A stretch of DNA of 64,000 nucleotides from an uncultured Bacilli bacterium. GTDB taxonomy: Bacteria; Bacillota_I; Bacilli_A; RF39; UBA660. A program made the translations under genes and the position numbers. Shown here piece by piece: positions 1-64,000 of this stretch. The DNA is taken from contig CALVIG010000005.1 of the NCBI GenBank assembly GCA_944329425.1, positions 1 through 64,000 on the forward strand. Direction: 5' to 3'. Positions within the stretch are counted from its first letter, which is position 1. The number at the start of each line of letters is the position of its first letter. Under the pieces are notes generated by a model. That model did not search any database. It was not told the origin of the DNA and worked only from the letters and a program-made list of their open reading frames with translations.

Positions 1-36
1 AAACCCCAATTGAGTATAGAACTCAACTAGGGTTTA
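1..36. other. Inverted repeat at the window edge
   Basis: AAACCC and TTGAGT at the left pair with ACTCAA and GGGTTT at the right around a short ATAGA loop. No long T run follows on the plus strand. On the minus strand the window ends before a T run could be seen, so it may be the terminator of a gene outside the window. Confidence 0.35.
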
Positions 37-102
37 AATAAATCTTTTTAAGTGTCTACTTTTTATTGACAACTTCATTCATAAAAATATCTTTTTTTTA
101 TT

Positions 103-124
103 AAAAAAAGACTAGCATTAGTCT
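103..124 (-). terminator. Rho-independent terminator of the dnaD-like gene
   Basis: On the minus strand a 6-bp stem (AGACTA/TAGTCT, loop ATGC) is followed directly by seven T. It overlaps the stop codon of the dnaD-like gene. Confidence 0.7.
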
Positions 125-774
125 TCGTTTAACCAATCATACTCATAGTATGGTTGCTCATTTTCATCATTGTTATTACGTTCAGCTTTTTTTACGTCAT
201 TTGGTACTTTTATTCCCTTTTTATTCCATTCATATAGTATTTTATCCACGTATCTTAAGTTATTTACGCCATTAAAAACGGTTTCTTTTAAAGCACACAT
301 AATAAGTTCCTTATCTATTTTTGATTCTAGCCATCCGTTTATTATCTCATATTCCATTGGTGATAAAGTACGTCCAAATTCTTTTTCAAAAACATCATAT
401 AAGTCTTTATCATTTGTACTTACGTTATCTTCATCCAATATCTTTGAGGATAAAATATCATAAAACGCACTTATGTTTACTCTTTCTTCAAGAATACCCG
501 AATCATTTTTCTTCATTTCGATGGCTAAAACTTTATTATCTTTTAACAAAGAAATAGAATCTACTAGTTCCTGTTCAGTAAAATTTAAATCATTTAAAAT
601 TTTTTTATAATCAAATATTTCTTTGTTTGGGTGGTTTAATAAGTAAATCAATAACATAAAAGAATTAATGTCAAGCTTCATTTGTTTTGCACATTTTAAT
701 ACGCATTTATCCACAACATAATGATTATCATTATTTATTAATTCTAATACTTTTTTTCTAAACACGTAAAACAC
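118..774 (-). CDS. DnaD-like replication initiation / primosome protein
   Basis: 218-residue protein with the DnaD layout: an N-terminal winged-helix-like half (about residues 15-95) and a C-terminal DnaD/DnaB2-type half (about 128-190) with the typical stretch FEKEFGRTLSPMEYEII and a YVDKILYEW motif. The family helps load the replicative helicase at oriC and at restart sites in Firmicutes. The acidic, Asn/Glu-rich tail ending in YEYDWLNED also fits DnaD. It lies 14 bp downstream of cca and probably shares its transcript. DnaD versus a phage-type DnaD-domain protein cannot be settled by eye, but the chromosomal context favours the former. Confidence 0.8.
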   Translation of the reverse strand: MFYVFRKKVLELINNDNHYVVDKCVLKCAKQMKLDINSFMLLIYLLNHPNKEIFDYKKILNDLNFTEQELVDSISLLKDNKVLAIEMKKNDSGILEERVNISAFYDILSSKILDEDNVSTNDKDLYDVFEKEFGRTLSPMEYEIINGWLESKIDKELIMCALKETVFNGVNNLRYVDKILYEWNKKGIKVPNDVKKAERNNNDENEQPYYEYDWLNED

Positions 775-788
775 CTTCTTTAATGAGA

Positions 789-1892
789 TTATAGCATATT
801 ATTTTCATACGTATCAATCAAATATTTTTTTATTTCTAATTCGTCGTTATTAATTTCATTGTTTATGATTTTTTCTTCCAGATCATTAATAATTAATTTA
901 ACCTTTGACTTATCTTTTAAATTTAAGTAATTAATTATATCTATAGTTTTAAGCGCAATGTCTGATTTGTTTTTTATGGGAAGCTTATCATACCTATCAT
1001 ATATTTCAACAGCATTAATACCAAGGATTTGGGCCGCTATATAGCAGACATAATTACCTTTTTTATATAATTCCATATTACTTATGTTTTTGTCCTTTAA
1101 AATGTCTAAAATTGCCTTCATATACTGCTTTTCGTTATTCGTAAATTGATACTTATCACATGGTTCAACTTGAACCCAAATACCAAGCGGATCACTAGTA
1201 TTAATTATGTTTCTATCTAAATTTATACCTAAATATTTATCGATTTTAAAACATTTAATTAAACTTATACCATAAGATGCGTTGGGAGAAGAAAATATTT
1301 TATTTAGTTCTTGTTTTTTTCTAAAAAATGATAAATTACTCAATAATTGTTTATTATTATCAATTGATTTTTTAAGATTCTCACTAATATTAAATTTCAG
1401 TTCCGTTGCAAACCTTATTGCTCTTAATATTCTAAGTGAATCCTCTTTAAGTTTTAAATCAGCGTTTCCAACCGTTTTTATAACTTTATGTTTTAAGTCA
1501 ACCATGGAGCCTAATAAATCTATAATGTTTTGTTTACTATCCATGCACAATGTATTTATCGTAAAATCCCTTCTTTTTAAGTCTATTACTAAGCTGTCAG
1601 TATACATTATTTTTGATGGTAACCTTCCGTTTTTATACTCTAGATCCATCCTATACGTGGTTATTTCAAAATTAACCTTCTTATAAGTTAAATGTACCGA
1701 GCCATAACCTTCGAAAGGTAACTTTACATCCTTAAAAATTTCTTTAACGTCCATAGGAGTAGCATTAGTACATATATCAACGTCATTGCTTTTTCTGTTA
1801 AGTAAAAAATCCCTTACAAAACCACCTACTAAATAAGCTTCATAACCATGTTCTTCAAATATTTTTAAAAGTTCTAACGCTTTTTCTAACAC
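789..1892 (-). CDS. cca: CCA tRNA nucleotidyltransferase
   Basis: Class II nucleotidyltransferase that adds or repairs the 3'-CCA end of tRNAs. The head domain is clear: VGGFVRDFLL, then the metal-binding DVDI of SNDVDICTNA, followed by RRDFTIN and the helical R-x-x-RA segment DSLRILRAIRFATEL. The length of about 367 residues is usual for bacterial enzymes. I place the start at the GTG at 1892, because an upstream in-frame GTG at 1901 lies inside the likely ribosome binding site TAGGTGAT. No HD phosphatase domain is evident. Confidence 0.9.
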   Translation of the reverse strand: MLEKALELLKIFEEHGYEAYLVGGFVRDFLLNRKSNDVDICTNATPMDVKEIFKDVKLPFEGYGSVHLTYKKVNFEITTYRMDLEYKNGRLPSKIMYTDSLVIDLKRRDFTINTLCMDSKQNIIDLLGSMVDLKHKVIKTVGNADLKLKEDSLRILRAIRFATELKFNISENLKKSIDNNKQLLSNLSFFRKKQELNKIFSSPNASYGISLIKCFKIDKYLGINLDRNIINTSDPLGIWVQVEPCDKYQFTNNEKQYMKAILDILKDKNISNMELYKKGNYVCYIAAQILGINAVEIYDRYDKLPIKNKSDIALKTIDIINYLNLKDKSKVKLIINDLEEKIINNEINNDELEIKKYLIDTYENNML

Positions 1893-1927
1893 TATGATCA
1901 CCTACTACATTATATCATTTTTCAAAA

Positions 1928-1953
1928 GAAAAAAACCATTTTCATGGTTTTTC
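1928..1953 (-). terminator. Terminator of the HU gene
   Basis: The stem AAAACCAT/ATGGTTTT with a GAAA loop is followed by a T run on the minus strand. It lies just after the HU stop codon and shortly before cca. Confidence 0.8.
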
Positions 1954-1954
1954 T

Positions 1955-2230
1955 TTATTTGTTTACAGCGTCTTTTAACTTAGAACCAGCTTTAAATGTA
2001 ACTGCAGTTCTAGCAGCGATTTTAACTGTTTCTCCAGTTCTTGGATTACGTCCTTCTCTAGCTTCTCTTTTAGATGTAGCAAAAGTTCCGAATCCAACTA
2101 GTGAAACCTTTTCACCTTTCTTTAAAGCTTCAGTAACGCTTTCCATAGTTGCATCTAAAGCACGTGCAGCATCAGCTTTTGTTAAACCTGCTTTTTCAGC
2201 GATCATTTCTACTAATTGTTGTTTTGACAT
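1955..2230 (-). CDS. hup: HU family DNA-binding protein
   Basis: 91-residue histone-like protein that bends and compacts DNA. It matches HU throughout: MSKQQLVEMIAEKAGLTK at the N-terminus, the GFGTF turn, the beta-arm GRNPRTGE and the C-terminal FKAGSKLKDAVN. The ribosome binding site GGAGG is 8 bases from the ATG. It has its own terminator and lies alone between cca and the sortase gene. Its GC content is visibly higher than its surroundings, as expected of a highly expressed gene. Confidence 0.97.
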   Translation of the reverse strand: MSKQQLVEMIAEKAGLTKADAARALDATMESVTEALKKGEKVSLVGFGTFATSKREAREGRNPRTGETVKIAARTAVTFKAGSKLKDAVNK

Positions 2231-2356
2231 AATAAACCTCCATATTTATGTTCAATTATAAGCTACCTTGCTTACAATATAAGTGTACTATTTTTAACGT
2301 GATATTGCAAGTATTTTTATAATAAATTTATCATTTTTTTCTTATTTTTCAACGAA

Positions 2357-2869
2357 TTAATTACTACTTAAGCTAAGTTCCACAACAAGACGTTTATTTT
2401 TATCACCTTTTACACATGTAACCAGTAATAGTTTTTTAGAATCATACTCATTTTTTAATATATAAGTTGCGTTTTTAGATACTTCATACACATCATTAAC
2501 ATAATAATAATACTTTTTACCATTAATTATTAAATATGCTATATCGTTAATATTTAACTCATCTAACCTGTTAAAATACGTACCAAAACCAACACCAGAA
2601 TGACCAAATATTATGATTTTATTATCAGGATTAAAATAATTATAATATACTAAGTTATTATTTAAATTACCAAAGTCTTCATCTGCTTTTATAACTTCTA
2701 ACTTTAAATTTATCTTAGGTATTTCTAGTATTTTTTCATTATAGGCATGACCATTATTAACTTCGTAAGTTGCTAACGTGTTCGTTGTTTCAAAAGAAAA
2801 GTTAATTAAGTAAATTGAAGCTGAAAAATAAATAATAATGATAATAAAACTAAATAGTCTTTTTTTCAT
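2357..2869 (-). CDS. Sortase
   Basis: 170-residue membrane-anchored transpeptidase with one N-terminal signal/anchor helix (residues 5-25). All three catalytic residues are visible: His90 in FGHSGVGFG, Cys152 in LLLVTCVKGD and Arg160 in KNKRLVV. Sortases cleave LPxTG-type signals and attach surface proteins to peptidoglycan or to each other. Its 5' end overlaps the 3' end of the LPNTG adhesin gene by 20 bp, so this is very probably the dedicated enzyme for that protein. The subclass cannot be fixed by eye; the small size suggests class D or E. Confidence 0.88.
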   Translation of the reverse strand: MKKRLFSFIIIIIYFSASIYLINFSFETTNTLATYEVNNGHAYNEKILEIPKINLKLEVIKADEDFGNLNNNLVYYNYFNPDNKIIIFGHSGVGFGTYFNRLDELNINDIAYLIINGKKYYYYVNDVYEVSKNATYILKNEYDSKKLLLVTCVKGDKNKRLVVELSLSSN

Positions 2870-4298
2870 AAAAATAGCTGATTAATGCCAGTGATATGAT
2901 GATTATTAATAATGAAGGATTAAAATGCTTTCCGGTGTTAGGTAGTTCTTCAATCGGTGGCTTTTCTATAACATAATTAGTAATCGTAATGCTTTGGTTT
3001 TCACCTTCTTTAACAACTTCTATAAACTTATCAGATGCAACCGTTATACCGTCTTTTTTAGTTATCTGCTTTAACACGTATTTACCATACGGAAGGTTAA
3101 GTTCTATTACCCCATCTTTATTAGTTACGTAAGTATCAATAAACGTTCCATTTTCATAATATAATCCGAACTCGATACCTTCCTCAGGTGTTATAACACC
3201 ATTATCATTTAAAACCTTAGTTACGATAATCTTGTTTTTTATTATCTTTTCATAAGAGTTAATAACCGCTTCCATCCTACTTGTTGCAACGTATGTTTCA
3301 TACCTTGTTATATCGATGTTATAACCTGAGCTTGAGTTAGTTTCTTTAATAACGTATGTTCCTTTTTTTAAATTATCAAAAATTGCAATACCACGTTCAT
3401 CGGTTTCTTTAACGGATAATACGTTTCCCTCTTTATCATACAAAGTGTATGATGCTCCTTTTAACGAAGCGTATGGTGATAAAGAAGTATTGCTTTTATT
3501 ATCATAATCCTTTTTATTAACTATTATTTTAGCGTACTTTCCATTAATTACGTAATCTTTAGAATACTCATAAGCTGATTCAAAGCTTCCGATTGTTTGG
3601 TAGCCATTTTTATAATAAAATATTGGATACTTACCATTACTCTTTCTTTTTAAGGTAAAATTGTTTACTTTATTATCAATGCTCACATTTATTTTATTTC
3701 CATCAATACTAGCGCTACCACTAGTAACTTCATACCCACTTAAAACGTTATTCATATCTTCTAAAACAACCTCATCGCCAACGATGTACGCATCTTTAAA
3801 CTCAAATTTTGGTGCCGTTTCATAAGCATTAACGAGCCTTAATATTTCATTTTTATACGAATCAACGTTAATTATGTTACCGCCTTCTTTTTGATCAGTC
3901 CACCACACGTCATCTACTCCCATTAATCTCCATATAAGTTCTTGGGCAGCCATATAATATTCTTTAGAATCGTGCCCCTTATAGCCATATCCATAATACC
4001 CTATTAAACTAAGTTTTTTAACATCAACACCTTTAAGATTGGTTTCATTAATATCATAAGTAGAATTATACATAGAACCCTTATCTGCTACAACACCGGG
4101 TTCTATACAGTAAGCAACCTTACCATTGGCGGTTATCATGGCAAGGTTTGTTATATGATCTTGCCCATCCCTATATTGATGTGCAAAAACACCCCTGTCT
4201 AAATTCCAATCTATGTATGAATCCATTGATGCAGAATGTACTTTTAAAAATGGTGATAATAAAAATAATAACGTAAATATTAACAATTTCTTTTTCAT
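2850..4298 (-). CDS. LPNTG-anchored surface adhesin with thioester domain and CnaB/SpaA-like repeats
   Basis: 482-residue surface protein. After a signal peptide (about 1-24) comes a thioester domain with the diagnostic pair Cys64 (AYCIEPG) and Gln119 (AAQELIW), which in this family form an internal thioester able to bond covalently to host surfaces. The middle and C-terminal parts hold two SpaA/CnaB-like beta-sandwiches (around 265-335 and 355-435; GASYTLYDKEGNV, GTYVIKET, EFGLYYENG, GKYVLKQ). The end is a classical sorting signal: LPNTG, a hydrophobic helix and KK. The downstream sortase overlaps it. Intramolecular isopeptide bonds are likely but not shown. Function as an adhesin is inferred from the family. 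Confidence 0.87.
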   Translation of the reverse strand: MKKKLLIFTLLFLLSPFLKVHSASMDSYIDWNLDRGVFAHQYRDGQDHITNLAMITANGKVAYCIEPGVVADKGSMYNSTYDINETNLKGVDVKKLSLIGYYGYGYKGHDSKEYYMAAQELIWRLMGVDDVWWTDQKEGGNIINVDSYKNEILRLVNAYETAPKFEFKDAYIVGDEVVLEDMNNVLSGYEVTSGSASIDGNKINVSIDNKVNNFTLKRKSNGKYPIFYYKNGYQTIGSFESAYEYSKDYVINGKYAKIIVNKKDYDNKSNTSLSPYASLKGASYTLYDKEGNVLSVKETDERGIAIFDNLKKGTYVIKETNSSSGYNIDITRYETYVATSRMEAVINSYEKIIKNKIIVTKVLNDNGVITPEEGIEFGLYYENGTFIDTYVTNKDGVIELNLPYGKYVLKQITKKDGITVASDKFIEVVKEGENQSITITNYVIEKPPIEELPNTGKHFNPSLLIIIISLALISYFYEKKTI

Positions 4299-4377
4299 GT
4301 TTTTCTCCTTTCACTATAATTATTAGATATAAAAAGAGAAACCACTTTGTAGAATATTATATAGTTTTGACGAAAAT

Positions 4378-4408
4378 AAAAAAATCATAGATACTTCTAT
4401 GATTTTTT
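4378..4408 (-). terminator. Terminator after the GtrA gene
   Basis: The stem AATCATAGA/TCTATGATT is followed by TTTTTT on the minus strand and overlaps the end of the GtrA gene. It separates the polysaccharide locus from the adhesin/sortase pair. Confidence 0.75.
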
Positions 4409-4834
4409 AAACACTAAAAACTTACTTATTATATAATTTAGGACTATTTGCATAACCTGACAAATCAAAGTAAAGATAATAACCCAAAGATCAGAGTTGA
4501 GTTTTAGAAACGTTACAAAAAACCACATTATAAACATCTGAATAAGTTGGGTAAATACTCTTCCTTTAAAGAAATCAAATACCTCTCTTAATTGCTTTTT
4601 ACCTTTTGCCTTGCTTTTAAACACGAATGCTTTATTTGCAAAGTACGCAAATAAAACCGCTAAAATCCATGATATTACTTCTGATATTTGCAATTCTACT
4701 CCGTTAGTTTGGTCAAGCACGGTAAATAAAAGTAGTAATTTAGAGCCTATCGCGACAACAGTTGTTAATCCACCAACAACTAAATAATTTATTATTTCTT
4801 CATATTTTTTATATAGATCTATTATTTTTTTCAT
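4397..4834 (-). CDS. GtrA family membrane protein
   Basis: 145-residue protein with four predicted membrane helices and the GtrA signatures INYLVVGGLTT near the N-terminus, FAYFANKAFVFKSK in the middle and a closing NYIISKFLVFKK. GtrA proteins are thought to flip or position polyprenyl-linked sugars for cell-envelope glycosylation. It sits between the GH25 gene and the adhesin gene with no GtrB partner nearby. A paralog lies in the mobile element at 28607-29038 with a complete cassette. Confidence 0.85.
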   Translation of the reverse strand: MKKIIDLYKKYEEIINYLVVGGLTTVVAIGSKLLLLFTVLDQTNGVELQISEVISWILAVLFAYFANKAFVFKSKAKGKKQLREVFDFFKGRVFTQLIQMFIMWFFVTFLKLNSDLWVIIFTLICQVMQIVLNYIISKFLVFKKS

Positions 4835-4851
4835 AACTCCTCCTCTATCTT

Positions 4852-6435
4852 TTAATATAAATAATTCATATCAACATAGCCTCTAATACCACCTAGTGTA
4901 GCTTCAGAAGTATATTGCCATAATGAATAATTACCTTTATAACCACACTCACTAGCATAATGTGCTATCCAATCTGTCTCTTTTCTAGCATAATCTCCAA
5001 ATCTGTTATTAACAAAGTTTAAATTTGCATAAATCTTAACTTTATATTTACTGCCAACATAAGAGCTTACAGTATTTATATAAGTACTAGCTATGTTATC
5101 ATAATCTGTTTTTGATAATGTATTTGAAGTATTATCAGCACTTAAATACCAATCCTCTAAATCATAATAAATACCTAATGTTGGATTTAAATTATATTTT
5201 TTAATTATACTATTAGTAAAATTGGCTTCTATACTAGCGCCATTAGTTGTATTTGCATAACTAAAAATATATATACCATATGGAATACCTAATCTTTTTA
5301 CTTCATCTATATATTCAGCAAATCTTTCATCCTCTGTATTCCAATAACCAATTCTTAATATCACACCATAAATTCCACTATTATATACTTTATCCCAATC
5401 TATTGAACCTTGGTGATAACTTACATCTACTACTTTTGTTTTTTCTTCAGTTTTAACAAACTTAAATTTCTGAGCCTTAGATTCATTTTTTTCATACATC
5501 CAAATATTAGCACCATTAGTAGCAGAACCATTTGCAACATCCAAATATAATCCATTACAATTTGAAATTATATAGAAGTACCCATTACCAGCATCTTTTA
5601 TTACCCATTGCTGTGCTAAAGAATTATTACTATCATAAATTTGAACATTAGTTCCATTTGAACTAAATCCATTATATAAATCTAAAACCATATTATTATC
5701 TAAAGCGCTAACTATTCGGTAAAAACCATTTGAAATAACTTTAGAAGAAATACCTTGAGCAGTTTTTACAAAATTAAACTTTTGAGCTTTTGTCCCATTT
5801 CCTTGAAATGTTCCAATATTATTCCCATTTACCAGCGAAGCTAAATATAAATCCAAATAGTAACCATTCTGATTAATAATATAATAATTATTATCATACG
5901 TTTTTTTTATAATCCAATTTTGATTACTTTTTTCATTACAACGCGCAATTTGTACATTAGTACCATTACTCTCCACTTCTAAACAATAATTTTCATCTTT
6001 ATTACTAATTATTTTATAATATCCATTGTTTTGATATTTTATATACCATTTTTGGGCTAATGATGAATTAATATCATAAATTTGAATATTTGTGTTTTCA
6101 GCAATTATCCCGTTTTCAATATCTAAAACCTTATTATTATTCAGTGAAGACCCGATGAAATAATAACCACCATTAATGGTTTTGTTGCCAACTTCTTCAA
6201 TTTCATTAAACTTAAATTTTTGAGCTTTTGTTCCATTAGACTCATATAATTGAATCTTCGTTCCGTTAGCAGTTGATGCGTTATCAACGTCTAAACTTAA
6301 ATTATTACATAAAGAAATTATGCTATAGTATCCATCACCCATATCTTTTATTATCCACTTTTGAGCATCTGATTTATTATAACTAAAAATTTGTAAGTTA
6401 GTTCCATTTGTTTTATCGGCATTGTATACATCCAT
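4852..6435 (-). CDS. Ricin-type lectin repeats plus GH25 lysozyme domain, 5' end missing
   Basis: From the first ATG the protein has 527 residues. Repeated ricin-B-like units (about residues 1-330) each carry NGTxxQ(I/L)(Y/F) and AQKW or AQKF motifs. A GH25 muramidase domain (about 335-527) has VVDVSYHQG with the catalytic Asp and the DLED box in LGIYYDLEDW. GH25 enzymes cut peptidoglycan between MurNAc and GlcNAc. The lectin frame stays open upstream of this ATG for another 390 bases with no ATG, GTG or TTG, and no ribosome binding site precedes 6435. There is no signal peptide. The gene therefore appears beheaded and may be non-functional. Confidence 0.75.
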   Translation of the reverse strand: MDVYNADKTNGTNLQIFSYNKSDAQKWIIKDMGDGYYSIISLCNNLSLDVDNASTANGTKIQLYESNGTKAQKFKFNEIEEVGNKTINGGYYFIGSSLNNNKVLDIENGIIAENTNIQIYDINSSLAQKWYIKYQNNGYYKIISNKDENYCLEVESNGTNVQIARCNEKSNQNWIIKKTYDNNYYIINQNGYYLDLYLASLVNGNNIGTFQGNGTKAQKFNFVKTAQGISSKVISNGFYRIVSALDNNMVLDLYNGFSSNGTNVQIYDSNNSLAQQWVIKDAGNGYFYIISNCNGLYLDVANGSATNGANIWMYEKNESKAQKFKFVKTEEKTKVVDVSYHQGSIDWDKVYNSGIYGVILRIGYWNTEDERFAEYIDEVKRLGIPYGIYIFSYANTTNGASIEANFTNSIIKKYNLNPTLGIYYDLEDWYLSADNTSNTLSKTDYDNIASTYINTVSSYVGSKYKVKIYANLNFVNNRFGDYARKETDWIAHYASECGYKGNYSLWQYTSEATLGGIRGYVDMNYLY

Positions 6436-6832
6436 AGAATAATCAATATCTAAATAAGTTTTTATAGAATAAGTTCCATCGCCTAGATAATTTATAAACC
6501 ATTTTTGAGCATCAGTTAAGTTCGTATCATATAGTTGTATACCATTATAATTACTTATTATCCCATTTTTTATATCTAGAGATTTATTTTCGTCAAGTGC
6601 CGATGATATAGAGTAAATGCCATCTTCTAGAGTCTTTTTGCCTATTGATATTTGATCAAATTTGAATTTTTGGGCTAACGAGCCATTACAAGCATATAAT
6701 TGAACATTTGACCCATTAGATGCTATGCCATTTGAAATATCAATACAAAATCTGTTATCAGTCGAAAAAATAGTAAAATAACCATTCCCTACATCTTTTA
6801 TTATCCATTTTTGAGCATTGGAATTATTTAAT
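6436..6832 (-). pseudogene. Upstream continuation of the ricin-repeat frame without a start codon
   Basis: The frame of the lectin/GH25 protein continues through this stretch. It encodes further lectin repeats (NAQKWIIKDVGNGYF, SNGSNVQLYACNGSLAQKF, DAQKWFINYLGDGTYS) until it meets an in-frame stop that lies inside the 3' end of the GT2 gene. No start codon or signal peptide is present. I read this as the remains of a longer lectin/lysozyme gene whose 5' part was lost by recombination next to the glycosyltransferase gene. Confidence 0.75.
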
Positions 6833-7918
6833 TCCTTTTATTTTATTTCTTAATTTCCACCATCTTGAATTCTTTATTGCGTCGTTTTCAGTTTTATATT
6901 TTTCTAATTGTTCTTGCGATGCATTTAGTTTTTCTTTAAGTTTATTTATATCTCTCTGATATTTTTCTATATTTTTTTCTTTTGATTTTTCAGTTGCTAA
7001 AACATCAAGAAACCATATATTTCTATTAACAATATCTTTCATACATTCAGCATATATTTTCTTATCAGCTTTGCTCTTCATAAATTCATTTATTTCTTCT
7101 ATTTTGTCATTTTTTACATATGTTACTATAATATTATATATTACATCCTTTCTTTGCAAATAAAAGGCACTATTTGGTAATTTAAAATATTTATCTGCTT
7201 CATCATAAAAGTTTAATAATTTTCTTCCATATTTTAAAATAAATTTTTCTTTATTTGTATTATCATCACCCCACCACATACCTTGACTATGCCTTCTATA
7301 TACAGACATTACTTCATTAAACATCTTTATTTTTCCATCTTGTGCATGTAGTAAATGTATATAATAATCACCAGGAACTATATCATTTGGAAATATTTCT
7401 TCTAAATTTATTTTATTAAATTTCCACCTGTACACTACACTATTTGCAACAATATAATTTTGTTTAACTAAATCTTTCATTGTTGTAATTTCTTCTATGT
7501 TTTGAGGAATTATTCTATCTTCTTTTTCTCCATTTTGATAAAATAATCTTGATTTATGAAAACATATATTAAAGTCATTATTATTATCTAAAAAATCTAC
7601 TTGTTTTTGTAATTTATTTTCATCCGTCCAAAAATCATCACCATCACATAAAGCTACATACTCTGAATCTTTTATTAAGGATAATGTATGAACAAAATTC
7701 TTCATAGCCCCTAAATTAATTTCATTATTTATAATTTCAATTTTGCTCGGATATTTTTTCTGATATTCTTTTAATATTTCATACGTTCTATCGGTTGAAT
7801 TATCATTGCTAACAACTATTTTAAAGTCAAAATTAGTCTTTTGAATAAGCATGCTATCTAGAGTTTGTCCAATATATTTTTCTTGATTATACGTAGTAGT
7901 AACTATAGTAAGTTTCAT
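6824..7918 (-). CDS. Family 2 glycosyltransferase
   Basis: 364-residue GT-A glycosyltransferase. The N-terminus LTIVTTTYNQEKYIGQTLDSM, the VSNDNSTDRT nucleotide-binding segment and the DXD-type ALCDGDDFW (about residues 90-98) identify GT2. A predicted coiled coil (about 305-350) precedes the C-terminal SRWWKLRNKIK tail common in surface-polysaccharide transferases. It starts 12 bp after the acyltransferase gene, so it belongs to the dTDP-sugar operon. Its last bases overlap the truncated lectin/GH25 frame. The transferred sugar cannot be told. Confidence 0.88.
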   Translation of the reverse strand: MKLTIVTTTYNQEKYIGQTLDSMLIQKTNFDFKIVVSNDNSTDRTYEILKEYQKKYPSKIEIINNEINLGAMKNFVHTLSLIKDSEYVALCDGDDFWTDENKLQKQVDFLDNNNDFNICFHKSRLFYQNGEKEDRIIPQNIEEITTMKDLVKQNYIVANSVVYRWKFNKINLEEIFPNDIVPGDYYIHLLHAQDGKIKMFNEVMSVYRRHSQGMWWGDDNTNKEKFILKYGRKLLNFYDEADKYFKLPNSAFYLQRKDVIYNIIVTYVKNDKIEEINEFMKSKADKKIYAECMKDIVNRNIWFLDVLATEKSKEKNIEKYQRDINKLKEKLNASQEQLEKYKTENDAIKNSRWWKLRNKIKGIK

Positions 7919-7929
7919 AATTTTTCTCC

Positions 7930-8478
7930 TTATTTTATTTTTTTGCTTAATTCCTCTATATTTCTTTTTCTATTTTTTATTTTTTTGCAAGGTATTCCAG
8001 CATAAATTCCCCATTCTTCTAATCCTTTATTTACAAACGACATTGCACCTACACATGTTCCTTCTTTTATAGAAACATCAGGCATAACTATTGTATTAGC
8101 ACCCAATTGTACATATTTTTCTAAAATTACTTTACCTCTTGTTAAATTTGTATATTCTTTTGGTACCATTGGACTAATCATATATTCTCCAGAAAAATCA
8201 TCTACTGCACTATATATTATACACCTTGCAGAACAGCCACAAAAATCTGAAATTTTAATTCCTTCTTTTCCATATAAAGCTGTATATGCAGCAATATGAA
8301 CATAGTTTCCAATCTCAATGTTTCCTGACAATATACAAAAATCATCTATTCTTACATTATTACCTATCTTTACTTTTTCAGGTAAATATATACTTGCTTT
8401 TTTACTTATATAAACATTTTCTCCGAGTTTACTTATACCTATTTTTTTTAATTCTTCCCTAGTATAAAAATTATCCAT
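7930..8478 (-). CDS. Left-handed beta-helix acyltransferase, probably acting on the dTDP-amino sugar
   Basis: About 182 residues from the chosen start, with hexapeptide repeats (KIGNNVRIDDF, EIGNYVHIAAY, LGANTIVMPDVSIKEG) and the closing GIPCKKIKNR of sugar O/N-acetyltransferases. The N-terminus MDNFYTREELKKIGISKLG is typical of a group linked to dTDP-4-amino-4,6-dideoxyglucose. With the aminotransferase two genes upstream, N-acylation of dTDP-Qui4N (VioB-like) is the likely step, but O-acetylation of a glycan is possible. The frame is open upstream to an ATG at 8610; those 44 residues look non-conserved, so I start at 8478. Confidence 0.75.
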   Translation of the reverse strand: MDNFYTREELKKIGISKLGENVYISKKASIYLPEKVKIGNNVRIDDFCILSGNIEIGNYVHIAAYTALYGKEGIKISDFCGCSARCIIYSAVDDFSGEYMISPMVPKEYTNLTRGKVILEKYVQLGANTIVMPDVSIKEGTCVGAMSFVNKGLEEWGIYAGIPCKKIKNRKRNIEELSKKIK

Positions 8479-8648
8479 TTTTTCACCATTCTTCCTTATC
8501 TTACTTTCTAATTTATTAATAACTTTAACTATCGTTATTCCTGAGCAGATATTAAGGCAAACATATATCATTGATATTTTAAATGAATTTGAAAAATTTT
8601 TAATAATCACATTAATATTAATTAATAACTAGATATAAATTTTAAATA

Positions 8649-9833
8649 TTATTGACTCTTAGGATCATTAGAAACTTCAAATGTTTTTTTTATTAATTCA
8701 ATTCTCGGATAAATTTGATTCTCTTTTGAATATATCTTTCTTGCCTTCTTTTTCCCATTCTCGGCAATTTTCATTATTTTTTGTGGTTTTTTATATAATT
8801 TTTCTATTTTGTTAAATATATCATTCCCGTCTGGCTTAATTATTATTAATTCCTTTTTGTTTTTAAATTTTATATTTAATTTTAATTCATCCGTGCATAA
8901 AAGTAATACCCCATTTACCATTGCTTCAGTACACGATCCTGTTGGAAATCCATCAAATGTTCCCTCTCCTAATTCAAATGGCCTATTAGGAGAAATTATA
9001 ATATCAATATCTTTATAAAACTTCTTTAACCATTTTGAATCTCTTACTCCATAAAATTTTATATTATTCTTTAATTTTTTTACATCAATATCATTTTTAT
9101 TAAATCCACCTATCACATGATAAAATATATCAGAATATTTTTTATTTAATTTCTTAGCTGCTTCTATAAATAAATCATATCCTTTATCTGTACCCTTTTC
9201 AGTATATTTATGCGCAACAAAGCATATATCTAAAGTTTGTTTATTTTTTTTATAATATTTTTTTTCTGCATTTGTTTCATTTAACATTTCTACTGGAGTA
9301 ACTACACCATATATAAATTTTATTTGTTTTTTGTTACAAATTTTATTATTAATCAAATACTTATAAACATTTTTTTGAGTTACTATTACTTTTTTGAAAT
9401 TTTCTAAACTACATATTCTTTTTAATTCCAAATTACAATTATTATCATTTAATACAAATCCACCACCAGGATATAATGTAAATATAAAAGGAATATTATA
9501 TTCTTCTAAAATTTTTAAATTTTCTCTTACATTTGCTAAAAAAGTAAATATTGCAACCTTATTTTTTAAATATTTTAATATCTTTATATTTTTATCATTT
9601 AATTCTAAAATCTTTCCTTTAAACTGAGGTTCTTTTTCTTCAAATTCTTTTATAACTTCTTTAATATTCCTATTTTCATTTACAGCTTTTAATGATCTTC
9701 CAGTTGTAAAAATATAAACATTCTCTATGTTTTTTAAATATTCCACATATTCTTCATATCTAAATGGAGAAAATATACTAGGAAATATGTCATCTATTAT
9801 TATCAATGAATTTTGTTTGTCTTTTATATTCAT
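8649..9833 (-). CDS. Family 4-like glycosyltransferase
   Basis: 394-residue protein with the two-domain GT-B look. The C-terminal half carries DICFVAHKY, YHVIGGF, IKFYGVRDSKWLKKFYKDIDIIISPNRPFELGEG and an acidic segment GFPTGSCTEAMVNG, the usual donor-binding region of GT4 enzymes. The N-terminal half begins NSLIIIDDIFPS. It is 1 bp from the aminotransferase gene upstream. Probable role: adding a sugar to the polysaccharide repeat unit. Donor and acceptor are unknown. Confidence 0.75.
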   Translation of the reverse strand: MNIKDKQNSLIIIDDIFPSIFSPFRYEEYVEYLKNIENVYIFTTGRSLKAVNENRNIKEVIKEFEEKEPQFKGKILELNDKNIKILKYLKNKVAIFTFLANVRENLKILEEYNIPFIFTLYPGGGFVLNDNNCNLELKRICSLENFKKVIVTQKNVYKYLINNKICNKKQIKFIYGVVTPVEMLNETNAEKKYYKKNKQTLDICFVAHKYTEKGTDKGYDLFIEAAKKLNKKYSDIFYHVIGGFNKNDIDVKKLKNNIKFYGVRDSKWLKKFYKDIDIIISPNRPFELGEGTFDGFPTGSCTEAMVNGVLLLCTDELKLNIKFKNKKELIIIKPDGNDIFNKIEKLYKKPQKIMKIAENGKKKARKIYSKENQIYPRIELIKKTFEVSNDPKSQ

Positions 9834-9834
9834 T

Positions 9835-10911
9835 TTATCCTACTCTTTCTTTTATTATTTTACATATTTCCAAAACTTTTTCTTTTTTTAATCCATTATA
9901 TAATGGCAAACAAATTATTCGCCTAGAAATGTCTTCGGAAATTGGACAATTAATTTTATTTTCTATATAATTTAATTTGTTTAATGATGGATAAAAATAT
10001 CTTCTAGGATTTATATCATTTTCATTTAGTCTTCTAATTATATCTAAAGTTGCAGCTTCATCTTTCAATATAATTGGATAATAAATATAATTATATTCTA
10101 CTCCATCTATAACTTTCGGTCTTTCTACAATTCCATTCAATAATTCATCATATAATTCACTAATTTCTTTTCTTTCTGCAATTATTTCATCTATATATTT
10201 TAAATTAGCTAACCCCATTGCTGCATTAAATTCTGACATTTTAGCATTAGTCCCTACAATTTCATAATTTCCTTTTACATTGCCAAAATTTTTTAAAGCT
10301 CGTATCTTTTCATTTATTTCTTTTTTATTTGATATACATGCTCCACCCTCTATGGTATGATAAACCTTAGTTGCATGGAAACTGCATGTTGTTATATCTC
10401 CATATCCTAATAAACTTTTTCCTTTATACTTACTTCCAAAAGCATGTGCGCCATCATATATCACTTTTAAATTGTGTCTATCCGCTATTTCTTGTATTTT
10501 TTCAACATTACATGGATAACCAAATACATGTACTGCTATAATAGCTTTTGTATCTTTAGTTATTGCTTTTTCTATTTTATCTACATCTATGCATAATGTT
10601 TCTTTATCAATATCTACAAAAACAGGTTTACAATTTTCCCATATAATTGAACTTGTAGTTGCCACAAACGTAAAAGGAGTTGTAATAATCTCTCCTTCTT
10701 TTATTTTCAAAGCTCTTAATGCTAATTCTAAAGCTATGGTTCCATTTGTTACTAAATTAATATAATTTAATCTTAAAAATTCTTGTAAACGGATTTGTAA
10801 TTCTTTTAACAAAGGGCCATCATTTGTTAAACATTTACTATCCCATATTTTCTTTATATATTGTTGATATTCTTCTATAGGTGGCATAAAACTTCTAGTA
10901 ACATTAATCAT
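9835..10911 (-). CDS. DegT/DnrJ/EryC1-type sugar aminotransferase (VioA-like)
   Basis: 358-residue PLP-dependent aminotransferase of the type that converts dTDP-4-keto-6-deoxyglucose to a 4-amino sugar. Visible motifs: NVTRSFMPPIEEY at the N-terminus, TNGTIALELALRAL, TTPFTFVAT, VHVFGYP, DGAHAFGSKYKG and CSFHATKVYHTIEGGA with the PLP-binding Lys in HATK. Upstream rfbA and rfbB make its substrate, and a downstream acyltransferase could finish dTDP-Qui4NAc. The exact product (4-amino gluco or galacto) is inferred from the N-terminal resemblance to VioA and its neighbours. Confidence 0.83.
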   Translation of the reverse strand: MINVTRSFMPPIEEYQQYIKKIWDSKCLTNDGPLLKELQIRLQEFLRLNYINLVTNGTIALELALRALKIKEGEIITTPFTFVATTSSIIWENCKPVFVDIDKETLCIDVDKIEKAITKDTKAIIAVHVFGYPCNVEKIQEIADRHNLKVIYDGAHAFGSKYKGKSLLGYGDITTCSFHATKVYHTIEGGACISNKKEINEKIRALKNFGNVKGNYEIVGTNAKMSEFNAAMGLANLKYIDEIIAERKEISELYDELLNGIVERPKVIDGVEYNYIYYPIILKDEAATLDIIRRLNENDINPRRYFYPSLNKLNYIENKINCPISEDISRRIICLPLYNGLKKEKVLEICKIIKERVG

Positions 10912-10922
10912 TTTGTCATCTC

Positions 10923-11981
10923 CTAAATTTTGTACATTCTATTATAATATTTCTCATATTCCCCACTTACAACATTTTCCAACCATTCTTGATTTTTTAA
11001 ATACCATTTTATAGTTTGTACAATTCCATCTTCAAATTGTGTTTTTGGAATCCAATTTAGCTCTTTAAATATTTTTTCAGGGTTTATTCCATATCTTTTA
11101 TCATGCCCTTTTCTATCTTTTACATATGTTATTAATTTTTCATTTATTGAATCGTCAACGTTATCATGCATATAGTTTATTATTTTCTTTACTATTTGTA
11201 TATTAGTTCTTTCATTATGACCACCTATATTATAAATATCTCCTATTTTCCCCTTTAATGCCACTTTATAAATCGCTTCACAATGATCTTCTACATATAA
11301 CCAATCTCTAATATTGCTTCCATCTCCATATATAGGTATTAGCTTATGTTTTAAGCAATTATTTATGATAAGTGGAATAAATTTTTCTGGGAATTGGTAT
11401 GGCCCATAATTATTTGAACATCTAGTGATACAAGCTGGAAATTTATATGTATCATAATAAGCTTTTACCAACATATCTGCTGAAGCTTTGCTAGCAGAAT
11501 AAGGACTATGAGGATTTAATGGTGTTTTTTCGGTAAAGCATTTCTCATCTTGTTCTAAACTTCCATACACTTCATCTGTAGACACTTGTACATATCTTGT
11601 TCCCTCTTTATATTTATCTTCTCCTATTGTCCAAATTTTTTTAGCTATATCTAATAAGATTTGAGTTCCTTTTATATTTGTATTAATAAATTCTGTGGGA
11701 TCCACAATTGATCTATCAACATGACTTTCTGCGGCAAAATTTATAATGGTATCTACATTATAATCTTCCATTACTCTTTTTACTGCTTGTTTATTACAAA
11801 TATCTATCTTTTCAAAAATATATCTTGGATTTCCTTCTAATCCTTTTAAATTTTCTAAATTTCCTGCATAAGTTAATTTATCTACATTTATCACTCTTAC
11901 TTCTTCATTTTTATTTAATATATATCTAATAAAATTTGAGCCAATAAATCCAGCCCCACCTGTTACTAATATGTTTTTCAT
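10923..11981 (-). CDS. rfbB: dTDP-glucose 4,6-dehydratase
   Basis: 352-residue extended SDR enzyme. It has the Rossmann motif VTGGAGFIGSNF (residues 5-16), NFAAESHVDRSI, the catalytic STDEVYGSL and YSASKA (Tyr and Lys) and ITRCSNNYGPYQFPEKFIPL. It converts dTDP-glucose to dTDP-4-keto-6-deoxyglucose in the cytoplasm. Full length, lying between rfbA (15 bp upstream) and the aminotransferase (11 bp downstream). Neither rfbC nor rfbD is in the window, which argues for an amino sugar rather than rhamnose as the end product here. Confidence 0.96.
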   Translation of the reverse strand: MKNILVTGGAGFIGSNFIRYILNKNEEVRVINVDKLTYAGNLENLKGLEGNPRYIFEKIDICNKQAVKRVMEDYNVDTIINFAAESHVDRSIVDPTEFINTNIKGTQILLDIAKKIWTIGEDKYKEGTRYVQVSTDEVYGSLEQDEKCFTEKTPLNPHSPYSASKASADMLVKAYYDTYKFPACITRCSNNYGPYQFPEKFIPLIINNCLKHKLIPIYGDGSNIRDWLYVEDHCEAIYKVALKGKIGDIYNIGGHNERTNIQIVKKIINYMHDNVDDSINEKLITYVKDRKGHDKRYGINPEKIFKELNWIPKTQFEDGIVQTIKWYLKNQEWLENVVSGEYEKYYNRMYKI

Positions 11982-11996
11982 TTAGTGTACCTCTTT

Positions 11997-12890
11997 CTAC
12001 TTATTTTTCCTTTTGCTTTTATCTCCAAAATCCAATAATTTTAAAATATATTGTCCATAATCCGTTTTTTCTAATTTTCTTCCAATTTTTTCAAGTTGTT
12101 CATCGTTTATCCAATCATTTCTCCATGCAATTTCTTCTATACATGCAATATATAAGCCTTGCCTTTCTTGAATAATTGAAACAAAATCACTTGCTTGTAA
12201 TAAACCTTTCGGTGTTCCAGTATCTAACCAAGCTAATCCTCTCCCTAATAATACAACATCTAAATTTCCTTCTTGTAAATACATATCGTTTATAGTGGAT
12301 ATTTCTAATTCTCCTCGTGAAGAAGGTTTTACTCTCTTAGCTTTTTCTACTACAGAATTATCATAAAAATATAATCCAGGTACTGCATAATTTGATTTTG
12401 GATTTTCAGGTTTTTCTTCTATAGATAAAACTTTATTGTTTTTATCAAATTCTACTACACCAAAACTTTTGGGGTTAGTAACTGGATAGCCGAAAATTCT
12501 TGCCTTTCCTTTTTTACTAACAGCTAAATCTATGCAATCTTGAAATCCTTGACCATAAAAAATATTATCACCCAATATTAAGCATACTTCGTCATCCCCT
12601 ATAAACTCCTCCCCTAATATAAAAGCTTCTGCAATTCCTCTTGGTTTTTCCTGCACTTTGTATTCTATATTTATTCCAATTGCGCTTCCATCACCCAATA
12701 ATTTTTTATATTGCCCCACGTATTCTCTATTAGTAATTAATAATATATCTTTTATTCCTGACATCAATAACACCGATAGCGAATAATAAATCATTGGTTT
12801 ATCATAAATTGGTATTAGTTGCTTTGAAATACTTATTGTTGATGGATAAAGTCTTGAACCTGTTCCTCCTGATAAAATAATTCCTTTCAT
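11997..12890 (-). CDS. rfbA: Glucose-1-phosphate thymidylyltransferase
   Basis: About 297 residues. The N-terminal [17 protein letters not shown] and [16 protein letters not shown] identify RfbA. Further on are [17 protein letters not shown] and [12 protein letters not shown]. It makes dTDP-glucose from dTTP and glucose-1-phosphate and opens the dTDP-sugar operon. An in-frame GTG at 12899 overlaps the ribosome binding site AGAGGTG, so the ATG at 12890 is the better start. The 155 bp upstream is very AT-rich and may hold the operon promoter, but no clear -35/-10 pair stands out. Confidence 0.96.
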
Positions 12891-13054
12891 AAAAAGCACC
12901 TCTTTTCTTTTTAATTTTAATTCATAAAACTTAATATTAAATATTAAGCATTTATACTATCCTTAATTATAAAAATAAAAATAAATTTAATACATTTAAA
13001 ATATATTAGAAAATTGAAAAGTTAATTTTAGGGTATAAATAATAACCTTTTTCA

Positions 13055-14212
13055 TCACTTTCCAATAATTTTTCTATATATTTTATATACACCTGGCATT
13101 TTGTTTCTTAAAAAATCACCAATTTTTTTTCTCATAGATATTGTTTTTGTCTCATACTTAACATAAACATCAAAGAAAAATTTCGATCTGTTTTCAATAG
13201 TTTGTTGAGTAACAGAATCTAACTTATTAAGTTTTTTTACAGTGTCATAAAATTTCTTAGAAGATTCTTCCCAAGAAACCCATTCAGATGCTGTCTTAAT
13301 AGCCCCCCTTTTTAATTTATTTAAAAATCTTTTATCTTTTAATTTATTTATATATTCTACAACTTGTTCTTCATTATCTGTTTTTACTACTAATCCATTC
13401 TTATTATGCATTATATATTCATCATGTCCAGTAACGTCATAAACTATTGCTGTTCCACCACAATGAAACATTTCTAATGGTGGGCCAAACATTCCTTCGA
13501 CATAGCTTAATTTAACTAAAACATCACACGATCTATATATTTTTGAACATTCTGATGGAGGGACATTAGAAAATACTCTGTCAACGCCATCATACGAATC
13601 AATCTTTGAAGATGTTAAAAGCCAAATTTCATCTGCATTACTTCTTTTTACCAATTCAATAGTTTTTGGAACATTTTTAAAACCAACATCTATTGGACCT
13701 TCTACTAAAACTCTTAATCCATTACATTTATCATAAGTTTCTCCTTCTAAAGTAAAGGTATCTTTTCTTATTCCATTATGAACCAAATATGCATCTATAC
13801 CATATTTTTCTAGATATTCTTTAATCCATGTAGCCTCAGTAATTACCTTCATGTCAAGCATATATGTCATTTCAGCTAACATTTTTAATCCTTGTTCATC
13901 ATCAGAATAAAACTTTGATTCAATAGATTGAACAAAATAAACGTATCTTTTTGATTTTATTCTGTATAGCTCGTAAACAGTTCTCCACCAAGTAGCAATC
14001 GCCATATCAAATTCAACGTTCTTAACTTCATCATAAGTTACCCATTTTAAAGTATGAGCTAATGGGTGCCATGAATATTTTTCTTTAGAAATTTTTCTAT
14101 CTGTTACAATATAAACATCTTCTCCTGCAGCTTTCATTCTAGTAGCATGCTCAAATATAACTATTGTTCCTCCTCCAATTGCAGGAGAGCCAAGTGTAAA
14201 AATACATTTCAT
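13055..14212 (-). CDS. Family 4 glycosyltransferase
   Basis: 385-residue GT-B enzyme: N-terminal GSPAIGGGTIVIFEHATRM, DMAIATWWRTVY, YVYFVQSIES, donor-side LRVLVEGPIDVGFKNV, then KLSYVEGMFGPPLEMFHCGGTAIVYDVTGHDEYI, a GT4-type E(x7)E-like region. It resembles rhamnosyltransferase-type GT4 enzymes of surface glycan loci. Its start codon overlaps the end of the upstream HAD gene, so the two are co-translated. The sugar donor cannot be deduced. Confidence 0.83.
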   Translation of the reverse strand: MKCIFTLGSPAIGGGTIVIFEHATRMKAAGEDVYIVTDRKISKEKYSWHPLAHTLKWVTYDEVKNVEFDMAIATWWRTVYELYRIKSKRYVYFVQSIESKFYSDDEQGLKMLAEMTYMLDMKVITEATWIKEYLEKYGIDAYLVHNGIRKDTFTLEGETYDKCNGLRVLVEGPIDVGFKNVPKTIELVKRSNADEIWLLTSSKIDSYDGVDRVFSNVPPSECSKIYRSCDVLVKLSYVEGMFGPPLEMFHCGGTAIVYDVTGHDEYIMHNKNGLVVKTDNEEQVVEYINKLKDKRFLNKLKRGAIKTASEWVSWEESSKKFYDTVKKLNKLDSVTQQTIENRSKFFFDVYVKYETKTISMRKKIGDFLRNKMPGVYKIYRKIIGK

Positions 14213-16248
14213 TATATCAAATCCTTCTTTTTAAATTTTATTTTTTTTACTGTAACATATATAAAATACGGAATATATAATTTTAAATTTTTTAACTTAA
14301 GAATAGGCCAAAACGAATCATCGAAATAATGACTATACCTTAAAACAAATTTTAAATTTTCTTTAATATAACGTTTTATTCCAATTTTATTTTTCAAATT
14401 AAATTCAGTAAACTCAAATACTCCAAAATTTTCATAGTGATATATTTTATTGAAAAATTGAAGTTGATTCTTGTTTGGGTTAAACAACATATTGTATTGA
14501 ATTTTATTAAACAATTTATATATTTTATAATTATCGTAATACCCATTAACTAATAAATCTACTATTTGTTTATATATTTCAAACATTCTATCCTGCAATG
14601 GTTTTATTACTTTTTCAAAGATATTTTTTTCTTCTTTTAGTGAAAATAAAGAAACTTCTACTTTTTTATTATTTTTAACGTATTTATTTGCACTGCCATG
14701 AGATGCTCCCAATATTATTTCATATAATGATCTATTCTGATTATATAGATCAAATTCTTTATTTTTTGGTTCAGTTGTAAACATTAACCCATACTTCTTT
14801 ATTTTTTCTTTTTTATTTCTCCTATTCATTCCAAAATAAAAGCCTTCAACGGTATATGAATCTCCTAAAATGTTTTGAATATTATTTTGGATTGATCCAT
14901 TCCAACCAATATCAACAACATATATATGATTATTTTTAGTTTTCTGGTTTATATATTTAATAAAATTATTTTTTTGTTCAAGTCTATTTTTCTCATAAAT
15001 TTTTTTAAAAGTTTCATTATTTTTAAGTACTTTTAATGAACCAGACTTAATAAAATTTGGAATTTTTTTATTAACATCATCAGTAATTATATGTTCTAAT
15101 TGTTTTTTATAATTTTTATCACTTATAAATTTATCCAATAAAATTTTTGAGTCTTTTTTATATGAATCAATAATTTGATTTACCTCTTCTTTTTCGAAAT
15201 TTAAACTCCTTAAAAATTCTACAATCGTTATATATGAATACTGATTCAATAAAGAAGAAAAATCCTCATCTTCTAGTTTTTTTAATGATGGTAAATATGT
15301 TGCTTTTCTAGAAACATATAAATAATGAGAATGAATCTTCCTTCCATAAATATTATCACAGTAATAATCAAAAAGTTTCTTTAAATATTCTCCTTCCCTG
15401 GAAAGAAAGAAAACTTCTTCTACATTTCTTGATAATAATTCATAATATAATTTTTCTATAAAGTTATATAAAGAAAAAATTGAATGTTCAAAATCATCAT
15501 CAGTCGTTTTTAATAATTTATTAATATTGTTATATATAATTTTTGGAGAATGAGTGTTTAAATATTGTTGATAAAATTCATAATTTTTATTTCTATTTAA
15601 ATGAATTCCTTTTATTCCCTTTTTCTCTGGGATTTCATAATCAGAATAATAATTATCCCCTATCATTATACAATCATCTGGTTTTGCGTTCAATTTTTTT
15701 AGTACAATATCATATAGTTTTCCGGTTTTTTTATTTTTTAAGTATTCACAAGAAACAAAAATATTATCAAACAATTCTTTTATTCCTAAATTATCAAAAA
15801 TATTTTCTATCATTTTCTGTGATAAATACATATCAGATACACAGTTTATTTTTTTCCCTTCTTTTCTTAATTTTTTAATTTCCTTAATTATAACATCATC
15901 TGGAATAAGAACTTCAGATTCTATATTAATTTCTATTTCTTTGCAACCATCTAAAAATTTCTTATACGGTATTTTTATGTTTAATGTTTTATATAATCTT
16001 TTTATAATCGAATCATAAGTAACTTCACAATCATTTCCCAATGCCACGTTTTCATTGCCTAAATCTTCCTCTATTTGATTTCTTATACCATATAAATATG
16101 TTGCTTCAAACTTTAATTTAAAATATTTTATTAGTTGATTAGACCATATTTTTTTTACATATTCAGGTTGAACTTTCCTAGAAACAATTGTATCAAAAAT
16201 ATCGAATAAAACGTATTTTATTTGTTTGTCGTGTAACTTTTCTAACAT
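14212..16248 (-). CDS. HAD-superfamily protein of a polysaccharide locus
   Basis: About 678 residues. The N-terminal third is a HAD-like fold: KYVLFDIFDTIVSR (nucleophile region), NCVSDMYLS (motif II), KKTGKLYDIV with the Lys, and CIMIGDNYYSDYEIP (motif III/IV). The rest holds FLSREGEYLKKLFDYY and VVDIGWNGSIQNNI, stretches I know from large HAD-containing proteins encoded in capsule and O-antigen loci. The enzymatic role is not established. It lies between the ABC exporter and a GT4 gene. I start it at the ATG at 16248, because the in-frame GTG at 16260 is part of the ribosome binding site TAGGTG. Confidence 0.7.
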   Translation of the reverse strand: MLEKLHDKQIKYVLFDIFDTIVSRKVQPEYVKKIWSNQLIKYFKLKFEATYLYGIRNQIEEDLGNENVALGNDCEVTYDSIIKRLYKTLNIKIPYKKFLDGCKEIEINIESEVLIPDDVIIKEIKKLRKEGKKINCVSDMYLSQKMIENIFDNLGIKELFDNIFVSCEYLKNKKTGKLYDIVLKKLNAKPDDCIMIGDNYYSDYEIPEKKGIKGIHLNRNKNYEFYQQYLNTHSPKIIYNNINKLLKTTDDDFEHSIFSLYNFIEKLYYELLSRNVEEVFFLSREGEYLKKLFDYYCDNIYGRKIHSHYLYVSRKATYLPSLKKLEDEDFSSLLNQYSYITIVEFLRSLNFEKEEVNQIIDSYKKDSKILLDKFISDKNYKKQLEHIITDDVNKKIPNFIKSGSLKVLKNNETFKKIYEKNRLEQKNNFIKYINQKTKNNHIYVVDIGWNGSIQNNIQNILGDSYTVEGFYFGMNRRNKKEKIKKYGLMFTTEPKNKEFDLYNQNRSLYEIILGASHGSANKYVKNNKKVEVSLFSLKEEKNIFEKVIKPLQDRMFEIYKQIVDLLVNGYYDNYKIYKLFNKIQYNMLFNPNKNQLQFFNKIYHYENFGVFEFTEFNLKNKIGIKRYIKENLKFVLRYSHYFDDSFWPILKLKNLKLYIPYFIYVTVKKIKFKKKDLI

Positions 16249-16260
16249 ATTACTTTTCAC

Positions 16261-17001
16261 CTACTTCATTTGATCTTTATAATAAGCATCACAAACTTTT
16301 TCAGTATCCCCTATTTTCACTACTTTTCCATGTTCTAACCATACTACTTTAGTACATAAATCCTTTATAGAATCTAATGAATGTGAAACGTATAAAACGG
16401 TTGTTCCACCTTTTATCATTTCCATCATTTTATGTTTACTTTTCTCTTGAAATTTAATATCTCCAACTGATAAAATTTCATCAACTATTAATATTTCCGG
16501 ATTAACAACGGTTGCAATAGAAAATGCAAGCTTAGCAGTCATACCTGATGAAAAGTTCTTAACTGGTACGTCTAAGAAGTCTTTAAGCTCTGAAAAATCA
16601 ACTATTTCTTCAAATTTTGAATCCAAGAACTTTTTAGAATAACCTAATATTGCACCATTTAAATAAATGTTTTCCCTTGCGGTTAAGTTACCATCAAAGC
16701 CAGCACCTAACTCTATCATAGGAGAAATAACCCCTTGAACCGTTACTTTTCCAGAAGTAGGTTTCATAACTCCACTTACCACTTTCAACAAAGTAGATTT
16801 ACCAGCTCCATTACTACCAATTAGTCCAACAACTTCTCCTTTATCAACGGTAAAAGATACGTTTTTAAGAGCCCAAAAATCATCATTTTTTTTATTCTTT
16901 TTTTTCTTTTTAGTAAATAAATCAACAAACGCCTGTTTCATCGAAAAATCTTTTTCAATTTCAAGATTGAACTTCATTGAAACGTTTTCTATCTTAATCA
17001 T
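16261..17001 (-). CDS. ABC exporter ATP-binding subunit (Wzt/TagH type)
   Basis: About 246 residues. Walker A GSNGAGKST, signature NFSSGMTAKLAFS and Walker B ILIVDEIL are intact. The sequence around SPMIELGAGFDGNLTARENIYLNG is characteristic of polysaccharide/teichoic acid exporters. It pairs with the permease gene 10 bp upstream to export the finished or lipid-linked polymer. It lacks the C-terminal carbohydrate-binding domain of some Wzt proteins. The ATG at 17001 follows TAGGAGG; an open frame reaching 17070 overlaps the permease and is not used. Confidence 0.92.
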   Translation of the reverse strand: MIKIENVSMKFNLEIEKDFSMKQAFVDLFTKKKKKNKKNDDFWALKNVSFTVDKGEVVGLIGSNGAGKSTLLKVVSGVMKPTSGKVTVQGVISPMIELGAGFDGNLTARENIYLNGAILGYSKKFLDSKFEEIVDFSELKDFLDVPVKNFSSGMTAKLAFSIATVVNPEILIVDEILSVGDIKFQEKSKHKMMEMIKGGTTVLYVSHSLDSIKDLCTKVVWLEHGKVVKIGDTEKVCDAYYKDQMK

Positions 17002-17011
17002 GAAATACCTC

Positions 17012-17824
17012 CTATACGTAATAAATAAACTTATCTTGTTTTTTCTTAAATACAAATGCACCAATTGCAAGTGTTACAACACCAATTAAGCCTAAAATAC
17101 CAAGCGTTGTAAAAGAAGGCCTTTGACCATACACAACGATGCTCCTTGCGGCAGTTAAAAACTGATACATAGGATTAAAATGCATAAGTGTTTGTAACTT
17201 TGCAGGTAGTATTTCAATACTATAAAACACTGGTGTTAAATAGTTCCACAAAGTCAAAACTATACCATATATGTGCCATACATCTCTTAAAAATACTGAC
17301 ACACATGATAAAAAGAAACCAATACCTAATGTAAACAAAAACATGCAAAAGAAAATATAAGGCAATAATAAATAATACCAATTAAAATGGCACGTATAAT
17401 CACCCAAACCTAAATATGATAATGCTATAATAATTAACCATGGTATTAAAGTAAGCAAAAAGTCTATTCCAATAAATAAACATTTTGCGATTGGAAATAT
17501 ATATTTTGGAATATAAACTTTATTAATCAAAGGAAAATTCTCAACAACTGATGTCATAGCCATATTAGAAGCCTGTGAAAAATAATTAAACATAATTATA
17601 CCAGTCATCAAATAAACTATGTAGTTTACTCCTTCAACTTTAAACCTAAACATTTGAGAAAAAACAACCGCCATAACGGCCATTGTTAAAATAGGATTAA
17701 GTAAACTCCACAAAATCCCTAAAACCGATCTTTTATATTTTACTTTAAAATCCCTTGAAATTAACTGGGTCATTAAAAACCAATATCTTTTAAAATTACT
17801 AAATATAGCTTTTGTTTTAGTCAT
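17012..17824 (-). CDS. ABC exporter permease (Wzm/TagG type)
   Basis: 270-residue ABC-2 type membrane protein with about six helices. YKRSVLGILWSLLNPILTMAVMAVVFSQ near the N-terminus is the usual start of TagG/Wzm permeases, followed by LFTLGIGFFLSCVSVFLRDV and TPVFYSIEILP. It is the first gene of the exporter pair and sends surface polysaccharide or teichoic acid across the membrane. Together with the ATPase it implies an ABC-dependent rather than Wzx/Wzy export route for this locus. Confidence 0.92.
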   Translation of the reverse strand: MTKTKAIFSNFKRYWFLMTQLISRDFKVKYKRSVLGILWSLLNPILTMAVMAVVFSQMFRFKVEGVNYIVYLMTGIIMFNYFSQASNMAMTSVVENFPLINKVYIPKYIFPIAKCLFIGIDFLLTLIPWLIIIALSYLGLGDYTCHFNWYYLLLPYIFFCMFLFTLGIGFFLSCVSVFLRDVWHIYGIVLTLWNYLTPVFYSIEILPAKLQTLMHFNPMYQFLTAARSIVVYGQRPSFTTLGILGLIGVVTLAIGAFVFKKKQDKFIYYV

Positions 17825-17884
17825 AAATACACCTCTATAATCATTACTTAATTAAATTATAACATATATATTTTGTTTTTAAAA

Positions 17885-17930
17885 GAAAAAAGACTTGCAA
17901 AATTATATGCTAACATATAACTTTGTAAGT
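17885..17930 (-). terminator. Terminator at the end of the three-gene glycosyltransferase operon
   Basis: A long imperfect hairpin (ACTTACAAAGTTATATG with CATATAATTTTGCAAGT) ends in CTTTTTT on the minus strand. It overlaps the stop of the last GT2 gene. Confidence 0.75.
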
Positions 17931-18865
17931 AATTTACTTTGCTCTACCATTCTTTTTAGAATGTTTCTTTTCTTCCAAATTTTATTTTGTTTCCAATTTG
18001 GAAATTCTTCATTTAAAAATTTAAATGCATCATCAATAAATCCATTTGCTAATTTTTTATCTTTTTGATATCGTTGTTGAAGCGTGTACCTAAACAAATT
18101 TCTTATTGTCATGGCCTCCGCATAATCTTTTACATCATTATAATAATCATGGCTTTTCAACTCATCAATCATCATTTTTGATACTTTTAAAATATCATAA
18201 ACCTTTTTATTCATAACGGTTGTTTCACTTTTACTTCTTACTAAATAATAATTTAACTTCTCATCTACCATACCTATTTTTTTAGATCTTGCCATTGCTT
18301 TTAAAACAAATATCGTATCTTCGTATTTTAAGTTTTCTGGAAAAGTAATTTCTTTTATTAGCTCTTTTTTATACAACTTATTCCATGGTGCTAATTCAAC
18401 ATCTAATAAAAGGTTTGGTGTTTGTTTTAAATTAGTATTTTTAAAATAAGAAATTTCACTTGAAGCAATTTCTTCTAAATCATTTTCTTTTTCTAACATT
18501 TTATGAAAGTTACATAAAACTAAATCTAAATTATCTTCTTTAGCTTTTTTATACAACTTATCATACATTGTTTCATTTACCCAATCATCACTATCAACGA
18601 ATCCTATATATTCTCCAGTTGCCTTTTTAATTGCATAATTTCTGTTATAACCAATTCCTTTATTAGTTTTATTGTGGAAAACTTTTATCTTATCCTTATA
18701 TTTTTTTTCATATTCTTTCAGTATTTCTTTAGAGTTATCAGGACTGCAATCATTAATAACAATTATTTCAATATCTTCTATGGTTTGATTAACCAAACTA
18801 TCTAAACATCTTCTTAAATATTTTTCAGTATTATAAACTGGTACTATTATTGATACCTTCATCAT
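17903..18865 (-). CDS. Family 2 glycosyltransferase
   Basis: 320-residue GT2 enzyme with KVSIIVPVYNTEKYLRRCLDSL, IVINDCSPDNS and the DXD-type GFVDSDDWVNETM. The C-terminal half (APWNKLYKKELI, LKYEDTIFVLKAM) matches the EpsJ/CpsI-like group. Its start overlaps the end of the next GT2 gene upstream by an ATGA-type junction. Last gene of a three-gene operon that ends in a terminator. Confidence 0.9.
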   Translation of the reverse strand: MMKVSIIVPVYNTEKYLRRCLDSLVNQTIEDIEIIVINDCSPDNSKEILKEYEKKYKDKIKVFHNKTNKGIGYNRNYAIKKATGEYIGFVDSDDWVNETMYDKLYKKAKEDNLDLVLCNFHKMLEKENDLEEIASSEISYFKNTNLKQTPNLLLDVELAPWNKLYKKELIKEITFPENLKYEDTIFVLKAMARSKKIGMVDEKLNYYLVRSKSETTVMNKKVYDILKVSKMMIDELKSHDYYNDVKDYAEAMTIRNLFRYTLQQRYQKDKKLANGFIDDAFKFLNEEFPNWKQNKIWKKRNILKRMVEQSKLLTKLYVSI

Positions 18866-19803
18866 TTTGCCACCTTTAAATATAATCCTAAGTTAAATTT
18901 CATTAAAGCTTTCTTTAGTTTTCTTACTTTAGTATCCACTAAAACTCCGTCAAATACGTTTAATTTTTTCAGTTCGCGGACATATATTTTTCTTTCTTCC
19001 TTTTTTAATTCTCTTGCTTTAACAATAACTGAGTTTGATATATAACTTAAATAATAGTCATCCAAATTATTTCGTCTATTTATGTTTTTTGCAAATAATC
19101 TCATAGTTTTATATTGTTCTAACATATCAAAAGCTTTTTTTACCGTTTTTTTATAATCACTATTATTCATTATGCTACCCTTTCTTGTAACATAATGGTA
19201 TCCTGCGTAAGAAATAGATTTAACCTTTCTTGCTTTATAAATTACGTAAGGAATAAGTCCAAAATCTTCATGATAAACGTCCTTTTTAAAATTAAATTTA
19301 TTATCCTTATAATACTGGGTTTTATAAACGTAACACCAAGCCGGTTCAACGAAATGATAATTAGCAATGTATTTAAAAGCATCATACCCTTTCATAATAT
19401 CAAATGCCTCTTCATTATATGTTTTTTTGTTTTCTTCCTTTTCGTCTTCCGTTATAACTTGGTATCTTAAAACATCTACATCTTCTATTTCTTTATCTAT
19501 TTGTTTTAATAAATCCTTTTCTACGTAATCATCACTATCTATAAAAATAATGTATTTTCCACTTGCTTTTTTAACTCCATTATTACGAGCCATACTAAGG
19601 CCTTGATTTTCTTGATTAATTACTTTAATACTATCGTACTTAGATTCATACTTTAATATTATGTCCTTACTTTTATCCGTCGATCCATCATTAACTATTA
19701 TTACTTCAAAATCTTTAAATGTTTGTTTAACTAATGAATCTAAACATTTTTTCAAATATTTACTCGTATTATAAACTGGTACTACAAAACTATATTTAAT
19801 CAT
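18862..19803 (-). CDS. Family 2 glycosyltransferase
   Basis: 313-residue GT2 enzyme: YSFVVPVYNTSKYLKKCLDSL, IIVNDGSTDKS, GLSMARNNG and IIFIDSDDYVEKD. It ends in a TGA that overlaps the next ATG, and its own start overlaps the GT4 gene upstream by the same kind of 4-bp overlap, so the three genes are translationally coupled. Closely related to the downstream GT2, probably by old duplication; they likely add different sugars. Confidence 0.9.
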   Translation of the reverse strand: MIKYSFVVPVYNTSKYLKKCLDSLVKQTFKDFEVIIVNDGSTDKSKDIILKYESKYDSIKVINQENQGLSMARNNGVKKASGKYIIFIDSDDYVEKDLLKQIDKEIEDVDVLRYQVITEDEKEENKKTYNEEAFDIMKGYDAFKYIANYHFVEPAWCYVYKTQYYKDNKFNFKKDVYHEDFGLIPYVIYKARKVKSISYAGYHYVTRKGSIMNNSDYKKTVKKAFDMLEQYKTMRLFAKNINRRNNLDDYYLSYISNSVIVKARELKKEERKIYVRELKKLNVFDGVLVDTKVRKLKKALMKFNLGLYLKVAK

Positions 19804-20891
19804 CTTTTATTCTCCATTATTCGTTCTAATAATTTTATTCTTTCATTATTAATACTTTCAAAATTAACTTTTTCGTTTATTTTTTCTTTTCTTGTGGATA
19901 ACTCTTTTATCTTATCATAAATATCATTTTCACTAACAACATAACCAAACCTATTTGGAATTGATATACAATCATCCGATACATCAATGGTCGTAATGAT
20001 TGGTTTATTAAGTACTATTGCTTCATTATAAACTACTGGAAAGCCTTCATATCTGGATGTTAATACTAAATAATCACATGCTTTGACATATGGGTATGGA
20101 TTTTTCTTTGCACCTAAAAATAAAACATTATTTAATTTTTCTTTTTTAACGATGTTTTTATATTTTTTTTCATCCGGGCCACTTCCCACTATCCAAAATA
20201 CTGCATTTATGTTTTCTTCATTACATTTTTTAGCAACATCTAATAACAAGGTCAACCTTTTAGAAGACTCATCTAGCCTTCCCACAAATAAAAATACTCG
20301 CTTACGTGTTTTTTTTATGTTTAACTTTTTTTGTGATAATTCTACTATTGTTTTATAATCAACCAAATTATTTATGGTAACAGATTTATTTTTTATTTGT
20401 GGATATATATTACATAAATCTTTTTTTGATTCATTACTTACGAATATAACGTGTTTATATTTATTAATTTTCAAATTATCAAAAAAAGCTTTAGTTTTAT
20501 TAATGTCTTTGTTAAACGCTTGATAATAATTACTATGAACGTATAAAATGCTATTCTTAGATGATGTTCTAGCAACAAAACCACATGGACCTGAATAAGT
20601 TGCATAACAAATAGAAGCATCATATCTATTATAATTACCAATAATAAAAATAATCCTATTAATTAAATTAATAAATTTTCTTACAAATATGTTTTTATAA
20701 GTACAAACCTTATATTCTTTTATATTTACACATTTAGGTACGCTTTTTAAAAACACTCCTTTTTTTTCTTCTAGTACTAATGTTACGTTATACTTATCAT
20801 AATTAAAACTTTTAAGCAAATTAATTAAAGAGGTCTCTATACCACCGAAATCTAAATTATATGATGCAATAAGAATATTTTTTTTTAACAT
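19800..20891 (-). CDS. Family 4 glycosyltransferase
   Basis: About 363 residues. NILIASYNLDFGGIETSLINLL at the N-terminus is the acceptor-side motif of GT4 enzymes. RVFLFVGRLDESSKRLTLLL, FWIVGSGPDEKKYK, NVLFLGAKKNPYPYVKACDYLVLTSRYEGFPVVYNEAI is the donor-binding side with the ExxxxxxxE motif. First gene of the three-gene operon. The ATG at 20891 follows TAGGTGAT; the in-frame GTG at 20900 lies in that ribosome binding site. Confidence 0.9.
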   Translation of the reverse strand: MLKKNILIASYNLDFGGIETSLINLLKSFNYDKYNVTLVLEEKKGVFLKSVPKCVNIKEYKVCTYKNIFVRKFINLINRIIFIIGNYNRYDASICYATYSGPCGFVARTSSKNSILYVHSNYYQAFNKDINKTKAFFDNLKINKYKHVIFVSNESKKDLCNIYPQIKNKSVTINNLVDYKTIVELSQKKLNIKKTRKRVFLFVGRLDESSKRLTLLLDVAKKCNEENINAVFWIVGSGPDEKKYKNIVKKEKLNNVLFLGAKKNPYPYVKACDYLVLTSRYEGFPVVYNEAIVLNKPIITTIDVSDDCISIPNRFGYVVSENDIYDKIKELSTRKEKINEKVNFESINNERIKLLERIMENKR

Positions 20892-20935
20892 ATGTATCAC
20901 CTATGTTAATTATATTATATATTGTTTCTTTTTAC

Positions 20936-20964
20936 AAACAAAAACACCCATTAAGGTGTTTTTG
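20936..20964 (-). terminator. Bidirectional-looking hairpin terminator
   Basis: The stem AAAACACC/GGTGTTTT with a TTAAT loop and T runs ends the transcript of the small Cys-containing gene to its right. Confidence 0.8.
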
Positions 20965-20970
20965 TCATAA

Positions 20971-21378
20971 CTATCTTGTTCTACGGTATTTAGCGCACTT
21001 ATGTACAATAAATCTTTCTACTCTAAAACCGTTCTTACGTATTGTTTTTTCATACTCGCTTACATTTGCAAGACTATCTACGTATTTTTTATCATCTTCA
21101 CTTTCAAGAACATCTTGAATTTGATATCCATCAATTATAAATGGGTATTCAGATATTATTTTTTTAGATATATCCCTTATTTTGGGGCATTCTTTAGGTC
21201 CTAACGCACAATCACCACATAGTGACATTTTATTATCCATATTATCTCTTACATATTCATTTATCAATCTTGATCTAACCGTTTTTTTTGATATGTCCTT
21301 TTCGGTTTCTAATTGTTCGAACTTAGTAAATACCTCTCCGTTTTTTGCTTCCCTTATTACTATTGGAACTTTATTCAC
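20971..21378 (-). CDS. Conserved hypothetical protein with a Cys cluster
   Basis: 135-residue soluble protein with no domain I can name. It has CGDCALGPKEC (three Cys within eleven residues) and a further Cys near the C-terminus in VHKCAKYRRTR, a spacing that could bind zinc or an Fe-S cluster. It has its own ribosome binding site (AAAGGAAGTG) and terminator and lies just downstream of the 3' part of spoIVA. A sporulation role is possible from position only. Confidence 0.6.
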   Translation of the reverse strand: MNKVPIVIREAKNGEVFTKFEQLETEKDISKKTVRSRLINEYVRDNMDNKMSLCGDCALGPKECPKIRDISKKIISEYPFIIDGYQIQDVLESEDDKKYVDSLANVSEYEKTIRKNGFRVERFIVHKCAKYRRTR

Positions 21379-21442
21379 GATAACACTTCCTTTAAAAATA
21401 ATGCTAATATAATATCACATTTTAAAATTTTTGCAAGTCTTT

Positions 21443-22621
21443 TTAAATTACTATCGCTATCATGTTATTTGAACCTTTATTTACAACTTTAGTAAGGGTG
21501 GTTTGAAGTTTATGCCTTATGTTATCCGGCATTAATGATAATTTACCCCTTATTCCTTCTTGAACGATTACGTCTAAGCTTCTTCCAAACATCTCACTTT
21601 TCCATACGCTATCTGGATCACTATCATAATTTTTCATTAAGTTATCGATAAGTTCTTTACTTTGTGTTTCTGATCCGATAATCGGTTCAAACGTTGATTC
21701 AACATCTACCCTTATCATGTGAATAGAAGGCGCTACGGCTTTTAGTTTAACCCCATACCTTGTTCCTTGTTTTATTATTTCAGGAGTGTCAAGTTTCATA
21801 TCCTTAATGGTTGGGAATGATGTACCATAACCAGTTTGTTTAACCATTTTAAGTGCTTCTTTAAACTGATCATATTCTTCTTTTGTTTCATTAAACTCTT
21901 GAAATAATGATATTAATTTTGCTTTAGAATCTATGTTAGTCCCTATTATTTCGTTTAGAACGTCATTATATAATCCTTCTGGAGCTTCTAAATTTATGGT
22001 TATTTCACCAGTTGCGGCGTTAACTTCCGATAAATAAGCTTTGGATATATGATCACATCCTTGAAAATGTCCTATTATCATGTCAACGTCTCTTACCTTA
22101 TCAACCTCAGTTACGCTTTCTTTTATTTTTTCAATATATTCCTTTTTTAAAGGATGCTTGTAAGACAAACATGCGATCCAATCTGGCATATTAACGTTAA
22201 CGCTCAAAACAGGAAATTCAAATAAAGCTTCTTTTAATATGTTATAGATTTCTTTTTCACTCATGTTTTCAGCACTAACCGGTATTACCGGTACATTATG
22301 CTCGTTTCTTAATTCTTCAGCCAATTTTTCCGTATCAGGATGGGTTGGATGAACTGAATTTAGTACTACTATAAAAGGTTTACCTATTTCTTTTAATTCG
22401 TTTATTACTTGATTTTCAGCGTCTATATAATCTTTTCTTTCTATTTCTCCAATACTACCATCAGTGGTTACAACAATACCTATTGTAGAATGATCCCTTA
22501 TTACCTTTTCGGTACCTATTTCCGCTGCTTCAACAAAAGGTATTTCTTCATCATACCAGTATGACCTGTTTTCGTGATACCCCTTGATATTTTTAAAAAT
22601 TGCTATCAAGCAATGTATCAT
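21443..22621 (-). CDS. spoIVA: SpoIVA, C-terminal part of an interrupted gene
   Basis: From the Tyr at the junction (22553-22555) to the end are 370 residues matching SpoIVA: YDEEIPFVEAAEIGTEKV, STIGIVVTTDGSIGEI, ALKMVKQTGYGTSFPTI, KLKAVAPSIHMIRVDVES, the EMFGRSLDVIVQEGIRGKLSL segment and NKGSNNMIAIVI. SpoIVA is the ATP-hydrolysing protein that polymerises on the forespore surface as the basement layer of the coat. The nominal 22 N-terminal residues (22556-22621) are element DNA. This piece lacks the Walker A motif and cannot work alone. The missing N-terminal piece is at 36357-36719; joining the two at the shared TGG restores 491 codons in frame. Confidence 0.97.
   Translation of the reverse strand: MIHCLIAIFKNIKGYHENRSYWYDEEIPFVEAAEIGTEKVIRDHSTIGIVVTTDGSIGEIERKDYIDAENQVINELKEIGKPFIVVLNSVHPTHPDTEKLAEELRNEHNVPVIPVSAENMSEKEIYNILKEALFEFPVLSVNVNMPDWIACLSYKHPLKKEYIEKIKESVTEVDKVRDVDMIIGHFQGCDHISKAYLSEVNAATGEITINLEAPEGLYNDVLNEIIGTNIDSKAKLISLFQEFNETKEEYDQFKEALKMVKQTGYGTSFPTIKDMKLDTPEIIKQGTRYGVKLKAVAPSIHMIRVDVESTFEPIIGSETQSKELIDNLMKNYDSDPDSVWKSEMFGRSLDVIVQEGIRGKLSLMPDNIRHKLQTTLTKVVNKGSNNMIAIVI
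22553..22585. other. Attachment junction, recombinase side
   Basis: Here host spoIVA sequence (TATGATGAAGAA on the minus strand) meets the element. The shared bases are TGG (22556-22558). The element arm GGGGTATCAC (22574-22583, read on the minus strand) is 15 bp from the TG core. The serine recombinase stop codon is about 40 bp further in. Confidence 0.88.
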
Positions 22622-22625
22622 TTTC

Positions 22626-24218
22626 TTACACTAATACTTCACTTTTTTTAATTCTATAATGAATTTCTAGTTTCTTATCTTTTGTTACATATATCTTATC
22701 TATTAATCTATTCATAATTTCTTTTGTTGGATTTTTCATATCTAAAAAGTTTTTAATAATATCTAAATATTCTACATAACAAGAGGAATCTTCCTCAATA
22801 CTAGAAATTTCATTTTGTAATACTTTTAATTTGTTATTTGCAGTTTTTATATCTTCTTCAGTAGCATTAAATAGTCTTTGATAAGTTTCTACACTTATTA
22901 TATTGTTAAACTTATCATCATATAAAGAGTCTTGCTTTCTTTTTAAATCTTCTATTGTATGATTTAATTCATCTATCTTTTTTAATTTTTCTACTTTTGG
23001 ATCAACATACTCATTTTTAATTATATTCTCAAATTCTTCTTTATCTTCAATATATTTATTTGCCATAGTGCTTAATTTATCATAAACAGTATTTTCTAAT
23101 TTAGTATAATTAATATAGTGAGAAAAACATATATCATATTTACTAAACTTACGATAGTTATTACAATTCATTGTAATTCTATCTCTTTTTTTATCATAAT
23201 TAATACTCATTCTAGCACCACAATCTTTGCAATAAACTAAATCAGATAATACATACTCAACATTTCTTCGTTCGGGATTATAAGTATTAGAAGAATCTTT
23301 AATACTTTGTGCTATTTCAAAAGTTTTTTTATCTACAAGTGCTTCATGCGCATTTTCTTTTATACACCATTCGCTTTCAGGTAAACTTTTTCTCTTTTTA
23401 ACCTTATAACTAACTTTTTGAAATCTGTGTTGAATTAAATCTCCAATATAAACTCTATTTTTTATAATATTGCTAACAGATGTGTGTTTCCATATTTCAG
23501 GATGGTCAAATTTACTTAATTTTGAACCAGAGTATTTATACATTACTGGTGTTGGTAATTCTTCTCTTGTTAGTATTTCGGCAATTTGTGAACTACCATA
23601 ACCTGCAACATATAAATCAAATATTCTTTTTACAACTGGGGCAGTCTCTGGGTCAGGAACTAACTGATGTTTATTATTTGGGTCTCTCATATAACCATAA
23701 GGAGCAGAACTCCCACAAAACTTACCATCTTTTTTCATTTGAAGTAAGTTAGAACGAACTTTTTTAGAAATATCTTTTGCATACATATCGTTCATACTTA
23801 ATTTAAATGGCATCATATCACTACCACTAGTTTCAAAAAAAGTATCTATATCATCATTTACAGCTATATATCTAACATCATTTTCTGGAAAAAAGGTTTC
23901 AACATAATAACCAGTCATTACATGGTCTCTTCCAAGTCTTGATAAATCTTTTGTTATAACCATATTTATTTTTCCATTTTCAATGTCTTGTAGCATTCTT
24001 TTAAATTCTGGACGTTCAAAATTTGTACCTGTATAACCATCATCAACATATATATCAACTGCAACTAATGCTTGTGCTTTTAAATAACCAATTAATAAAC
24101 TTCGTTGATTGGTAACACTTTCTGATTCTAAATCATCACCATCTTCACGAGATAGTCTTATATAAATGGCTATTTTAAATATTGTATTGTCTATTGTATA
24201 CCTATTTCTATTATACAC
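22626..24218 (-). CDS. Large serine recombinase (TnpX-like)
   Basis: 530 residues. The resolvase domain (about 12-160) has the nucleophile Ser in IYIRLSREDGDDLES, VDDGYTGTNFERPEF and ITKDLSRLGRDHVMTG. A recombinase domain (about 170-280) follows, then a zinc ribbon (LVYCKDCGARM ... MNCNNYRKFSKYDICFSHY) and a coiled-coil/C-terminal region. Everything needed for site-specific integration and excision is present. It starts at a GTG after AAAGGAG, 2 bp downstream of a small gene, and ends next to the attachment junction. It is the enzyme expected to cut the element out of spoIVA; excision would normally also need a directionality factor. Confidence 0.95.
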   Translation of the reverse strand: MYNRNRYTIDNTIFKIAIYIRLSREDGDDLESESVTNQRSLLIGYLKAQALVAVDIYVDDGYTGTNFERPEFKRMLQDIENGKINMVITKDLSRLGRDHVMTGYYVETFFPENDVRYIAVNDDIDTFFETSGSDMMPFKLSMNDMYAKDISKKVRSNLLQMKKDGKFCGSSAPYGYMRDPNNKHQLVPDPETAPVVKRIFDLYVAGYGSSQIAEILTREELPTPVMYKYSGSKLSKFDHPEIWKHTSVSNIIKNRVYIGDLIQHRFQKVSYKVKKRKSLPESEWCIKENAHEALVDKKTFEIAQSIKDSSNTYNPERRNVEYVLSDLVYCKDCGARMSINYDKKRDRITMNCNNYRKFSKYDICFSHYINYTKLENTVYDKLSTMANKYIEDKEEFENIIKNEYVDPKVEKLKKIDELNHTIEDLKRKQDSLYDDKFNNIISVETYQRLFNATEEDIKTANNKLKVLQNEISSIEEDSSCYVEYLDIIKNFLDMKNPTKEIMNRLIDKIYVTKDKKLEIHYRIKKSEVLV

Positions 24219-24220
24219 TT

Positions 24221-24415
24221 TTAACTCCTTTCACTAGACAACACTTTCACTTTATTAGTTGATTTAATTATACTATTTTTTTTGTCCGTTTTAAATACTT
24301 TTTTAGAACTAATATCTAAATTCTTATTAGCAATATAATATTTATATATACAACTCTTTAAAACTTCTTTTAAATCAAAACCATTACTATCATAAAACTC
24401 TAGTGTTTCATACAT
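24221..24415 (-). CDS. Small protein coupled to the serine recombinase
   Basis: 64 residues, basic in the C-terminal half (SSKKVFKTDKKNSIIKSTNKVKVLSSE). It has a good ribosome binding site (GGAGG) and ends 2 bp before the recombinase start, so the two are co-translated. No family is recognisable. Its size, charge and position make it one candidate for the excision (directionality) factor, but that is only inference. Confidence 0.55.
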   Translation of the reverse strand: MYETLEFYDSNGFDLKEVLKSCIYKYYIANKNLDISSKKVFKTDKKNSIIKSTNKVKVLSSERS

Positions 24416-24516
24416 TTATATACCTCCACACTCCAATTTTATGCATAAACTTTTATTAAAATTACTTTTTATCATAATTATCACGCACCTTTCTAATATT
24501 TCATAATTAACACCTA

Positions 24517-24936
24517 CTATCTAAAATCTTTCAATAATTCTTCCATTTCTTTGGATTCTTCTTCGGAAGGTTCTTCGCTTTCGCATCTTTTCCCATTCCA
24601 TACCATAACTCCATCTGGGTCATATCTAATATGGGGAGATTTCCTTCCGTTTAATATATCTTCTTTATTATCAGATATATCTGTAACAGTTATAAAAAGT
24701 TGTATATTATTACTTGTAGAATAAGAATTGAGATAACCCTTTATAAACACCTTTTTTTCCTTAACAAAAAAATCTTTATAAGTTGTATAAAGATTCCTAT
24801 TAATATTTAAACTTGAATAAACATAACTCTTATTATATTTAATTGTTTTTAAACCAAATTTAATATAATCTTGATTATTGTCTGTAATATTAGTTATATT
24901 ACCAGAGATAATTATTTCATTTAAATCTACATTCAT
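24517..24936 (-). CDS. SSB-like OB-fold protein
   Basis: 139 residues. The first 100 look like a single-stranded DNA-binding OB fold: NEIIISGNITNIT, IKFGLKTIKYNKSYVYSSLNI, KEKKVFIKGYLNSY, NIQLFITVTDI. The tail is acidic (SEEPSEEESKEMEELL). Such proteins are common on integrative elements, where they may protect transfer or replication intermediates. It lies upstream of the recombinase pair and is probably in the same transcript. Confidence 0.55.
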   Translation of the reverse strand: MNVDLNEIIISGNITNITDNNQDYIKFGLKTIKYNKSYVYSSLNINRNLYTTYKDFFVKEKKVFIKGYLNSYSTSNNIQLFITVTDISDNKEDILNGRKSPHIRYDPDGVMVWNGKRCESEEPSEEESKEMEELLKDFR

Positions 24937-25066
24937 ATATCAGTCCTTTCTTTTTAATTATTTAAATGAATTTTAAATTATTTTATTTATTATAATTATT
25001 TATTAATATTATTTATTCTGTTAGAAACATCTTGCTATACACAATAGTAATATATTGCTACTTATA

Positions 25067-25345
25067 TTAGAAGAAATTTGCTAAATAAATTTTTCTCATA
25101 TTAGGATCATTTTCTACTTTAATATAATTTTTTCTTTTAAGAGATGAAATGCAACTTGTAATTGTTCTTCTTGATACTTTTAGAAGATTACTTAAATATT
25201 TATTACTAGCATAACAAAATCCTTCTTTCATAGTTAAAGTAGTAATTAATCCCATTAATAGCTTTGATGTGGAAGATATATCATTATCTAATAAAACAAT
25301 CATAGGAACTTCCACATATTTTAAATTATTAATATCGTTATTCAT
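25067..25345 (-). CDS. Small winged-helix DNA-binding protein
   Basis: 92 residues with a replication-initiator-like winged helix: STSKLLMGLITTLTMKEGFCYASNKYLSNLLKVSRRTITSCISSLKRKNYIKVE. This is the pattern of HTH_36-type domains in plasmid and element replication proteins. Here only the HTH is present, so it is probably a regulator or a shortened Rep. Its leader is nearly identical to that of the relaxase gene. Confidence 0.6.
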   Translation of the reverse strand: MNNDINNLKYVEVPMIVLLDNDISSTSKLLMGLITTLTMKEGFCYASNKYLSNLLKVSRRTITSCISSLKRKNYIKVENDPNMRKIYLANFF

Positions 25346-25377
25346 ATATCATTCTCCTTTCCTTGATTTTTAAACAC

Positions 25378-25407
25378 AAAAAAACTTGTAAAATTTTCTA
25401 CAAGTCA
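25378..25407 (-). terminator. Terminator between the structured RNA and the winged-helix gene
   Basis: The stem ACTTGTA/TACAAGT with an AT-rich loop is followed by seven T on the minus strand. Confidence 0.75.
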
Positions 25408-25421
25408 TACTGATATAACTG

Positions 25422-25508
25422 AAAAAAAGGTAATAGTATCCCTGAGACTTTATTTTAAATCCTGTCTCTAGGATTGAAGCAGTTTAGCCTTTTGGCTAGG
25501 TACTATCA
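25422..25508 (-). ncRNA. Candidate structured RNA, three-way junction
   Basis: On the minus strand an outer 7-bp stem (GATAGTA with TACTATT) encloses two hairpins: TAGCC-AAAA-GGCTA and CCTAGAGAC with GTCTCAGGG. A run of seven T follows the outer stem. The region encodes no protein and lies between two small HTH genes. It could be a small RNA that controls the element or an elaborate terminator. I do not recognise an Rfam family. Confidence 0.5.
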
Positions 25509-25558
25509 TAAATCTCCGAACATTTATTGTACCTTATTTACTAGCGATTTTGTCTATT

Positions 25559-25825
25559 CTAGCAAATTGTGTATTCGTATAATCCTCTGTCGTATTCTTT
25601 GAAAGTAATATATTTGTGTTTTTCTAATAGTTGTAAGTTCTTTCTAAATGCGACATTCTTTAAACCCTTAATTTGTCCTTGTATCCTGCCAATATTTACA
25701 TTAGCTATTGTTCTATCAAAGCCTTCTGTATATAGATAAGAGTAAATATCTTTTGCTTCAAATGTGATATTTTTATCTTTCCATATTCTATGGTCGGTTA
25801 AGTCTAGATGCCTTGTTTTCCTCAT
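25559..25825 (-). CDS. Small winged-helix-like protein
   Basis: 88 residues, beginning MRKTRHLDLTDHRIWKDKNITFEAKDIYSYLY, with a helix-turn-helix-like LKNVAFRKNLQLLEKHKYITFKEYD at the C-terminus. The layout resembles the N-terminal winged helix of element replication initiators. It is divergently transcribed from the XRE regulator at 26006 across a shared control region with repeated GTNAACACT sites. Confidence 0.5.
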   Translation of the reverse strand: MRKTRHLDLTDHRIWKDKNITFEAKDIYSYLYTEGFDRTIANVNIGRIQGQIKGLKNVAFRKNLQLLEKHKYITFKEYDRGLYEYTIC

Positions 25826-25853
25826 TCATATCTTTTCCTCCTTTCTTTTTGAT

Positions 25854-25970
25854 GCGTAACACTTCTTTTTATATTGTTAACACTCGGTAACACATCAAAT
25901 ATACATCATAATTATGAACTTGTCAACACTTTTATTAACAATTTTATCAAATATGTTGACTTTCGTTAAC
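25854..25970. promoter_or_regulatory. Divergent control region with repeated operator-like sites
   Basis: The motif GTNAACACT or a close variant occurs at 25856, 25876, 25887 and 25922. An inverted pair GTCAAC (25922-25927) / GTTGAC (25955-25960) and another GTTAAC (25965-25970) follow. The last two overlap the -35 box of the XRE promoter. This is the pattern of an autoregulated phage-like switch. Confidence 0.55.
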
Positions 25971-25984
25971 GATAGTGGTATGAT
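25956..25984 (+). promoter_or_regulatory. Sigma-A-type promoter of the XRE regulator
   Basis: TTGACT at 25956-25961, a 17-bp spacer and TATGAT at 25979-25984, 22 bases before the start codon. It is a near-consensus vegetative promoter, and the -35 lies within an operator-like GTTGAC-n4-GTTAAC. Confidence 0.75.
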
Positions 25985-26005
25985 TAATGCAGGTGGTGAA
26001 GTTTT

Positions 26006-26524
26006 ATGCCAAAGCAAAACATAGGCGAAGCAATAGCTAGAGAAAGAGAAAAAAAAGGTTTATCTCAAAGACAATTAGCCAATGCAATTGGTATTAGTAA
26101 TGCCGAATTATCTAAAATAGAATCTGGTGAAAGAGAATTACCTAATCCTAAAATACTTAAAAAAATAAGTAAACATATAGATTTAAATTATAATAATATG
26201 TTAAGTATGATAGGTTTGGGAACTCAATTAACTATTCTTAATCCTTTTATTAGAAATTATTATGAACATTTAAGAGGAGATAAATTAGAAGATGCTTGGA
26301 TGATGGCAAAGGCAAGTATTAGTAATAATGATATAATGATTGATACCTTAAATCAAGAATTAGCTAAAGATGATCTTTCAGAAGAAGAAAGAGAACGTGC
26401 GATAGAAACAAAACAAGATTTAGAATATCAAAATGTTACTAATGAACTGATAGTTGGAATATTAGATGAAAACAGATTAAAGGAGGCGAAGAAAAATGCA
26501 AAAAATAACAATGTATTTAAATAA
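26006..26524 (+). CDS. XRE family regulator
   Basis: 172 residues. The N-terminal HTH (about 6-60) reads IGEAIAREREKKGLSQRQLANAIGISNAELSKIESGERELPNP. The C-terminal part is helical and acidic (LNQELAKDDLSEEERERAIETK). It likely represses its own promoter and the divergent genes through the repeated GTNAACACT sites. It overlaps the next gene, a membrane protein, suggesting the two work together as a sensor/regulator or immunity pair. Confidence 0.82.
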   Translation: MPKQNIGEAIAREREKKGLSQRQLANAIGISNAELSKIESGERELPNPKILKKISKHIDLNYNNMLSMIGLGTQLTILNPFIRNYYEHLRGDKLEDAWMMAKASISNNDIMIDTLNQELAKDDLSEEERERAIETKQDLEYQNVTNELIVGILDENRLKEAKKNAKNNNVFK

Positions 26525-26933
26525 GGTACAAATTATTGGTATTATTTTAGCAACAATAATGGTTATATTAATTCCTATTATAAATGATTATAAATTTGTA
26601 TCACTTGGTTGGTTCTTTATAGGAATTGCTAATTTTGGTAATGCAATGTTTACAAAAAATTGGTCTATGTTAGGAAGAACATGGACTGAAAAAGATGATA
26701 CAGATCCTGAAAAACAAATAACAAGAAAATATAGCGACAAGACATTTTATATAGTAGGATTTTTGGGAATAGCATTATGTCCTGTAGCATTATTTGAAAC
26801 ATTTTTTTCACAAAACTATATAGCAATGATAATTGCTTATATAGCAACAGCAATAGTATTAGTTGTTCTATTTAAAATAACTGATAAAGAACAAACTAAA
26901 GTTGAACAACTAATACCTAAAATAAGAAAATAG
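26496..26933 (+). CDS. Four-helix membrane protein coupled to the XRE regulator
   Basis: 145 residues with about four membrane helices (VQIIGIILATIMVILIPII, LGWFFIGIANFGNAMF, FYIVGFLGIALCPVALF, IAMIIAYIATAIVLVVL). It starts within the 3' end of the XRE gene after a strong AGGAGG site. No family is recognised. The regulator/membrane pair may sense envelope or mating signals or provide immunity; this is inference from position. Confidence 0.6.
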   Translation: MQKITMYLNKVQIIGIILATIMVILIPIINDYKFVSLGWFFIGIANFGNAMFTKNWSMLGRTWTEKDDTDPEKQITRKYSDKTFYIVGFLGIALCPVALFETFFSQNYIAMIIAYIATAIVLVVLFKITDKEQTKVEQLIPKIRK

Positions 26934-26972
26934 CATTTTGCTTTTCGGAAGATTAGCATTATGCTATTTTTT
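26928..26972 (+). terminator. Terminator of the XRE/membrane-protein operon
   Basis: AAATAGCAT at the end of the gene pairs with ATGCTATTT after a loop, followed by a T run on the plus strand. Confidence 0.6.
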
Positions 26973-27284
26973 CACTTTTTTATGAAGTTGTAAGACAAAT
27001 AAAAAAGGCACCTTTACTACTTACGCTAGTTTGTAGTATTGGTGCTTAAATGGGTTCCCAAAGGCTCTCCTTTGGCACACTATTCCTAGTTGGCTTTTGC
27101 CGACTTGGTAGTGTGTTACTTATTTGGCTTACAAATAAGTCTATCGCGAAAATTCATTAGTTATGAAATTTCTTTTGAATTTTTGCTTTAATAAGTTTGG
27201 GATTTATAAAAAATGACAGAATGACGGAAATTTATGGGTACCTACATTTATCTGTCATTCCATCATATAATGTAAAATCTGATA
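26973..27284. other. Intergenic stretch between convergent genes
   Basis: Apart from the structured RNA at 27001-27140 it contains an inverted repeat ATGACAGAATGACGG / CTGTCATTCCATCAT (about 27214-27265) near the end of the tandem-HTH gene. No open frame of note is seen. Confidence 0.5.
27001..27140 (-). ncRNA. Candidate structured ncRNA with four hairpins
   Basis: Read on the minus strand, four stems follow each other. They are ACTTATTTG/CAAATAAGT (9 bp, 27118-27140), CACACTA/TAGTGTG enclosing AGTCGGC-AAAA-GCCAACT (27076-27115), CCAAAGG/CCTTTGG (7 bp, 27058-27075) and GCACC-AATACTAC with GTAGTA-AAGGTGC (27008-27045). The last stem is followed by a T run (27001-27006), as in an intrinsic terminator. 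The region is non-coding and lies between convergent genes. I cannot assign a known RNA family. Confidence 0.6.
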
Positions 27285-27725
27285 TTATTTTTTTGTTTTA
27301 CCACATAACTCATTAATTGATATTTTAAACTCTTTAGCAAATTTATATAAGTTTTCAGTAGATATATAAACTCTACCTTTTTCATATTTAACTATACAAC
27401 TTTGAGTTACTTTAAGGATATCTGCTATATTCTCTTGTGAAAGATTATGTTTTTTTCTAATTTCTTTCATATTATTAGCAAGAACTTGCAAATCTAATCC
27501 TTTAATTAAATTTCTGCTAGTCTTGTTGTTTGTTAGTCCTAAAGCATAATCTAAAGTAATATTGAAATAATCTGCAAAATCGCATAAAAGTTTTAAAGGA
27601 ATAACACTTATACCTAGTTCCCACATTGAATAGGTAGAACGAGGAACACCTAATATTTTAGACATTGTTTCTTGGTTTATATCATTATCTTCTCTAATAT
27701 CTTTTAATCTTTGAAAATCTATCAT
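27285..27725 (-). CDS. Tandem XRE helix-turn-helix regulator
   Basis: About 146 residues containing two full XRE domains: residues about 5-60 (RLKDIREDNDINQETMSKILGVPRSTYSMWELG) and about 80-140 (MKEIRKKHNLSQENIADILKVTQSCIVKYEKGR). Such tandem-HTH proteins regulate integrative elements. The ATG at 27725 follows AGGTGG; the in-frame GTG at 27734 is inside that site. It is divergent from the disrupted gene at 27903. Confidence 0.82.
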   Translation of the reverse strand: MIDFQRLKDIREDNDINQETMSKILGVPRSTYSMWELGISVIPLKLLCDFADYFNITLDYALGLTNNKTSRNLIKGLDLQVLANNMKEIRKKHNLSQENIADILKVTQSCIVKYEKGRVYISTENLYKFAKEFKISINELCGKTKK

Positions 27726-27902
27726 AGCTACCACCTATAATAATTTTCCCATTTAAAATAAAAATATTAAGAATTTGCTTATTTCAAGACTATTTTTTGC
27801 TGATTTGTGTTATAATTTAATTGCAGTAAAAATAAAACTATTGAAAGGAAAATTTAAATGCAAAGAGATTACTTGAAGAAAGACACAATACAAATAAAGT
27901 GA

Positions 27903-28543
27903 ATGAAGAAACACTCGCTATTGTGGATTTATAGTTGCAGTGGTGAAGTATATAAATTATTAAGTTTAGAAGTATTATATAAACTTGTTAAAAAAATAAA
28001 AAAAGATACTATAAAATTAAATTCTAAATTAGTTTATGAAAAAAATCAAATTACTTTAGAAGAAAATTTTGTATCTACATTTGATAAGTATATTGGTTAT
28101 ATTAGGGATACTTATACAATAAATCATAATGAGCTTCTAATTATATTAGAACAAACTTTAAAAAATAACTATAATAAAGAACTATTTGTTGTTGCCGATT
28201 TTCATGAATGTCCAGAAATATTTTTAAATGGTTTTAAGAAAATGTTTTTAGCAAATTTAGTTTATAATACTCGCTATTATGCTAAACAAGACACAAATAA
28301 TATTCATCATTCATTACAAAATCAAATTTATTTTTAGAATCAAAAAGTTTAAGCAATTCTAAAGATATTATAGAAATAGAAAAAGTTTATATTAAGGTAA
28401 TAAGTAATTGCAAAAGTAATTTATATAATATATTTTTGCCCCATAGTGAAATTGATAAAAAACAGTTGTCTTTTTATTTTCATCAAGTAGATTGGAACTA
28501 TAATGATTATTATAAAAAATATGATGCTATTTTTAAAGGTTAA
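27903..28543 (+). pseudogene. Hypothetical gene disrupted by a frameshift
   Basis: An intact frame runs to a stop at 28335 (144 residues, starting MKKHSLLWIYSCSGEVYKLL). Directly past it, a frame shifted by one base stays open for about 70 more codons (ESKSLSNSKDIIEIEKVYIKVI ... FHQVDWNYNDYYKKYDAIFKG) and ends at 28541-28543. The shift falls in a T-rich run (TTTATTTTTAG), so a one-base deletion is the simplest explanation. The family is not recognised. A short reading frame with ATG at 27858 just upstream may be part of an older, also damaged, 5' end. Confidence 0.6.
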
Positions 28544-28606
28544 AATAGTTATTTATAGAAATATATGATAAAATATTATTATGTAGATTTATTGGTGGTG
28601 ATGTAT

Positions 28607-29038
28607 GTGAAAGAATTGTATCAAAAATATAAGGAAATTATTAATTATTTAATCTTTGGGGGTCTGACTACATTAATTAGTTTAATTGTTTATTATATGT
28701 TGAGTTTGACTATATTAAATCCTAATGTTAGTGTGGAGTTACAAATAGCAAATCTTTTTTCGTGGATAGCTGGAGTTTTATTTGCGTATTTTACAAATAG
28801 AGCATTTGTATTTAATAGTAAAAATGAAAATAAATTTAAAGAATTTATTACTTTTACTGGTGCAAGAGTATCAACACTTTTACTTGATATGGTAATAATG
28901 TTTTTGTTTGTAACTATATTAAAAGGTAATGATAAAATATTTAAACTGGTAAGTCAGATATTAGTAATTGTAGGAAACTATTTATTAAGTAAATTAATAG
29001 TTTTTAAGAAGGATAGTTATGAAAAATCTAGTAAATAA
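28607..29038 (+). CDS. GtrA family membrane protein (element copy)
   Basis: About 144 residues with four membrane helices and the GtrA signatures YLIFGGLTTLISL, FAYFTNRAFVFNSK and NYLLSKLIVFKK. First gene of a three-gene envelope-glycosylation cassette carried by the element. The GTG at 28607 fits the ribosome binding site GGTGGTG and gives an N-terminus like that of the paralog at 4397-4834. An ATG at 28565 is an alternative start. Confidence 0.85.
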   Translation: MKELYQKYKEIINYLIFGGLTTLISLIVYYMLSLTILNPNVSVELQIANLFSWIAGVLFAYFTNRAFVFNSKNENKFKEFITFTGARVSTLLLDMVIMFLFVTILKGNDKIFKLVSQILVIVGNYLLSKLIVFKKDSYEKSSK

Positions 29039-31088
29039 AATGTTTAATTTTGTTAATAAATTCTTGTTAATTTTTACCATAATATGTTTTTCTATTTCTT
29101 TAATAGGAGCGATATTTTTCTATATTAATCGTAGTTATGATTATTTAAATCCATTAGTTTTAATTGTTGGTTCAATCGTATATTTACTTTTATTAATTAA
29201 ATTATATAAGGTTATTATCAAACTTGATGATAAGAAAAAGAAAATAATAGTAGGTATCTTATTAGGATTGCAATTTGTCTTATTACTTATAAGTACTTTT
29301 GTAATTAGTAGTATTCCTCAAGTTGATTTAATACATATTTTAACCGAAATAAATAGTTTAAATGATACGGGTTCGATATTAAATAATGTTTACTATTCTG
29401 TTTATCCTAATAATAGATTTTTATTAATTATTTTATATGGGTTACAAAAGATTATTCCTATTAGCAATCAAATTTTATTTTCTTTACTAAGTACAATATG
29501 TATTTCTGTTATGTCATTATTTACTTATAAAACTGTTAATAAAGTTTGGGATCTCAATAAAGGCTTATTAAGTTTATTTATATGTGTATTATCTCCAATC
29601 TTTTATTTATATGTATCATATTACTATACAGATGTATTAATGTTACCATTTGCCAGTATTTTAATTTATTTAATAGTTAAAACAAAAGACGAAAAAAATT
29701 TAAAATCTAACGTTCTATATGGCTCATTAATCGGTATCATTGCAATAATTGGTTATAAGATAAGGGCTGTTGCAATATTTATACTAGTAGCGTATTTTGT
29801 ATATTTAATATTTACTAAAAAGACATTAATAGTGTTAAAGAAGTTTGCACCAATAATAATTGGGGCAATATTAACAATAACTTGTATTTGTACTATTGAG
29901 AATAAATTTTTCACAAATGTTAATGTTGATAAAGAATTTCCAATGACACATTGGATTATGATGGGAGTTAATGAAAAAAGTTATGGATATTATTCCCAAG
30001 ATGATTATAATCTAAGTAGTAGTGCTTCAAACGTTTCAGAAAGAACAGATTTAAATATTAAAGAAATAAAAAACAGATTGAGTGATTTAGGTCCATTTGG
30101 AACAGTGAAATTATTAGTAGTTAAATTAGTTTCTGTTTGGGGTAAAGGAGATTATAGTTATCAAAAATATTTAGAATTAGTTAATGACTTTAATCCGTCT
30201 TATTCTTATTTATTGGAAGATAAAAATATTGTTATAAATTATTTATTACAGTTCTCTAAAATAGTAGTTATGTTTATGGCAATAATATCTCTTATTAATA
30301 TTTATAAAAGTGGTAAGAAATCAATTATAGCAATTAGCTTGTTTGGAGCAGTATTTTTCTATCTTGTTTGGGAAGTATGTCCACGATATGGTTTATCATT
30401 CTTACCGTGGTTAATACTAATAGGTACATGTTCTTATGATACTTTAAATACCAATTATGAGAAATTCAAATTTTATAAATATTTTAAATGTATTATACTA
30501 GTCTTAACTTTAGCATTATTCGCTTTTAGTTTTAATAAATATACAGGTATTAGTTATAAAGAAAATATAGTAGCAAAAGACAGTGTAACCAAGGTTAAGT
30601 ATATTTCTTTAAATAAAGAAGCGGTTATCACCCAAACAGTAGATTTATATGATAATTTTAATAAAATAAGATTAAAATTTAAAGTTAATGAAATAGATGA
30701 TGCAACTTATAAGTTGGAGTTAATAACTAAAAATGAAGTTGTGTATGAAAAAGACTTTAAAAAAAATGATTTGAAAGATAAAAAATATACAGATTTTTAT
30801 TTAGATAAAACTTATGAAAGTGGTAGTTATACTGTAAGATTAAGTTCGGATAGTGCAAGTGATTTAGAAGTTTATATCGCATATAAAGAAAAATTTGATT
30901 ATTATCCGAATGGTATTTTAGAAGTGAATGAAAAAGAAGAAACTGGCGATTTGATGTTTGAAGTAGTAAATAATGAAGAACGAGGAATTTATACTTATCT
31001 AGAATATATGACAATAATGATATTAACACTAGGCATGGAAGTTATAGTGTTATTTAGAAAGAAGGAAGAAGTAAATGAAGAAAAATAA
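29019..31088 (+). CDS. Multi-pass membrane glycosyltransferase (GT-C type)
   Basis: 689 residues with about eleven to twelve membrane helices in the first 500 and an extracytoplasmic C-terminal domain closed by a final helix (YTYLEYMTIMILTLGMEVIVLF). No catalytic motif can be confirmed by eye. Size, topology and location between GtrA and GtrB match the serotype-converting Gtr transferases, which move a sugar from polyprenyl phosphate to a surface polymer. It overlaps both neighbours (20 and 14 bp), so the three are translationally coupled. Confidence 0.7.
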   Translation: MKNLVNKMFNFVNKFLLIFTIICFSISLIGAIFFYINRSYDYLNPLVLIVGSIVYLLLLIKLYKVIIKLDDKKKKIIVGILLGLQFVLLLISTFVISSIPQVDLIHILTEINSLNDTGSILNNVYYSVYPNNRFLLIILYGLQKIIPISNQILFSLLSTICISVMSLFTYKTVNKVWDLNKGLLSLFICVLSPIFYLYVSYYYTDVLMLPFASILIYLIVKTKDEKNLKSNVLYGSLIGIIAIIGYKIRAVAIFILVAYFVYLIFTKKTLIVLKKFAPIIIGAILTITCICTIENKFFTNVNVDKEFPMTHWIMMGVNEKSYGYYSQDDYNLSSSASNVSERTDLNIKEIKNRLSDLGPFGTVKLLVVKLVSVWGKGDYSYQKYLELVNDFNPSYSYLLEDKNIVINYLLQFSKIVVMFMAIISLINIYKSGKKSIIAISLFGAVFFYLVWEVCPRYGLSFLPWLILIGTCSYDTLNTNYEKFKFYKYFKCIILVLTLALFAFSFNKYTGISYKENIVAKDSVTKVKYISLNKEAVITQTVDLYDNFNKIRLKFKVNEIDDATYKLELITKNEVVYEKDFKKNDLKDKKYTDFYLDKTYESGSYTVRLSSDSASDLEVYIAYKEKFDYYPNGILEVNEKEETGDLMFEVVNNEERGIYTYLEYMTIMILTLGMEVIVLFRKKEEVNEEK

Positions 31089-32028
31089 TTTAGTATTAAA
31101 TTTAGTTATACCTTGTTATAACGAAGAAGAAGCACTACCACTAACAAAAAAAGAACTTGATAAAAAAATGAGTAGTTTAATGGAAGAAGGTTTAATTAGT
31201 GAAAATAGTAAAGTGGTTTTAGTTAATGACGGTTCTAAGGATAAAACGTGGGAAATTATAACTAAGATACATAAAGAAAATCATATGTACGTAGGAATTA
31301 ATTTAACTAGAAACAGAGGACATCAAAATGCCTTGCTTGCAGGTTTAATGTATGCAAAAAATCATGCAGATATCTGTATTAGTATGGATGCTGATTTACA
31401 AGATGATATTAATGTAATGGATGATATGATAAAAAAATATAATGCCGGTGCTGATGTTGTTTATGGTGTTAGAAGTTCAAGAAAAAAAGATACGTTTTTT
31501 AAAAAGTTTACTGCAGAAGCTTTTTATAAATTAATGAACATTATGGGCGTTGAAGTTGTATTTAATCATGCAGACTGTCGTTTAATGAGTAAAAGAGCTT
31601 TAGAAGGTTTAAGTGAGTTTAAAGAAGTTAATTTATTCTTAAGAGGTATAGTTCCTCAAGTTGGATATAAAACTGATATAGCTTACTACGAGCGAAGCGA
31701 AAGAGTAGCAGGTGAATCTAAATATCCGTTAAAGAAAATGTTAGCGTTTGCTATTGATGGAATAACTTCATTTAGTATAAAACCTTTAAGAATGATTACT
31801 TCAATCGGTTTTATTATTTTAATACTTAGTTTTGTAGTTTTGATTTATTCTGTTATTATGAAATTAATTGGTAATACGGTATCTGGTTGGACGTTTATTG
31901 TTTGTTCAATTTGGTTAATAGGTGGTATTCAAACTCTATGTCTTGGTGTGATTGGAGAATATATTGGTAAAATATATAAGGAAACTAAAGCGAGACCTAG
32001 ATATATTATTGAGTGTGTACTTGATTAA
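31075..32028 (+). CDS. GtrB-like polyprenyl-phosphate glycosyltransferase
   Basis: 317 residues. GT2 domain with NLVIPCYNEEEALPLT, VLVNDGSKDKTW, LTRNRGHQNALLAGL and the catalytic ISMDADLQDD (DXD), then ADCRLMSKRAL. Two C-terminal membrane helices (MITSIGFIILILSFVVLIYSV and FIVCSIWLIGGIQTLCLG) complete the GtrB/DPM1 layout. It loads a sugar onto bactoprenyl phosphate for the GtrA/GT-C partners. It ends the cassette and is followed by a terminator. Confidence 0.92.
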   Translation: MKKNNLVLNLVIPCYNEEEALPLTKKELDKKMSSLMEEGLISENSKVVLVNDGSKDKTWEIITKIHKENHMYVGINLTRNRGHQNALLAGLMYAKNHADICISMDADLQDDINVMDDMIKKYNAGADVVYGVRSSRKKDTFFKKFTAEAFYKLMNIMGVEVVFNHADCRLMSKRALEGLSEFKEVNLFLRGIVPQVGYKTDIAYYERSERVAGESKYPLKKMLAFAIDGITSFSIKPLRMITSIGFIILILSFVVLIYSVIMKLIGNTVSGWTFIVCSIWLIGGIQTLCLGVIGEYIGKIYKETKARPRYIIECVLD

Positions 32029-32050
32029 TGAGTATATAGGTTTAATTCAA

Positions 32051-32082
32051 AAAATCCCTAATAATGTCTATTAGGGATTTTT
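32051..32082. terminator. Bidirectional terminator between gtrB and a convergent gene
   Basis: AAATCCCTAATA pairs with TATTAGGGATTT around a short loop. T runs follow on both strands. Confidence 0.85.
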
Positions 32083-32083
32083 T

Positions 32084-32488
32084 TTACTCATTATTCAGTA
32101 GAGAATAACTATAATCATATACTAATAAATGTTTATTTATTTCTTCGTTAATAATTTTATCTTTAAAATCTGTTTCATAAATATTAAATATCATTTCAAT
32201 AGAGAAATGCTTTTTTTCTTTTTCAGTAAGTTCTAAATACTTGGCTGAAAAGAATAATAAATGTTTATATTTACTAAAATTAGTTATTACTTTTGCATAA
32301 CTTGGATCTAATATACTTAAAATTTGTTTTAATAAAATAATCATATCTCTTACATTGAAATCTAAACTAAAATTTTTATTTTCTAATAAATATATTGCTA
32401 ATCTTACTTTATCAATATTACTTAAATTATCAAATTGATGTATTAAATCAACAACTTTTTTTGTATTATCACTTAATAACATATACAT
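32084..32488 (-). CDS. Hypothetical protein of the element
   Basis: 134 residues, mostly helical and charged (LSDNTKKVVDLIHQFDNLSNIDKVRLAIYLLE ... SLLNNE). No signal peptide, membrane helix or known motif is seen. It lies downstream of the relaxase gene on the same strand and shares its type of AAAGGAGAATG leader. Function unknown. Confidence 0.5.
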   Translation of the reverse strand: MYMLLSDNTKKVVDLIHQFDNLSNIDKVRLAIYLLENKNFSLDFNVRDMIILLKQILSILDPSYAKVITNFSKYKHLLFFSAKYLELTEKEKKHFSIEMIFNIYETDFKDKIINEEINKHLLVYDYSYSLLNNE

Positions 32489-32535
32489 TCTCCTTTCATT
32501 TTAGCCGTTTTAAGCAACTTTATTTAAAAGACCAG

Positions 32536-32597
32536 ATGGGAGATTAAACTTTACTATAATGTCTTGCTAAAGACACATTAGATATATTTAATCTCGT
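32536..32597 (-). other. Hairpin-rich leader between the relaxase and the next gene
   Basis: GAGATTAAA (right) pairs with TTTAATCTC (left) around an inner hairpin AATGTGTCTT-TAGC-AAGACATT. It could be a processed RNA, a leader of the downstream gene or a transfer-related site. Nothing decides between these. Confidence 0.35.
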
Positions 32598-32656
32598 TTT
32601 CTGTCTTAATATTTATCACTCTAACAAATAAAAAAATCAAAAGTTTTTTAATAATT

Positions 32657-33946
32657 TTACATACTTAATTCAAAATCGTCTTTATCATACTCTTCTTCAT
32701 AGTTTCTAACTCTTTCCTTATAATAGTCAGGTGCAACTACATAATCATATAATTCATCTTGTTTAGTAGTTCCTCTTGATATACCAATAACATCATGCAT
32801 ATCAAATACTTCATTATCATAGTAGTCCTTAATTGCATCGGCAGTTTCATCTTTGGTATATTCATTACCTCGTTGTAATAGTTTTCTTAAAAATTTCTTT
32901 AATAATTGAATTATATAATTTAATCTATCCATTAAACTTTTGTTTTCTTGGTCTAAATATTTATTATCTTTTTTAAGTTTAGTAATCTCTTTTTCATACT
33001 TTTTATTTTCTTTTTCTAATGATTTATAGCTATTAGTATAATTATCTACTTCATTAAATATAGTTTGTAGTTTTGGTTGCATTTCCATAACTTTTTTAGA
33101 TTCTTTAATAACATTATTCATACTATCAAAAGTTTCTTTTTTAACTTTCACATATTCTTTATCAAAAAGAATATTTTTAGTTGATTTCATTTTATCTTCA
33201 AAGTCATTAACAGCCTTATCAAGTCTATCATTTTTAACATTTAATTCTTGATTTAATTTTTTAGTTACTCATTTATATTCTTTAATTTTAATGTGTTTAT
33301 TATCACTACCTTTAATACCATGTTCTAAATCATATCCTTTTTCAGTTAGTCTTTTATGATATAAGTCTTGTAATTGTGATAGGTGTATTTTATCTTTAAT
33401 ATATTGTTTTTTAGATATTGTATATCGCTCAGTATTTGTTCTATTATCTATTTTTTTAACAAGAGGAACAACAACACAATGTATATGTGGCGTTTTTTCA
33501 TCTAAATGAACAACACTATGCAATACTTGTTCTTTTGTATAACATAAATCATTATAAACAAAGTCCATACAAGTATTAGCCCATTCATTAATATCTTCTC
33601 TTGTCATATTTTTGAAAAATTCAGGAGTTGCAGTAAACATTAATTCATCAGCAACACAATTTCTTGAACTATTTAACATATCGTGATATTTCTTTTTTCT
33701 TGATTTCCTTTCGGTTTTCATTCTTTCTTCGTGTTCTTTTTTATATTCTTTTGTTAGTGTATGAAATCCTTTCAAATACTTTTCAGCAAGTGGTACAAGT
33801 TCTATATTATCTTTGCTTAATTCTAACTTAATATCTGGATTAGAATTATAAGCTTGTTTTTCTCTTTTATTATGTGATCCTATTTGTGATAAATCTTGTG
33901 TAGTCATAATAGGTTCACTTCTAAATATTGCGTAATTTAAATTCAT
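32657..33946 (-). pseudogene. mob: MobV-family relaxase interrupted by an in-frame TGA
   Basis: The N-terminal 225 residues (33269-33946) are a plasmid-mobilisation relaxase: NYAIFRSEPIMTTQDL and the metal-binding motif VVHLDEKTPHIHCVVVPL (HxDExTPHxH). A TGA at 33269-33271 ends this part. The same frame then continues without another stop through a coiled coil (NDFEDKMKSTK ... YEKEITKLKKDNKYLDQENKSL) to 32657, for about 429 codons in all, the normal MobV length. TGA is a stop elsewhere in this genome, so this looks like a recent nonsense mutation. The N-terminal catalytic part would still be made. Confidence 0.85.
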
Positions 33947-33974
33947 ATATCATTCTCCTTTCGTTTTTACACAA

Positions 33975-34004
33975 CAAAAAAAGATATGTAATTAAACATA
34001 CCTT
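33975..34004 (-). terminator. Terminator of the fic gene
   Basis: GGTATGT pairs with ACATATC around a TTAATT loop and is followed by seven T on the minus strand. Confidence 0.75.
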
Positions 34005-34046
34005 TCATAATTCTAGCTATTTGTAAATTTTAAATAATTTATTTAA

Positions 34047-35099
34047 TTAATTATTCCATTTATATTTTGTATATCTTCCACCAGAGATTTTAACAATTTT
34101 ATCTTCTTTAAGTAATTTATTTAAAGTTCTTTCAATTGTAGTTTCACTTAAATCAGGACATTTATTTGTTATAAATGCTTTATCTATTGGAATAATATTA
34201 TCTTTAAATATATCTATAATTCTTTTATAAGCAGTTATTTTTTTATTTTCAACAATATTTATTCTGGAATCAAATTCCTTATAAGCATTTAATATTATTC
34301 CTAAATAATATTCTACAAAATATGAATAGTCATTTTCGTTATTATGCCAATTTAGAGAACTTTTTTCTAATGTATCATAATAACTATCTTTTGTTTCTTC
34401 TATAATTTTTTCAATACTAATATATTTTCCTACCATATAGTTTGCTTTATATAATAATAGTAAAGTAAGTAATCTACTCATTCTACCATTACCATCATTA
34501 AATGGGTGTATTGATACAAAATCTAATATAAATATAGGAATTAAGACTAGTAAATCACATGATTCATTATTAACTAATTCATTATAATTTTTACACAATT
34601 CTTCAATTGCAATTGGTGTCTCAACAGAAGATAGTGGTGTAAATCTTATTTTCTTTTCTCCTTTTTCATTTTCTTCTTCTATATAGTTTTGAGAATTCTT
34701 AAATTTACCACCATAACTATAACCAGTATATTTATATAAATCTCTGTGTAATTGTAAGATTGTATTTTGATTAATATCAATAAAATTATAATTTTCGTGT
34801 ATTAAAGTTAATACATCTCTATAACCAGCAATTTCTTCTTCGTTTCTATTTTTAGGTTCTAATTTTTGATTTACTATTTCATTAATTCTTTTATCAGTAG
34901 TATAAATACCTTCAATTTTATTTGATGAAGAAGTACTTTGAATTTTAGCAACTTTTAATAAAGTATCTAATGTGTCTTTTTTAGTATCTAATAAATATGA
35001 TTGTTTTCCTTTATACTCATGAATTTTACTTATCAAGTTAATAATATTACTATTAGATATAATACTACTATATTCTTCCATTAAATTAAATCTTCTCAA
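34047..35099 (-). CDS. Fic family protein with C-terminal winged helix
   Basis: 350 residues. The Fic core has the exact motif HPFNDGNGRMSR (residues 198-209), whose His and the following residues catalyse AMP (or other nucleotide) transfer. An inhibitory-helix motif S-x3-E-G is present at 59-64 (SNKIEG), placing it in the self-inhibited class with an N-terminal alpha-inhibitor. The last 70 residues form a winged helix (PDLSETTIERTLNKLLKEDKIVKI). Such stand-alone Fic proteins are frequent on mobile elements as toxin-like or regulatory modules. It appears to start at a TTG at 35099 after AAAGGAG. Confidence 0.92.
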   Translation of the reverse strand: MRRFNLMEEYSSIISNSNIINLISKIHEYKGKQSYLLDTKKDTLDTLLKVAKIQSTSSSNKIEGIYTTDKRINEIVNQKLEPKNRNEEEIAGYRDVLTLIHENYNFIDINQNTILQLHRDLYKYTGYSYGGKFKNSQNYIEEENEKGEKKIRFTPLSSVETPIAIEELCKNYNELVNNESCDLLVLIPIFILDFVSIHPFNDGNGRMSRLLTLLLLYKANYMVGKYISIEKIIEETKDSYYDTLEKSSLNWHNNENDYSYFVEYYLGIILNAYKEFDSRINIVENKKITAYKRIIDIFKDNIIPIDKAFITNKCPDLSETTIERTLNKLLKEDKIVKISGGRYTKYKWNN

Positions 35100-35221
35100 A
35101 TTGCATCATTCTCCTTTCATCTGCACCATTATATCACAAAATGATTCAATTAACAATATATTTGATGCAAATAAATTCACATTATTAATATGCGTAATAT
35201 CATAGTTTTTTAAACAATATA

Positions 35222-36250
35222 TTACTCAGTATGTAAGTTTTCCTTACATACTGAATTTAAATTGTTTTTATTATAATTACAATATTTTCTTATTTTGCAT
35301 TTCTCACATTTAGGATATTCTCCACATATATTTGCGGACCTTAATAAACAAAATTGTTGTATTATTGATTCTACTATTATTTCATCACAATCATTTAATA
35401 TTGCTATTTTTTTAATTATATTCAATACTTGTTGTTCTGTTGCATTAGCATTCTCTACAATTCCTAGTCTATGACTACCAAATAATCTTTCTAACTGTGA
35501 ACTCTTTTTACAAGTATTAACACCAACTCGTTTTAAATAATCATAAGCAAAAGCTCGTCCAACTTGTGTTAGTTTATATTTACCAGAATTAAACATATTA
35601 GCAATGTCATTAGGAGTTTCTTTATTTACAAAATTATCTAAACTTCCATAATCTTTCTCAATTTTTTCTAATACTATTATATTTCTTGATAATGCTTTCA
35701 TTTGATTATTAATCATTGGATTAGTGCAATGAATATTCCTTAATTTATTTACTAAAATATTTGGATCAACTATCTTTAAATAATTCTTATTATAATTATG
35801 AAATATTTTATCAATAGTATCCATATTTTCTCTTATATTATTATCTCCCCATCTATGGTTAGAGAGTAGAGCAAGAATTAATGCCTTTAAATGTTCTTCA
35901 AAAGAATACTTTTTACCTTTCTTTCTAGATTTAACACTATTAATTAAATCTTTAATATCTCTCATATAATCATAATTTATATAATCCATACTTTCCTTTA
36001 TAAGAGGATATATTTCTTTTAAATCTTTATCTTCTAATAAAGTAATATTCTTTACCATTTCATAATTAGGATTATAAATTATTTGATTATCAATACAATC
36101 CTTTAAAATTTCTATGACTTCTTCATTAGATAAATACTTAACTCTCTCAATTGGGAATACAACCTTATTTACCTTTACATAATTTATCAGCAAAGGTATT
36201 AAATCGGGATTTTTAAAAATTTTCTCTTTTTTCATAAAAAAATATCTCAC
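35222..36250 (-). CDS. HhH/Fe-S protein resembling endonuclease III-type glycosylases
   Basis: 342 residues. The C-terminal half resembles the HhH-GPD fold: SNHRWGDNNIRENMDTIDKIF, then a hairpin-like LTQVGRAFAYDYLKRVG (227-243). At the end is a four-Cys cluster (C309, C315, C318, C324; spacing C-x5-C-x2-C-x5-C) close to the C-x6-C-x2-C-x5-C loop of EndoIII/MutY. The catalytic Lys of the hairpin is not seen, and the usual VDTH is VNTC (244-247), so base-removal activity is doubtful. It is the outermost cargo gene, next to the attachment site. A defence or DNA-sensing role is possible. A start at 36235 is an alternative. Confidence 0.55.
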   Translation of the reverse strand: MRYFFMKKEKIFKNPDLIPLLINYVKVNKVVFPIERVKYLSNEEVIEILKDCIDNQIIYNPNYEMVKNITLLEDKDLKEIYPLIKESMDYINYDYMRDIKDLINSVKSRKKGKKYSFEEHLKALILALLSNHRWGDNNIRENMDTIDKIFHNYNKNYLKIVDPNILVNKLRNIHCTNPMINNQMKALSRNIIVLEKIEKDYGSLDNFVNKETPNDIANMFNSGKYKLTQVGRAFAYDYLKRVGVNTCKKSSQLERLFGSHRLGIVENANATEQQVLNIIKKIAILNDCDEIIVESIIQQFCLLRSANICGEYPKCEKCKIRKYCNYNKNNLNSVCKENLHTE

Positions 36251-36332
36251 TTTCTATAAATTAGTCTTTAACTAATAAAGTGAAATATTGCCTTAAGCCC
36301 TTATTTTATGGGCATTTATTTATTTTTTATTT
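36249..36332 (-). other. Hairpin-containing leader of the HhH/Fe-S gene
   Basis: Two inverted repeats lie between the attachment site and the gene: GCCC-n9-GGGC (about 36298-36314) and CACTTT ... AAAGTG (36249-36283). They may form a structured 5' leader. No clear promoter is seen. Confidence 0.35.
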
Positions 36333-36362
36333 GGGGTATCACTTATTCAACGACACCCATGG
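36333..36362. other. Attachment junction, cargo side
   Basis: Host spoIVA sequence (ACGCCATGG on the minus strand) meets the element at TGG (36357-36359). The element arm GTGATACCCC (minus strand, 36333-36342) is 15 bp from the TG core, mirroring the other junction. Confidence 0.88.
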
Positions 36363-36719
36363 CGTTCTAACCATTCTAGGACCATTTTCATCTTCATAAC
36401 CTTTAGCTGCATCAATTACGTAACCAACACAGTCTATTAACCTAATATTTGCGGTAAAATCATCTATTTGTATGGTAGCAGCATTAGAAGGAACAAACTT
36501 TGGCTCTATCGTCATTATTGTTTTACCTTGAGCCGTTTGAGGTATCTCATCTAAACATCTTTTTCTTTCATACTCATCCTTAATATTTGGTACAACAAGG
36601 TTTTCAATACATTTTTTTATAAACGTTGATTTACCAGTTCTTACCGCACCAACTACACCTAAATATATATCCCCACCGGTTCTTTCAGATATATCTTTAA
36701 TAATATCGTATTTTTCCAT
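36339..36719 (-). CDS. spoIVA: SpoIVA, N-terminal part of an interrupted gene
   Basis: 121 codons of SpoIVA (36357-36719) followed by five element-derived codons and a TGA. It starts MEKYDIIKDISERTGGDIYLG and contains the Walker A motif GAVRTGKSTF (24-33), EIPQTAQGKTIMTIEPKF, LIDCVGYVIDAAKGYEDENGP and RMVRTPW, where it breaks. The Bacillus protein continues TPWYEEPIPF; here the continuation YDEEIPF lies 13.8 kb away at 22555. The ribosome binding site is TAGGGA. It is followed by a SpoVIF-family gene on the same strand. Confidence 0.97.
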   Translation of the reverse strand: MEKYDIIKDISERTGGDIYLGVVGAVRTGKSTFIKKCIENLVVPNIKDEYERKRCLDEIPQTAQGKTIMTIEPKFVPSNAATIQIDDFTANIRLIDCVGYVIDAAKGYEDENGPRMVRTPWVSLNK

Positions 36720-36777
36720 ATAATCCCTACTTTCTTATCAATCTCATTAAATATTATGTAAAAATAGTAACAATATG

Positions 36778-36806
36778 AAAAAAAGAAGAATTTTTTTCTT
36801 CTTTTT
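36778..36806 (-). terminator. Terminator of the SpoVIF-family gene
   Basis: AAAAAGAAGAA pairs with TTCTTCTTTTT and a T run follows on the minus strand. Confidence 0.7.
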
Positions 36807-37050
36807 AATCAATCATATTTTCTATGTTATTTGGTATTTGATCTCCAACTACCGCTTTAACAATTTTATCAGATTGTTCTTTGCTAACTTCTTTTCCGGT
36901 TAATCTAGAAAGTTCAGCAATAACACCTCTTATCGTGTTTTCGTTTTTTAAATCGCCGTCTTTTAATTTAGAAGCAATGTCTAAAATTGATTGCTTACTA
37001 ACGTTAGTTTTCTTCTCAACTTTATTAAAAAAGCTGTCAGATATACCCAT
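36805..37050 (-). CDS. Stage VI sporulation protein F family
   Basis: 81 residues matching the SpoVIF family: SDSFFNKVEKKTNVSKQSILDIASKL, the NENTIRGVIAELSRLTGKEVSKEQ middle and the DKIVKAVVGDQIPNNI end. In Bacillus this protein is needed for late coat assembly. The ATG at 37050 follows AGGAGTG; the GTG at 37059 is part of that site. It lies just upstream of spoIVA on the same strand, so two coat-related genes are neighbours. Confidence 0.85.
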   Translation of the reverse strand: MGISDSFFNKVEKKTNVSKQSILDIASKLKDGDLKNENTIRGVIAELSRLTGKEVSKEQSDKIVKAVVGDQIPNNIENMID

Positions 37051-37121
37051 ATTTATCACTCCTAGAGTAATATATGAATCATCAATTATTTGTTTACATA
37101 TTTAGTTAACATTCTAATTTT

Positions 37122-38435
37122 TTACTCATCTCTATTTTTAAATTGAAATATTATTGGAGCTCCTTCAAAATCAAAACTTTCCCTTATCTTGTTTTCTAAA
37201 TATCTTTCATAAGAAAAATGAACTAAACCCTTACTGTTAACATGAAACGTGATTTTTGGTGGCATAACACCTGTTTGAGACACAAAATATATTTTAAGTC
37301 TCTTACCTTTATATGATGGAGGTGCTTGCATAGCAACCGCATCAGTTATAACATCATTTAAAACACTTGTTTTAATTTCCCTTCTAGAATTATTATAAAC
37401 CTTTATAACTTCAGGCATCAAAGTATGTATTCTTTTCTTTGTTTTAGCGGATAAAAAAACTATTGGGACATAACTTAAAAACTGAAATTCTGCTCTTATT
37501 TTCTTAGTAAACTCTTTTATATCCTTATCTTTATCATTTACCGTATCCCATTTATTAACCACCAAAACTAAGGCTTTACCAGCCTCCAAAGCATAGCTTG
37601 CAATGTGTTTGTCATGTTCTATTATACCTTCTTCTGCGTTTATAACAACTAAACACACATCACTTCTATCTATGGCTTTCATGCTTCTTAACAAACTATA
37701 CTTTTCTACCGTTTCATAAACTTTACCTTTTTTACGCATACCTGCAGTATCTATTATAACAAACCGCTCTTTTTCATACGTAAAAGGAGTATCAATCGTA
37801 TCCCTAGTTGTTCCTGCAACGTCACTTACAATTACTCTTTCTTCGTTCAAAACAGCATTAACTAAACTAGATTTTCCAACGTTTGGTCTTCCAATAACGC
37901 AAAATTTAACAACGTCTGGTTCATATTCATCTGAACTTTGCTTACTAAAACCGCTAGTTACTTCATCCATTAAGTCAATGATACCAATATTATGAGAACC
38001 AGAAACAGGTATATAATAATCAAATCCTAATTCATAAAAATCATATATGTTTTCCATTGCTTTTTTAGTATCAACTTTATTTATTGCTACTACAACCTTT
38101 TTATTACTACGTCTTAAAATATCCCTTACCACTAAATCATTAGTAGTAATTCCTTCTTTACCATCTACTATAAATATAACGACATCGGCTTCATCTATTG
38201 CTAATTCTGCTTGCATTTTAATTTCTTTATTAAACGCTTCTTCTCCAATGTCTATACCACCGGTATCAACTACGTTAAATTTATAATCTTGATAAGTACC
38301 AACCCCATAAATCCTATCTCTTGTAACACCTGGAGTATCTTCTATTATTGCTTGTTTTTTACCTACTAACCGATTAAATATGGTTGACTTACCTACGTTT
38401 GGTCTTCCAACTAAAGCTATGGTTGGTAATTTCAT
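37122..38435 (-). CDS. der: Ribosome assembly GTPase Der (EngA)
   Basis: About 437 residues with two G domains, each with GRPNVGKS (near residues 9 and 180), DTPGVTRDR / [13 protein letters not shown] / DTAGM and NKVD / NKWD, and a C-terminal KH-like domain. It is an essential 50S assembly factor. The ATG at 38435 follows GAGGTGATC; an in-frame GTG at 38444 lies within that site. Confidence 0.98.
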
Positions 38436-38471
38436 AAGGATCACCTCTTTTTTCGCACATAATTATAACAT

Positions 38472-38497
38472 AAAAAAAGAAGTTTATAAAGCTTCTT
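38472..38497 (-). terminator. Terminator of the ysxC gene
   Basis: AGAAG pairs with CTTCT around an AT-rich loop and seven T follow on the minus strand. Confidence 0.6.
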
Positions 38498-39083
38498 CTC
38501 CGTAAACTTCCTTTTCAATAATAGCTTGAATTTCTTTCTTACCTAGTTTAGTTTTAGCAGAAAATAAAACCAATTCATCCCCGATAGCTAAATCTATGTT
38601 ATCCGTTATTTGTTTTTTGTATTTTTCCCTTTGTGTAGAACCTACCTTATCAACCTTTGTAGCTATAAGAGTAACTTTAACCCCATGAAACTTTAGGAAG
38701 TTATACATAAGAAGATCATCCTCAGTAGGCTTATGTCTAAAATCAACCAACATAAAAACTTGGTTTAACTCTTTTCTTTCTGATAGATATTCCTCTATCA
38801 TCATGCCAAACTTTCTTTGCTTACTACGACTTGCGCTAGCATAACCATAGCCCGGAACATCAACTAAGTAAAAATCATTGTTGACCTTGTAAAAATTTAT
38901 TGTTTGAGTTTTACCAGGTTTACCTGATATTCTAGCAAAGTTTTTTCTTTCCATTATAGAATTAGTAAAACTTGATTTACCTACATTACTTCTTCCAATA
39001 AGTAAAAACTCAGGTTTACCATCTATTGGATACTGACTTCTTCTTACAGCAACATTAGAGAGTTCTACATCACTTATTTTCAT
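38484..39083 (-). CDS. ysxC: Ribosome biogenesis GTPase YsxC/YihA (EngB)
   Basis: About 199 residues with a single G domain: LIGRSNVGKSSFTNS, GKPGKTQTINFY, LVDVPGYGYA, ATKVDKVG and FSAKTKLGK. Needed for large-subunit maturation. The true start is the ATG at 39083 after GAAGGTGAT; the frame is open upstream, but that part is not conserved. It lies directly before der. Confidence 0.97.
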   Translation of the reverse strand: MKISDVELSNVAVRRSQYPIDGKPEFLLIGRSNVGKSSFTNSIMERKNFARISGKPGKTQTINFYKVNNDFYLVDVPGYGYASASRSKQRKFGMMIEEYLSERKELNQVFMLVDFRHKPTEDDLLMYNFLKFHGVKVTLIATKVDKVGSTQREKYKKQITDNIDLAIGDELVLFSAKTKLGKKEIQAIIEKEVYGEEAL

Positions 39084-39175
39084 TGTATAATCACCTTCGA
39101 TTTTATTATAACAAAAAAGATACAAATCTTTTAATGTGATAGATATTATAACAAAGTTAAGCATAAAATGCAAAT

Positions 39176-40120
39176 TTACTTGTTTTGAATTGCTATTTTA
39201 GCTATTTTAACCGCGTCTTCATATGTTTTACACGCACATATAAATAAATTTTTATGACAAAAAGTAATGGTATCTACACTACTTATTTTTTGTAGTTCTT
39301 CATTTTCTAACCCTGCCCAATTTTTTGGAAAAGGCTTTTTTATTTCAAAACTACCCGGTGATGCTGGCGTTGCTACAACGTTATAACCACCACGTTTTGA
39401 AGGAAATATTGCGTATAATATTTCCTTAGCTTTTTCATTACTAGATGTCAAAACAATATCTTTCCATGGCATATAATCATCAAGAATTAATATACCATCT
39501 TTACTTTCTTCTATTTTATTTTCTACTATCTTTCTAGCTTGTTCTTTTGCAACCATTCTTTTCATTATATTATTAAATATCATGTTTGCAAAACTAATAG
39601 CATTTAAAAAATTATCATTTTCATTTGAAGAATCATTCCAGCTTGGATTAAAACTTGAAATTAAATTTGGAATGCTTTGTAATTTTATTTCGGGTTCACT
39701 TTTAAGGGGTTGACCATTATCATCTCTATCTATATCCATGATGATGTTTTTATCAACACTATCAAAAAAAGAATTCACATCATCAATTTTCAACTTTTCA
39801 ATTATATCCTTACCAAACGCTTTCCAAACTAAACCACACGATGCATACTTAATCCCATTTTCTCTTTCTTTATTAAAATCTATGGAATGATGGTCAAACT
39901 CACCAAAACCAACGTCATAAATAAATGCTTTTTTATTTGTTGGAACATTACACCTAAATAATTTTATATTACCAAATTTATTTAAAAGAATGATGGTAGC
40001 CATAACTTCATCAGCATGAAACGTGCCACTATGCGTTATAAAATTAGCTTTACTTTCATCATTAACAATGGTTACAGAAACATTTTTACCATAAACGTTT
40101 TTTAAAAGAATTTTTTTCAT
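39176..40120 (-). CDS. MYG1 / UPF0160 family protein
   Basis: 314 residues with the hallmark FITHSGTFHADEVMATIIL (residues 27-45), YDVGFGEFDHHSIDF, YASCGLVWKAFG and a C-terminal WKDIVL ... GGYNVVATP ... LPKNWAGL-type segment. MYG1 proteins belong to the DHH-like metal-dependent hydrolases; the eukaryotic member is a 3'-5' RNA exonuclease. The bacterial role is not established. Confidence 0.88.
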   Translation of the reverse strand: MKKILLKNVYGKNVSVTIVNDESKANFITHSGTFHADEVMATIILLNKFGNIKLFRCNVPTNKKAFIYDVGFGEFDHHSIDFNKERENGIKYASCGLVWKAFGKDIIEKLKIDDVNSFFDSVDKNIIMDIDRDDNGQPLKSEPEIKLQSIPNLISSFNPSWNDSSNENDNFLNAISFANMIFNNIMKRMVAKEQARKIVENKIEESKDGILILDDYMPWKDIVLTSSNEKAKEILYAIFPSKRGGYNVVATPASPGSFEIKKPFPKNWAGLENEELQKISSVDTITFCHKNLFICACKTYEDAVKIAKIAIQNK

Positions 40121-40132
40121 ATTATCACTTCT

Positions 40133-40411
40133 TTACTTGTTTGTATTATTATAATAATTTAACTCTGAAAGTCTTTGTGACAATTCCTCCAGGTCTTGTA
40201 CGTCTGTTTCTTCGTTTAAAATTTTTTCTATGTCAAATATTAAACTACTAAGGGTAACATATTTTTTATAATCAACACCGTATTTTTTTAACGTTTTAAC
40301 TTGATTATCACTTAAATAAATTCCGTTACCCCTCATTTTAAGCATGTTATTATCATTATATAAATCAATAACAATTTCGTTTACATCTATTTCTTTATTA
40401 TTTATTTTCAT
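40133..40411 (-). CDS. Hypothetical protein
   Basis: 92 residues, acidic, no recognisable family (KINNKEIDVNEIVIDLYNDNN ... ELSQRLSELNYYNN). The chosen ATG at 40411 follows GGATGG. It ends 12 bp before the MYG1 gene and is probably in its transcript. A short ordered domain with a helical tail seems likely. Confidence 0.55.
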   Translation of the reverse strand: MKINNKEIDVNEIVIDLYNDNNMLKMRGNGIYLSDNQVKTLKKYGVDYKKYVTLSSLIFDIEKILNEETDVQDLEELSQRLSELNYYNNTNK

Positions 40412-40451
40412 ATAAACCATCCGTGTATTAAGTAAAGCAATAATATATTAA

Positions 40452-40880
40452 TTATTGGTTATATACCCTACCAACTATTTCGTTTTCATCACAAACAGAG
40501 TCTTGTAAAGCATTACATTTTTCATTAGAAAACCTGAAGTTATCATATTTGTCATCATCAACTTCAAATTGAATTTTATAATATGAACCCATGTTAGTAA
40601 CTTCAAAATCAAAGTCACTTTTATCATAATCATATATTAATGCACAATCATCATCGCAAGTTGGATTTTCTCCATTAACTAATTTAATTTGAACTTCTTT
40701 TCTCAAACTATTATAAGTATCCAAAAAAGAATTTTCTTTAGATTTTTGAATTGTTGAATTAACTGATTTAGTAGCAATAAATAATATTAGTCCTAAACCG
40801 CAAAAAAACAAAATGATAACTCCTACTATTATTCCTATTATCAATCCAGCATTACTTTTTTTATCTTTTTTTTGTTCCAT
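40452..40880 (-). CDS. Membrane-anchored hypothetical protein
   Basis: 142 residues: a short basic start (MEQKKDKKSN), one membrane helix (residues 12-36) and an extracytoplasmic domain with four Cys (CDDDC; CNALQDSVC) that could form disulfides. It resembles small pilin-like or anchored surface proteins of Bacilli, but no prepilin cleavage motif is present. Function unknown. Confidence 0.55.
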   Translation of the reverse strand: MEQKKDKKSNAGLIIGIIVGVIILFFCGLGLILFIATKSVNSTIQKSKENSFLDTYNSLRKEVQIKLVNGENPTCDDDCALIYDYDKSDFDFEVTNMGSYYKIQFEVDDDKYDNFRFSNEKCNALQDSVCDENEIVGRVYNQ

Positions 40881-40934
40881 TTTTAATTCCTCCTTTACTT
40901 ATAATAACATATTTTCAAAAACAAAAAAAGACTA

Positions 40935-41891
40935 CTAATTATATTCGTCTTCTTTATATTGCTTACACGCTTCATCTAATTTGTCAATTATCTCATCAGC
41001 TTCACTAAAACTATTTAACTTTGCACCACATGCGTAGACATGTCCGCCACCATTATATTGCTCAAATAATTTATTTATTTTTACACCCCTTGACCTAGCG
41101 GAAGTTCTGATAACTTTATTTTTAACATCCTCAGTAAAAACTACCCAACATATTAGTCCATGAATAAAATTATAATCATTCATTATACTTCCAACACTTG
41201 CAGAGTCAACGTTATATTTTTTTAAATCTTCATCTGTTATTTTAACAAAACCTAGTCCATTTTTAGTAATTCGCATGTTAAGCGATATGAACCCTTCTAA
41301 TCTTACTTCTGACATTGATCTTTTATAAAGTAATTCATATAATTCGTTTGGTTTTATATGCTCCTGTTCTATTAATCTTAGAACTATCTTATAAGTTTTT
41401 GGTTTATTTGCCCCAAACAAAAACCTGTTAGTATCCGCAACTATGCCCATAAACATGTTCTCAGCAGCGTGTTTAGGGACCTTAAGATTACATTTATACG
41501 CAAAGCTAGCTACTAATTCACAAGCACTTGAAGCATCTATGTCTATTATTTCATAATCAGAAAATTTATCTATTTCTGGATGATGATCAATCTTAATAAC
41601 ATCTTTAAACTTATAAAAATTAACACCATCCAGTCTTTTTATATCTGGTATATCTAACGCTATCAAAAGAGAATCCTCACACATCTCATCAGTGACTTTA
41701 TCATGGGTTCCAAAGAATTTAAACCTTGAAATCGATGTTCCAGTAACAAAAACCTCTTTATCTGGAAAGTTTTCTAAAATAATTTCTTTCATAGCAAAGG
41801 TTGCTCCAAGAGCATCCGGATCGCCACCAATATGCCTAGCTATTATGATTCTTTTATATTTTTTTATTAATTCTAAAATATTTTGTTCCAT
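40935..41891 (-). CDS. DHH family phosphoesterase (NrnA-like)
   Basis: 318 residues. DHH domain with HIGGDPDALGATFAM, IALDIPD and the signature IDHHPEIDKF, and DHHA1 domain with GGGHVYACGAKL. NrnA enzymes degrade nanoRNAs and dephosphorylate pAp; related proteins cleave cyclic dinucleotides. With no GGDEF or PAS domain it fits NrnA best. It is 12 bp downstream of ackA. Confidence 0.9.
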   Translation of the reverse strand: MEQNILELIKKYKRIIIARHIGGDPDALGATFAMKEIILENFPDKEVFVTGTSISRFKFFGTHDKVTDEMCEDSLLIALDIPDIKRLDGVNFYKFKDVIKIDHHPEIDKFSDYEIIDIDASSACELVASFAYKCNLKVPKHAAENMFMGIVADTNRFLFGANKPKTYKIVLRLIEQEHIKPNELYELLYKRSMSEVRLEGFISLNMRITKNGLGFVKITDEDLKKYNVDSASVGSIMNDYNFIHGLICWVVFTEDVKNKVIRTSARSRGVKINKLFEQYNGGGHVYACGAKLNSFSEADEIIDKLDEACKQYKEDEYN

Positions 41892-41903
41892 TATACAACC
41901 CGA

Positions 41904-43079
41904 CTATATTAATGCTAAAGTATCCCTTGCTATCATTAATTCTTCGTCAGTTGGAATAATCCAACACTCAATTTTTGAGTCTTTAGCGCTAATTAACCTT
42001 TCCTCGCTTTTTACGTTATTAGCTTCTTCATCTAAGGTTACACCTAATACACCTAATTCATTAATTATATCTCTTCTTGTATCAATGGCTTTTTCCCCAA
42101 TACCAGCAGTGAAAACAATGGCATCACAACCTTCCATCTCAACGTAGTATTTTGCTATATAATCTACTATTCTTCTAACGTACATTTTCTGTGCAAGAAT
42201 ACAGTTTTCATCACCTTGAGCTATACCTTCTTCAATATCCCTAGAATCACTTGATTTTCTGCTAAGTGCCAAAAGTCCGCTTTGTTTATTAATGGCATTA
42301 TCCATTTCCTTTGGTGTCATGTTAGTTTTTTCCATTACGTATGGTATTATACTAGCATCAATATCTCCACATCTAGTACCCATAATCAAACCAGCATTTG
42401 GTGTAAGTCCCATACTAGTATTTAAACATTTTCCGTTAACAACCGCAGAAACTGAAGCGCCATTACCAATATGACACGTAATTAACTTTGTGTTAGTGCG
42501 GCCTAAAATTTCGTTCATTCTTTCTGATACGAATTTATGAGAAGTACCGTGTGCACCATACCTCCTTACCTTGTAGTTTTCATACCATTCATATGGTAGC
42601 GCATACAAATAATTTTCTTTTGGCATGGTTTGATGAAAAGCCGTATCGAAAACAGCCGTTTGAACAGCGTTAGGAAATACTTCCATAGCTGCTTTAATTC
42701 CGGTGGCCGCAGCAGGATTATGAAGCGGTGCTAAAGAAGATAATTCTTCTATCTTAGACAATACCTCATCATCTATTACAACCGTTTTATCAAAATAATC
42801 TCCACCTTGAACTACTCTATGTCCGATTCCCTTAATTTCATCCAACGATTTAACAACGTTATTTTCTTCTAATTCCTTAACTAAAACCTCAAACGCTTGT
42901 TCATGATTATTAAGTTCTACTTCTTTTTTTATTTTTTGCCCATCTACTTTAATGGTATAAAAGCTATTACCAACACCAATTCTTTCCATTAATCCAGATA
43001 TTAAAACTTTTTCCTCTGGCATTTCATATAGCTGGAATTTAAGTGACGATGATCCAGCGTTTACAGATAATATTTTCAC
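41904..43079 (-). CDS. ackA: Acetate kinase
   Basis: 391 residues. The N-terminal KILSVNAGSSSLKFQLY, the AAVFDTAFHQTMP-like VFDTAFHQTMP, RRYGAHGTSHKFV, HIGNGASVSAV and FTAGIGEKA are all conserved. It interconverts acetyl phosphate plus ADP with acetate plus ATP, pointing to fermentative energy gain. No pta gene is in the window. Confidence 0.98.
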   Translation of the reverse strand: MKILSVNAGSSSLKFQLYEMPEEKVLISGLMERIGVGNSFYTIKVDGQKIKKEVELNNHEQAFEVLVKELEENNVVKSLDEIKGIGHRVVQGGDYFDKTVVIDDEVLSKIEELSSLAPLHNPAAATGIKAAMEVFPNAVQTAVFDTAFHQTMPKENYLYALPYEWYENYKVRRYGAHGTSHKFVSERMNEILGRTNTKLITCHIGNGASVSAVVNGKCLNTSMGLTPNAGLIMGTRCGDIDASIIPYVMEKTNMTPKEMDNAINKQSGLLALSRKSSDSRDIEEGIAQGDENCILAQKMYVRRIVDYIAKYYVEMEGCDAIVFTAGIGEKAIDTRRDIINELGVLGVTLDEEANNVKSEERLISAKDSKIECWIIPTDEELMIARDTLALI

Positions 43080-43130
43080 AAAATCACACTCCTGTTATTA
43101 ATTATACAACAAAATAAAAATAATTAAAAT

Positions 43131-43156
43131 AAAAAAGGTAGCAAAAATCGCTACCT
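43131..43156 (-). terminator. Terminator of the small acid-soluble spore protein gene
   Basis: GGTAGC pairs with GCTACC and is followed by six T on the minus strand. Confidence 0.85.
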
Positions 43157-43180
43157 ATTATAAATCTATATACAATTTAA

Positions 43181-43384
43181 TTACTTTTGAACGTTATAAG
43201 ATCCACCTAATTGAGATTCACCCATTTTTACTAAACGTTTTGTGATTTCACCACCAACAGAACCATTTGCTCTAGCAGTTGCATCAGCACCTAAAGTAAC
43301 ACCAAATTCGTTAGCGATTTCGTATTTCATTTGTTCTATAGCTTGTTTAGCTTGTGGAGCTACAAATTTATTATTGTTTTTCAT
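43181..43384 (-). CDS. Alpha/beta-type small acid-soluble spore protein
   Basis: 67 residues: [38 protein letters not shown] is the classic SASP core, with the germination-protease site around YEIANEFGV. These proteins coat and protect DNA in the dormant spore. The ribosome binding site AGGAGGTG is strong, and a sigma-G-type promoter lies upstream. Direct evidence that the organism forms spores. Confidence 0.97.
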
Positions 43385-43408
43385 GTGTTTTCACCTCCTA
43401 TACACTAA

Positions 43409-43438
43409 TAGAATGTGAAAATATTGTCATTTCATACA
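43409..43438 (-). promoter_or_regulatory. Sigma-G-type promoter of the SASP gene
   Basis: On the minus strand GTATG (consensus GHATR) in the -35 region is followed by 17 bp and CATTCTA (consensus CATNHTA) in the -10 region, 25 bases before the start codon. Both boxes match the forespore sigma-G consensus. Confidence 0.7.
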
Positions 43439-43480
43439 ATTTTTTTCATGGTAATTTTTGTTAATTTTTTAATAAAAATT

Positions 43481-43508
43481 TAAAAAAAAGATATGTATCA
43501 AACATACC
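43481..43508 (-). terminator. Terminator of the Pro/Glu-rich protein gene
   Basis: GGTATGT pairs with ACATATC and a run of eight T follows on the minus strand. Confidence 0.7.
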
Positions 43509-43536
43509 TTTATTATGTACAAATTAAATATATTTA

Positions 43537-44358
43537 TTAAGCTGCCATTCCCATGCCACCATTATTAATTTGGTCATCATCAAAATTAGCTTGCTTTATT
43601 GGCCCCATAGCTCCCATTCCAAAAACATCCAATATTCTTGCTTGGGCCGTTGCCATAGAACTCTGAATGTTAGAAATTTTATCTTTTAAAATAACGATCT
43701 CAGCATCTTTTTTCGATAAATCGGATTTTAAAGAAGTGTTTTCTTGAGTTAATTCATCATTTTTAATTCTTAAATTTCTGTTTTCTTTAACTATTTCCCC
43801 AACTTCGTTTTTAACCATTTCAACAGCTTTTCTTACACCATCTGGCATTGATAATTCATCATCGGCTGGTGCCGCAAAGCCACCAAACATAGGTGAATTA
43901 AAATCTCTATCCATACTGCTTGGAAAATTATAAATATTATTTGGTTTTTCTTCTGCCTGATTAGGAATTTCAGGTTCATTGCTAGAAGGAAATTGTGGAT
44001 ATGACGGAACTTCTTGAGCTGGGCTTTGAGTGACATCCGAATTAAGTATTCCTGTTAAATCTATAGGTACGGTTGGAATCTGTGGAGTTTCTTCCGGAAC
44101 CGGAATTTCAACTGGAGTTTCTTGTGGTGCTTCTTTTTCAGCTGTTTCTTTAGTAGCTTCTATAGGAACTTCAGTTTCTTCTGCTTTTTTTTCACTTTCT
44201 TCTGTAGCTGATTCAGCAACAACTGGTTGTTCGGTTTCTACTTTTGAATCTTGTTTTTCCTTTTCTTCTTTTTCAGCTACCGAAACACCATTTAAAACAA
44301 TTACTCCACCATCTAAAGAAACGTCTTCGCCGTTTTTTATCATTTCTTTCTTACTCAT
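43537..44358 (-). CDS. Hypothetical Pro/Glu-rich protein with coiled coil
   Basis: 273 residues in three parts: a long low-complexity stretch rich in Glu, Pro, Thr and Val (about 30-145); a coiled coil (about 180-245; KENRNLRIKNDELTQENTSL and following); and a Gly/Met-rich end (FGMGAMGPIKQ, NNGGMGMAA). No signal peptide or membrane helix. The layout suggests a cytoplasmic scaffold. Position between a SASP gene and yunB makes a sporulation role conceivable, nothing more. Confidence 0.6.
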   Translation of the reverse strand: MSKKEMIKNGEDVSLDGGVIVLNGVSVAEKEEKEKQDSKVETEQPVVAESATEESEKKAEETEVPIEATKETAEKEAPQETPVEIPVPEETPQIPTVPIDLTGILNSDVTQSPAQEVPSYPQFPSSNEPEIPNQAEEKPNNIYNFPSSMDRDFNSPMFGGFAAPADDELSMPDGVRKAVEMVKNEVGEIVKENRNLRIKNDELTQENTSLKSDLSKKDAEIVILKDKISNIQSSMATAQARILDVFGMGAMGPIKQANFDDDQINNGGMGMAA

Positions 44359-44377
44359 CGCAAAATCCTCCTACTTA

Positions 44378-44749
44378 CTAATCTTCATTACTATTTAAAA
44401 CCTGCTGTCCATCTTTAGCAATCTTTCTCATAGCATCCTTAACCTTAGTCCACTCATCATTATCCGTGATGTTTTCTAAAGAATAAACTCCATCCTTATC
44501 ATTTAATATAGCAACATAAAGTTTAATCATATCATTTTCATCTACTTCGTTAAAAGTGTATACAATATAAGTTTTATCATTATCTTTAAGTTTAAATAAA
44601 GATAAACGTTCTGCGTCTTTTTTAGTTCCACTTTCATCCACTATTACAAATTTTTCTTTTTGTACCGTTTGTAAAGCAGACATTCCACTGGCAAAACTTT
44701 GGCCAACGTTAACTTTTTTTCCACTTCCAATGCTACTTGCTGTTACCAT
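44378..44749 (-). CDS. DUF1292-like protein
   Basis: 123 residues. After an N-terminal GSGKKVNVGQSFASGMSAL comes KFVIVDESGTKKDAERLSLFKLKDNDKTYIVYTF, then LYVAILNDKDGVYSLENITDNDEWTKVKDAM, which follows the DUF1292 (YrzB) pattern including the DDEEW-like NDEW. Function of the family is unknown. It lies 19 bp upstream of the Pro/Glu-rich gene, probably one operon. Confidence 0.6.
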   Translation of the reverse strand: MVTASSIGSGKKVNVGQSFASGMSALQTVQKEKFVIVDESGTKKDAERLSLFKLKDNDKTYIVYTFNEVDENDMIKLYVAILNDKDGVYSLENITDNDEWTKVKDAMRKIAKDGQQVLNSNED

Positions 44750-44791
44750 ATATACACCTCTTTTATTCTTATATATCTTATTCTAACACAC

Positions 44792-45067
44792 TTATTTTCT
44801 TTTTGCAACAAAATATGAACAATCAAAAGCACAATTTTCCTTTAAATATTTATTAAAATTATCAAAATCATTTAACTCTTTACAATTTTTATTTCCTTTA
44901 TCATAAAAACCTTTTAATCTTAGTTTTCCGTAAGCCCAATCCCCAACTACATAATCAAAATCTTTGAAATATTCAGTATACCGGTTTAAAAAAGCTTCCT
45001 TATTATAACCATTTTTATAATTTTTTATAATCTCATATTCATTATTTTCTACTATTACTTTTTCCAT
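44792..45067 (-). CDS. YutD family protein
   Basis: 91 residues with the YutD signature FDYVVGDWAYGKLRLKGFYD followed by a Cys-containing end (ENCAFDCSYFVAKRK). It is short for the family. The role is unknown; in Bacilli yutD commonly neighbours yunB, as here, which supports the call. Confidence 0.75.
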   Translation of the reverse strand: MEKVIVENNEYEIIKNYKNGYNKEAFLNRYTEYFKDFDYVVGDWAYGKLRLKGFYDKGNKNCKELNDFDNFNKYLKENCAFDCSYFVAKRK

Positions 45068-45101
45068 TTTAACCTCACACTACTTTAGTATACCACATAA
45101 T

Positions 45102-45815
45102 TCATTCAATCGGCAAACTGTATGATTGGTTAATTCCAGAAATATAATTAGGGATATTACCTTTAACCACTTTCATCACTACTGGTATTTCTGAAGTTAT
45201 TTTAACGTCTTTTGATTGAAATGGTAAAATAGTTTTTTGAGTTACCTCAATATAAATATAAACTTCTATTAAAGCACTATTAAGACCATAACCACTAACT
45301 CTTGACTTAACATCTAAACCAACGTTACCAGAATATTTTATTTTAACGGGTATTTTGGGACCAACGTTAGCAAAAAAAGAATTTCCAAAAGCAACACCAA
45401 TAGGAATTTCATATATTATTCCTTTTTTTAATTTTTTATTAAGGCCATCAGAATAAAGTTCTTCTGGCAAATTTTCTCCTTTTTCCACTTCTTTTAACCT
45501 GGCTCTTACGTTCTTTGAGATAATAATTAACGCGTTATTGATAAGGGTTGTATTAAAATCTATACTTTCTATTTCTCCGTTATTATTTTTTATTACAGTA
45601 AAAACGTCTTGCCCATTTATTAATTTATTAATATCTTCCGTACCTACACTTCTTAAAATTTCAATTCCTACTCTTTTAGTTTGTACACTAGCATAACTCA
45701 TTATAACTGGCATCGCTTTTATATTTAATATGATAATAAATATAAAACTAAAAACAATTAAAAAAATTAATATATAAACATATATGCTACTTAATGATTT
45801 TTTTATTTTTTTCAT
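45102..45815 (-). CDS. yunB: Sporulation protein YunB
   Basis: 237 residues with one N-terminal membrane helix (12-33) and a periplasm-facing domain. NALIIISKNVRARLKEVEKG, GIIYEIPIGVAFGNSFFANVGPKIPVKIKYSGNV and SRVSGYGLNSALIEVYIYIEV are typical of YunB, a mother-cell sporulation protein under sigma-E. Upstream, CATAAAAT with an ATA 16 bp before it is a possible sigma-E promoter, though weak. Confidence 0.9.
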   Translation of the reverse strand: MKKIKKSLSSIYVYILIFLIVFSFIFIIILNIKAMPVIMSYASVQTKRVGIEILRSVGTEDINKLINGQDVFTVIKNNNGEIESIDFNTTLINNALIIISKNVRARLKEVEKGENLPEELYSDGLNKKLKKGIIYEIPIGVAFGNSFFANVGPKIPVKIKYSGNVGLDVKSRVSGYGLNSALIEVYIYIEVTQKTILPFQSKDVKITSEIPVVMKVVKGNIPNYISGINQSYSLPIE

Positions 45816-45835
45816 AATATCACATAATATTTTAT

Positions 45836-45865
45836 GAAAAAATAAGAAGAAATATCTTCTTATTT
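45836..45865 (-). terminator. Terminator overlapping the stop of the tail-anchored protein gene
   Basis: AAATAAGAAGA pairs with TTCTTCTTATTT and a T run follows on the minus strand. Confidence 0.7.
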
Positions 45866-46669
45866 AATAACAAAATTTGTAACTAATAAATAAATTCCAA
45901 TAATTAGCAAAATAATTACTACCACTACCGCTACAACTATTATTCTTTTTTTATTATTAGATTTAGATAGTTCTTTGGTTAAAGTACTAAAATCTTCAAA
46001 ATCATTTTTGGTAAACATGTTAGATCCCGTATAAAACGTTTTATCAGCTTTAACCAAGGTTTTATCAATACCATCTTTTACTGGTTTAGTACTCGTATTT
46101 TCAATATCAAATGAAGCCTCTATCGGTTTAGATACAACGGTATTTTCTTCTCCTTTTAAATCCTCTAATAAATCTAACGCATCATTAGTATCTTCTTTTT
46201 TAGGAATAGCCATTGTATTTATTAAATCTTCTAATTCTTTTTCTTCCTTTTCCATTTGTTCATATTTATCATCGTACCTAAAATTTCTACGTTTAGAAAA
46301 ATCCATAAACTTTTGTTTTTCTTTAGCTTCCTCTATAAAACTTCGTTTACTTTTAGCTTCGTTTATTATCTCATTTATATCATAACTTTTTTGTCTTTTA
46401 GGTTCGGTAATATGTCTTTGTAAAACATCTACATCTTCTAAATCATAATTTTTAAACGTTCTATATTGCCTTGTATCATAATTATCATTAATCATATCTT
46501 TAAGCTTATTTAAGTTAATCTCTTTTGCGGTATCAATAACTTGCATATTTTTATAAGTTGTATCACGATAAATATCATCATATACTTCTTCATATAATTT
46601 GGTGTTTTTTCTTGATCTTTCATAGTTTTGCTGTTCTTTGTTTTCATATTTATCCATCCTAGACTGCAT
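45860..46669 (-). CDS. Tail-anchored hypothetical protein
   Basis: About 269 residues: a long charged cytoplasmic part rich in Lys, Glu, Tyr and Asp with helical/coiled-coil stretches (SKRSFIEEAKEKQKFMDFSKRR; YEQMEKEEKELEDLINTMA) and a single C-terminal membrane helix (IIVVAVVVVIILLIIGIYLLV). The ATG at 46669 follows GGAGGTG. No family recognised. It is divergent from the ferredoxin gene. Confidence 0.65.
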   Translation of the reverse strand: MQSRMDKYENKEQQNYERSRKNTKLYEEVYDDIYRDTTYKNMQVIDTAKEINLNKLKDMINDNYDTRQYRTFKNYDLEDVDVLQRHITEPKRQKSYDINEIINEAKSKRSFIEEAKEKQKFMDFSKRRNFRYDDKYEQMEKEEKELEDLINTMAIPKKEDTNDALDLLEDLKGEENTVVSKPIEASFDIENTSTKPVKDGIDKTLVKADKTFYTGSNMFTKNDFEDFSTLTKELSKSNNKKRIIVVAVVVVIILLIIGIYLLVTNFVIK

Positions 46670-46779
46670 AAAAACACCTCCGTACCTTATATAATTATAT
46701 AGTAACATATTTTATCGTTTTTTCAAAGTATTATTGATTTTTTTAAACTTTATAATTATAATTATTTCAGGAGGATTTT

Positions 46780-46986
46780 ATGAAATTTAAAGTTGATAAA
46801 GATGCTTGCATTTGTTGTGGAGCTTGTGCTGCAATATGTGAAGAAGTGTTCGAAATTAATGATGATGAAGGATATGCAATAGCTAAAGATGTTGAAATAA
46901 CTGAAGAAATTAAAAATGATGCTATTAACGCAATGGAAGGTTGCCCTACAAGCGCTATAAGTAAGTGTGACGAAAAAGAAGCTTAA
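46780..46986 (+). CDS. 4Fe-4S ferredoxin
   Basis: 68 residues. Cluster ligands are in DACICCGACAAIC (C-x2-C-x2-C) with the fourth Cys in MEGCPTSAI, as in single-cluster ferredoxins of the Thermotoga type. Electron carrier in the cytoplasm. One of the few plus-strand chromosomal genes. Its last codons (GAA GCT TAA) lie within the palindrome that also forms its terminator. Confidence 0.93.
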   Translation: MKFKVDKDACICCGACAAICEEVFEINDDEGYAIAKDVEITEEIKNDAINAMEGCPTSAISKCDEKEA

Positions 46987-46998
46987 TTAGCTTCTTTT
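46974..46998 (+). repeat. Left copy of a 25-bp repeat with palindromic terminator core
   Basis: AAAAGAAGC...GCTTCTTTT around the palindrome GAAGCTTAATTAGCTTC. It ends the ferredoxin gene and acts as its terminator (T-rich tract follows). An identical 25-bp copy lies at 48020-48044 beyond the IS. Confidence 0.8.
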
Positions 46999-47007
46999 CT
47001 TTTTTGT

Positions 47008-48009
47008 AATTTCAACCGCACCACTTAATCATAATTTAATTCTATATCATAAGCACATTTAAAGTCAAATATTTTTCTTGGCATACTATTAATTTCAAAA
47101 CATATATCATCTAAATATATTTGAGGAACATACTTCATTGAAGAACCTTTTGGAATCCATCTTCTTACCAATGCATTCGTTCGTTCATTTGTTCCTCTTT
47201 GAAAAGAACAATATGGATCACATTTATATAATTTTACTCCAAGTTTTTTTGCAGTTATTCCTAACGCACTAAATTCTAACCCATTGTCTACTGTTATTGA
47301 TTTTACTTCTATTTCATTTTTTATTATGTATTCATAGATTAATTTATCTGTATAATATTCATTTTTATAATTTGATTTTATTAACCATAATTTTCTTGTA
47401 CACCTATCTACTATTGATATTATTGAATCTTGTTCGTTTCTTTTACCTAATATTGAATCTATCTCTAAATGTCCTATTTCATCTCTATTTTCTATATATT
47501 TAGGCCTTAAACTTATTGGTAATACTGTTTTGTTATCTAAATTCCACTTTGTATGTCTCATCATTCCACTTTTATTATTTCTTCTTTTTCTATAGCATAA
47601 GTTATCTTTTGTTAATTCGATTTTCCTCTTATTTATCCAATTGTATACTTGCTGTACTGTAGGTGATTTAACACCTTTATATCTTTTTTTAAACATATAT
47701 ACACATACTTCTATTGAGTTTGTTCTTCTGTCATAATGGCTGTATAAATAGTTTAAAAATATATAATATTTTTTTGTTATATCTATTTTTCTTTTTTTAT
47801 ATATTCCTGCTTTATATCTTGATATTGTAGAATGGCTTATCCCTAATATTGATGCAACCTTTCTCATAGACAGTCCTTGCTTTAATAAAATGTCTATTTC
47901 TACTTTCTTTTTTTCTGTTAATTGTGTATAATTCATTTATGAGTCCTCCTGGCCTGGTGGGCTCTTTTATTGTATCAAAAAAACCACACCTTGTGGTGCG
48001 GTTGAAATT
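47008..48009 (-). mobile_element. IS30-family insertion sequence
   Basis: A complete 1,002-bp element with a single transposase gene and perfect 17-bp terminal inverted repeats: AATTTCAACCGCACCAC (47008-47024) and its complement (47993-48009). It lies between the ferredoxin gene and the convergent secreted-protein gene. Flanking 25-bp direct repeats a few bases outside the ends suggest a long target duplication. Confidence 0.92.
47025..47936 (-). CDS. IS30 family transposase
   Basis: 303 residues. N-terminal HTH: LTEKKKVEIDILLKQGLSMRKVASILGISHSTISRYKAG. DDE catalytic domain: GHLEIDSILGKRN, SIVDRCTRKLWLIK, SITVDNGLEFSALG and CSFQRGTNERTNALVRRWIPKG with the final Glu. All catalytic residues are present and the frame is intact, so it is probably active. 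Confidence 0.97.
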   Translation of the reverse strand: MNYTQLTEKKKVEIDILLKQGLSMRKVASILGISHSTISRYKAGIYKKRKIDITKKYYIFLNYLYSHYDRRTNSIEVCVYMFKKRYKGVKSPTVQQVYNWINKRKIELTKDNLCYRKRRNNKSGMMRHTKWNLDNKTVLPISLRPKYIENRDEIGHLEIDSILGKRNEQDSIISIVDRCTRKLWLIKSNYKNEYYTDKLIYEYIIKNEIEVKSITVDNGLEFSALGITAKKLGVKLYKCDPYCSFQRGTNERTNALVRRWIPKGSSMKYVPQIYLDDICFEINSMPRKIFDFKCAYDIELNYD

Positions 48010-48019
48010 TTAATTTAGG

Positions 48020-48044
48020 AAAAGAAGCTTAATTAGCTTCTTTT
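48020..48044 (-). repeat. Right copy of the 25-bp repeat
   Basis: Identical to 46974-46998. Here it provides the last codons (GAA GCT AAT TAA) and terminator hairpin of the convergent secreted-protein gene. Confidence 0.8.
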
Positions 48045-50200
48045 TTTATTTTTTTCTTATTAATAATTAGCAATAAAACAATAGATATTAAACTAACGCC
48101 ACCAAGAATAAAATAGGTTAAAACGTCATCAGAAGTATTAGGATTATCAACTAACTCTTCAGAAGTTGTAGTCTTTACTGCTTCCTCTTGTTTTGAAGTA
48201 GTAGTTTCTTTAATTTTTTCAAATTCAGCGATGACGGTAACATCTTCATTTGGCATATAAAACTTATTATTTTCTACATCTATTTGAAGTTCCGAATGAT
48301 TCTTTTTTACGATCTTAAAGCTTACTAATTTATACCCATTATTAGGAATTATTTCAAATTCTATCTTATCACCCATTTTAGCACTATTTTTGTTCAATTT
48401 TAACTTACCATAATTAGAATCAAAATCAATTTTATAAGTAGCTTTTTTTATTTTTGAAACCGTAGTTTCACCAGTCTTTGAATCATAACTTAATGATAAA
48501 TAAGCATCATTTTTAATTTGGTATAATTTACTATTAATTAGTTTTTGATAATTTGAAAACATCCTGTATACGTTAACGAAATCAAAATCAATTGAAGGGA
48601 TCTTCTCTTTAGCCATTGTTAAATCTTCTATTTCATTTATCCCAGATAATAATGAATCATAATTATCCATGTACTCATCCAAATAAAATTCATTATACAT
48701 CTTGTTCATTATTTCAATCATCTCTGGTTCGTTATATAAATCATCATAGCTTCCCTGATATGATTGCTGGAATTTTAGCATGTCTATGCACACATCTATT
48801 AAATTCATGGCTTCATTTTTATCTAAAACCAAAAGTGTTTGAAATAACCCTAACATATGATTACCATAATATTTATTTTCATTATATACAGCATAAAAAC
48901 TATTTTCATTAAAATCTTCAAAATTATAATATATCTTTACTTTATTATCCGCTGATAAATAAGATACATAATCATCATTATAAAAAATATAACCATCATC
49001 TAAAGCAAAAACATTACTACGATTTGAATAAATGAAATTGTGTTCGCCATCTTCAAAAGTTTCGGTAATTTTTATTTTTTCTCTTATCTGTAATGTTGAT
49101 GAATCATATTTTATAATATAGTTTCCATCACAAAATAAGTAATTATCTAAAATAATATCTCCTTCATCATCATATTCACCAAGATAATATCCATAAGTAT
49201 AATTAAGTTTTATTTTTTTAGAAGTCTTACCTTCATCATCTATTTTATATAAGTAAACATCATCATTGCCATTTAACATTAAAGAATTATTATGAGTAAA
49301 GGTTATCATATTATTTGGATAATAATTAGACCAGATTTCGTTTGCCTTTAAATCAAACTTTCCTAAATATCCGTTATATGTAGAGGCATCATAATCATAT
49401 TCTGATTCAGCAATTAATATATTACCATTGTCATAATAAAAGTAACAATTATGAGATGATTTACATTTATAATATCCTAATACAGGATAATTATCAAAAT
49501 ACGTGTATTTAAAATTGCCATTTTCTTTGTCATCTGTTACTTTCATGCACTCATAAGATTTATCATCTCCTTGAGTTGTATAACCACAAACAGCAACATT
49601 ATTATCATCAATATTTATGTATTTCGTAACATCATCAAAATACGTTTCAGCAATGTTAGGGATTTTTATTTTGTTTCTATAAGAAGCAAATCCTCCTACA
49701 AACTCAAATTTTTTATTCAATTTAATCATTGATGGAAAATGATTGACTCCAACAGTTTTTTCGCAGGACAATATATATCCATCTTTTTCTTCCTTTTCTA
49801 ATTTACACTCACCAATGTCAGAAAAGCCGTTTATTAATTCCTTTGTAAATTTTTCTCCGTTTTTATCTAGTTTTAACGCTGCTAAGTTTTCGTTAATAGA
49901 TCCAAAAAACAAATAATTTCCATCATCATCAATGACATAATTTGTATCCCAGTATTCACTAGAATCAAAAGCATACTGCCATTTTAAATTAAAATCTTTA
50001 TCATACATGTTAAGAGAATAATTCCAACTTCCTGTTTCAATAAGTGCCATATAACCATCATCTTGCTCATTAACTTCCAAAACATTACCTTCTAATTCCT
50101 TGCTAAATAAAGTATCATACTGGCCAAGATCAATTGCATAAAATTTGCCCATTCCTAAAAAAAGCAAAGTTATAGCAAGCACTAGTAAACCTTTTTTCAT
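48029..50200 (-). CDS. Large secreted surface protein with NPNTSD anchor-like end
   Basis: 723 residues: signal peptide (1-22), a long beta-rich region of repeated (D/N)G-containing strands like a beta-propeller (about 25-440), a helical stretch (about 455-570), an InlB B-repeat-like domain (about 610-675; YKIDFDSNYGKLKLNKNSAKMGDKIEFEI and following, ending in the VTVIAEFEK strand), a Thr/Glu linker and NPNTSD followed by a membrane helix and KKK. The end resembles a degenerate sorting signal or a plain membrane anchor. Surface-exposed, function unknown. Confidence 0.7.
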   Translation of the reverse strand: MKKGLLVLAITLLFLGMGKFYAIDLGQYDTLFSKELEGNVLEVNEQDDGYMALIETGSWNYSLNMYDKDFNLKWQYAFDSSEYWDTNYVIDDDGNYLFFGSINENLAALKLDKNGEKFTKELINGFSDIGECKLEKEEKDGYILSCEKTVGVNHFPSMIKLNKKFEFVGGFASYRNKIKIPNIAETYFDDVTKYINIDDNNVAVCGYTTQGDDKSYECMKVTDDKENGNFKYTYFDNYPVLGYYKCKSSHNCYFYYDNGNILIAESEYDYDASTYNGYLGKFDLKANEIWSNYYPNNMITFTHNNSLMLNGNDDVYLYKIDDEGKTSKKIKLNYTYGYYLGEYDDEGDIILDNYLFCDGNYIIKYDSSTLQIREKIKITETFEDGEHNFIYSNRSNVFALDDGYIFYNDDYVSYLSADNKVKIYYNFEDFNENSFYAVYNENKYYGNHMLGLFQTLLVLDKNEAMNLIDVCIDMLKFQQSYQGSYDDLYNEPEMIEIMNKMYNEFYLDEYMDNYDSLLSGINEIEDLTMAKEKIPSIDFDFVNVYRMFSNYQKLINSKLYQIKNDAYLSLSYDSKTGETTVSKIKKATYKIDFDSNYGKLKLNKNSAKMGDKIEFEIIPNNGYKLVSFKIVKKNHSELQIDVENNKFYMPNEDVTVIAEFEKIKETTTSKQEEAVKTTTSEELVDNPNTSDDVLTYFILGGVSLISIVLLLIINKKKIKKEAN

Positions 50201-50287
50201 AACCTACCTACTTTCCCACTATTATATAATTATAATATAAACTAATAATGTTTGTTTTGTCAATAACTGTTTAATTTTAGAATGTAA

Positions 50288-50322
50288 ATAAAAAATCAAG
50301 TTTTACCTAAAACTTGATTTAT
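50288..50322 (-). terminator. Terminator of the pseudouridine synthase gene
   Basis: AAATCAAGTTTT pairs with AAAACTTGATTT and a T run follows on the minus strand; it overlaps the end of the gene. Confidence 0.75.
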
Positions 50323-51040
50323 TTTTAGCTAAATTATATAGTTTTTTAATCTCTTTAGACGATAAATTTCTTTTTTCTCCACTTTTTAAATTACCCAAAG
50401 ATAAAAATCCAAACATTTCTCTTTTTAATTTTATAACTTCGTGTCCAATACTTGCCATAAGTCTTTTAACTTCATGATTAATTCCATCATGAACGGTAAT
50501 TTCTACTATTGAAGTTAATGATCTTTTATCCATTTTTTTTAGTTTAACCCTCGAAGGATAAATTTTTTTATTATCTAGTTTTATACCATTTTTTAATGTT
50601 TTTATTTCGCTTGGCGTAACTATTCCTTTTACTTTAACAACGTAGAATTTATCTATTTTATTGGATGGGTGCATCATAAGGTTAGCAAAATCACCATCAT
50701 TAGTTAAAAGAAGAAGGCCTGAGGCATCATAATCTAATCTCCCCACGGGGTATATTCTTTTTTCAGTAACATCATCAAAATAATCTAGCACGCTTTTTCT
50801 ACCTTTATCATCTTTTGTGGTACAAACAACACTTCTTGGTTTATAAAATAAATAATACTCTTTCCCCTGATATTCAATCAGCTGGCCATTAACCATTATC
50901 TGGTCACCAAATGTCGCCTTAGTTCCTAATTCCGTTACTTTCACGCCATTAACAAAAACTTTTCCATTTTTAATTAATTCTTCAGCTTTCCTTCTTGAAC
51001 AATAACCAGATTCCGCTATTAATTTTTGTAATCTTTCCAT
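50303..51040 (-). CDS. rluB: rRNA pseudouridine synthase, RluB/RsuA family
   Basis: 245 residues. N-terminal S4 RNA-binding domain (RLQKLIAESGYCSRRKAEELIKNG) and catalytic domain with VGRLDYDASGLLLLTNDG (catalytic Asp) and GINHEVKRLMASIGHEV. It modifies a uridine in 23S (RluB) or 16S (RsuA) rRNA; RluB is the usual form in Firmicutes. It starts 3 bp after the helicase gene stop, on the same strand. Confidence 0.9.
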   Translation of the reverse strand: MERLQKLIAESGYCSRRKAEELIKNGKVFVNGVKVTELGTKATFGDQIMVNGQLIEYQGKEYYLFYKPRSVVCTTKDDKGRKSVLDYFDDVTEKRIYPVGRLDYDASGLLLLTNDGDFANLMMHPSNKIDKFYVVKVKGIVTPSEIKTLKNGIKLDNKKIYPSRVKLKKMDKRSLTSIVEITVHDGINHEVKRLMASIGHEVIKLKREMFGFLSLGNLKSGEKRNLSSKEIKKLYNLAKNKSSFR

Positions 51041-51043
51041 ACC

Positions 51044-54000
51044 TTACACCTTCTTTATACTCTTATGATTCTTCATAAGTTTTCTTATTCCTTGACCTTT
51101 AAATGCTATGGTTGCAATTGATTTATCAACCATAACTACAACACCAGGACCGTATACATCATGAACTACGTTATCTCCTACGTTTAATTCGTTATCATCA
51201 TTAAACATTTTAGATTTATCAATTTTTTGAGCAATATTTTTCTTCTCTGGTAAATCAATTAAATCTTTATCTATTTCGTTTATGAATCTACTTGGCATAT
51301 TAACACTCGTTCTACCAAACAACGTTCTCTTTAAAGCATTTATTAAATAAAGTTTCTTTTTAGCTCTTGTTATAGCAACATAACAAAGTCTTCTTTCTTC
51401 CTCTAAACCATCTGGTCCTTCTACACAATTTACGTGAGGAAAAATGTTTTCTTCCATACCTATTACAAAAACGTATTTAAATTCAAGACCCTTAACAGCA
51501 TGAATAGTCATTAATGTAACTTTACTTGCACCGTCTTCTTTTTGATCGTTTACATCACTTACTAAGCTAACTTCGTTTAAGAAATCTTCTAGTGATGCTA
51601 TACCACTTTCCTCCTCAAACGTTTTAGTAATAGACTTAAACTCTTCCAAGTTTTCTAATCTTATGTCAGCTTCTAAAGTATGCTCCTGCTCCAAATCCTT
51701 TTTAATTCCGGATTTATCAAGTACCATATCAATTGTTTCGGTAAGACTTAATGTTTCACTTTTTTCTTTCATTTCTAATATAGTATTCTTAAACTCTAAT
51801 TCTTTTCCCTTTTCTATTACTTCAAACATGGATGTTCCCTTTAAAACAGCATCCATACTTAAATTATCAATTGTCTTAGGTCCAATGCCTCTTTTTGGAT
51901 AATTAATTACCCTAATTAAAGAAACATCGTCTTTTGGATTATAAATAAGTTTTAAATACGCAAGTAAATCCTTTATTTCTTTTCTAGAATAAAAAGCAAA
52001 TGCTCCAACTATTCTATAAGGAATATTACTATTTAAAAATCCCTCTTCTATCGTTCTTGACTGAGCATTAGTTCTATAAAGAACTGCTATATCATCTAAA
52101 CTTACACCATCATTTTTTAATTTTTTTATTTCCCTTGTTACAAATGATGCTTCATCTTTTTCATCTAACGCTCTTACGTATTTAATTTTTTCACCCTGTT
52201 CATTTTCGGTCCACAAATTTTTATCTTTTTTCTTCGTATTATTTTTTATAACACTATTAGCGGCATTTAAAATCGTTTTGGTAGAACGATAGTTTTGTTC
52301 TAATAAAATTACTTTAGCATCTTTGTAATCTTTTTCAAAGTTAAGGATATTTTTGAAGTTTGCACCACGCCAAGAATAGATACAATTATGTACACATATG
52401 TTATTTGCAAAATAATTTTTAGTGTCTTTAACATTTAGATCATATACGTAACCATCATAAAATTCTTTTTCAACTTTTACTATCTTATCTTGAATTAAAT
52501 TATCATCTTCTATTCTTACTAAATACATTCCTTCTTTTAAACTCCCAAACGGGATAAAATTATAAGATTCTTCAGTCAATTTTATTTTTCTTAAAATATC
52601 ATAACCATCAGTTAAATCATCTACCATTCTAGCAAAATATTCAGCATGTTCATATTCTTTTCTTTCAGTTTCTATTCTCCATTTACCACCTTTTGAACTT
52701 CTAGTATTAAAACCTAAATCGGATAGTTTTTTTCTTTCTTCTTCACCTGATGTGATAAGAGAAATTCTATGTGTATATATATCACCATTTTTAGTATGCT
52801 TTCCTGATAAGAAAGATAAATTTATAATTCTTCTAACAGAATTTCCTCTAACGACTGCCGAAGAAATATGATGAGGATATTCAAAAAATAAATTTTCTTC
52901 TTTCATTAATTTTTCTGCACGTTCATAAGTGGATATACTTTTAAATAATTCATTTATTTTTTCTTGAGATAAAGATATATTTCTTCCTTTGCTAACAAAA
53001 ACAGTTTTAGGAATTCCATAATAACTTGAAAAATATTCTTCATAATATGTAGCATCTTCTTTTGTATTGCACACCTTTATTATCCAAATCTTATCTGCTG
53101 TTTCCCCATTCAATCTTACTTCTATTCCATTTTTAATTTTATTTTTTCCACATCTAACTCCTGAAGTTTGTCCAATTCTAAAACCTAAATCTTTTTTGTA
53201 CATCAAATAAACATAATATTTATTAACCTCAGGCAATAATTTAAAAAAAGTTATATGCTCTTTCGTTGCCTTAATTATTTTACCACTTTCTAACGTAACT
53301 TTTATGATATCTCCGTTATATTCCTTTTTCAATACATCAGTAACTTTCTTATATATTGTATTACCAAAACCTGATGCAGTTTTAACTTCATCATCTTTTT
53401 TAATTTCACTTATTTTTTTCTTTCCTTTTTTTGTTTCAATAATTGTATCTGGTGTTAAACACTGCGAATCATCTCCTACAACACATATATTTTTATATTT
53501 ATCACTTATCATTTTAGATAATAAATATTGTGCCTCATTTGTATCTTGATATTCATCTATAAATACGTATTTAAAAAGTTCTTGATACTGTTGCAACACT
53601 TCTGGGTGTTTGTTAAATAATTCAATGGGTTTAATAAGTAAATCATCAAAGTCTAATGAGTTATTTCTTAAAAGTGTTTCTTGATACTTTTTATATACCT
53701 TATACGTAATATCACTTACTTCGTCATTAACTAAATTATGATATTTTTCTACCGTTACCATTTCGTTTTTACAAGAACTAATTTGGTTCTTAATAAACTT
53801 AGGGTTACACCTTTTGGAATCAATATTCATATCCTTTAATATTCTTTTAATAACAGTTAAAGAATCATCACTATCAATTATAGTAAAATTCTTATCATAA
53901 CCTAATCTTTCATAATTTTCTTTTATTATTCTAAGTCCAAAAGAGTGAAAAGTAGATATTTGAATATTATATCCAATACTCCCCACTTGCTTTATAATTC

Positions 54001-54205
54001 TTTCTTTCATTTCTTTTGCAGCTTTATTAGTAAAAGTTATCGCAACTATATTTCTAGGATCAATACCTCTTTCTTTTATCAAATAAGCCACTCTAGTAGT
54101 TAAAACACTTGTCTTACCACTTCCTGCTCCAGCAAGAAGTAAAAGTGGCCCATCACCCCATAAAACAGCTTCTTTTTGTCTATCATTTAAATAATCTAAA
54201 TTCAT
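51044..54205 (-). CDS. pcrA: PcrA/UvrD helicase containing an intein
   Basis: 1053 residues as encoded. Exteins: 1-248 and 608-1053, together 694 residues. They carry LLAGAGSGKTSVLTTR (Walker A), ITFTNKAAKEM, STFHSFGLRII, YVFIDEYQDTN, GDDSQ/CIYSWRGANF (motif III), LEQNYRSTKTIL, TIHAVKGLEFKYVFVIG and RLCYVAITRAKKKL. This is the superfamily 1A helicase of repair and plasmid replication. Residues 249-607 are an intein inserted inside motif III between Gln248 and Cys608; splicing is required for a working helicase. The C-terminal GDNVVHDVYGPGVVV domain is typical of PcrA. Confidence 0.96.
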   Translation of the reverse strand: MNLDYLNDRQKEAVLWGDGPLLLLAGAGSGKTSVLTTRVAYLIKERGIDPRNIVAITFTNKAAKEMKERIIKQVGSIGYNIQISTFHSFGLRIIKENYERLGYDKNFTIIDSDDSLTVIKRILKDMNIDSKRCNPKFIKNQISSCKNEMVTVEKYHNLVNDEVSDITYKVYKKYQETLLRNNSLDFDDLLIKPIELFNKHPEVLQQYQELFKYVFIDEYQDTNEAQYLLSKMISDKYKNICVVGDDSQCLTPDTIIETKKGKKKISEIKKDDEVKTASGFGNTIYKKVTDVLKKEYNGDIIKVTLESGKIIKATKEHITFFKLLPEVNKYYVYLMYKKDLGFRIGQTSGVRCGKNKIKNGIEVRLNGETADKIWIIKVCNTKEDATYYEEYFSSYYGIPKTVFVSKGRNISLSQEKINELFKSISTYERAEKLMKEENLFFEYPHHISSAVVRGNSVRRIINLSFLSGKHTKNGDIYTHRISLITSGEEERKKLSDLGFNTRSSKGGKWRIETERKEYEHAEYFARMVDDLTDGYDILRKIKLTEESYNFIPFGSLKEGMYLVRIEDDNLIQDKIVKVEKEFYDGYVYDLNVKDTKNYFANNICVHNCIYSWRGANFKNILNFEKDYKDAKVILLEQNYRSTKTILNAANSVIKNNTKKKDKNLWTENEQGEKIKYVRALDEKDEASFVTREIKKLKNDGVSLDDIAVLYRTNAQSRTIEEGFLNSNIPYRIVGAFAFYSRKEIKDLLAYLKLIYNPKDDVSLIRVINYPKRGIGPKTIDNLSMDAVLKGTSMFEVIEKGKELEFKNTILEMKEKSETLSLTETIDMVLDKSGIKKDLEQEHTLEADIRLENLEEFKSITKTFEEESGIASLEDFLNEVSLVSDVNDQKEDGASKVTLMTIHAVKGLEFKYVFVIGMEENIFPHVNCVEGPDGLEEERRLCYVAITRAKKKLYLINALKRTLFGRTSVNMPSRFINEIDKDLIDLPEKKNIAQKIDKSKMFNDDNELNVGDNVVHDVYGPGVVVMVDKSIATIAFKGQGIRKLMKNHKSIKKV
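52385..53461 (-). other. Intein coding segment (359 residues) in pcrA
   Basis: It starts CLTPDTIIETKKGKKKISEI (block A, Cys1) and has the block B motif GKIIKATKEHITFF with T-x-x-H. It ends YVYDLNVKDTKNYF (block F) and ICVHN before Cys+1 (block G). All residues for self-splicing are present. Between the splicing blocks are about 270 residues. They include a YVYLM ... FRIGQTS segment resembling GIY-YIG nucleases (about residues 330-400 of the precursor) and no LAGLIDADG motif. Confidence 0.93.
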
Positions 54206-54296
54206 ATTATTACCTCTTTATTAACTACTATATTTTAACATATAAGGTAAAGAAAAAATATATGCAAAATTAAATTTTACATATATTTTAATCTTT

Positions 54297-56042
54297 TTAA
54301 CGGGTCTTATAAACGCTTTTGCCCAAGTATTTTGTTTCTATTACTTTTCCGTTTTCAATAATTTTTAAATAAGCCAAATATCCTCCATTTGAATAAACGG
54401 AATATGGTTCAAATGTTTTTCCACCTAAAGCATTTTCGTTAGTCCATATGTCTACCGTTAAATAATTTCCTTTAACATAGGATACTATATAAATTGGATA
54501 ATCATAATTATTTTTAAATTTATAATCAGTCGTTGTTGAATAAACGGTTGCATCAAGCCCCTTTGGAACATAACTTGGTGCAAACGTATGATTTCTTCTA
54601 GATATGGTTTGTAATCCAGATTTTAACTGTGCCATGTATAAAGTAGAGGCAAGCTGACACACTCCTCCACCATTAGCTGTTGCATTATCCCCATTTAAAT
54701 ATATAGGAGCTGGTAAATAGCCATTTGAAGCTCCGTAAGGCCCTACAATTTTAAGATAAGAAAATTCTTCTCCAGGCATTATTACGGTGCCATTCAATTT
54801 TGTAGACGCTAAGTTTATGTTATGTCCTCTATTCCCATAATTAGCAAAGTAAGTAGTATAACTAGAAACCTTTTTATTTATGCTAGATAAATTTTCGTTT
54901 TTAGCTTCGTTTTTTATTGTGGTTCCAACTGCTTCAATAACGGTTTTTTCCCTTAAATTAGCAAGCGCTTCTTTTATTCTTATCTTTGTTTTTTCTTTAT
55001 CTAAAGTAAAACCATTAATACCTTTGTCATAATAGACGTTGTGATTATCATCTATCACTATTCCATCGTTTCTAGGATTGATATTTAGTTTTTCTTCTAA
55101 CAATTTTACAAAATTATCAACTACCTTATCACTAGATGAACTTTTTAGATAAAAAGTTTTAACTTTCTTCTTTTCTCTTATCATTTTTACTTTCTTAAAA
55201 AATGATAAGCTATCGTTATATTTTTTTATTTTTTCTTTAATACCAGTATCATTTGCTAAAATACCTATTTCCTTATAAGTAAATTTATAATTACCATTTT
55301 CATTTGTAACAATAATGGAGCCATTTTCAATCCTTGATTTTTCTTTTTCTATAATTTTATCTAAATTACTTACTTTTTCTCCTGACAAATCTATGTCGTT
55401 TAAATATATCCCGGGATATATTAATCCGTTATATTTATTGATTAATTTATTATAATCATAGAACTTAAAAAGTAAAAAACTAACAACTATAATAGTTAAA
55501 AGAATAAATAAAATAATAAAGTTTCTTTTTTTATTATCTTTCTTTTTTAATAAAGAATTATATTTTTCCTTTTCTTCATCTAACATAAGAATTTCTTCTT
55601 CGTCTACCCCAAAAGAATTTAAAGCTTCGTTTTTATACTTTAAACAATATTTATTAAAAATCTTACTATTAAATGATACGTCAGTTTTGTTTTGATATTC
55701 ATACGCTGCAACTTGTTTTAGTTCTTCATTACTTAATTGCTTAAAAAAATTATTTAATATTACGGACTTATTATAAAAAGATAGCATCGCAATTATTCTA
55801 GAATAAACAAATAGTTTAACACTTGTTTTATCACTTAAATTACACTGCTCTTTTATCCTGTTTATCAACAGTTCTTCGTTTAAAACATCTAAAATTATTT
55901 TTATTAATTTTAAATCTTTCTTTTCCACTTTTATGATGGTATCCAAAGCATCATTTATATCACGATTAAAAAGCAAACTTTTAACATAGTTTACTTTTTG
56001 ATTATCATCAAGTGCCATTATATTTGGATTATTATTTATCAT
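54297..56042 (-). CDS. VanW family membrane protein
   Basis: 581 residues. A cytoplasmic helical N-terminal part (1-170), a membrane helix (about 174-195), a peptidoglycan-binding-like middle (about 200-370) and a VanW domain at the end. The VanW domain shows FANYGNRGHNINLASTKLNG, GEEFSYLKIVGPYG, GGGVCQLASTLYMAQ, RRNHTFAPSYVPKGLDATV and YDYPIYIVSYV. VanW proteins occur in vancomycin clusters but are widespread cell-envelope proteins of unknown activity. The long N-terminal cytoplasmic extension is unusual. Confidence 0.85.
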   Translation of the reverse strand: MINNNPNIMALDDNQKVNYVKSLLFNRDINDALDTIIKVEKKDLKLIKIILDVLNEELLINRIKEQCNLSDKTSVKLFVYSRIIAMLSFYNKSVILNNFFKQLSNEELKQVAAYEYQNKTDVSFNSKIFNKYCLKYKNEALNSFGVDEEEILMLDEEKEKYNSLLKKKDNKKRNFIILFILLTIIVVSFLLFKFYDYNKLINKYNGLIYPGIYLNDIDLSGEKVSNLDKIIEKEKSRIENGSIIVTNENGNYKFTYKEIGILANDTGIKEKIKKYNDSLSFFKKVKMIREKKKVKTFYLKSSSSDKVVDNFVKLLEEKLNINPRNDGIVIDDNHNVYYDKGINGFTLDKEKTKIRIKEALANLREKTVIEAVGTTIKNEAKNENLSSINKKVSSYTTYFANYGNRGHNINLASTKLNGTVIMPGEEFSYLKIVGPYGASNGYLPAPIYLNGDNATANGGGVCQLASTLYMAQLKSGLQTISRRNHTFAPSYVPKGLDATVYSTTTDYKFKNNYDYPIYIVSYVKGNYLTVDIWTNENALGGKTFEPYSVYSNGGYLAYLKIIENGKVIETKYLGKSVYKTR

Positions 56043-56154
56043 TTATTAAGCTCCGTTCTTACTATAAAAAAATTATAAATTAAATTTTATAAATTGTAAA
56101 TGCATCACTTAAAATAATTATAAGAATATACTACTATTGTAAAAAGGAGGAGTT

Positions 56155-57150
56155 ATGAGAAAGATTATTATCTTAGTTTGTTTTTGTATTGTTTTAATAT
56201 TCGCTTTGATTTTTGCAATAAACGCAAAGAAAAAAGAAAACAAACAAGAAAGTGGTTTAACTGAAGTTAAGGTTGCCGAAGTTGCACATACCATTTTTTA
56301 TGCACCCGCTTATGTTGCAATAAGTAAAGGATACTTTGAAGAAGAGAACATAAAAATAGATTTAACCTTAGCATCTGGAGCTGATAAAGTAACCGCAGCA
56401 GTATTATCAGGTGACGTAGATATTGGTTTTTGTGGGAGTGAAGCAACCATATACGTATATAATAGTGGTGAAAAAGATTATCTGGTTAATTTTGCAAGGT
56501 TGACTAAAAGAGATGGATCCTTTTTAGTTTCAAGAAAAAAATACGATAATTTTACCCTTGAAGACTTAAAAGGCAAAACGGTTATTGGAGGAAGAAAAGG
56601 CGGTATGCCTGAAATGACCTTTGAGTGGGCATTAAAAGAAAACGGAATAGATCCCGAAAAAGACTTAACAATAGATACAAGTGTTGCTTTCGCAGCCATG
56701 GAAGGAGCTTTTATAGGTGGAGATGCTGATTTTGTAACACTTTTTGAACCTAATGCGTCAAGCGTTGAAAAACAAGGTTTAGGATACGTAGTTGGATATG
56801 TTGGGAATTGGGGAGGAGAAGTACCATACACGGCATATAACGCAAAAAAAAGCTTTATAAAGGAAAATCCAGAAATAATAAAAGGATTTACCAAAGCAAT
56901 AGATAAAGGCTTAAAATACGTTAAAAATACTGATTCTAACATAATTGCAAAAGACATTCAAGAATTTTTTCCAGAATTATCACTTGATGATTTAACACTA
57001 ATTATAGAAAGATATAAAACAAATGATGCTTGGCCTGATTCAACTGATATTACTAAAGAAGAATTTGATCATATACAAGAAATCATGATAAGTAGTAATG
57101 AACTAGATAAAAAAGCGCCATATGACAAATTAATTTATCAAGGAAATTAA
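56155..57150 (+). CDS. ABC transporter substrate-binding protein, NitT/TauT (NMT1-like) type
   Basis: 331 residues. One N-terminal membrane anchor/signal helix (4-24), then EVAHTIFYAPAYVAISKGYFEEENI and LASGADKVTAAVLSGDVDIGFCGSEATIYVY, the typical start of NMT1/SsuA-like proteins, and KGKTVIGGRKGGMPEMTFEWALKENGI. No lipobox is evident, so it may stay anchored by its helix. First gene of a three-gene operon on the plus strand with a strong AGGAGG site. The ligand could be a thiamine precursor, sulfonate or similar; nothing in the window decides. Confidence 0.87.
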   Translation: MRKIIILVCFCIVLIFALIFAINAKKKENKQESGLTEVKVAEVAHTIFYAPAYVAISKGYFEEENIKIDLTLASGADKVTAAVLSGDVDIGFCGSEATIYVYNSGEKDYLVNFARLTKRDGSFLVSRKKYDNFTLEDLKGKTVIGGRKGGMPEMTFEWALKENGIDPEKDLTIDTSVAFAAMEGAFIGGDADFVTLFEPNASSVEKQGLGYVVGYVGNWGGEVPYTAYNAKKSFIKENPEIIKGFTKAIDKGLKYVKNTDSNIIAKDIQEFFPELSLDDLTLIIERYKTNDAWPDSTDITKEEFDHIQEIMISSNELDKKAPYDKLIYQGN

Positions 57151-57153
57151 TTA

Positions 57154-57903
57154 ATGGAACTCTTAGAAATTAAAGAGTTAAGTAAAAATTATTTAACAAA
57201 AAAACAAGTCATATGTGCAATTAAAAACATAAATTTATTAATAAAGGAAAACCAGTTCATAGCGTTAGTCGGACCGTCAGGATGTGGAAAATCAACCATT
57301 CTTTCGATTATTGGTGGGTTAGAAAAGAAAAGCTCTGGCCAAATAAATTTCATGAAAAAAAATTTAAAAGTTGGTTATATGTTTCAAGAAGATGCTTTGT
57401 TTCCATGGCTAAACGTGTTAGATAATTGTATGTTGGGTTTAAAAATTCAAAATAAAGAAACTAAAGAAAATAAAAAATACGTTAAAACCCTATTAAAAAA
57501 ATATGGTTTATCATCATTTGAAAAAAGCTACCCAAAAGAACTATCTGGGGGGATGAGGCAAAGAGTAGCCTTAATTAGAACCCTTGCTACCAAACCAGAT
57601 ATATTATTATTAGACGAGCCATTTTCAGCCCTAGATTATCAAACAAGAATAACCGTTTCAGATGATGTTTTTAAAATAATTAAACAAGAAAAGAAAACAG
57701 CATTAATGGTGTCCCATGATATTAATGAAGCAATATCAATGGCGGATAAAGTAATAGTCTTAAGTAACAGACCTTCTATTATAAAAAACGTGTATGAAAT
57801 AAAAATGGAAAACAAAAGTACTCCAAGTGAAAATAGAAAAAACAAAAAATTTAATGAATACTATAACCTTATTTGGAAGGATTTGGATCATTATGAAAGC
57901 TAA
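57154..57903 (+). CDS. ABC transporter ATP-binding protein, NitT/TauT type
   Basis: 249 residues with Walker A VGPSGCGKSTIL, Q-loop YMFQEDALFPWLNV, signature ELSGGMRQRVALIRTLA, Walker B ILLLDEPFSALDYQTR and the H-loop MVSHDINEAI. It is 3 bp downstream of the binding-protein gene and overlaps the permease gene. Confidence 0.94.
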   Translation: MELLEIKELSKNYLTKKQVICAIKNINLLIKENQFIALVGPSGCGKSTILSIIGGLEKKSSGQINFMKKNLKVGYMFQEDALFPWLNVLDNCMLGLKIQNKETKENKKYVKTLLKKYGLSSFEKSYPKELSGGMRQRVALIRTLATKPDILLLDEPFSALDYQTRITVSDDVFKIIKQEKKTALMVSHDINEAISMADKVIVLSNRPSIIKNVYEIKMENKSTPSENRKNKKFNEYYNLIWKDLDHYES

Positions 57904-58687
57904 AGAAGAACATAAAAAATATTTAAAAAATATAAAATGGCAAAATATAAAAGTTATAACTTCACAAATTCTTATATTTATAGTATTTATGGTTTCTTGG
58001 CAAATACTTTCCGATAAAGGGGTCATAAACACATTTTTATGTTCCAGCCCAAAAAAAGTATTAGAAACAATAATCAGTTTATATAAATCTAATGATTTAT
58101 TAATTCATGTTTGGGTTACTCTAAAAGAAATACTAATAAGTTTTGGTCTAGGTTCAATAATAGGTATAATATTTGCAGCCATTTTATGGTGGAGTCCGTT
58201 TTTATCAAAAGTATTAGATCCTTATCTTACAATATTAAATAGTTTACCTAAAGTATCATTAGGACCAATAATAATAATTTGGGCAGGAGCTAACCAAAAT
58301 TCGATAATTCTAATGGCTCTTTTAATATCAACAATATCAACAATAATAAGCGTATACGTAGGTTTTAAACATACTAATAAAACAAGCATTAAACTATTAA
58401 AAAGTTTTAATGCAAATAAATTTCAAATATTTATTAAAGCAGTACTTCCCTATAATATAAACACGATTATTAGTTCTCTTAAAATCAATTTATCAATGAC
58501 ATTTGTAGGTGTTATTATGGGTGAGTTATTAGTATCTAAACAAGGTCTTGGTTATTTAATAAACTATGGTTCACAAGTATTTAATACCAACTTAGTTATA
58601 GCAGGAGTTGTTTTACTTGGAATTTTAACAAGCATACTTTACTTTTTAATATTATTTATTGAAAATAAATTAAAAAAAGAATGGTAA
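57893..58687 (+). CDS. ABC transporter permease, NitT/TauT type
   Basis: About 264 residues with six membrane helices and the BPD_transp_1 motif around SFNANKFQIFIKAVLPYNINTIISSLKINLSMTFVGVIMGELL (EAA loop). The ATG at 57893 overlaps the end of the ATPase gene and follows GGATTTGG; the open frame from 57827 lies inside the ATPase gene and is not used. Completes the importer. Confidence 0.92.
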   Translation: MKAKEEHKKYLKNIKWQNIKVITSQILIFIVFMVSWQILSDKGVINTFLCSSPKKVLETIISLYKSNDLLIHVWVTLKEILISFGLGSIIGIIFAAILWWSPFLSKVLDPYLTILNSLPKVSLGPIIIIWAGANQNSIILMALLISTISTIISVYVGFKHTNKTSIKLLKSFNANKFQIFIKAVLPYNINTIISSLKINLSMTFVGVIMGELLVSKQGLGYLINYGSQVFNTNLVIAGVVLLGILTSILYFLILFIENKLKKEW

Positions 58688-58702
58688 TACCATTCTTTTT
58701 AA
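58678..58702 (+). terminator. Terminator of the ABC transporter operon
   Basis: GAATGGT pairs with ACCATTC around AAT and five T follow on the plus strand. Confidence 0.8.
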
Positions 58703-58703
58703 A

Positions 58704-59087
58704 TTATTGATAACAGTCACCATCTTTTATTGAGCTATAGTCATATTCTATAAAATTATTATTATCTTCTTCACTTTCTTTAACTTCTATATCTTTATCT
58801 AACTGTCCTTCACATTTACCTTTTAAATCAATTAATCCATCCTGTTCCAAATCATCTAATGTAAATTTAATATTATCGTAATTTTCATTTATTAAATCAG
58901 AAACATAATATTTAGCAACATATAAATGTGCCGCATTTTCTATTTTTTGATTTAAGATGTTTTTATTTTCTGCTTCATTTCTTGCTATTTCCTTAGTCAT
59001 ACTAGGTGCTGCAATAATCATTATTATTGCCAAAATAACAATAACCGCAAGAAGTTCAACCAAAGTAAAACCCTTATTATCTTTCAT
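58704..59087 (-). CDS. Type IV pilin-like / pseudopilin
   Basis: 127 residues. The prepilin signal KDNKG/FTLVELLAVIVILAIIMIIAAPS (cleavage before Phe, with the conserved Glu at +5) is followed by a helical spine and a small globular domain with two Cys (KGKCEGQ; DGDCYQ). ComG-like competence pseudopilins and type II secretion pilins look like this. No pilus assembly genes are in the window. It follows tsaD by 15 bp on the same strand. Confidence 0.85.
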   Translation of the reverse strand: MKDNKGFTLVELLAVIVILAIIMIIAAPSMTKEIARNEAENKNILNQKIENAAHLYVAKYYVSDLINENYDNIKFTLDDLEQDGLIDLKGKCEGQLDKDIEVKESEEDNNNFIEYDYSSIKDGDCYQ

Positions 59088-59102
59088 GGTAACCCCTTCT
59101 TT

Positions 59103-60104
59103 CTATAAATCTAATCCCGGCTCTGGGTTAAGGCTAAAATCAGCTCTATCTCCTCTTATATAAGCATAATAACCAGCAGCACCAATCATTGCAGCATTAT
59201 CAGTACAATACTTTATTTCCGGCTTTAAAAGTTCTACGTTAAGGTCTTTACAAGTATCTTCCAAAGCCTTTCTAAGGCCACTATTAGCAGATACCCCTCC
59301 TGCAACTAATAACTGCTTAACACCGTATTCTTTTAAAGCACGGGTTGTTTTTTTAACTAATATACCAACAGCCGTTTCTTGAAAAGAAGTAGCTAAATCC
59401 TCTTTGTTTATTTCATTACCCCTTTGTTTTTCGTTATGTACTAAATTTATAACCGCACTTTTTATACCACTAAAACTAAAATCATAAGAATCATCATCTT
59501 TTGGAGCAGGTAAATTATATGAATGTTTACCTAAATGAGCCATCTTATCCATTAAAGGACCTCCTGGGTAAGGAATACCAACAACACGTGCAACTTTATC
59601 ATATGCTTCACCGACCGAATCATCAAGCGTACTTCCTATTTTCTTAAAAGAATATTCCTTATCCATGTAAATAATCTCAGTATGCCCACCAGATACAACC
59701 AAACATAAAAGAGGAAATTTAAATTCTCCTACAAATTTATTTGCATATATATGACCAGCCATATGATTTACCGGAACAAGTGGTTTACCAATTGCAAATG
59801 ATAAAGCTTTAGCAGCTTCAATACCAATTAACAACGAGCCATTAAGCCCAGGTCCATAAGTTACCGCAATGGCATCAATATCATCCATTTTCATATTAGC
59901 TTTCTTTAAACACTCCTCAAAAACCAAAGTTATGCACTGAGTATGATTACGACTTGCTATTTCTGGAACAACACCACCAAAGTGTTTATGAATGTCTATC
60001 TGTGATAAAATTACCGTAGCAATTTCTTCTTTTCCATTTTTTATAATACTTGCACTAGTTTCATCACAACTTGTTTCAATAGCAAATATATATATGTCTT
60101 TCAC
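59103..60104 (-). CDS. tsaD: tRNA N6-adenosine threonylcarbamoyltransferase TsaD
   Basis: 333 residues, normal length. AIETSCDETSASII, the metal-binding HMAGHIYA, LVVSGGHTEI, VGEAYDKVAR and LLVAGGVSANSGLR are conserved, as is the late DNAAMIG. Transfers the threonylcarbamoyl group to A37 of ANN-reading tRNAs (t6A). Last of the tsaE-tsaB-rimI-tsaD operon. Confidence 0.98.
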   Translation of the reverse strand: MKDIYIFAIETSCDETSASIIKNGKEEIATVILSQIDIHKHFGGVVPEIASRNHTQCITLVFEECLKKANMKMDDIDAIAVTYGPGLNGSLLIGIEAAKALSFAIGKPLVPVNHMAGHIYANKFVGEFKFPLLCLVVSGGHTEIIYMDKEYSFKKIGSTLDDSVGEAYDKVARVVGIPYPGGPLMDKMAHLGKHSYNLPAPKDDDSYDFSFSGIKSAVINLVHNEKQRGNEINKEDLATSFQETAVGILVKKTTRALKEYGVKQLLVAGGVSANSGLRKALEDTCKDLNVELLKPEIKYCTDNAAMIGAAGYYAYIRGDRADFSLNPEPGLDL

Positions 60105-60108
60105 GTTA

Positions 60109-60534
60109 TCACCTCAAATCTTTTTTCATTAAATATCCATCGTTTTCACCATAGTACTTTTTTCTTACCGCAACCACTTCAAAACCTAGCTTATTATATA
60201 AGTTAATGGCTGCTACATTCGTTGAATTAACTTCTAAAGTAATGTTAACACATCCATTTTTTCTTATCATTTCAACAATAAAATTTAATAATTTTGAACC
60301 ATATCCACGAAATCTCATTTTTGGTTCAATAATTATATCAACAATTTCTCCACGTTCATAAATTATACTATAAGTAGCAAAACCAATTATTTTATTATCT
60401 TCCTCAGCAACAACACAATTTAAAAATTCATCTTTATAAAATTGATAATTCTTATGTAATAATTTACCTAATTCATTTATATCGTTAATATCTTTATTTA
60501 CATAATTTCTAATCAACATACTTTTTTTCCGCAT
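60109..60534 (-). CDS. rimI: GNAT acetyltransferase RimI-like
   Basis: 141 residues with GNAT motifs: VAEEDNKIIGFATYSI, GEIVDIIIEPKMRFRGYGSKLLNFIV (acetyl-CoA binding R-x-x-G-x-G/A) and NVAAINLYNKLGFEVVAVRKKYY. RimI acetylates ribosomal protein S18 in E. coli and usually sits with tsaB and tsaD, as here. The gene overlaps the end of tsaB; a second ATG at 60519 (MLIRNYV) gives a more typical N-terminus. Confidence 0.9.
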   Translation of the reverse strand: MRKKSMLIRNYVNKDINDINELGKLLHKNYQFYKDEFLNCVVAEEDNKIIGFATYSIIYERGEIVDIIIEPKMRFRGYGSKLLNFIVEMIRKNGCVNITLEVNSTNVAAINLYNKLGFEVVAVRKKYYGENDGYLMKKDLR

Positions 60535-61156
60535 CTATTTTTTTTAAATATATAGGTTCTGCTAAATGTGGGTTTATATCCTGTCTTGATAAAACATAGC
60601 TAATAATTTTTAAGTAATCATAATCATTAATAATTTTAACGTCTACCTTATTATTAACGCTTAACCTTTTTTTAAGATCATCAACAAAATTATTATTTTC
60701 CATAGTAACAATACTAATATTCTTGTTTACTATTAAAAGTCGCTCATCATTTATGTTCATGTAATCTAAAACTTGGTCACCATCATATATTCCTATGTAT
60801 CCAAAGTCTTTTTTGTCAGGGATTACTGATATAATAACTTCATTATTTATTCCCACTTTTAAAGCTTCTAAATTATTTAATTGGTACAATTTTTTATGAA
60901 GAGCCCATGCAAGTGTTTTACAAACCGTAACACCCACTCTAATGCCTGTAAAACTTCCTGGACCGTTTAATACGATAAAATTATCTATATCATTAGGAGT
61001 TAAATTAAACTTACTCAAAACTTTTTTAATTTCATCCATTAAATAATTAGAATGTTTACTATAAGACTCTACGTTTGATATAAAAAGAAGCTCATCATTA
61101 TCCGCTAAAGCAATTGATAAGCTTTTTCTAGATGTATCTACAAACAAGGTTTTCAT
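60509..61156 (-). CDS. tsaB: t6A synthesis protein TsaB
   Basis: 215 residues: LFVDTSRKSLSIAL, HSNYLMDEIKKVL, GPGSFTGIRVGVTVCKTLAWAL are the ASKHA-fold hallmarks of TsaB, the partner of TsaD. Its start overlaps the tsaE stop codon (ATGA). The C-terminus ends LAEPIYLKK as in the family. Confidence 0.95.
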   Translation of the reverse strand: MKTLFVDTSRKSLSIALADNDELLFISNVESYSKHSNYLMDEIKKVLSKFNLTPNDIDNFIVLNGPGSFTGIRVGVTVCKTLAWALHKKLYQLNNLEALKVGINNEVIISVIPDKKDFGYIGIYDGDQVLDYMNINDERLLIVNKNISIVTMENNNFVDDLKKRLSVNNKVDVKIINDYDYLKIISYVLSRQDINPHLAEPIYLKKIDAEKKYVD

Positions 61157-61605
61157 AAAACTTCCTCACATAAATCTTCGTATTTGCTACCATATGGAAT
61201 AATCGTAAGCGTCCTTTTTTCTTCTCCTGTAATCTTAAACCTTATTTCTAAACGTTCTTCAGGAAGTTCAGTTTTAATTAAATCAGCCCATTCAATTATT
61301 ATAATTCCATCTTTTTTTAAATATTCATCCAATCCCAAATCAGTTATGTCACCTTCTAAACGATATACGTCCATATGGTATAAATTCATTTCACCAGAAG
61401 TATATTCTTTAATTATGTTAAAGGTTGGTGAAGTAATGTTTTCTTCAATACCTAAAGCGCCTGCAAAACCCTTAGTAAAAACCGTTTTACCACTACCAAG
61501 TTCACCAATCAAACATATAACCATATTATTAAATTTTTCACTTTCAAAGTTTTGAGCTAAATTAATTGTATCTTCTTCTGAATTAGTAGTTATCTTATAT
61601 TCCAT
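61153..61605 (-). CDS. tsaE: t6A synthesis ATPase TsaE
   Basis: About 150 residues with Walker A GELGSGKTVFTKG, SPTFNIIKEY, HMDVYRLEG and IIIEWADLI. The ATG at 61605 follows GGTGATT; the GTG at 61617 is part of that site. It ends in a TGA overlapping tsaB, which shows that TGA is a real stop codon in this genome. Confidence 0.96.
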   Translation of the reverse strand: MEYKITTNSEEDTINLAQNFESEKFNNMVICLIGELGSGKTVFTKGFAGALGIEENITSPTFNIIKEYTSGEMNLYHMDVYRLEGDITDLGLDEYLKKDGIIIIEWADLIKTELPEERLEIRFKITGEEKRTLTIIPYGSKYEDLCEEVL

Positions 61606-61629
61606 ATCAATCACCATAAGTATTATAGC

Positions 61630-61664
61630 AAAAAAAAATCATTTATTACAACATAAATGATTTA
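61630..61664 (-). terminator. Terminator of the small gene at 61715
   Basis: AAATCATTTAT pairs with ATAAATGATTT and eight T follow on the minus strand. Confidence 0.75.
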
Positions 61665-61714
61665 AATTTCAAAATGTTACATATTTTTTAAAGGTTTAAC
61701 ATACAATATAAACG

Positions 61715-61882
61715 TTATCCAAAAAATTCTTCATTTAAAAGCTTTTCTAGCTCTAAATAAGAATTATATAATTTATCTTCTAAAACCGAATCATCGTGAT
61801 TAATCATACGAATTTTATTAAGACCATTAGTAATTAGACTAATTACGTATTTACAGTACATACGACTAGCACAAAATTTCAT
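61715..61882 (-). CDS. Small hypothetical protein
   Basis: 55 residues (MKFCASRMYCKYVISLITNGLN ... EKLLNEEFFG). Start after AGGTG with a following terminator, so probably a real gene. Two Cys near the N-terminus and a helical body; no family recognised. Confidence 0.5.
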   Translation of the reverse strand: MKFCASRMYCKYVISLITNGLNKIRMINHDDSVLEDKLYNSYLELEKLLNEEFFG

Positions 61883-61996
61883 AACAACACCTACCATAAA
61901 AATTATAAAATATTGAGATTACAAATATAATATTAGAAATTTCTCATATATCATGAGTTTAACTAATATATTAAAATTTATATAAGGGGTGATACT

Positions 61997-62164
61997 ATGG
62001 CATTTGTTCCAAAACGAACAAAAGATAAGGAGCCAGCAGGCTATAAATCACTATACATAAAAGAAAAATTAATTAAAGAAGTAGAAAAAATAGCGAAAGA
62101 AAATAATACTTCTTTTAATAACGTAATAATTTCTATGATTGAGCAGTGTTTAGAAAAAAAATAA
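61997..62164 (+). CDS. Small ribbon-helix-helix-like protein
   Basis: 55 residues. FVPKRTKDKEPAGYKSLYIKEKLIKEVEKIAKENNTSFNNVIISMIEQCLEKK by fragments: a short strand region (KSLYIKEKLI), then two helices (IKEVEKIAKENN; SFNNVIISMIEQCLEK). This order is that of small ribbon-helix-helix DNA-binding proteins. The ribosome binding site AAGGGGTG lies 6 bases upstream. It reads toward the rRNA operon end. Confidence 0.65.
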   Translation: MAFVPKRTKDKEPAGYKSLYIKEKLIKEVEKIAKENNTSFNNVIISMIEQCLEKK

Positions 62165-62216
62165 GCACTGTTTTTTAATAAATAATTATTATAAAAAATT
62201 AATTTTAAATTGTATA

Positions 62217-62246
62217 GAAAAAGAGACCTTTTGGTCTCTTTTTATT
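62217..62246. terminator. Bidirectional terminator at the end of the rRNA operon
   Basis: AAAGAGACC/GGTCTCTTT with a TTTT/AAAA loop and T runs on both sides. It ends the rRNA operon on the minus strand and the small plus-strand gene on the other. Confidence 0.85.
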
Positions 62247-62256
62247 GCAAAAAAAA

Positions 62257-62360
62257 TTGGCAACGCCCTATTTTCGCTTACACTATCGTCGGCGTAGAAG
62301 TGCTTAACTTCTGTGTTCGAGATGGGAACAGGTGGAACCACTTCGCTATCGTCACCAATT
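62257..62360 (-). rRNA. rrf: 5S ribosomal RNA
   Basis: The minus strand reads TTGGTGACGATAGCGAAGTG, then the conserved loop around CCCATCTCGAACACAGAAGTTAAG-like sequence, ending GGGCGTTGCCAA, which pairs with the start. About 104 bases; the exact ends are approximate. It lies 55 bp after the 23S gene. Confidence 0.93.
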
Positions 62361-62417
62361 AAATATAGAGAAATAATTCTCTGAAAACATGATAATACGG
62401 TATCAACAAATTAATAG

Positions 62418-64000
<1,583 letters not shown>

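Follow-up and report, generated by a model that had tools for sequence, protein, structure and literature searches.

Cases of developmentally timed gene restoration have so far come from only a few strains, and the elements responsible are mostly defective prophages. The sporulation genes reported to be interrupted are sigK, spsM, spoVFB, spoVR, gerE, and yabG (PMC5025042, PMC4191935, PMC5595907, PMC10747680). In the skin elements of B. subtilis and C. difficile, a large serine recombinase (LSR) element splits the mother-cell gene sigK and its removal restores the gene, with the C. difficile element pairing CD1231 with a small directionality factor, CD1234 (PMC5025042). SP-beta, which is a full phage, resides in spsM, a late spore-envelope polysaccharide gene, and uses SprA and SprB; experiments have shown that sprB is served by both vegetative read-through and a sporulation promoter (PMC4191935). 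The gin element in gerE of B. cereus is not a phage and combines an LSR with a small factor (GirC/GirX), although it spans 28.6 kb and carries three recombinases (PMC5595907). Finally, yin in yabG of C. botulinum is prophage-like, has been reported from one strain only, and was found in integrated and excised forms within one population (PMC10747680).

We found no report in the searchable literature of spoIVA as the target of an intervening element. The SpoIVA protein, which is required for spore formation, acts in the mother cell. In the window, by which we mean the whole 64,000-nucleotide stretch of DNA analyzed here, spoIVA is interrupted by a sporulation gene-intervening element that is mobile, occurs in multiple genera, and occupies a target not reported before (Table 1). 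It shares with skin, SP-beta, gin, and yin a split mother-cell gene, a short direct repeat, exact restoration of the open reading frame, and an intact recombinase, and it shares with C. difficile skin and gin a small partner protein. Unlike skin, it resides in a gene of an earlier stage (the sigma-E regulon), carries an LSR and small protein of other types, is not prophage-like, and moves between genera. In contrast to gin, the spoIVA elements are only ~3.3-14 kb, carry one LSR, and are found in many genera, and as with yin, integrated and excised forms appear to coexist. We assign a probability of about 0.8 to the reading that excision of this element is timed to sporulation, takes place in the mother cell, and rebuilds spoIVA, as judged from the sequence evidence.

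Table 1. Features of the interrupted spoIVA locus and its surroundings (positions within the window)
Feature	Position	Strand	Basis or remarks
spoIVA 3′ part	21443..22558	-	Residues 121-491; C-terminal portion of the SpoIVA ATPase, then the middle and C-terminal domains
att core TGG, C-half side (attL)	22556..22558	-	C-half contigs of G002, G191, G141 start exactly here
spoIVA-intervening element, 13,801 bp including one TGG core	22559..36359	-	Shared TGG, gapless joined ORF, empty G213 site
attP arm GTGATACCCC (+)	22574..22583	.	Perfect inverted match to arm at opposite end
Large serine recombinase, 530 aa, spoIVA-specific clade	22626..24218	-	Resolvase, Recombinase, Zn-ribbon, DUF4368 domains (Pfam)
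64-aa partner protein (orf64), candidate recombination directionality factor	24221..24415	-	Homologue directly 5′ of LSR in all loci examined
-10 box CATAAAAT, sigma-E-type promoter	24436..24443	-	Consensus match upstream of orf64
-35 box TAATTTT	24458..24464	-	6/7 to KMATATT, 14-bp spacer
Sigma-70-type promoter TTGACA-17-TATATT	25898..25926	-	Consensus match only; faces orf88-orf92-orf139-orf64-LSR direction
XRE-type repressor-like gene	26006..26524	+	HTH_3 E=2.4e-13; divergent from sigma-70-type promoter 25898..25926
Cargo: GtrA, PMT-type, GT2 glycosyltransferase genes	28565..32028	+	Pfam
Mob/Pre relaxase (mobilisation)	33269..33946	-	PF01076 E=5.4e-30
Fic-domain protein	34047..35099	-	PF02661 E=7.6e-16; retained in smallest elements L107, L116, L214
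342-aa protein at attR end	35222..36250	-	No Pfam match; common to many elements, with homologues in L084, L086, L088, L090, L111
attP arm GGGGTATCAC (+)	36333..36342	.	Perfect inverted match to arm GTGATACCCC
spoIVA 5′ part	36339..36719	-	Residues 1-121, then element-encoded VSLNK + stop; PF09547 E=1.1e-56, profile 1-124
att core TGG, N-half side (attR)	36357..36359	-	N-half contigs of G002, G191 stop exactly here
spoIVA promoter, sigma-E type	36751..36778	-	TCATATT-13-CATAATAT
SpoVIF gene	36805-37059
SASP gene	43208-43372
YunB gene	45102-45815

Architecture of the interrupted spoIVA locus

The source genome of the window (G000; 1.11 Mb, 96% complete) carries a single copy of spoIVA, which a search of the whole genome recovered in two pieces, both on the minus strand. 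These pieces match the SpoIVA ATPase profile PF09547 at positions 1-124 and ~120-237, and the break lies within the ATPase domain. The insertion point is codon 121, a TGG triplet encoding Trp, and the ORF of the C-half runs on into the element as far as position 22621. When the flanks are joined without positions 22559-36359, a 491-codon spoIVA ORF results whose product aligns gaplessly and at 90% identity with the uninterrupted SpoIVA encoded by G213, a genome of the same genus in which the empty site reads ...ACACCATGGTATGATGAAG.... Likewise, joining the two ends of the element yields GGGGTATCAC-GAAAACAGGTCATAC-TGG-GTGTCGTTGAATAA-GTGATACCCC, a symmetric attP-like site whose 10-bp inverted arms match perfectly. 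A first-pass annotation of this DNA had proposed that an element splits spoIVA in an arrangement suited to excision, and the single split copy, the TGG core, and the gapless joined ORF confirm this proposal.

The LSR of the window has a GTG start and no internal stop. It lies just inside the C-half end of the element and reads toward the C-half of spoIVA, with its stop codon ~65 bp from the att core, such that the earlier description of an intact recombinase at the attachment-site end proved correct. Every fully assembled element carries an intact LSR, and no decayed LSR was found among complete elements. Pfam and PHROGs scans of the window element otherwise revealed regulators, a relaxase, glycosyltransferases, and a Fic gene. 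The same scans detected no capsid, terminase, or tail genes, and the element is not prophage-like. Because both an LSR and a Mob_Pre relaxase are present, the window element can be classed as an integrative mobilisable element, and the relaxase is absent from some smaller relatives.

Recurrence and horizontal movement

A SpoIVA profile search of 291 genomes from 150 genera of the same family returned a match in 256 genomes. In ~20 of these 256, representing ~19 genera, spoIVA is split at the same codon (profile position 120-124); ordinary contig breaks in the gene fall at other positions, as in G283 and G253. Because same-codon splits recur in ~19 genera, they are not due to chance. Six further split genomes emerged from an LSR-based search. 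Wherever the C-half end of an element is assembled, it holds a co-oriented LSR that is 58-94% identical to that of the window, with an orf64 homologue directly 5′ of it. Furthermore, a scan of the genome collection yielded 30 LSR loci with at least 58% identity, and all those with a continuing contig lie at a split spoIVA, compared with 0/50 for the next 50 recombinases (40-43% identity). The conserved core of the elements consists of the att sites, orf64, and the LSR, and the remainder varies freely. The smallest elements (~3.3 kb) carry only a Fic gene, and the cargo of those in L121 and G223 is one 2.7-kilo-residue surface-type protein. At L245 (positions 1009-10713; G105), a 2733-aa gene corresponding to this cargo lies directly downstream of an intact spoIVA, in convergent orientation and with no LSR, where it has apparently been left behind or moved.

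No nucleotide difference separates the LSR genes of G052, L102, G269, and G089, whereas the spoIVA C-halves of these hosts differ with dS values ranging from ~0.6 to saturation. The element must therefore have moved between genera recently. A close relative of the window element also resides in a different host (L110), where the LSR is 94% identical and the cargo 84-100% identical, but spoIVA is only 67% identical. With many insertions this recent, as the identical LSRs in four hosts attest, the intact spoIVA halves found there prove little, and we considered but rejected the argument that intact frames across the split genomes prove function. In L102 (positions 8290-15340; G345), spoIVA is interrupted twice, with its C-half cut again by a second element that carries an unrelated LSR (13719-15359).

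Selection on the two halves of spoIVA

A different history is seen in genus g105, on which alone the following selection argument rests. The elements of L121 and G223 are colinear with 76-80% nucleotide identity, where L121 was placed in g105 by sequence similarity rather than by label. Between the two, dS reaches 0.85 in the LSR gene and 0.63 in the cargo gene; the spoIVA parts give 0.48 and 0.70-0.73, and flanking host genes give 0.47-0.84, with one short gene an outlier at 2.0. The interrupted state in this genus has co-diverged with the host (dS ~0.5-0.85). Over this time, both halves have remained under strong purifying selection: dN/dS between L121 and G223 is 0.09 for one spoIVA part and 0.08 for the other, and the halves across g105 give 0.02-0.09, with the third split member, G330, in agreement; intact spoIVA pairs at a similar distance give 0.03-0.11. 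Values in the intact range for an interrupted gene are difficult to account for if spoIVA is never rebuilt, and this signal indicates that the split gene continues to be used.

Sporulation genes are also retained in split genomes. SpoIIR is encoded in 18/19 split and 14/14 intact genomes as opposed to 4/11 that lack spoIVA, and SASP genes follow the same order (14/19, 11/14, and 3/11, respectively). Genes for SigE together with SpoIIGA, for SigK, SigG, and SpoIIR, and one resembling that for sigma-F are likewise present in the source genome of the window. The SASP, YunB, and SpoVIF genes that the first-pass annotation had named are all present in the window. In a control search, B. subtilis sigK fell below the cut-off of the SigK model, which fits its being split by skin. 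An IS30-like transposase gene (HTH_38) lies close to the sporulation genes of the window, at positions 47025-47936.

Promoters of the orf64-LSR operon

The known sigma-E consensus is KMATATT / CATACAHT. Intact spoIVA promoters of the family (TCATATT-13-CATATAGT) fit this consensus, and the promoter ahead of orf64 in the window (TAATTTT-14-CATAAAAT) scores 13/15 against it. The sequence CATA is kept ~26-33 bp ahead of the orf64 start codon in every element, and the two LSR subclades have little else in common in this stretch. The motif CATANAATT is found upstream of orf64 in 24/28 elements versus 1/299 control genes, and a fixed-consensus score of at least 12/15 is reached by 24/28 elements versus 11/299 controls (5 of those 11 being spoIVA itself), where the 28 elements are related and their counts are not independent. 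A position weight matrix trained on spoIVA promoters likewise separates elements from controls (p=1.5e-12), although the subclade of the window ranks only moderately, and the -35 match is imperfect in one subclade. We considered whether this promoter type is specific to the spoIVA clade and rejected the idea because a sister group (group X, below) has it too. These patterns suggest that the orf64-LSR operon is under sigma-E control.

The sigma-70-type promoter farther upstream might provide vegetative control of the same operon, and no terminator was found on the operon strand between this sigma-A-type site and orf64. In SP-beta, the directionality-factor gene has a mother-cell promoter with a perfect -10 and an imperfect -35 together with a vegetative promoter, and the sequence suggests the same layout here (PMC4191935). 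The first-pass annotation had appealed to the logic of skin and SP-beta. This comparison is apt for the split mother-cell gene, but the element is not only a passive switch, given its horizontal movement and its putative vegetative, repressor-type promoter region.

The 64-aa partner protein

The stop codon of orf64 precedes the GTG start of the LSR by 2 bp. The description of a basic 64-residue protein at this position holds for its size and location but not for its charge as a shared trait, because the homologues range in pI from 5.4 to 9.4 (9.4 in the window). These homologues are 38-73 aa long, with a conserved N-terminal stretch of ~30 residues (MYExxEFYxxxGxDLKEVLKSCIYNYY) and a variable tail. 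Sequence searches of Pfam, NCBIfam, PHROGs, and the PDB gave no real match; PDB matches at E ~0.005 and weaker were discarded as short chance matches. An AlphaFold model built from the orf64 alignment has one helix at low confidence (pLDDT 66), and Foldseek found no structural match to it. Because the protein is strictly paired with the LSR and shares its operon and promoter, a directionality factor is its likeliest role, and a plausible one.

We know of no fixed sporulation-gene target for the TnpX/TndX transposon recombinases, and to our knowledge, relatives of TnpX require no separate directionality factor. The solved LSR domain closest to that of the spoIVA LSR belongs to this type (TnpX, 2mhc; Tn4451/Tn5397), and a TnpX-like LSR may do without such a factor. 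Perhaps, then, the 64-aa protein is a leader or regulator, with the LSR excising alone and the timing being purely transcriptional. We hold this reading, which does not exclude mother-cell excision, at somewhat below even odds. Its appeal derives from the kinship with TnpX, from the lack of resemblance between the 64-aa protein and any known factor, and from conservation that is confined to the N-terminal ~30 residues in a protein reduced to 38 aa in some elements. However, orf64 lies directly 5′ of the LSR at each locus, even in the smallest elements, and sister LSRs are also preceded on their 5′ side by an ORF of ~58 aa at a similar place, although the profile-profile similarity between the two small proteins is weak.

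A model for excision and its alternatives

According to the model we favor, the LSR of a mobilisable, horizontally moving element would insert that element into spoIVA at codon 121. Excision would follow from recombination of attL with attR by the LSR, whose direction the 64-aa protein probably sets, and would leave spoIVA whole again downstream of its native promoter. Because this change would be confined to the chromosome of the mother cell, the element would persist in the forespore and hence in the lineage. This model offers a testable reason why such insertion sites are favored.

Several assemblies bear on whether removal occurs. The N-half contigs of G002 and G191 terminate in ...CCATGG or ...CCTTGG, and their C-half counterparts open with TGG. 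In G141, an empty-site contig overlaps a second contig by exactly 141 identical bases from the TGG at which the second begins, and in G419, an LSR contig ends at TGGTAT while intact spoIVA is found on another contig. These forks at the TGG core indicate that both forms were present in the sample, which supports excision but does not prove it, since a mixture of strains would give the same picture.

It could instead be argued that this is an ordinary mobile element for which spoIVA serves as a conserved attB, that its hosts are asporogenous, and that it excises only during transfer or stress. The very recent cross-genus transfer evident from the identical LSRs, the Mob relaxase, and the XRE gene with a sigma-A-like promoter region upstream are all in keeping with such a lifestyle. 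We nevertheless regard it as improbable, because it leaves unexplained the sigma-E-type promoter at the LSR operon, the purifying selection on both spoIVA halves during long inheritance in g105, the retention of sporulation genes in split genomes, and the absence of decayed LSRs among complete elements. Far less probable still is a SpoIVA that functions as an assembly of two separately translated halves, the C-half being expressed from a promoter of the element. The LSR operon does read toward the C-half, whose ORF in the window has an ATG within the element, but this ATG lacks an obvious ribosome site, the break falls inside the ATPase domain, and for most C-halves no start codon is found in frame ahead of the core. 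On this last ground, we rejected independent function of the halves. Excision in the mother cell, as proposed by the first-pass annotation, is thus the reading we retain, supported by the sigma-E-type promoter, selection in g105, the sporulation genes kept, and the mixed assemblies. Neither circumstance that the annotation named as counting against it, recombinase expression confined to conjugation or stress or a strain unable to sporulate, was encountered in the sequence data.

A small, actively spreading class of elements has made its home in an early sporulation gene across about two dozen genera, and if this reading is correct, such restoration moves from anecdote to population scale. In these elements, the LSR and its partner protein also form compact pairs whose att sites are known, and this set of pairs is new. 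Moreover, sporulation predictions that take a fragmented spoIVA in a metagenome assembly for gene loss may be mistaken.

Related elements in other genes

Elements with group X LSRs interrupt wall-hydrolase genes (Amidase_3, GH25) within the codons of LysM motifs, and 11/20 pass the sigma-E test; the sigma-E-type promoter of this LysM-targeting clade is even better than that of the spoIVA clade. At five group X loci (L162, L178, L179, L142, and L136), a TAATATT-14-CATAGAAT promoter is followed by a ~59-aa ORF and then the LSR. Part of the group Y LSRs reside in a CotD-like coat gene, whose Pfam match is just under the curated cut-off. This gene is found in 63/78 family genomes and in ~20/63 only as a C-terminal piece of 50-60 aa, and a group Y LSR lies beside that piece in 6/7 split loci fetched. 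CotD-like loci include L247, L248, L250, L253, L256, and L257, as well as L132, L145, L147, and L180, and the intact gene has a sigma-K-like CATANNNTA promoter.

The spoIVA, CotD-like, and LysM wall-hydrolase clades might represent a radiation, within this family of uncultured gut Bacilli with small genomes, of elements with an LSR and a small ORF that specialize on sporulation and spore/wall genes, a proposition to which we give about an even chance. If true, residence in genes that serve the doomed mother cell alone would be a general way of life for mobile elements, one that spreads horizontally and is no peculiarity of single strains.

Elsewhere in the window, a PcrA/UvrD helicase gene (51044-54205) contains an intein (Intein_splicing E=9.1e-15) whose insert appears by eye to be GIY-YIG-like rather than LAGLIDADG. 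Positions 62255-64000 of the minus strand hold the 5S and the 3′ part of the 23S rRNA genes (Rfam).
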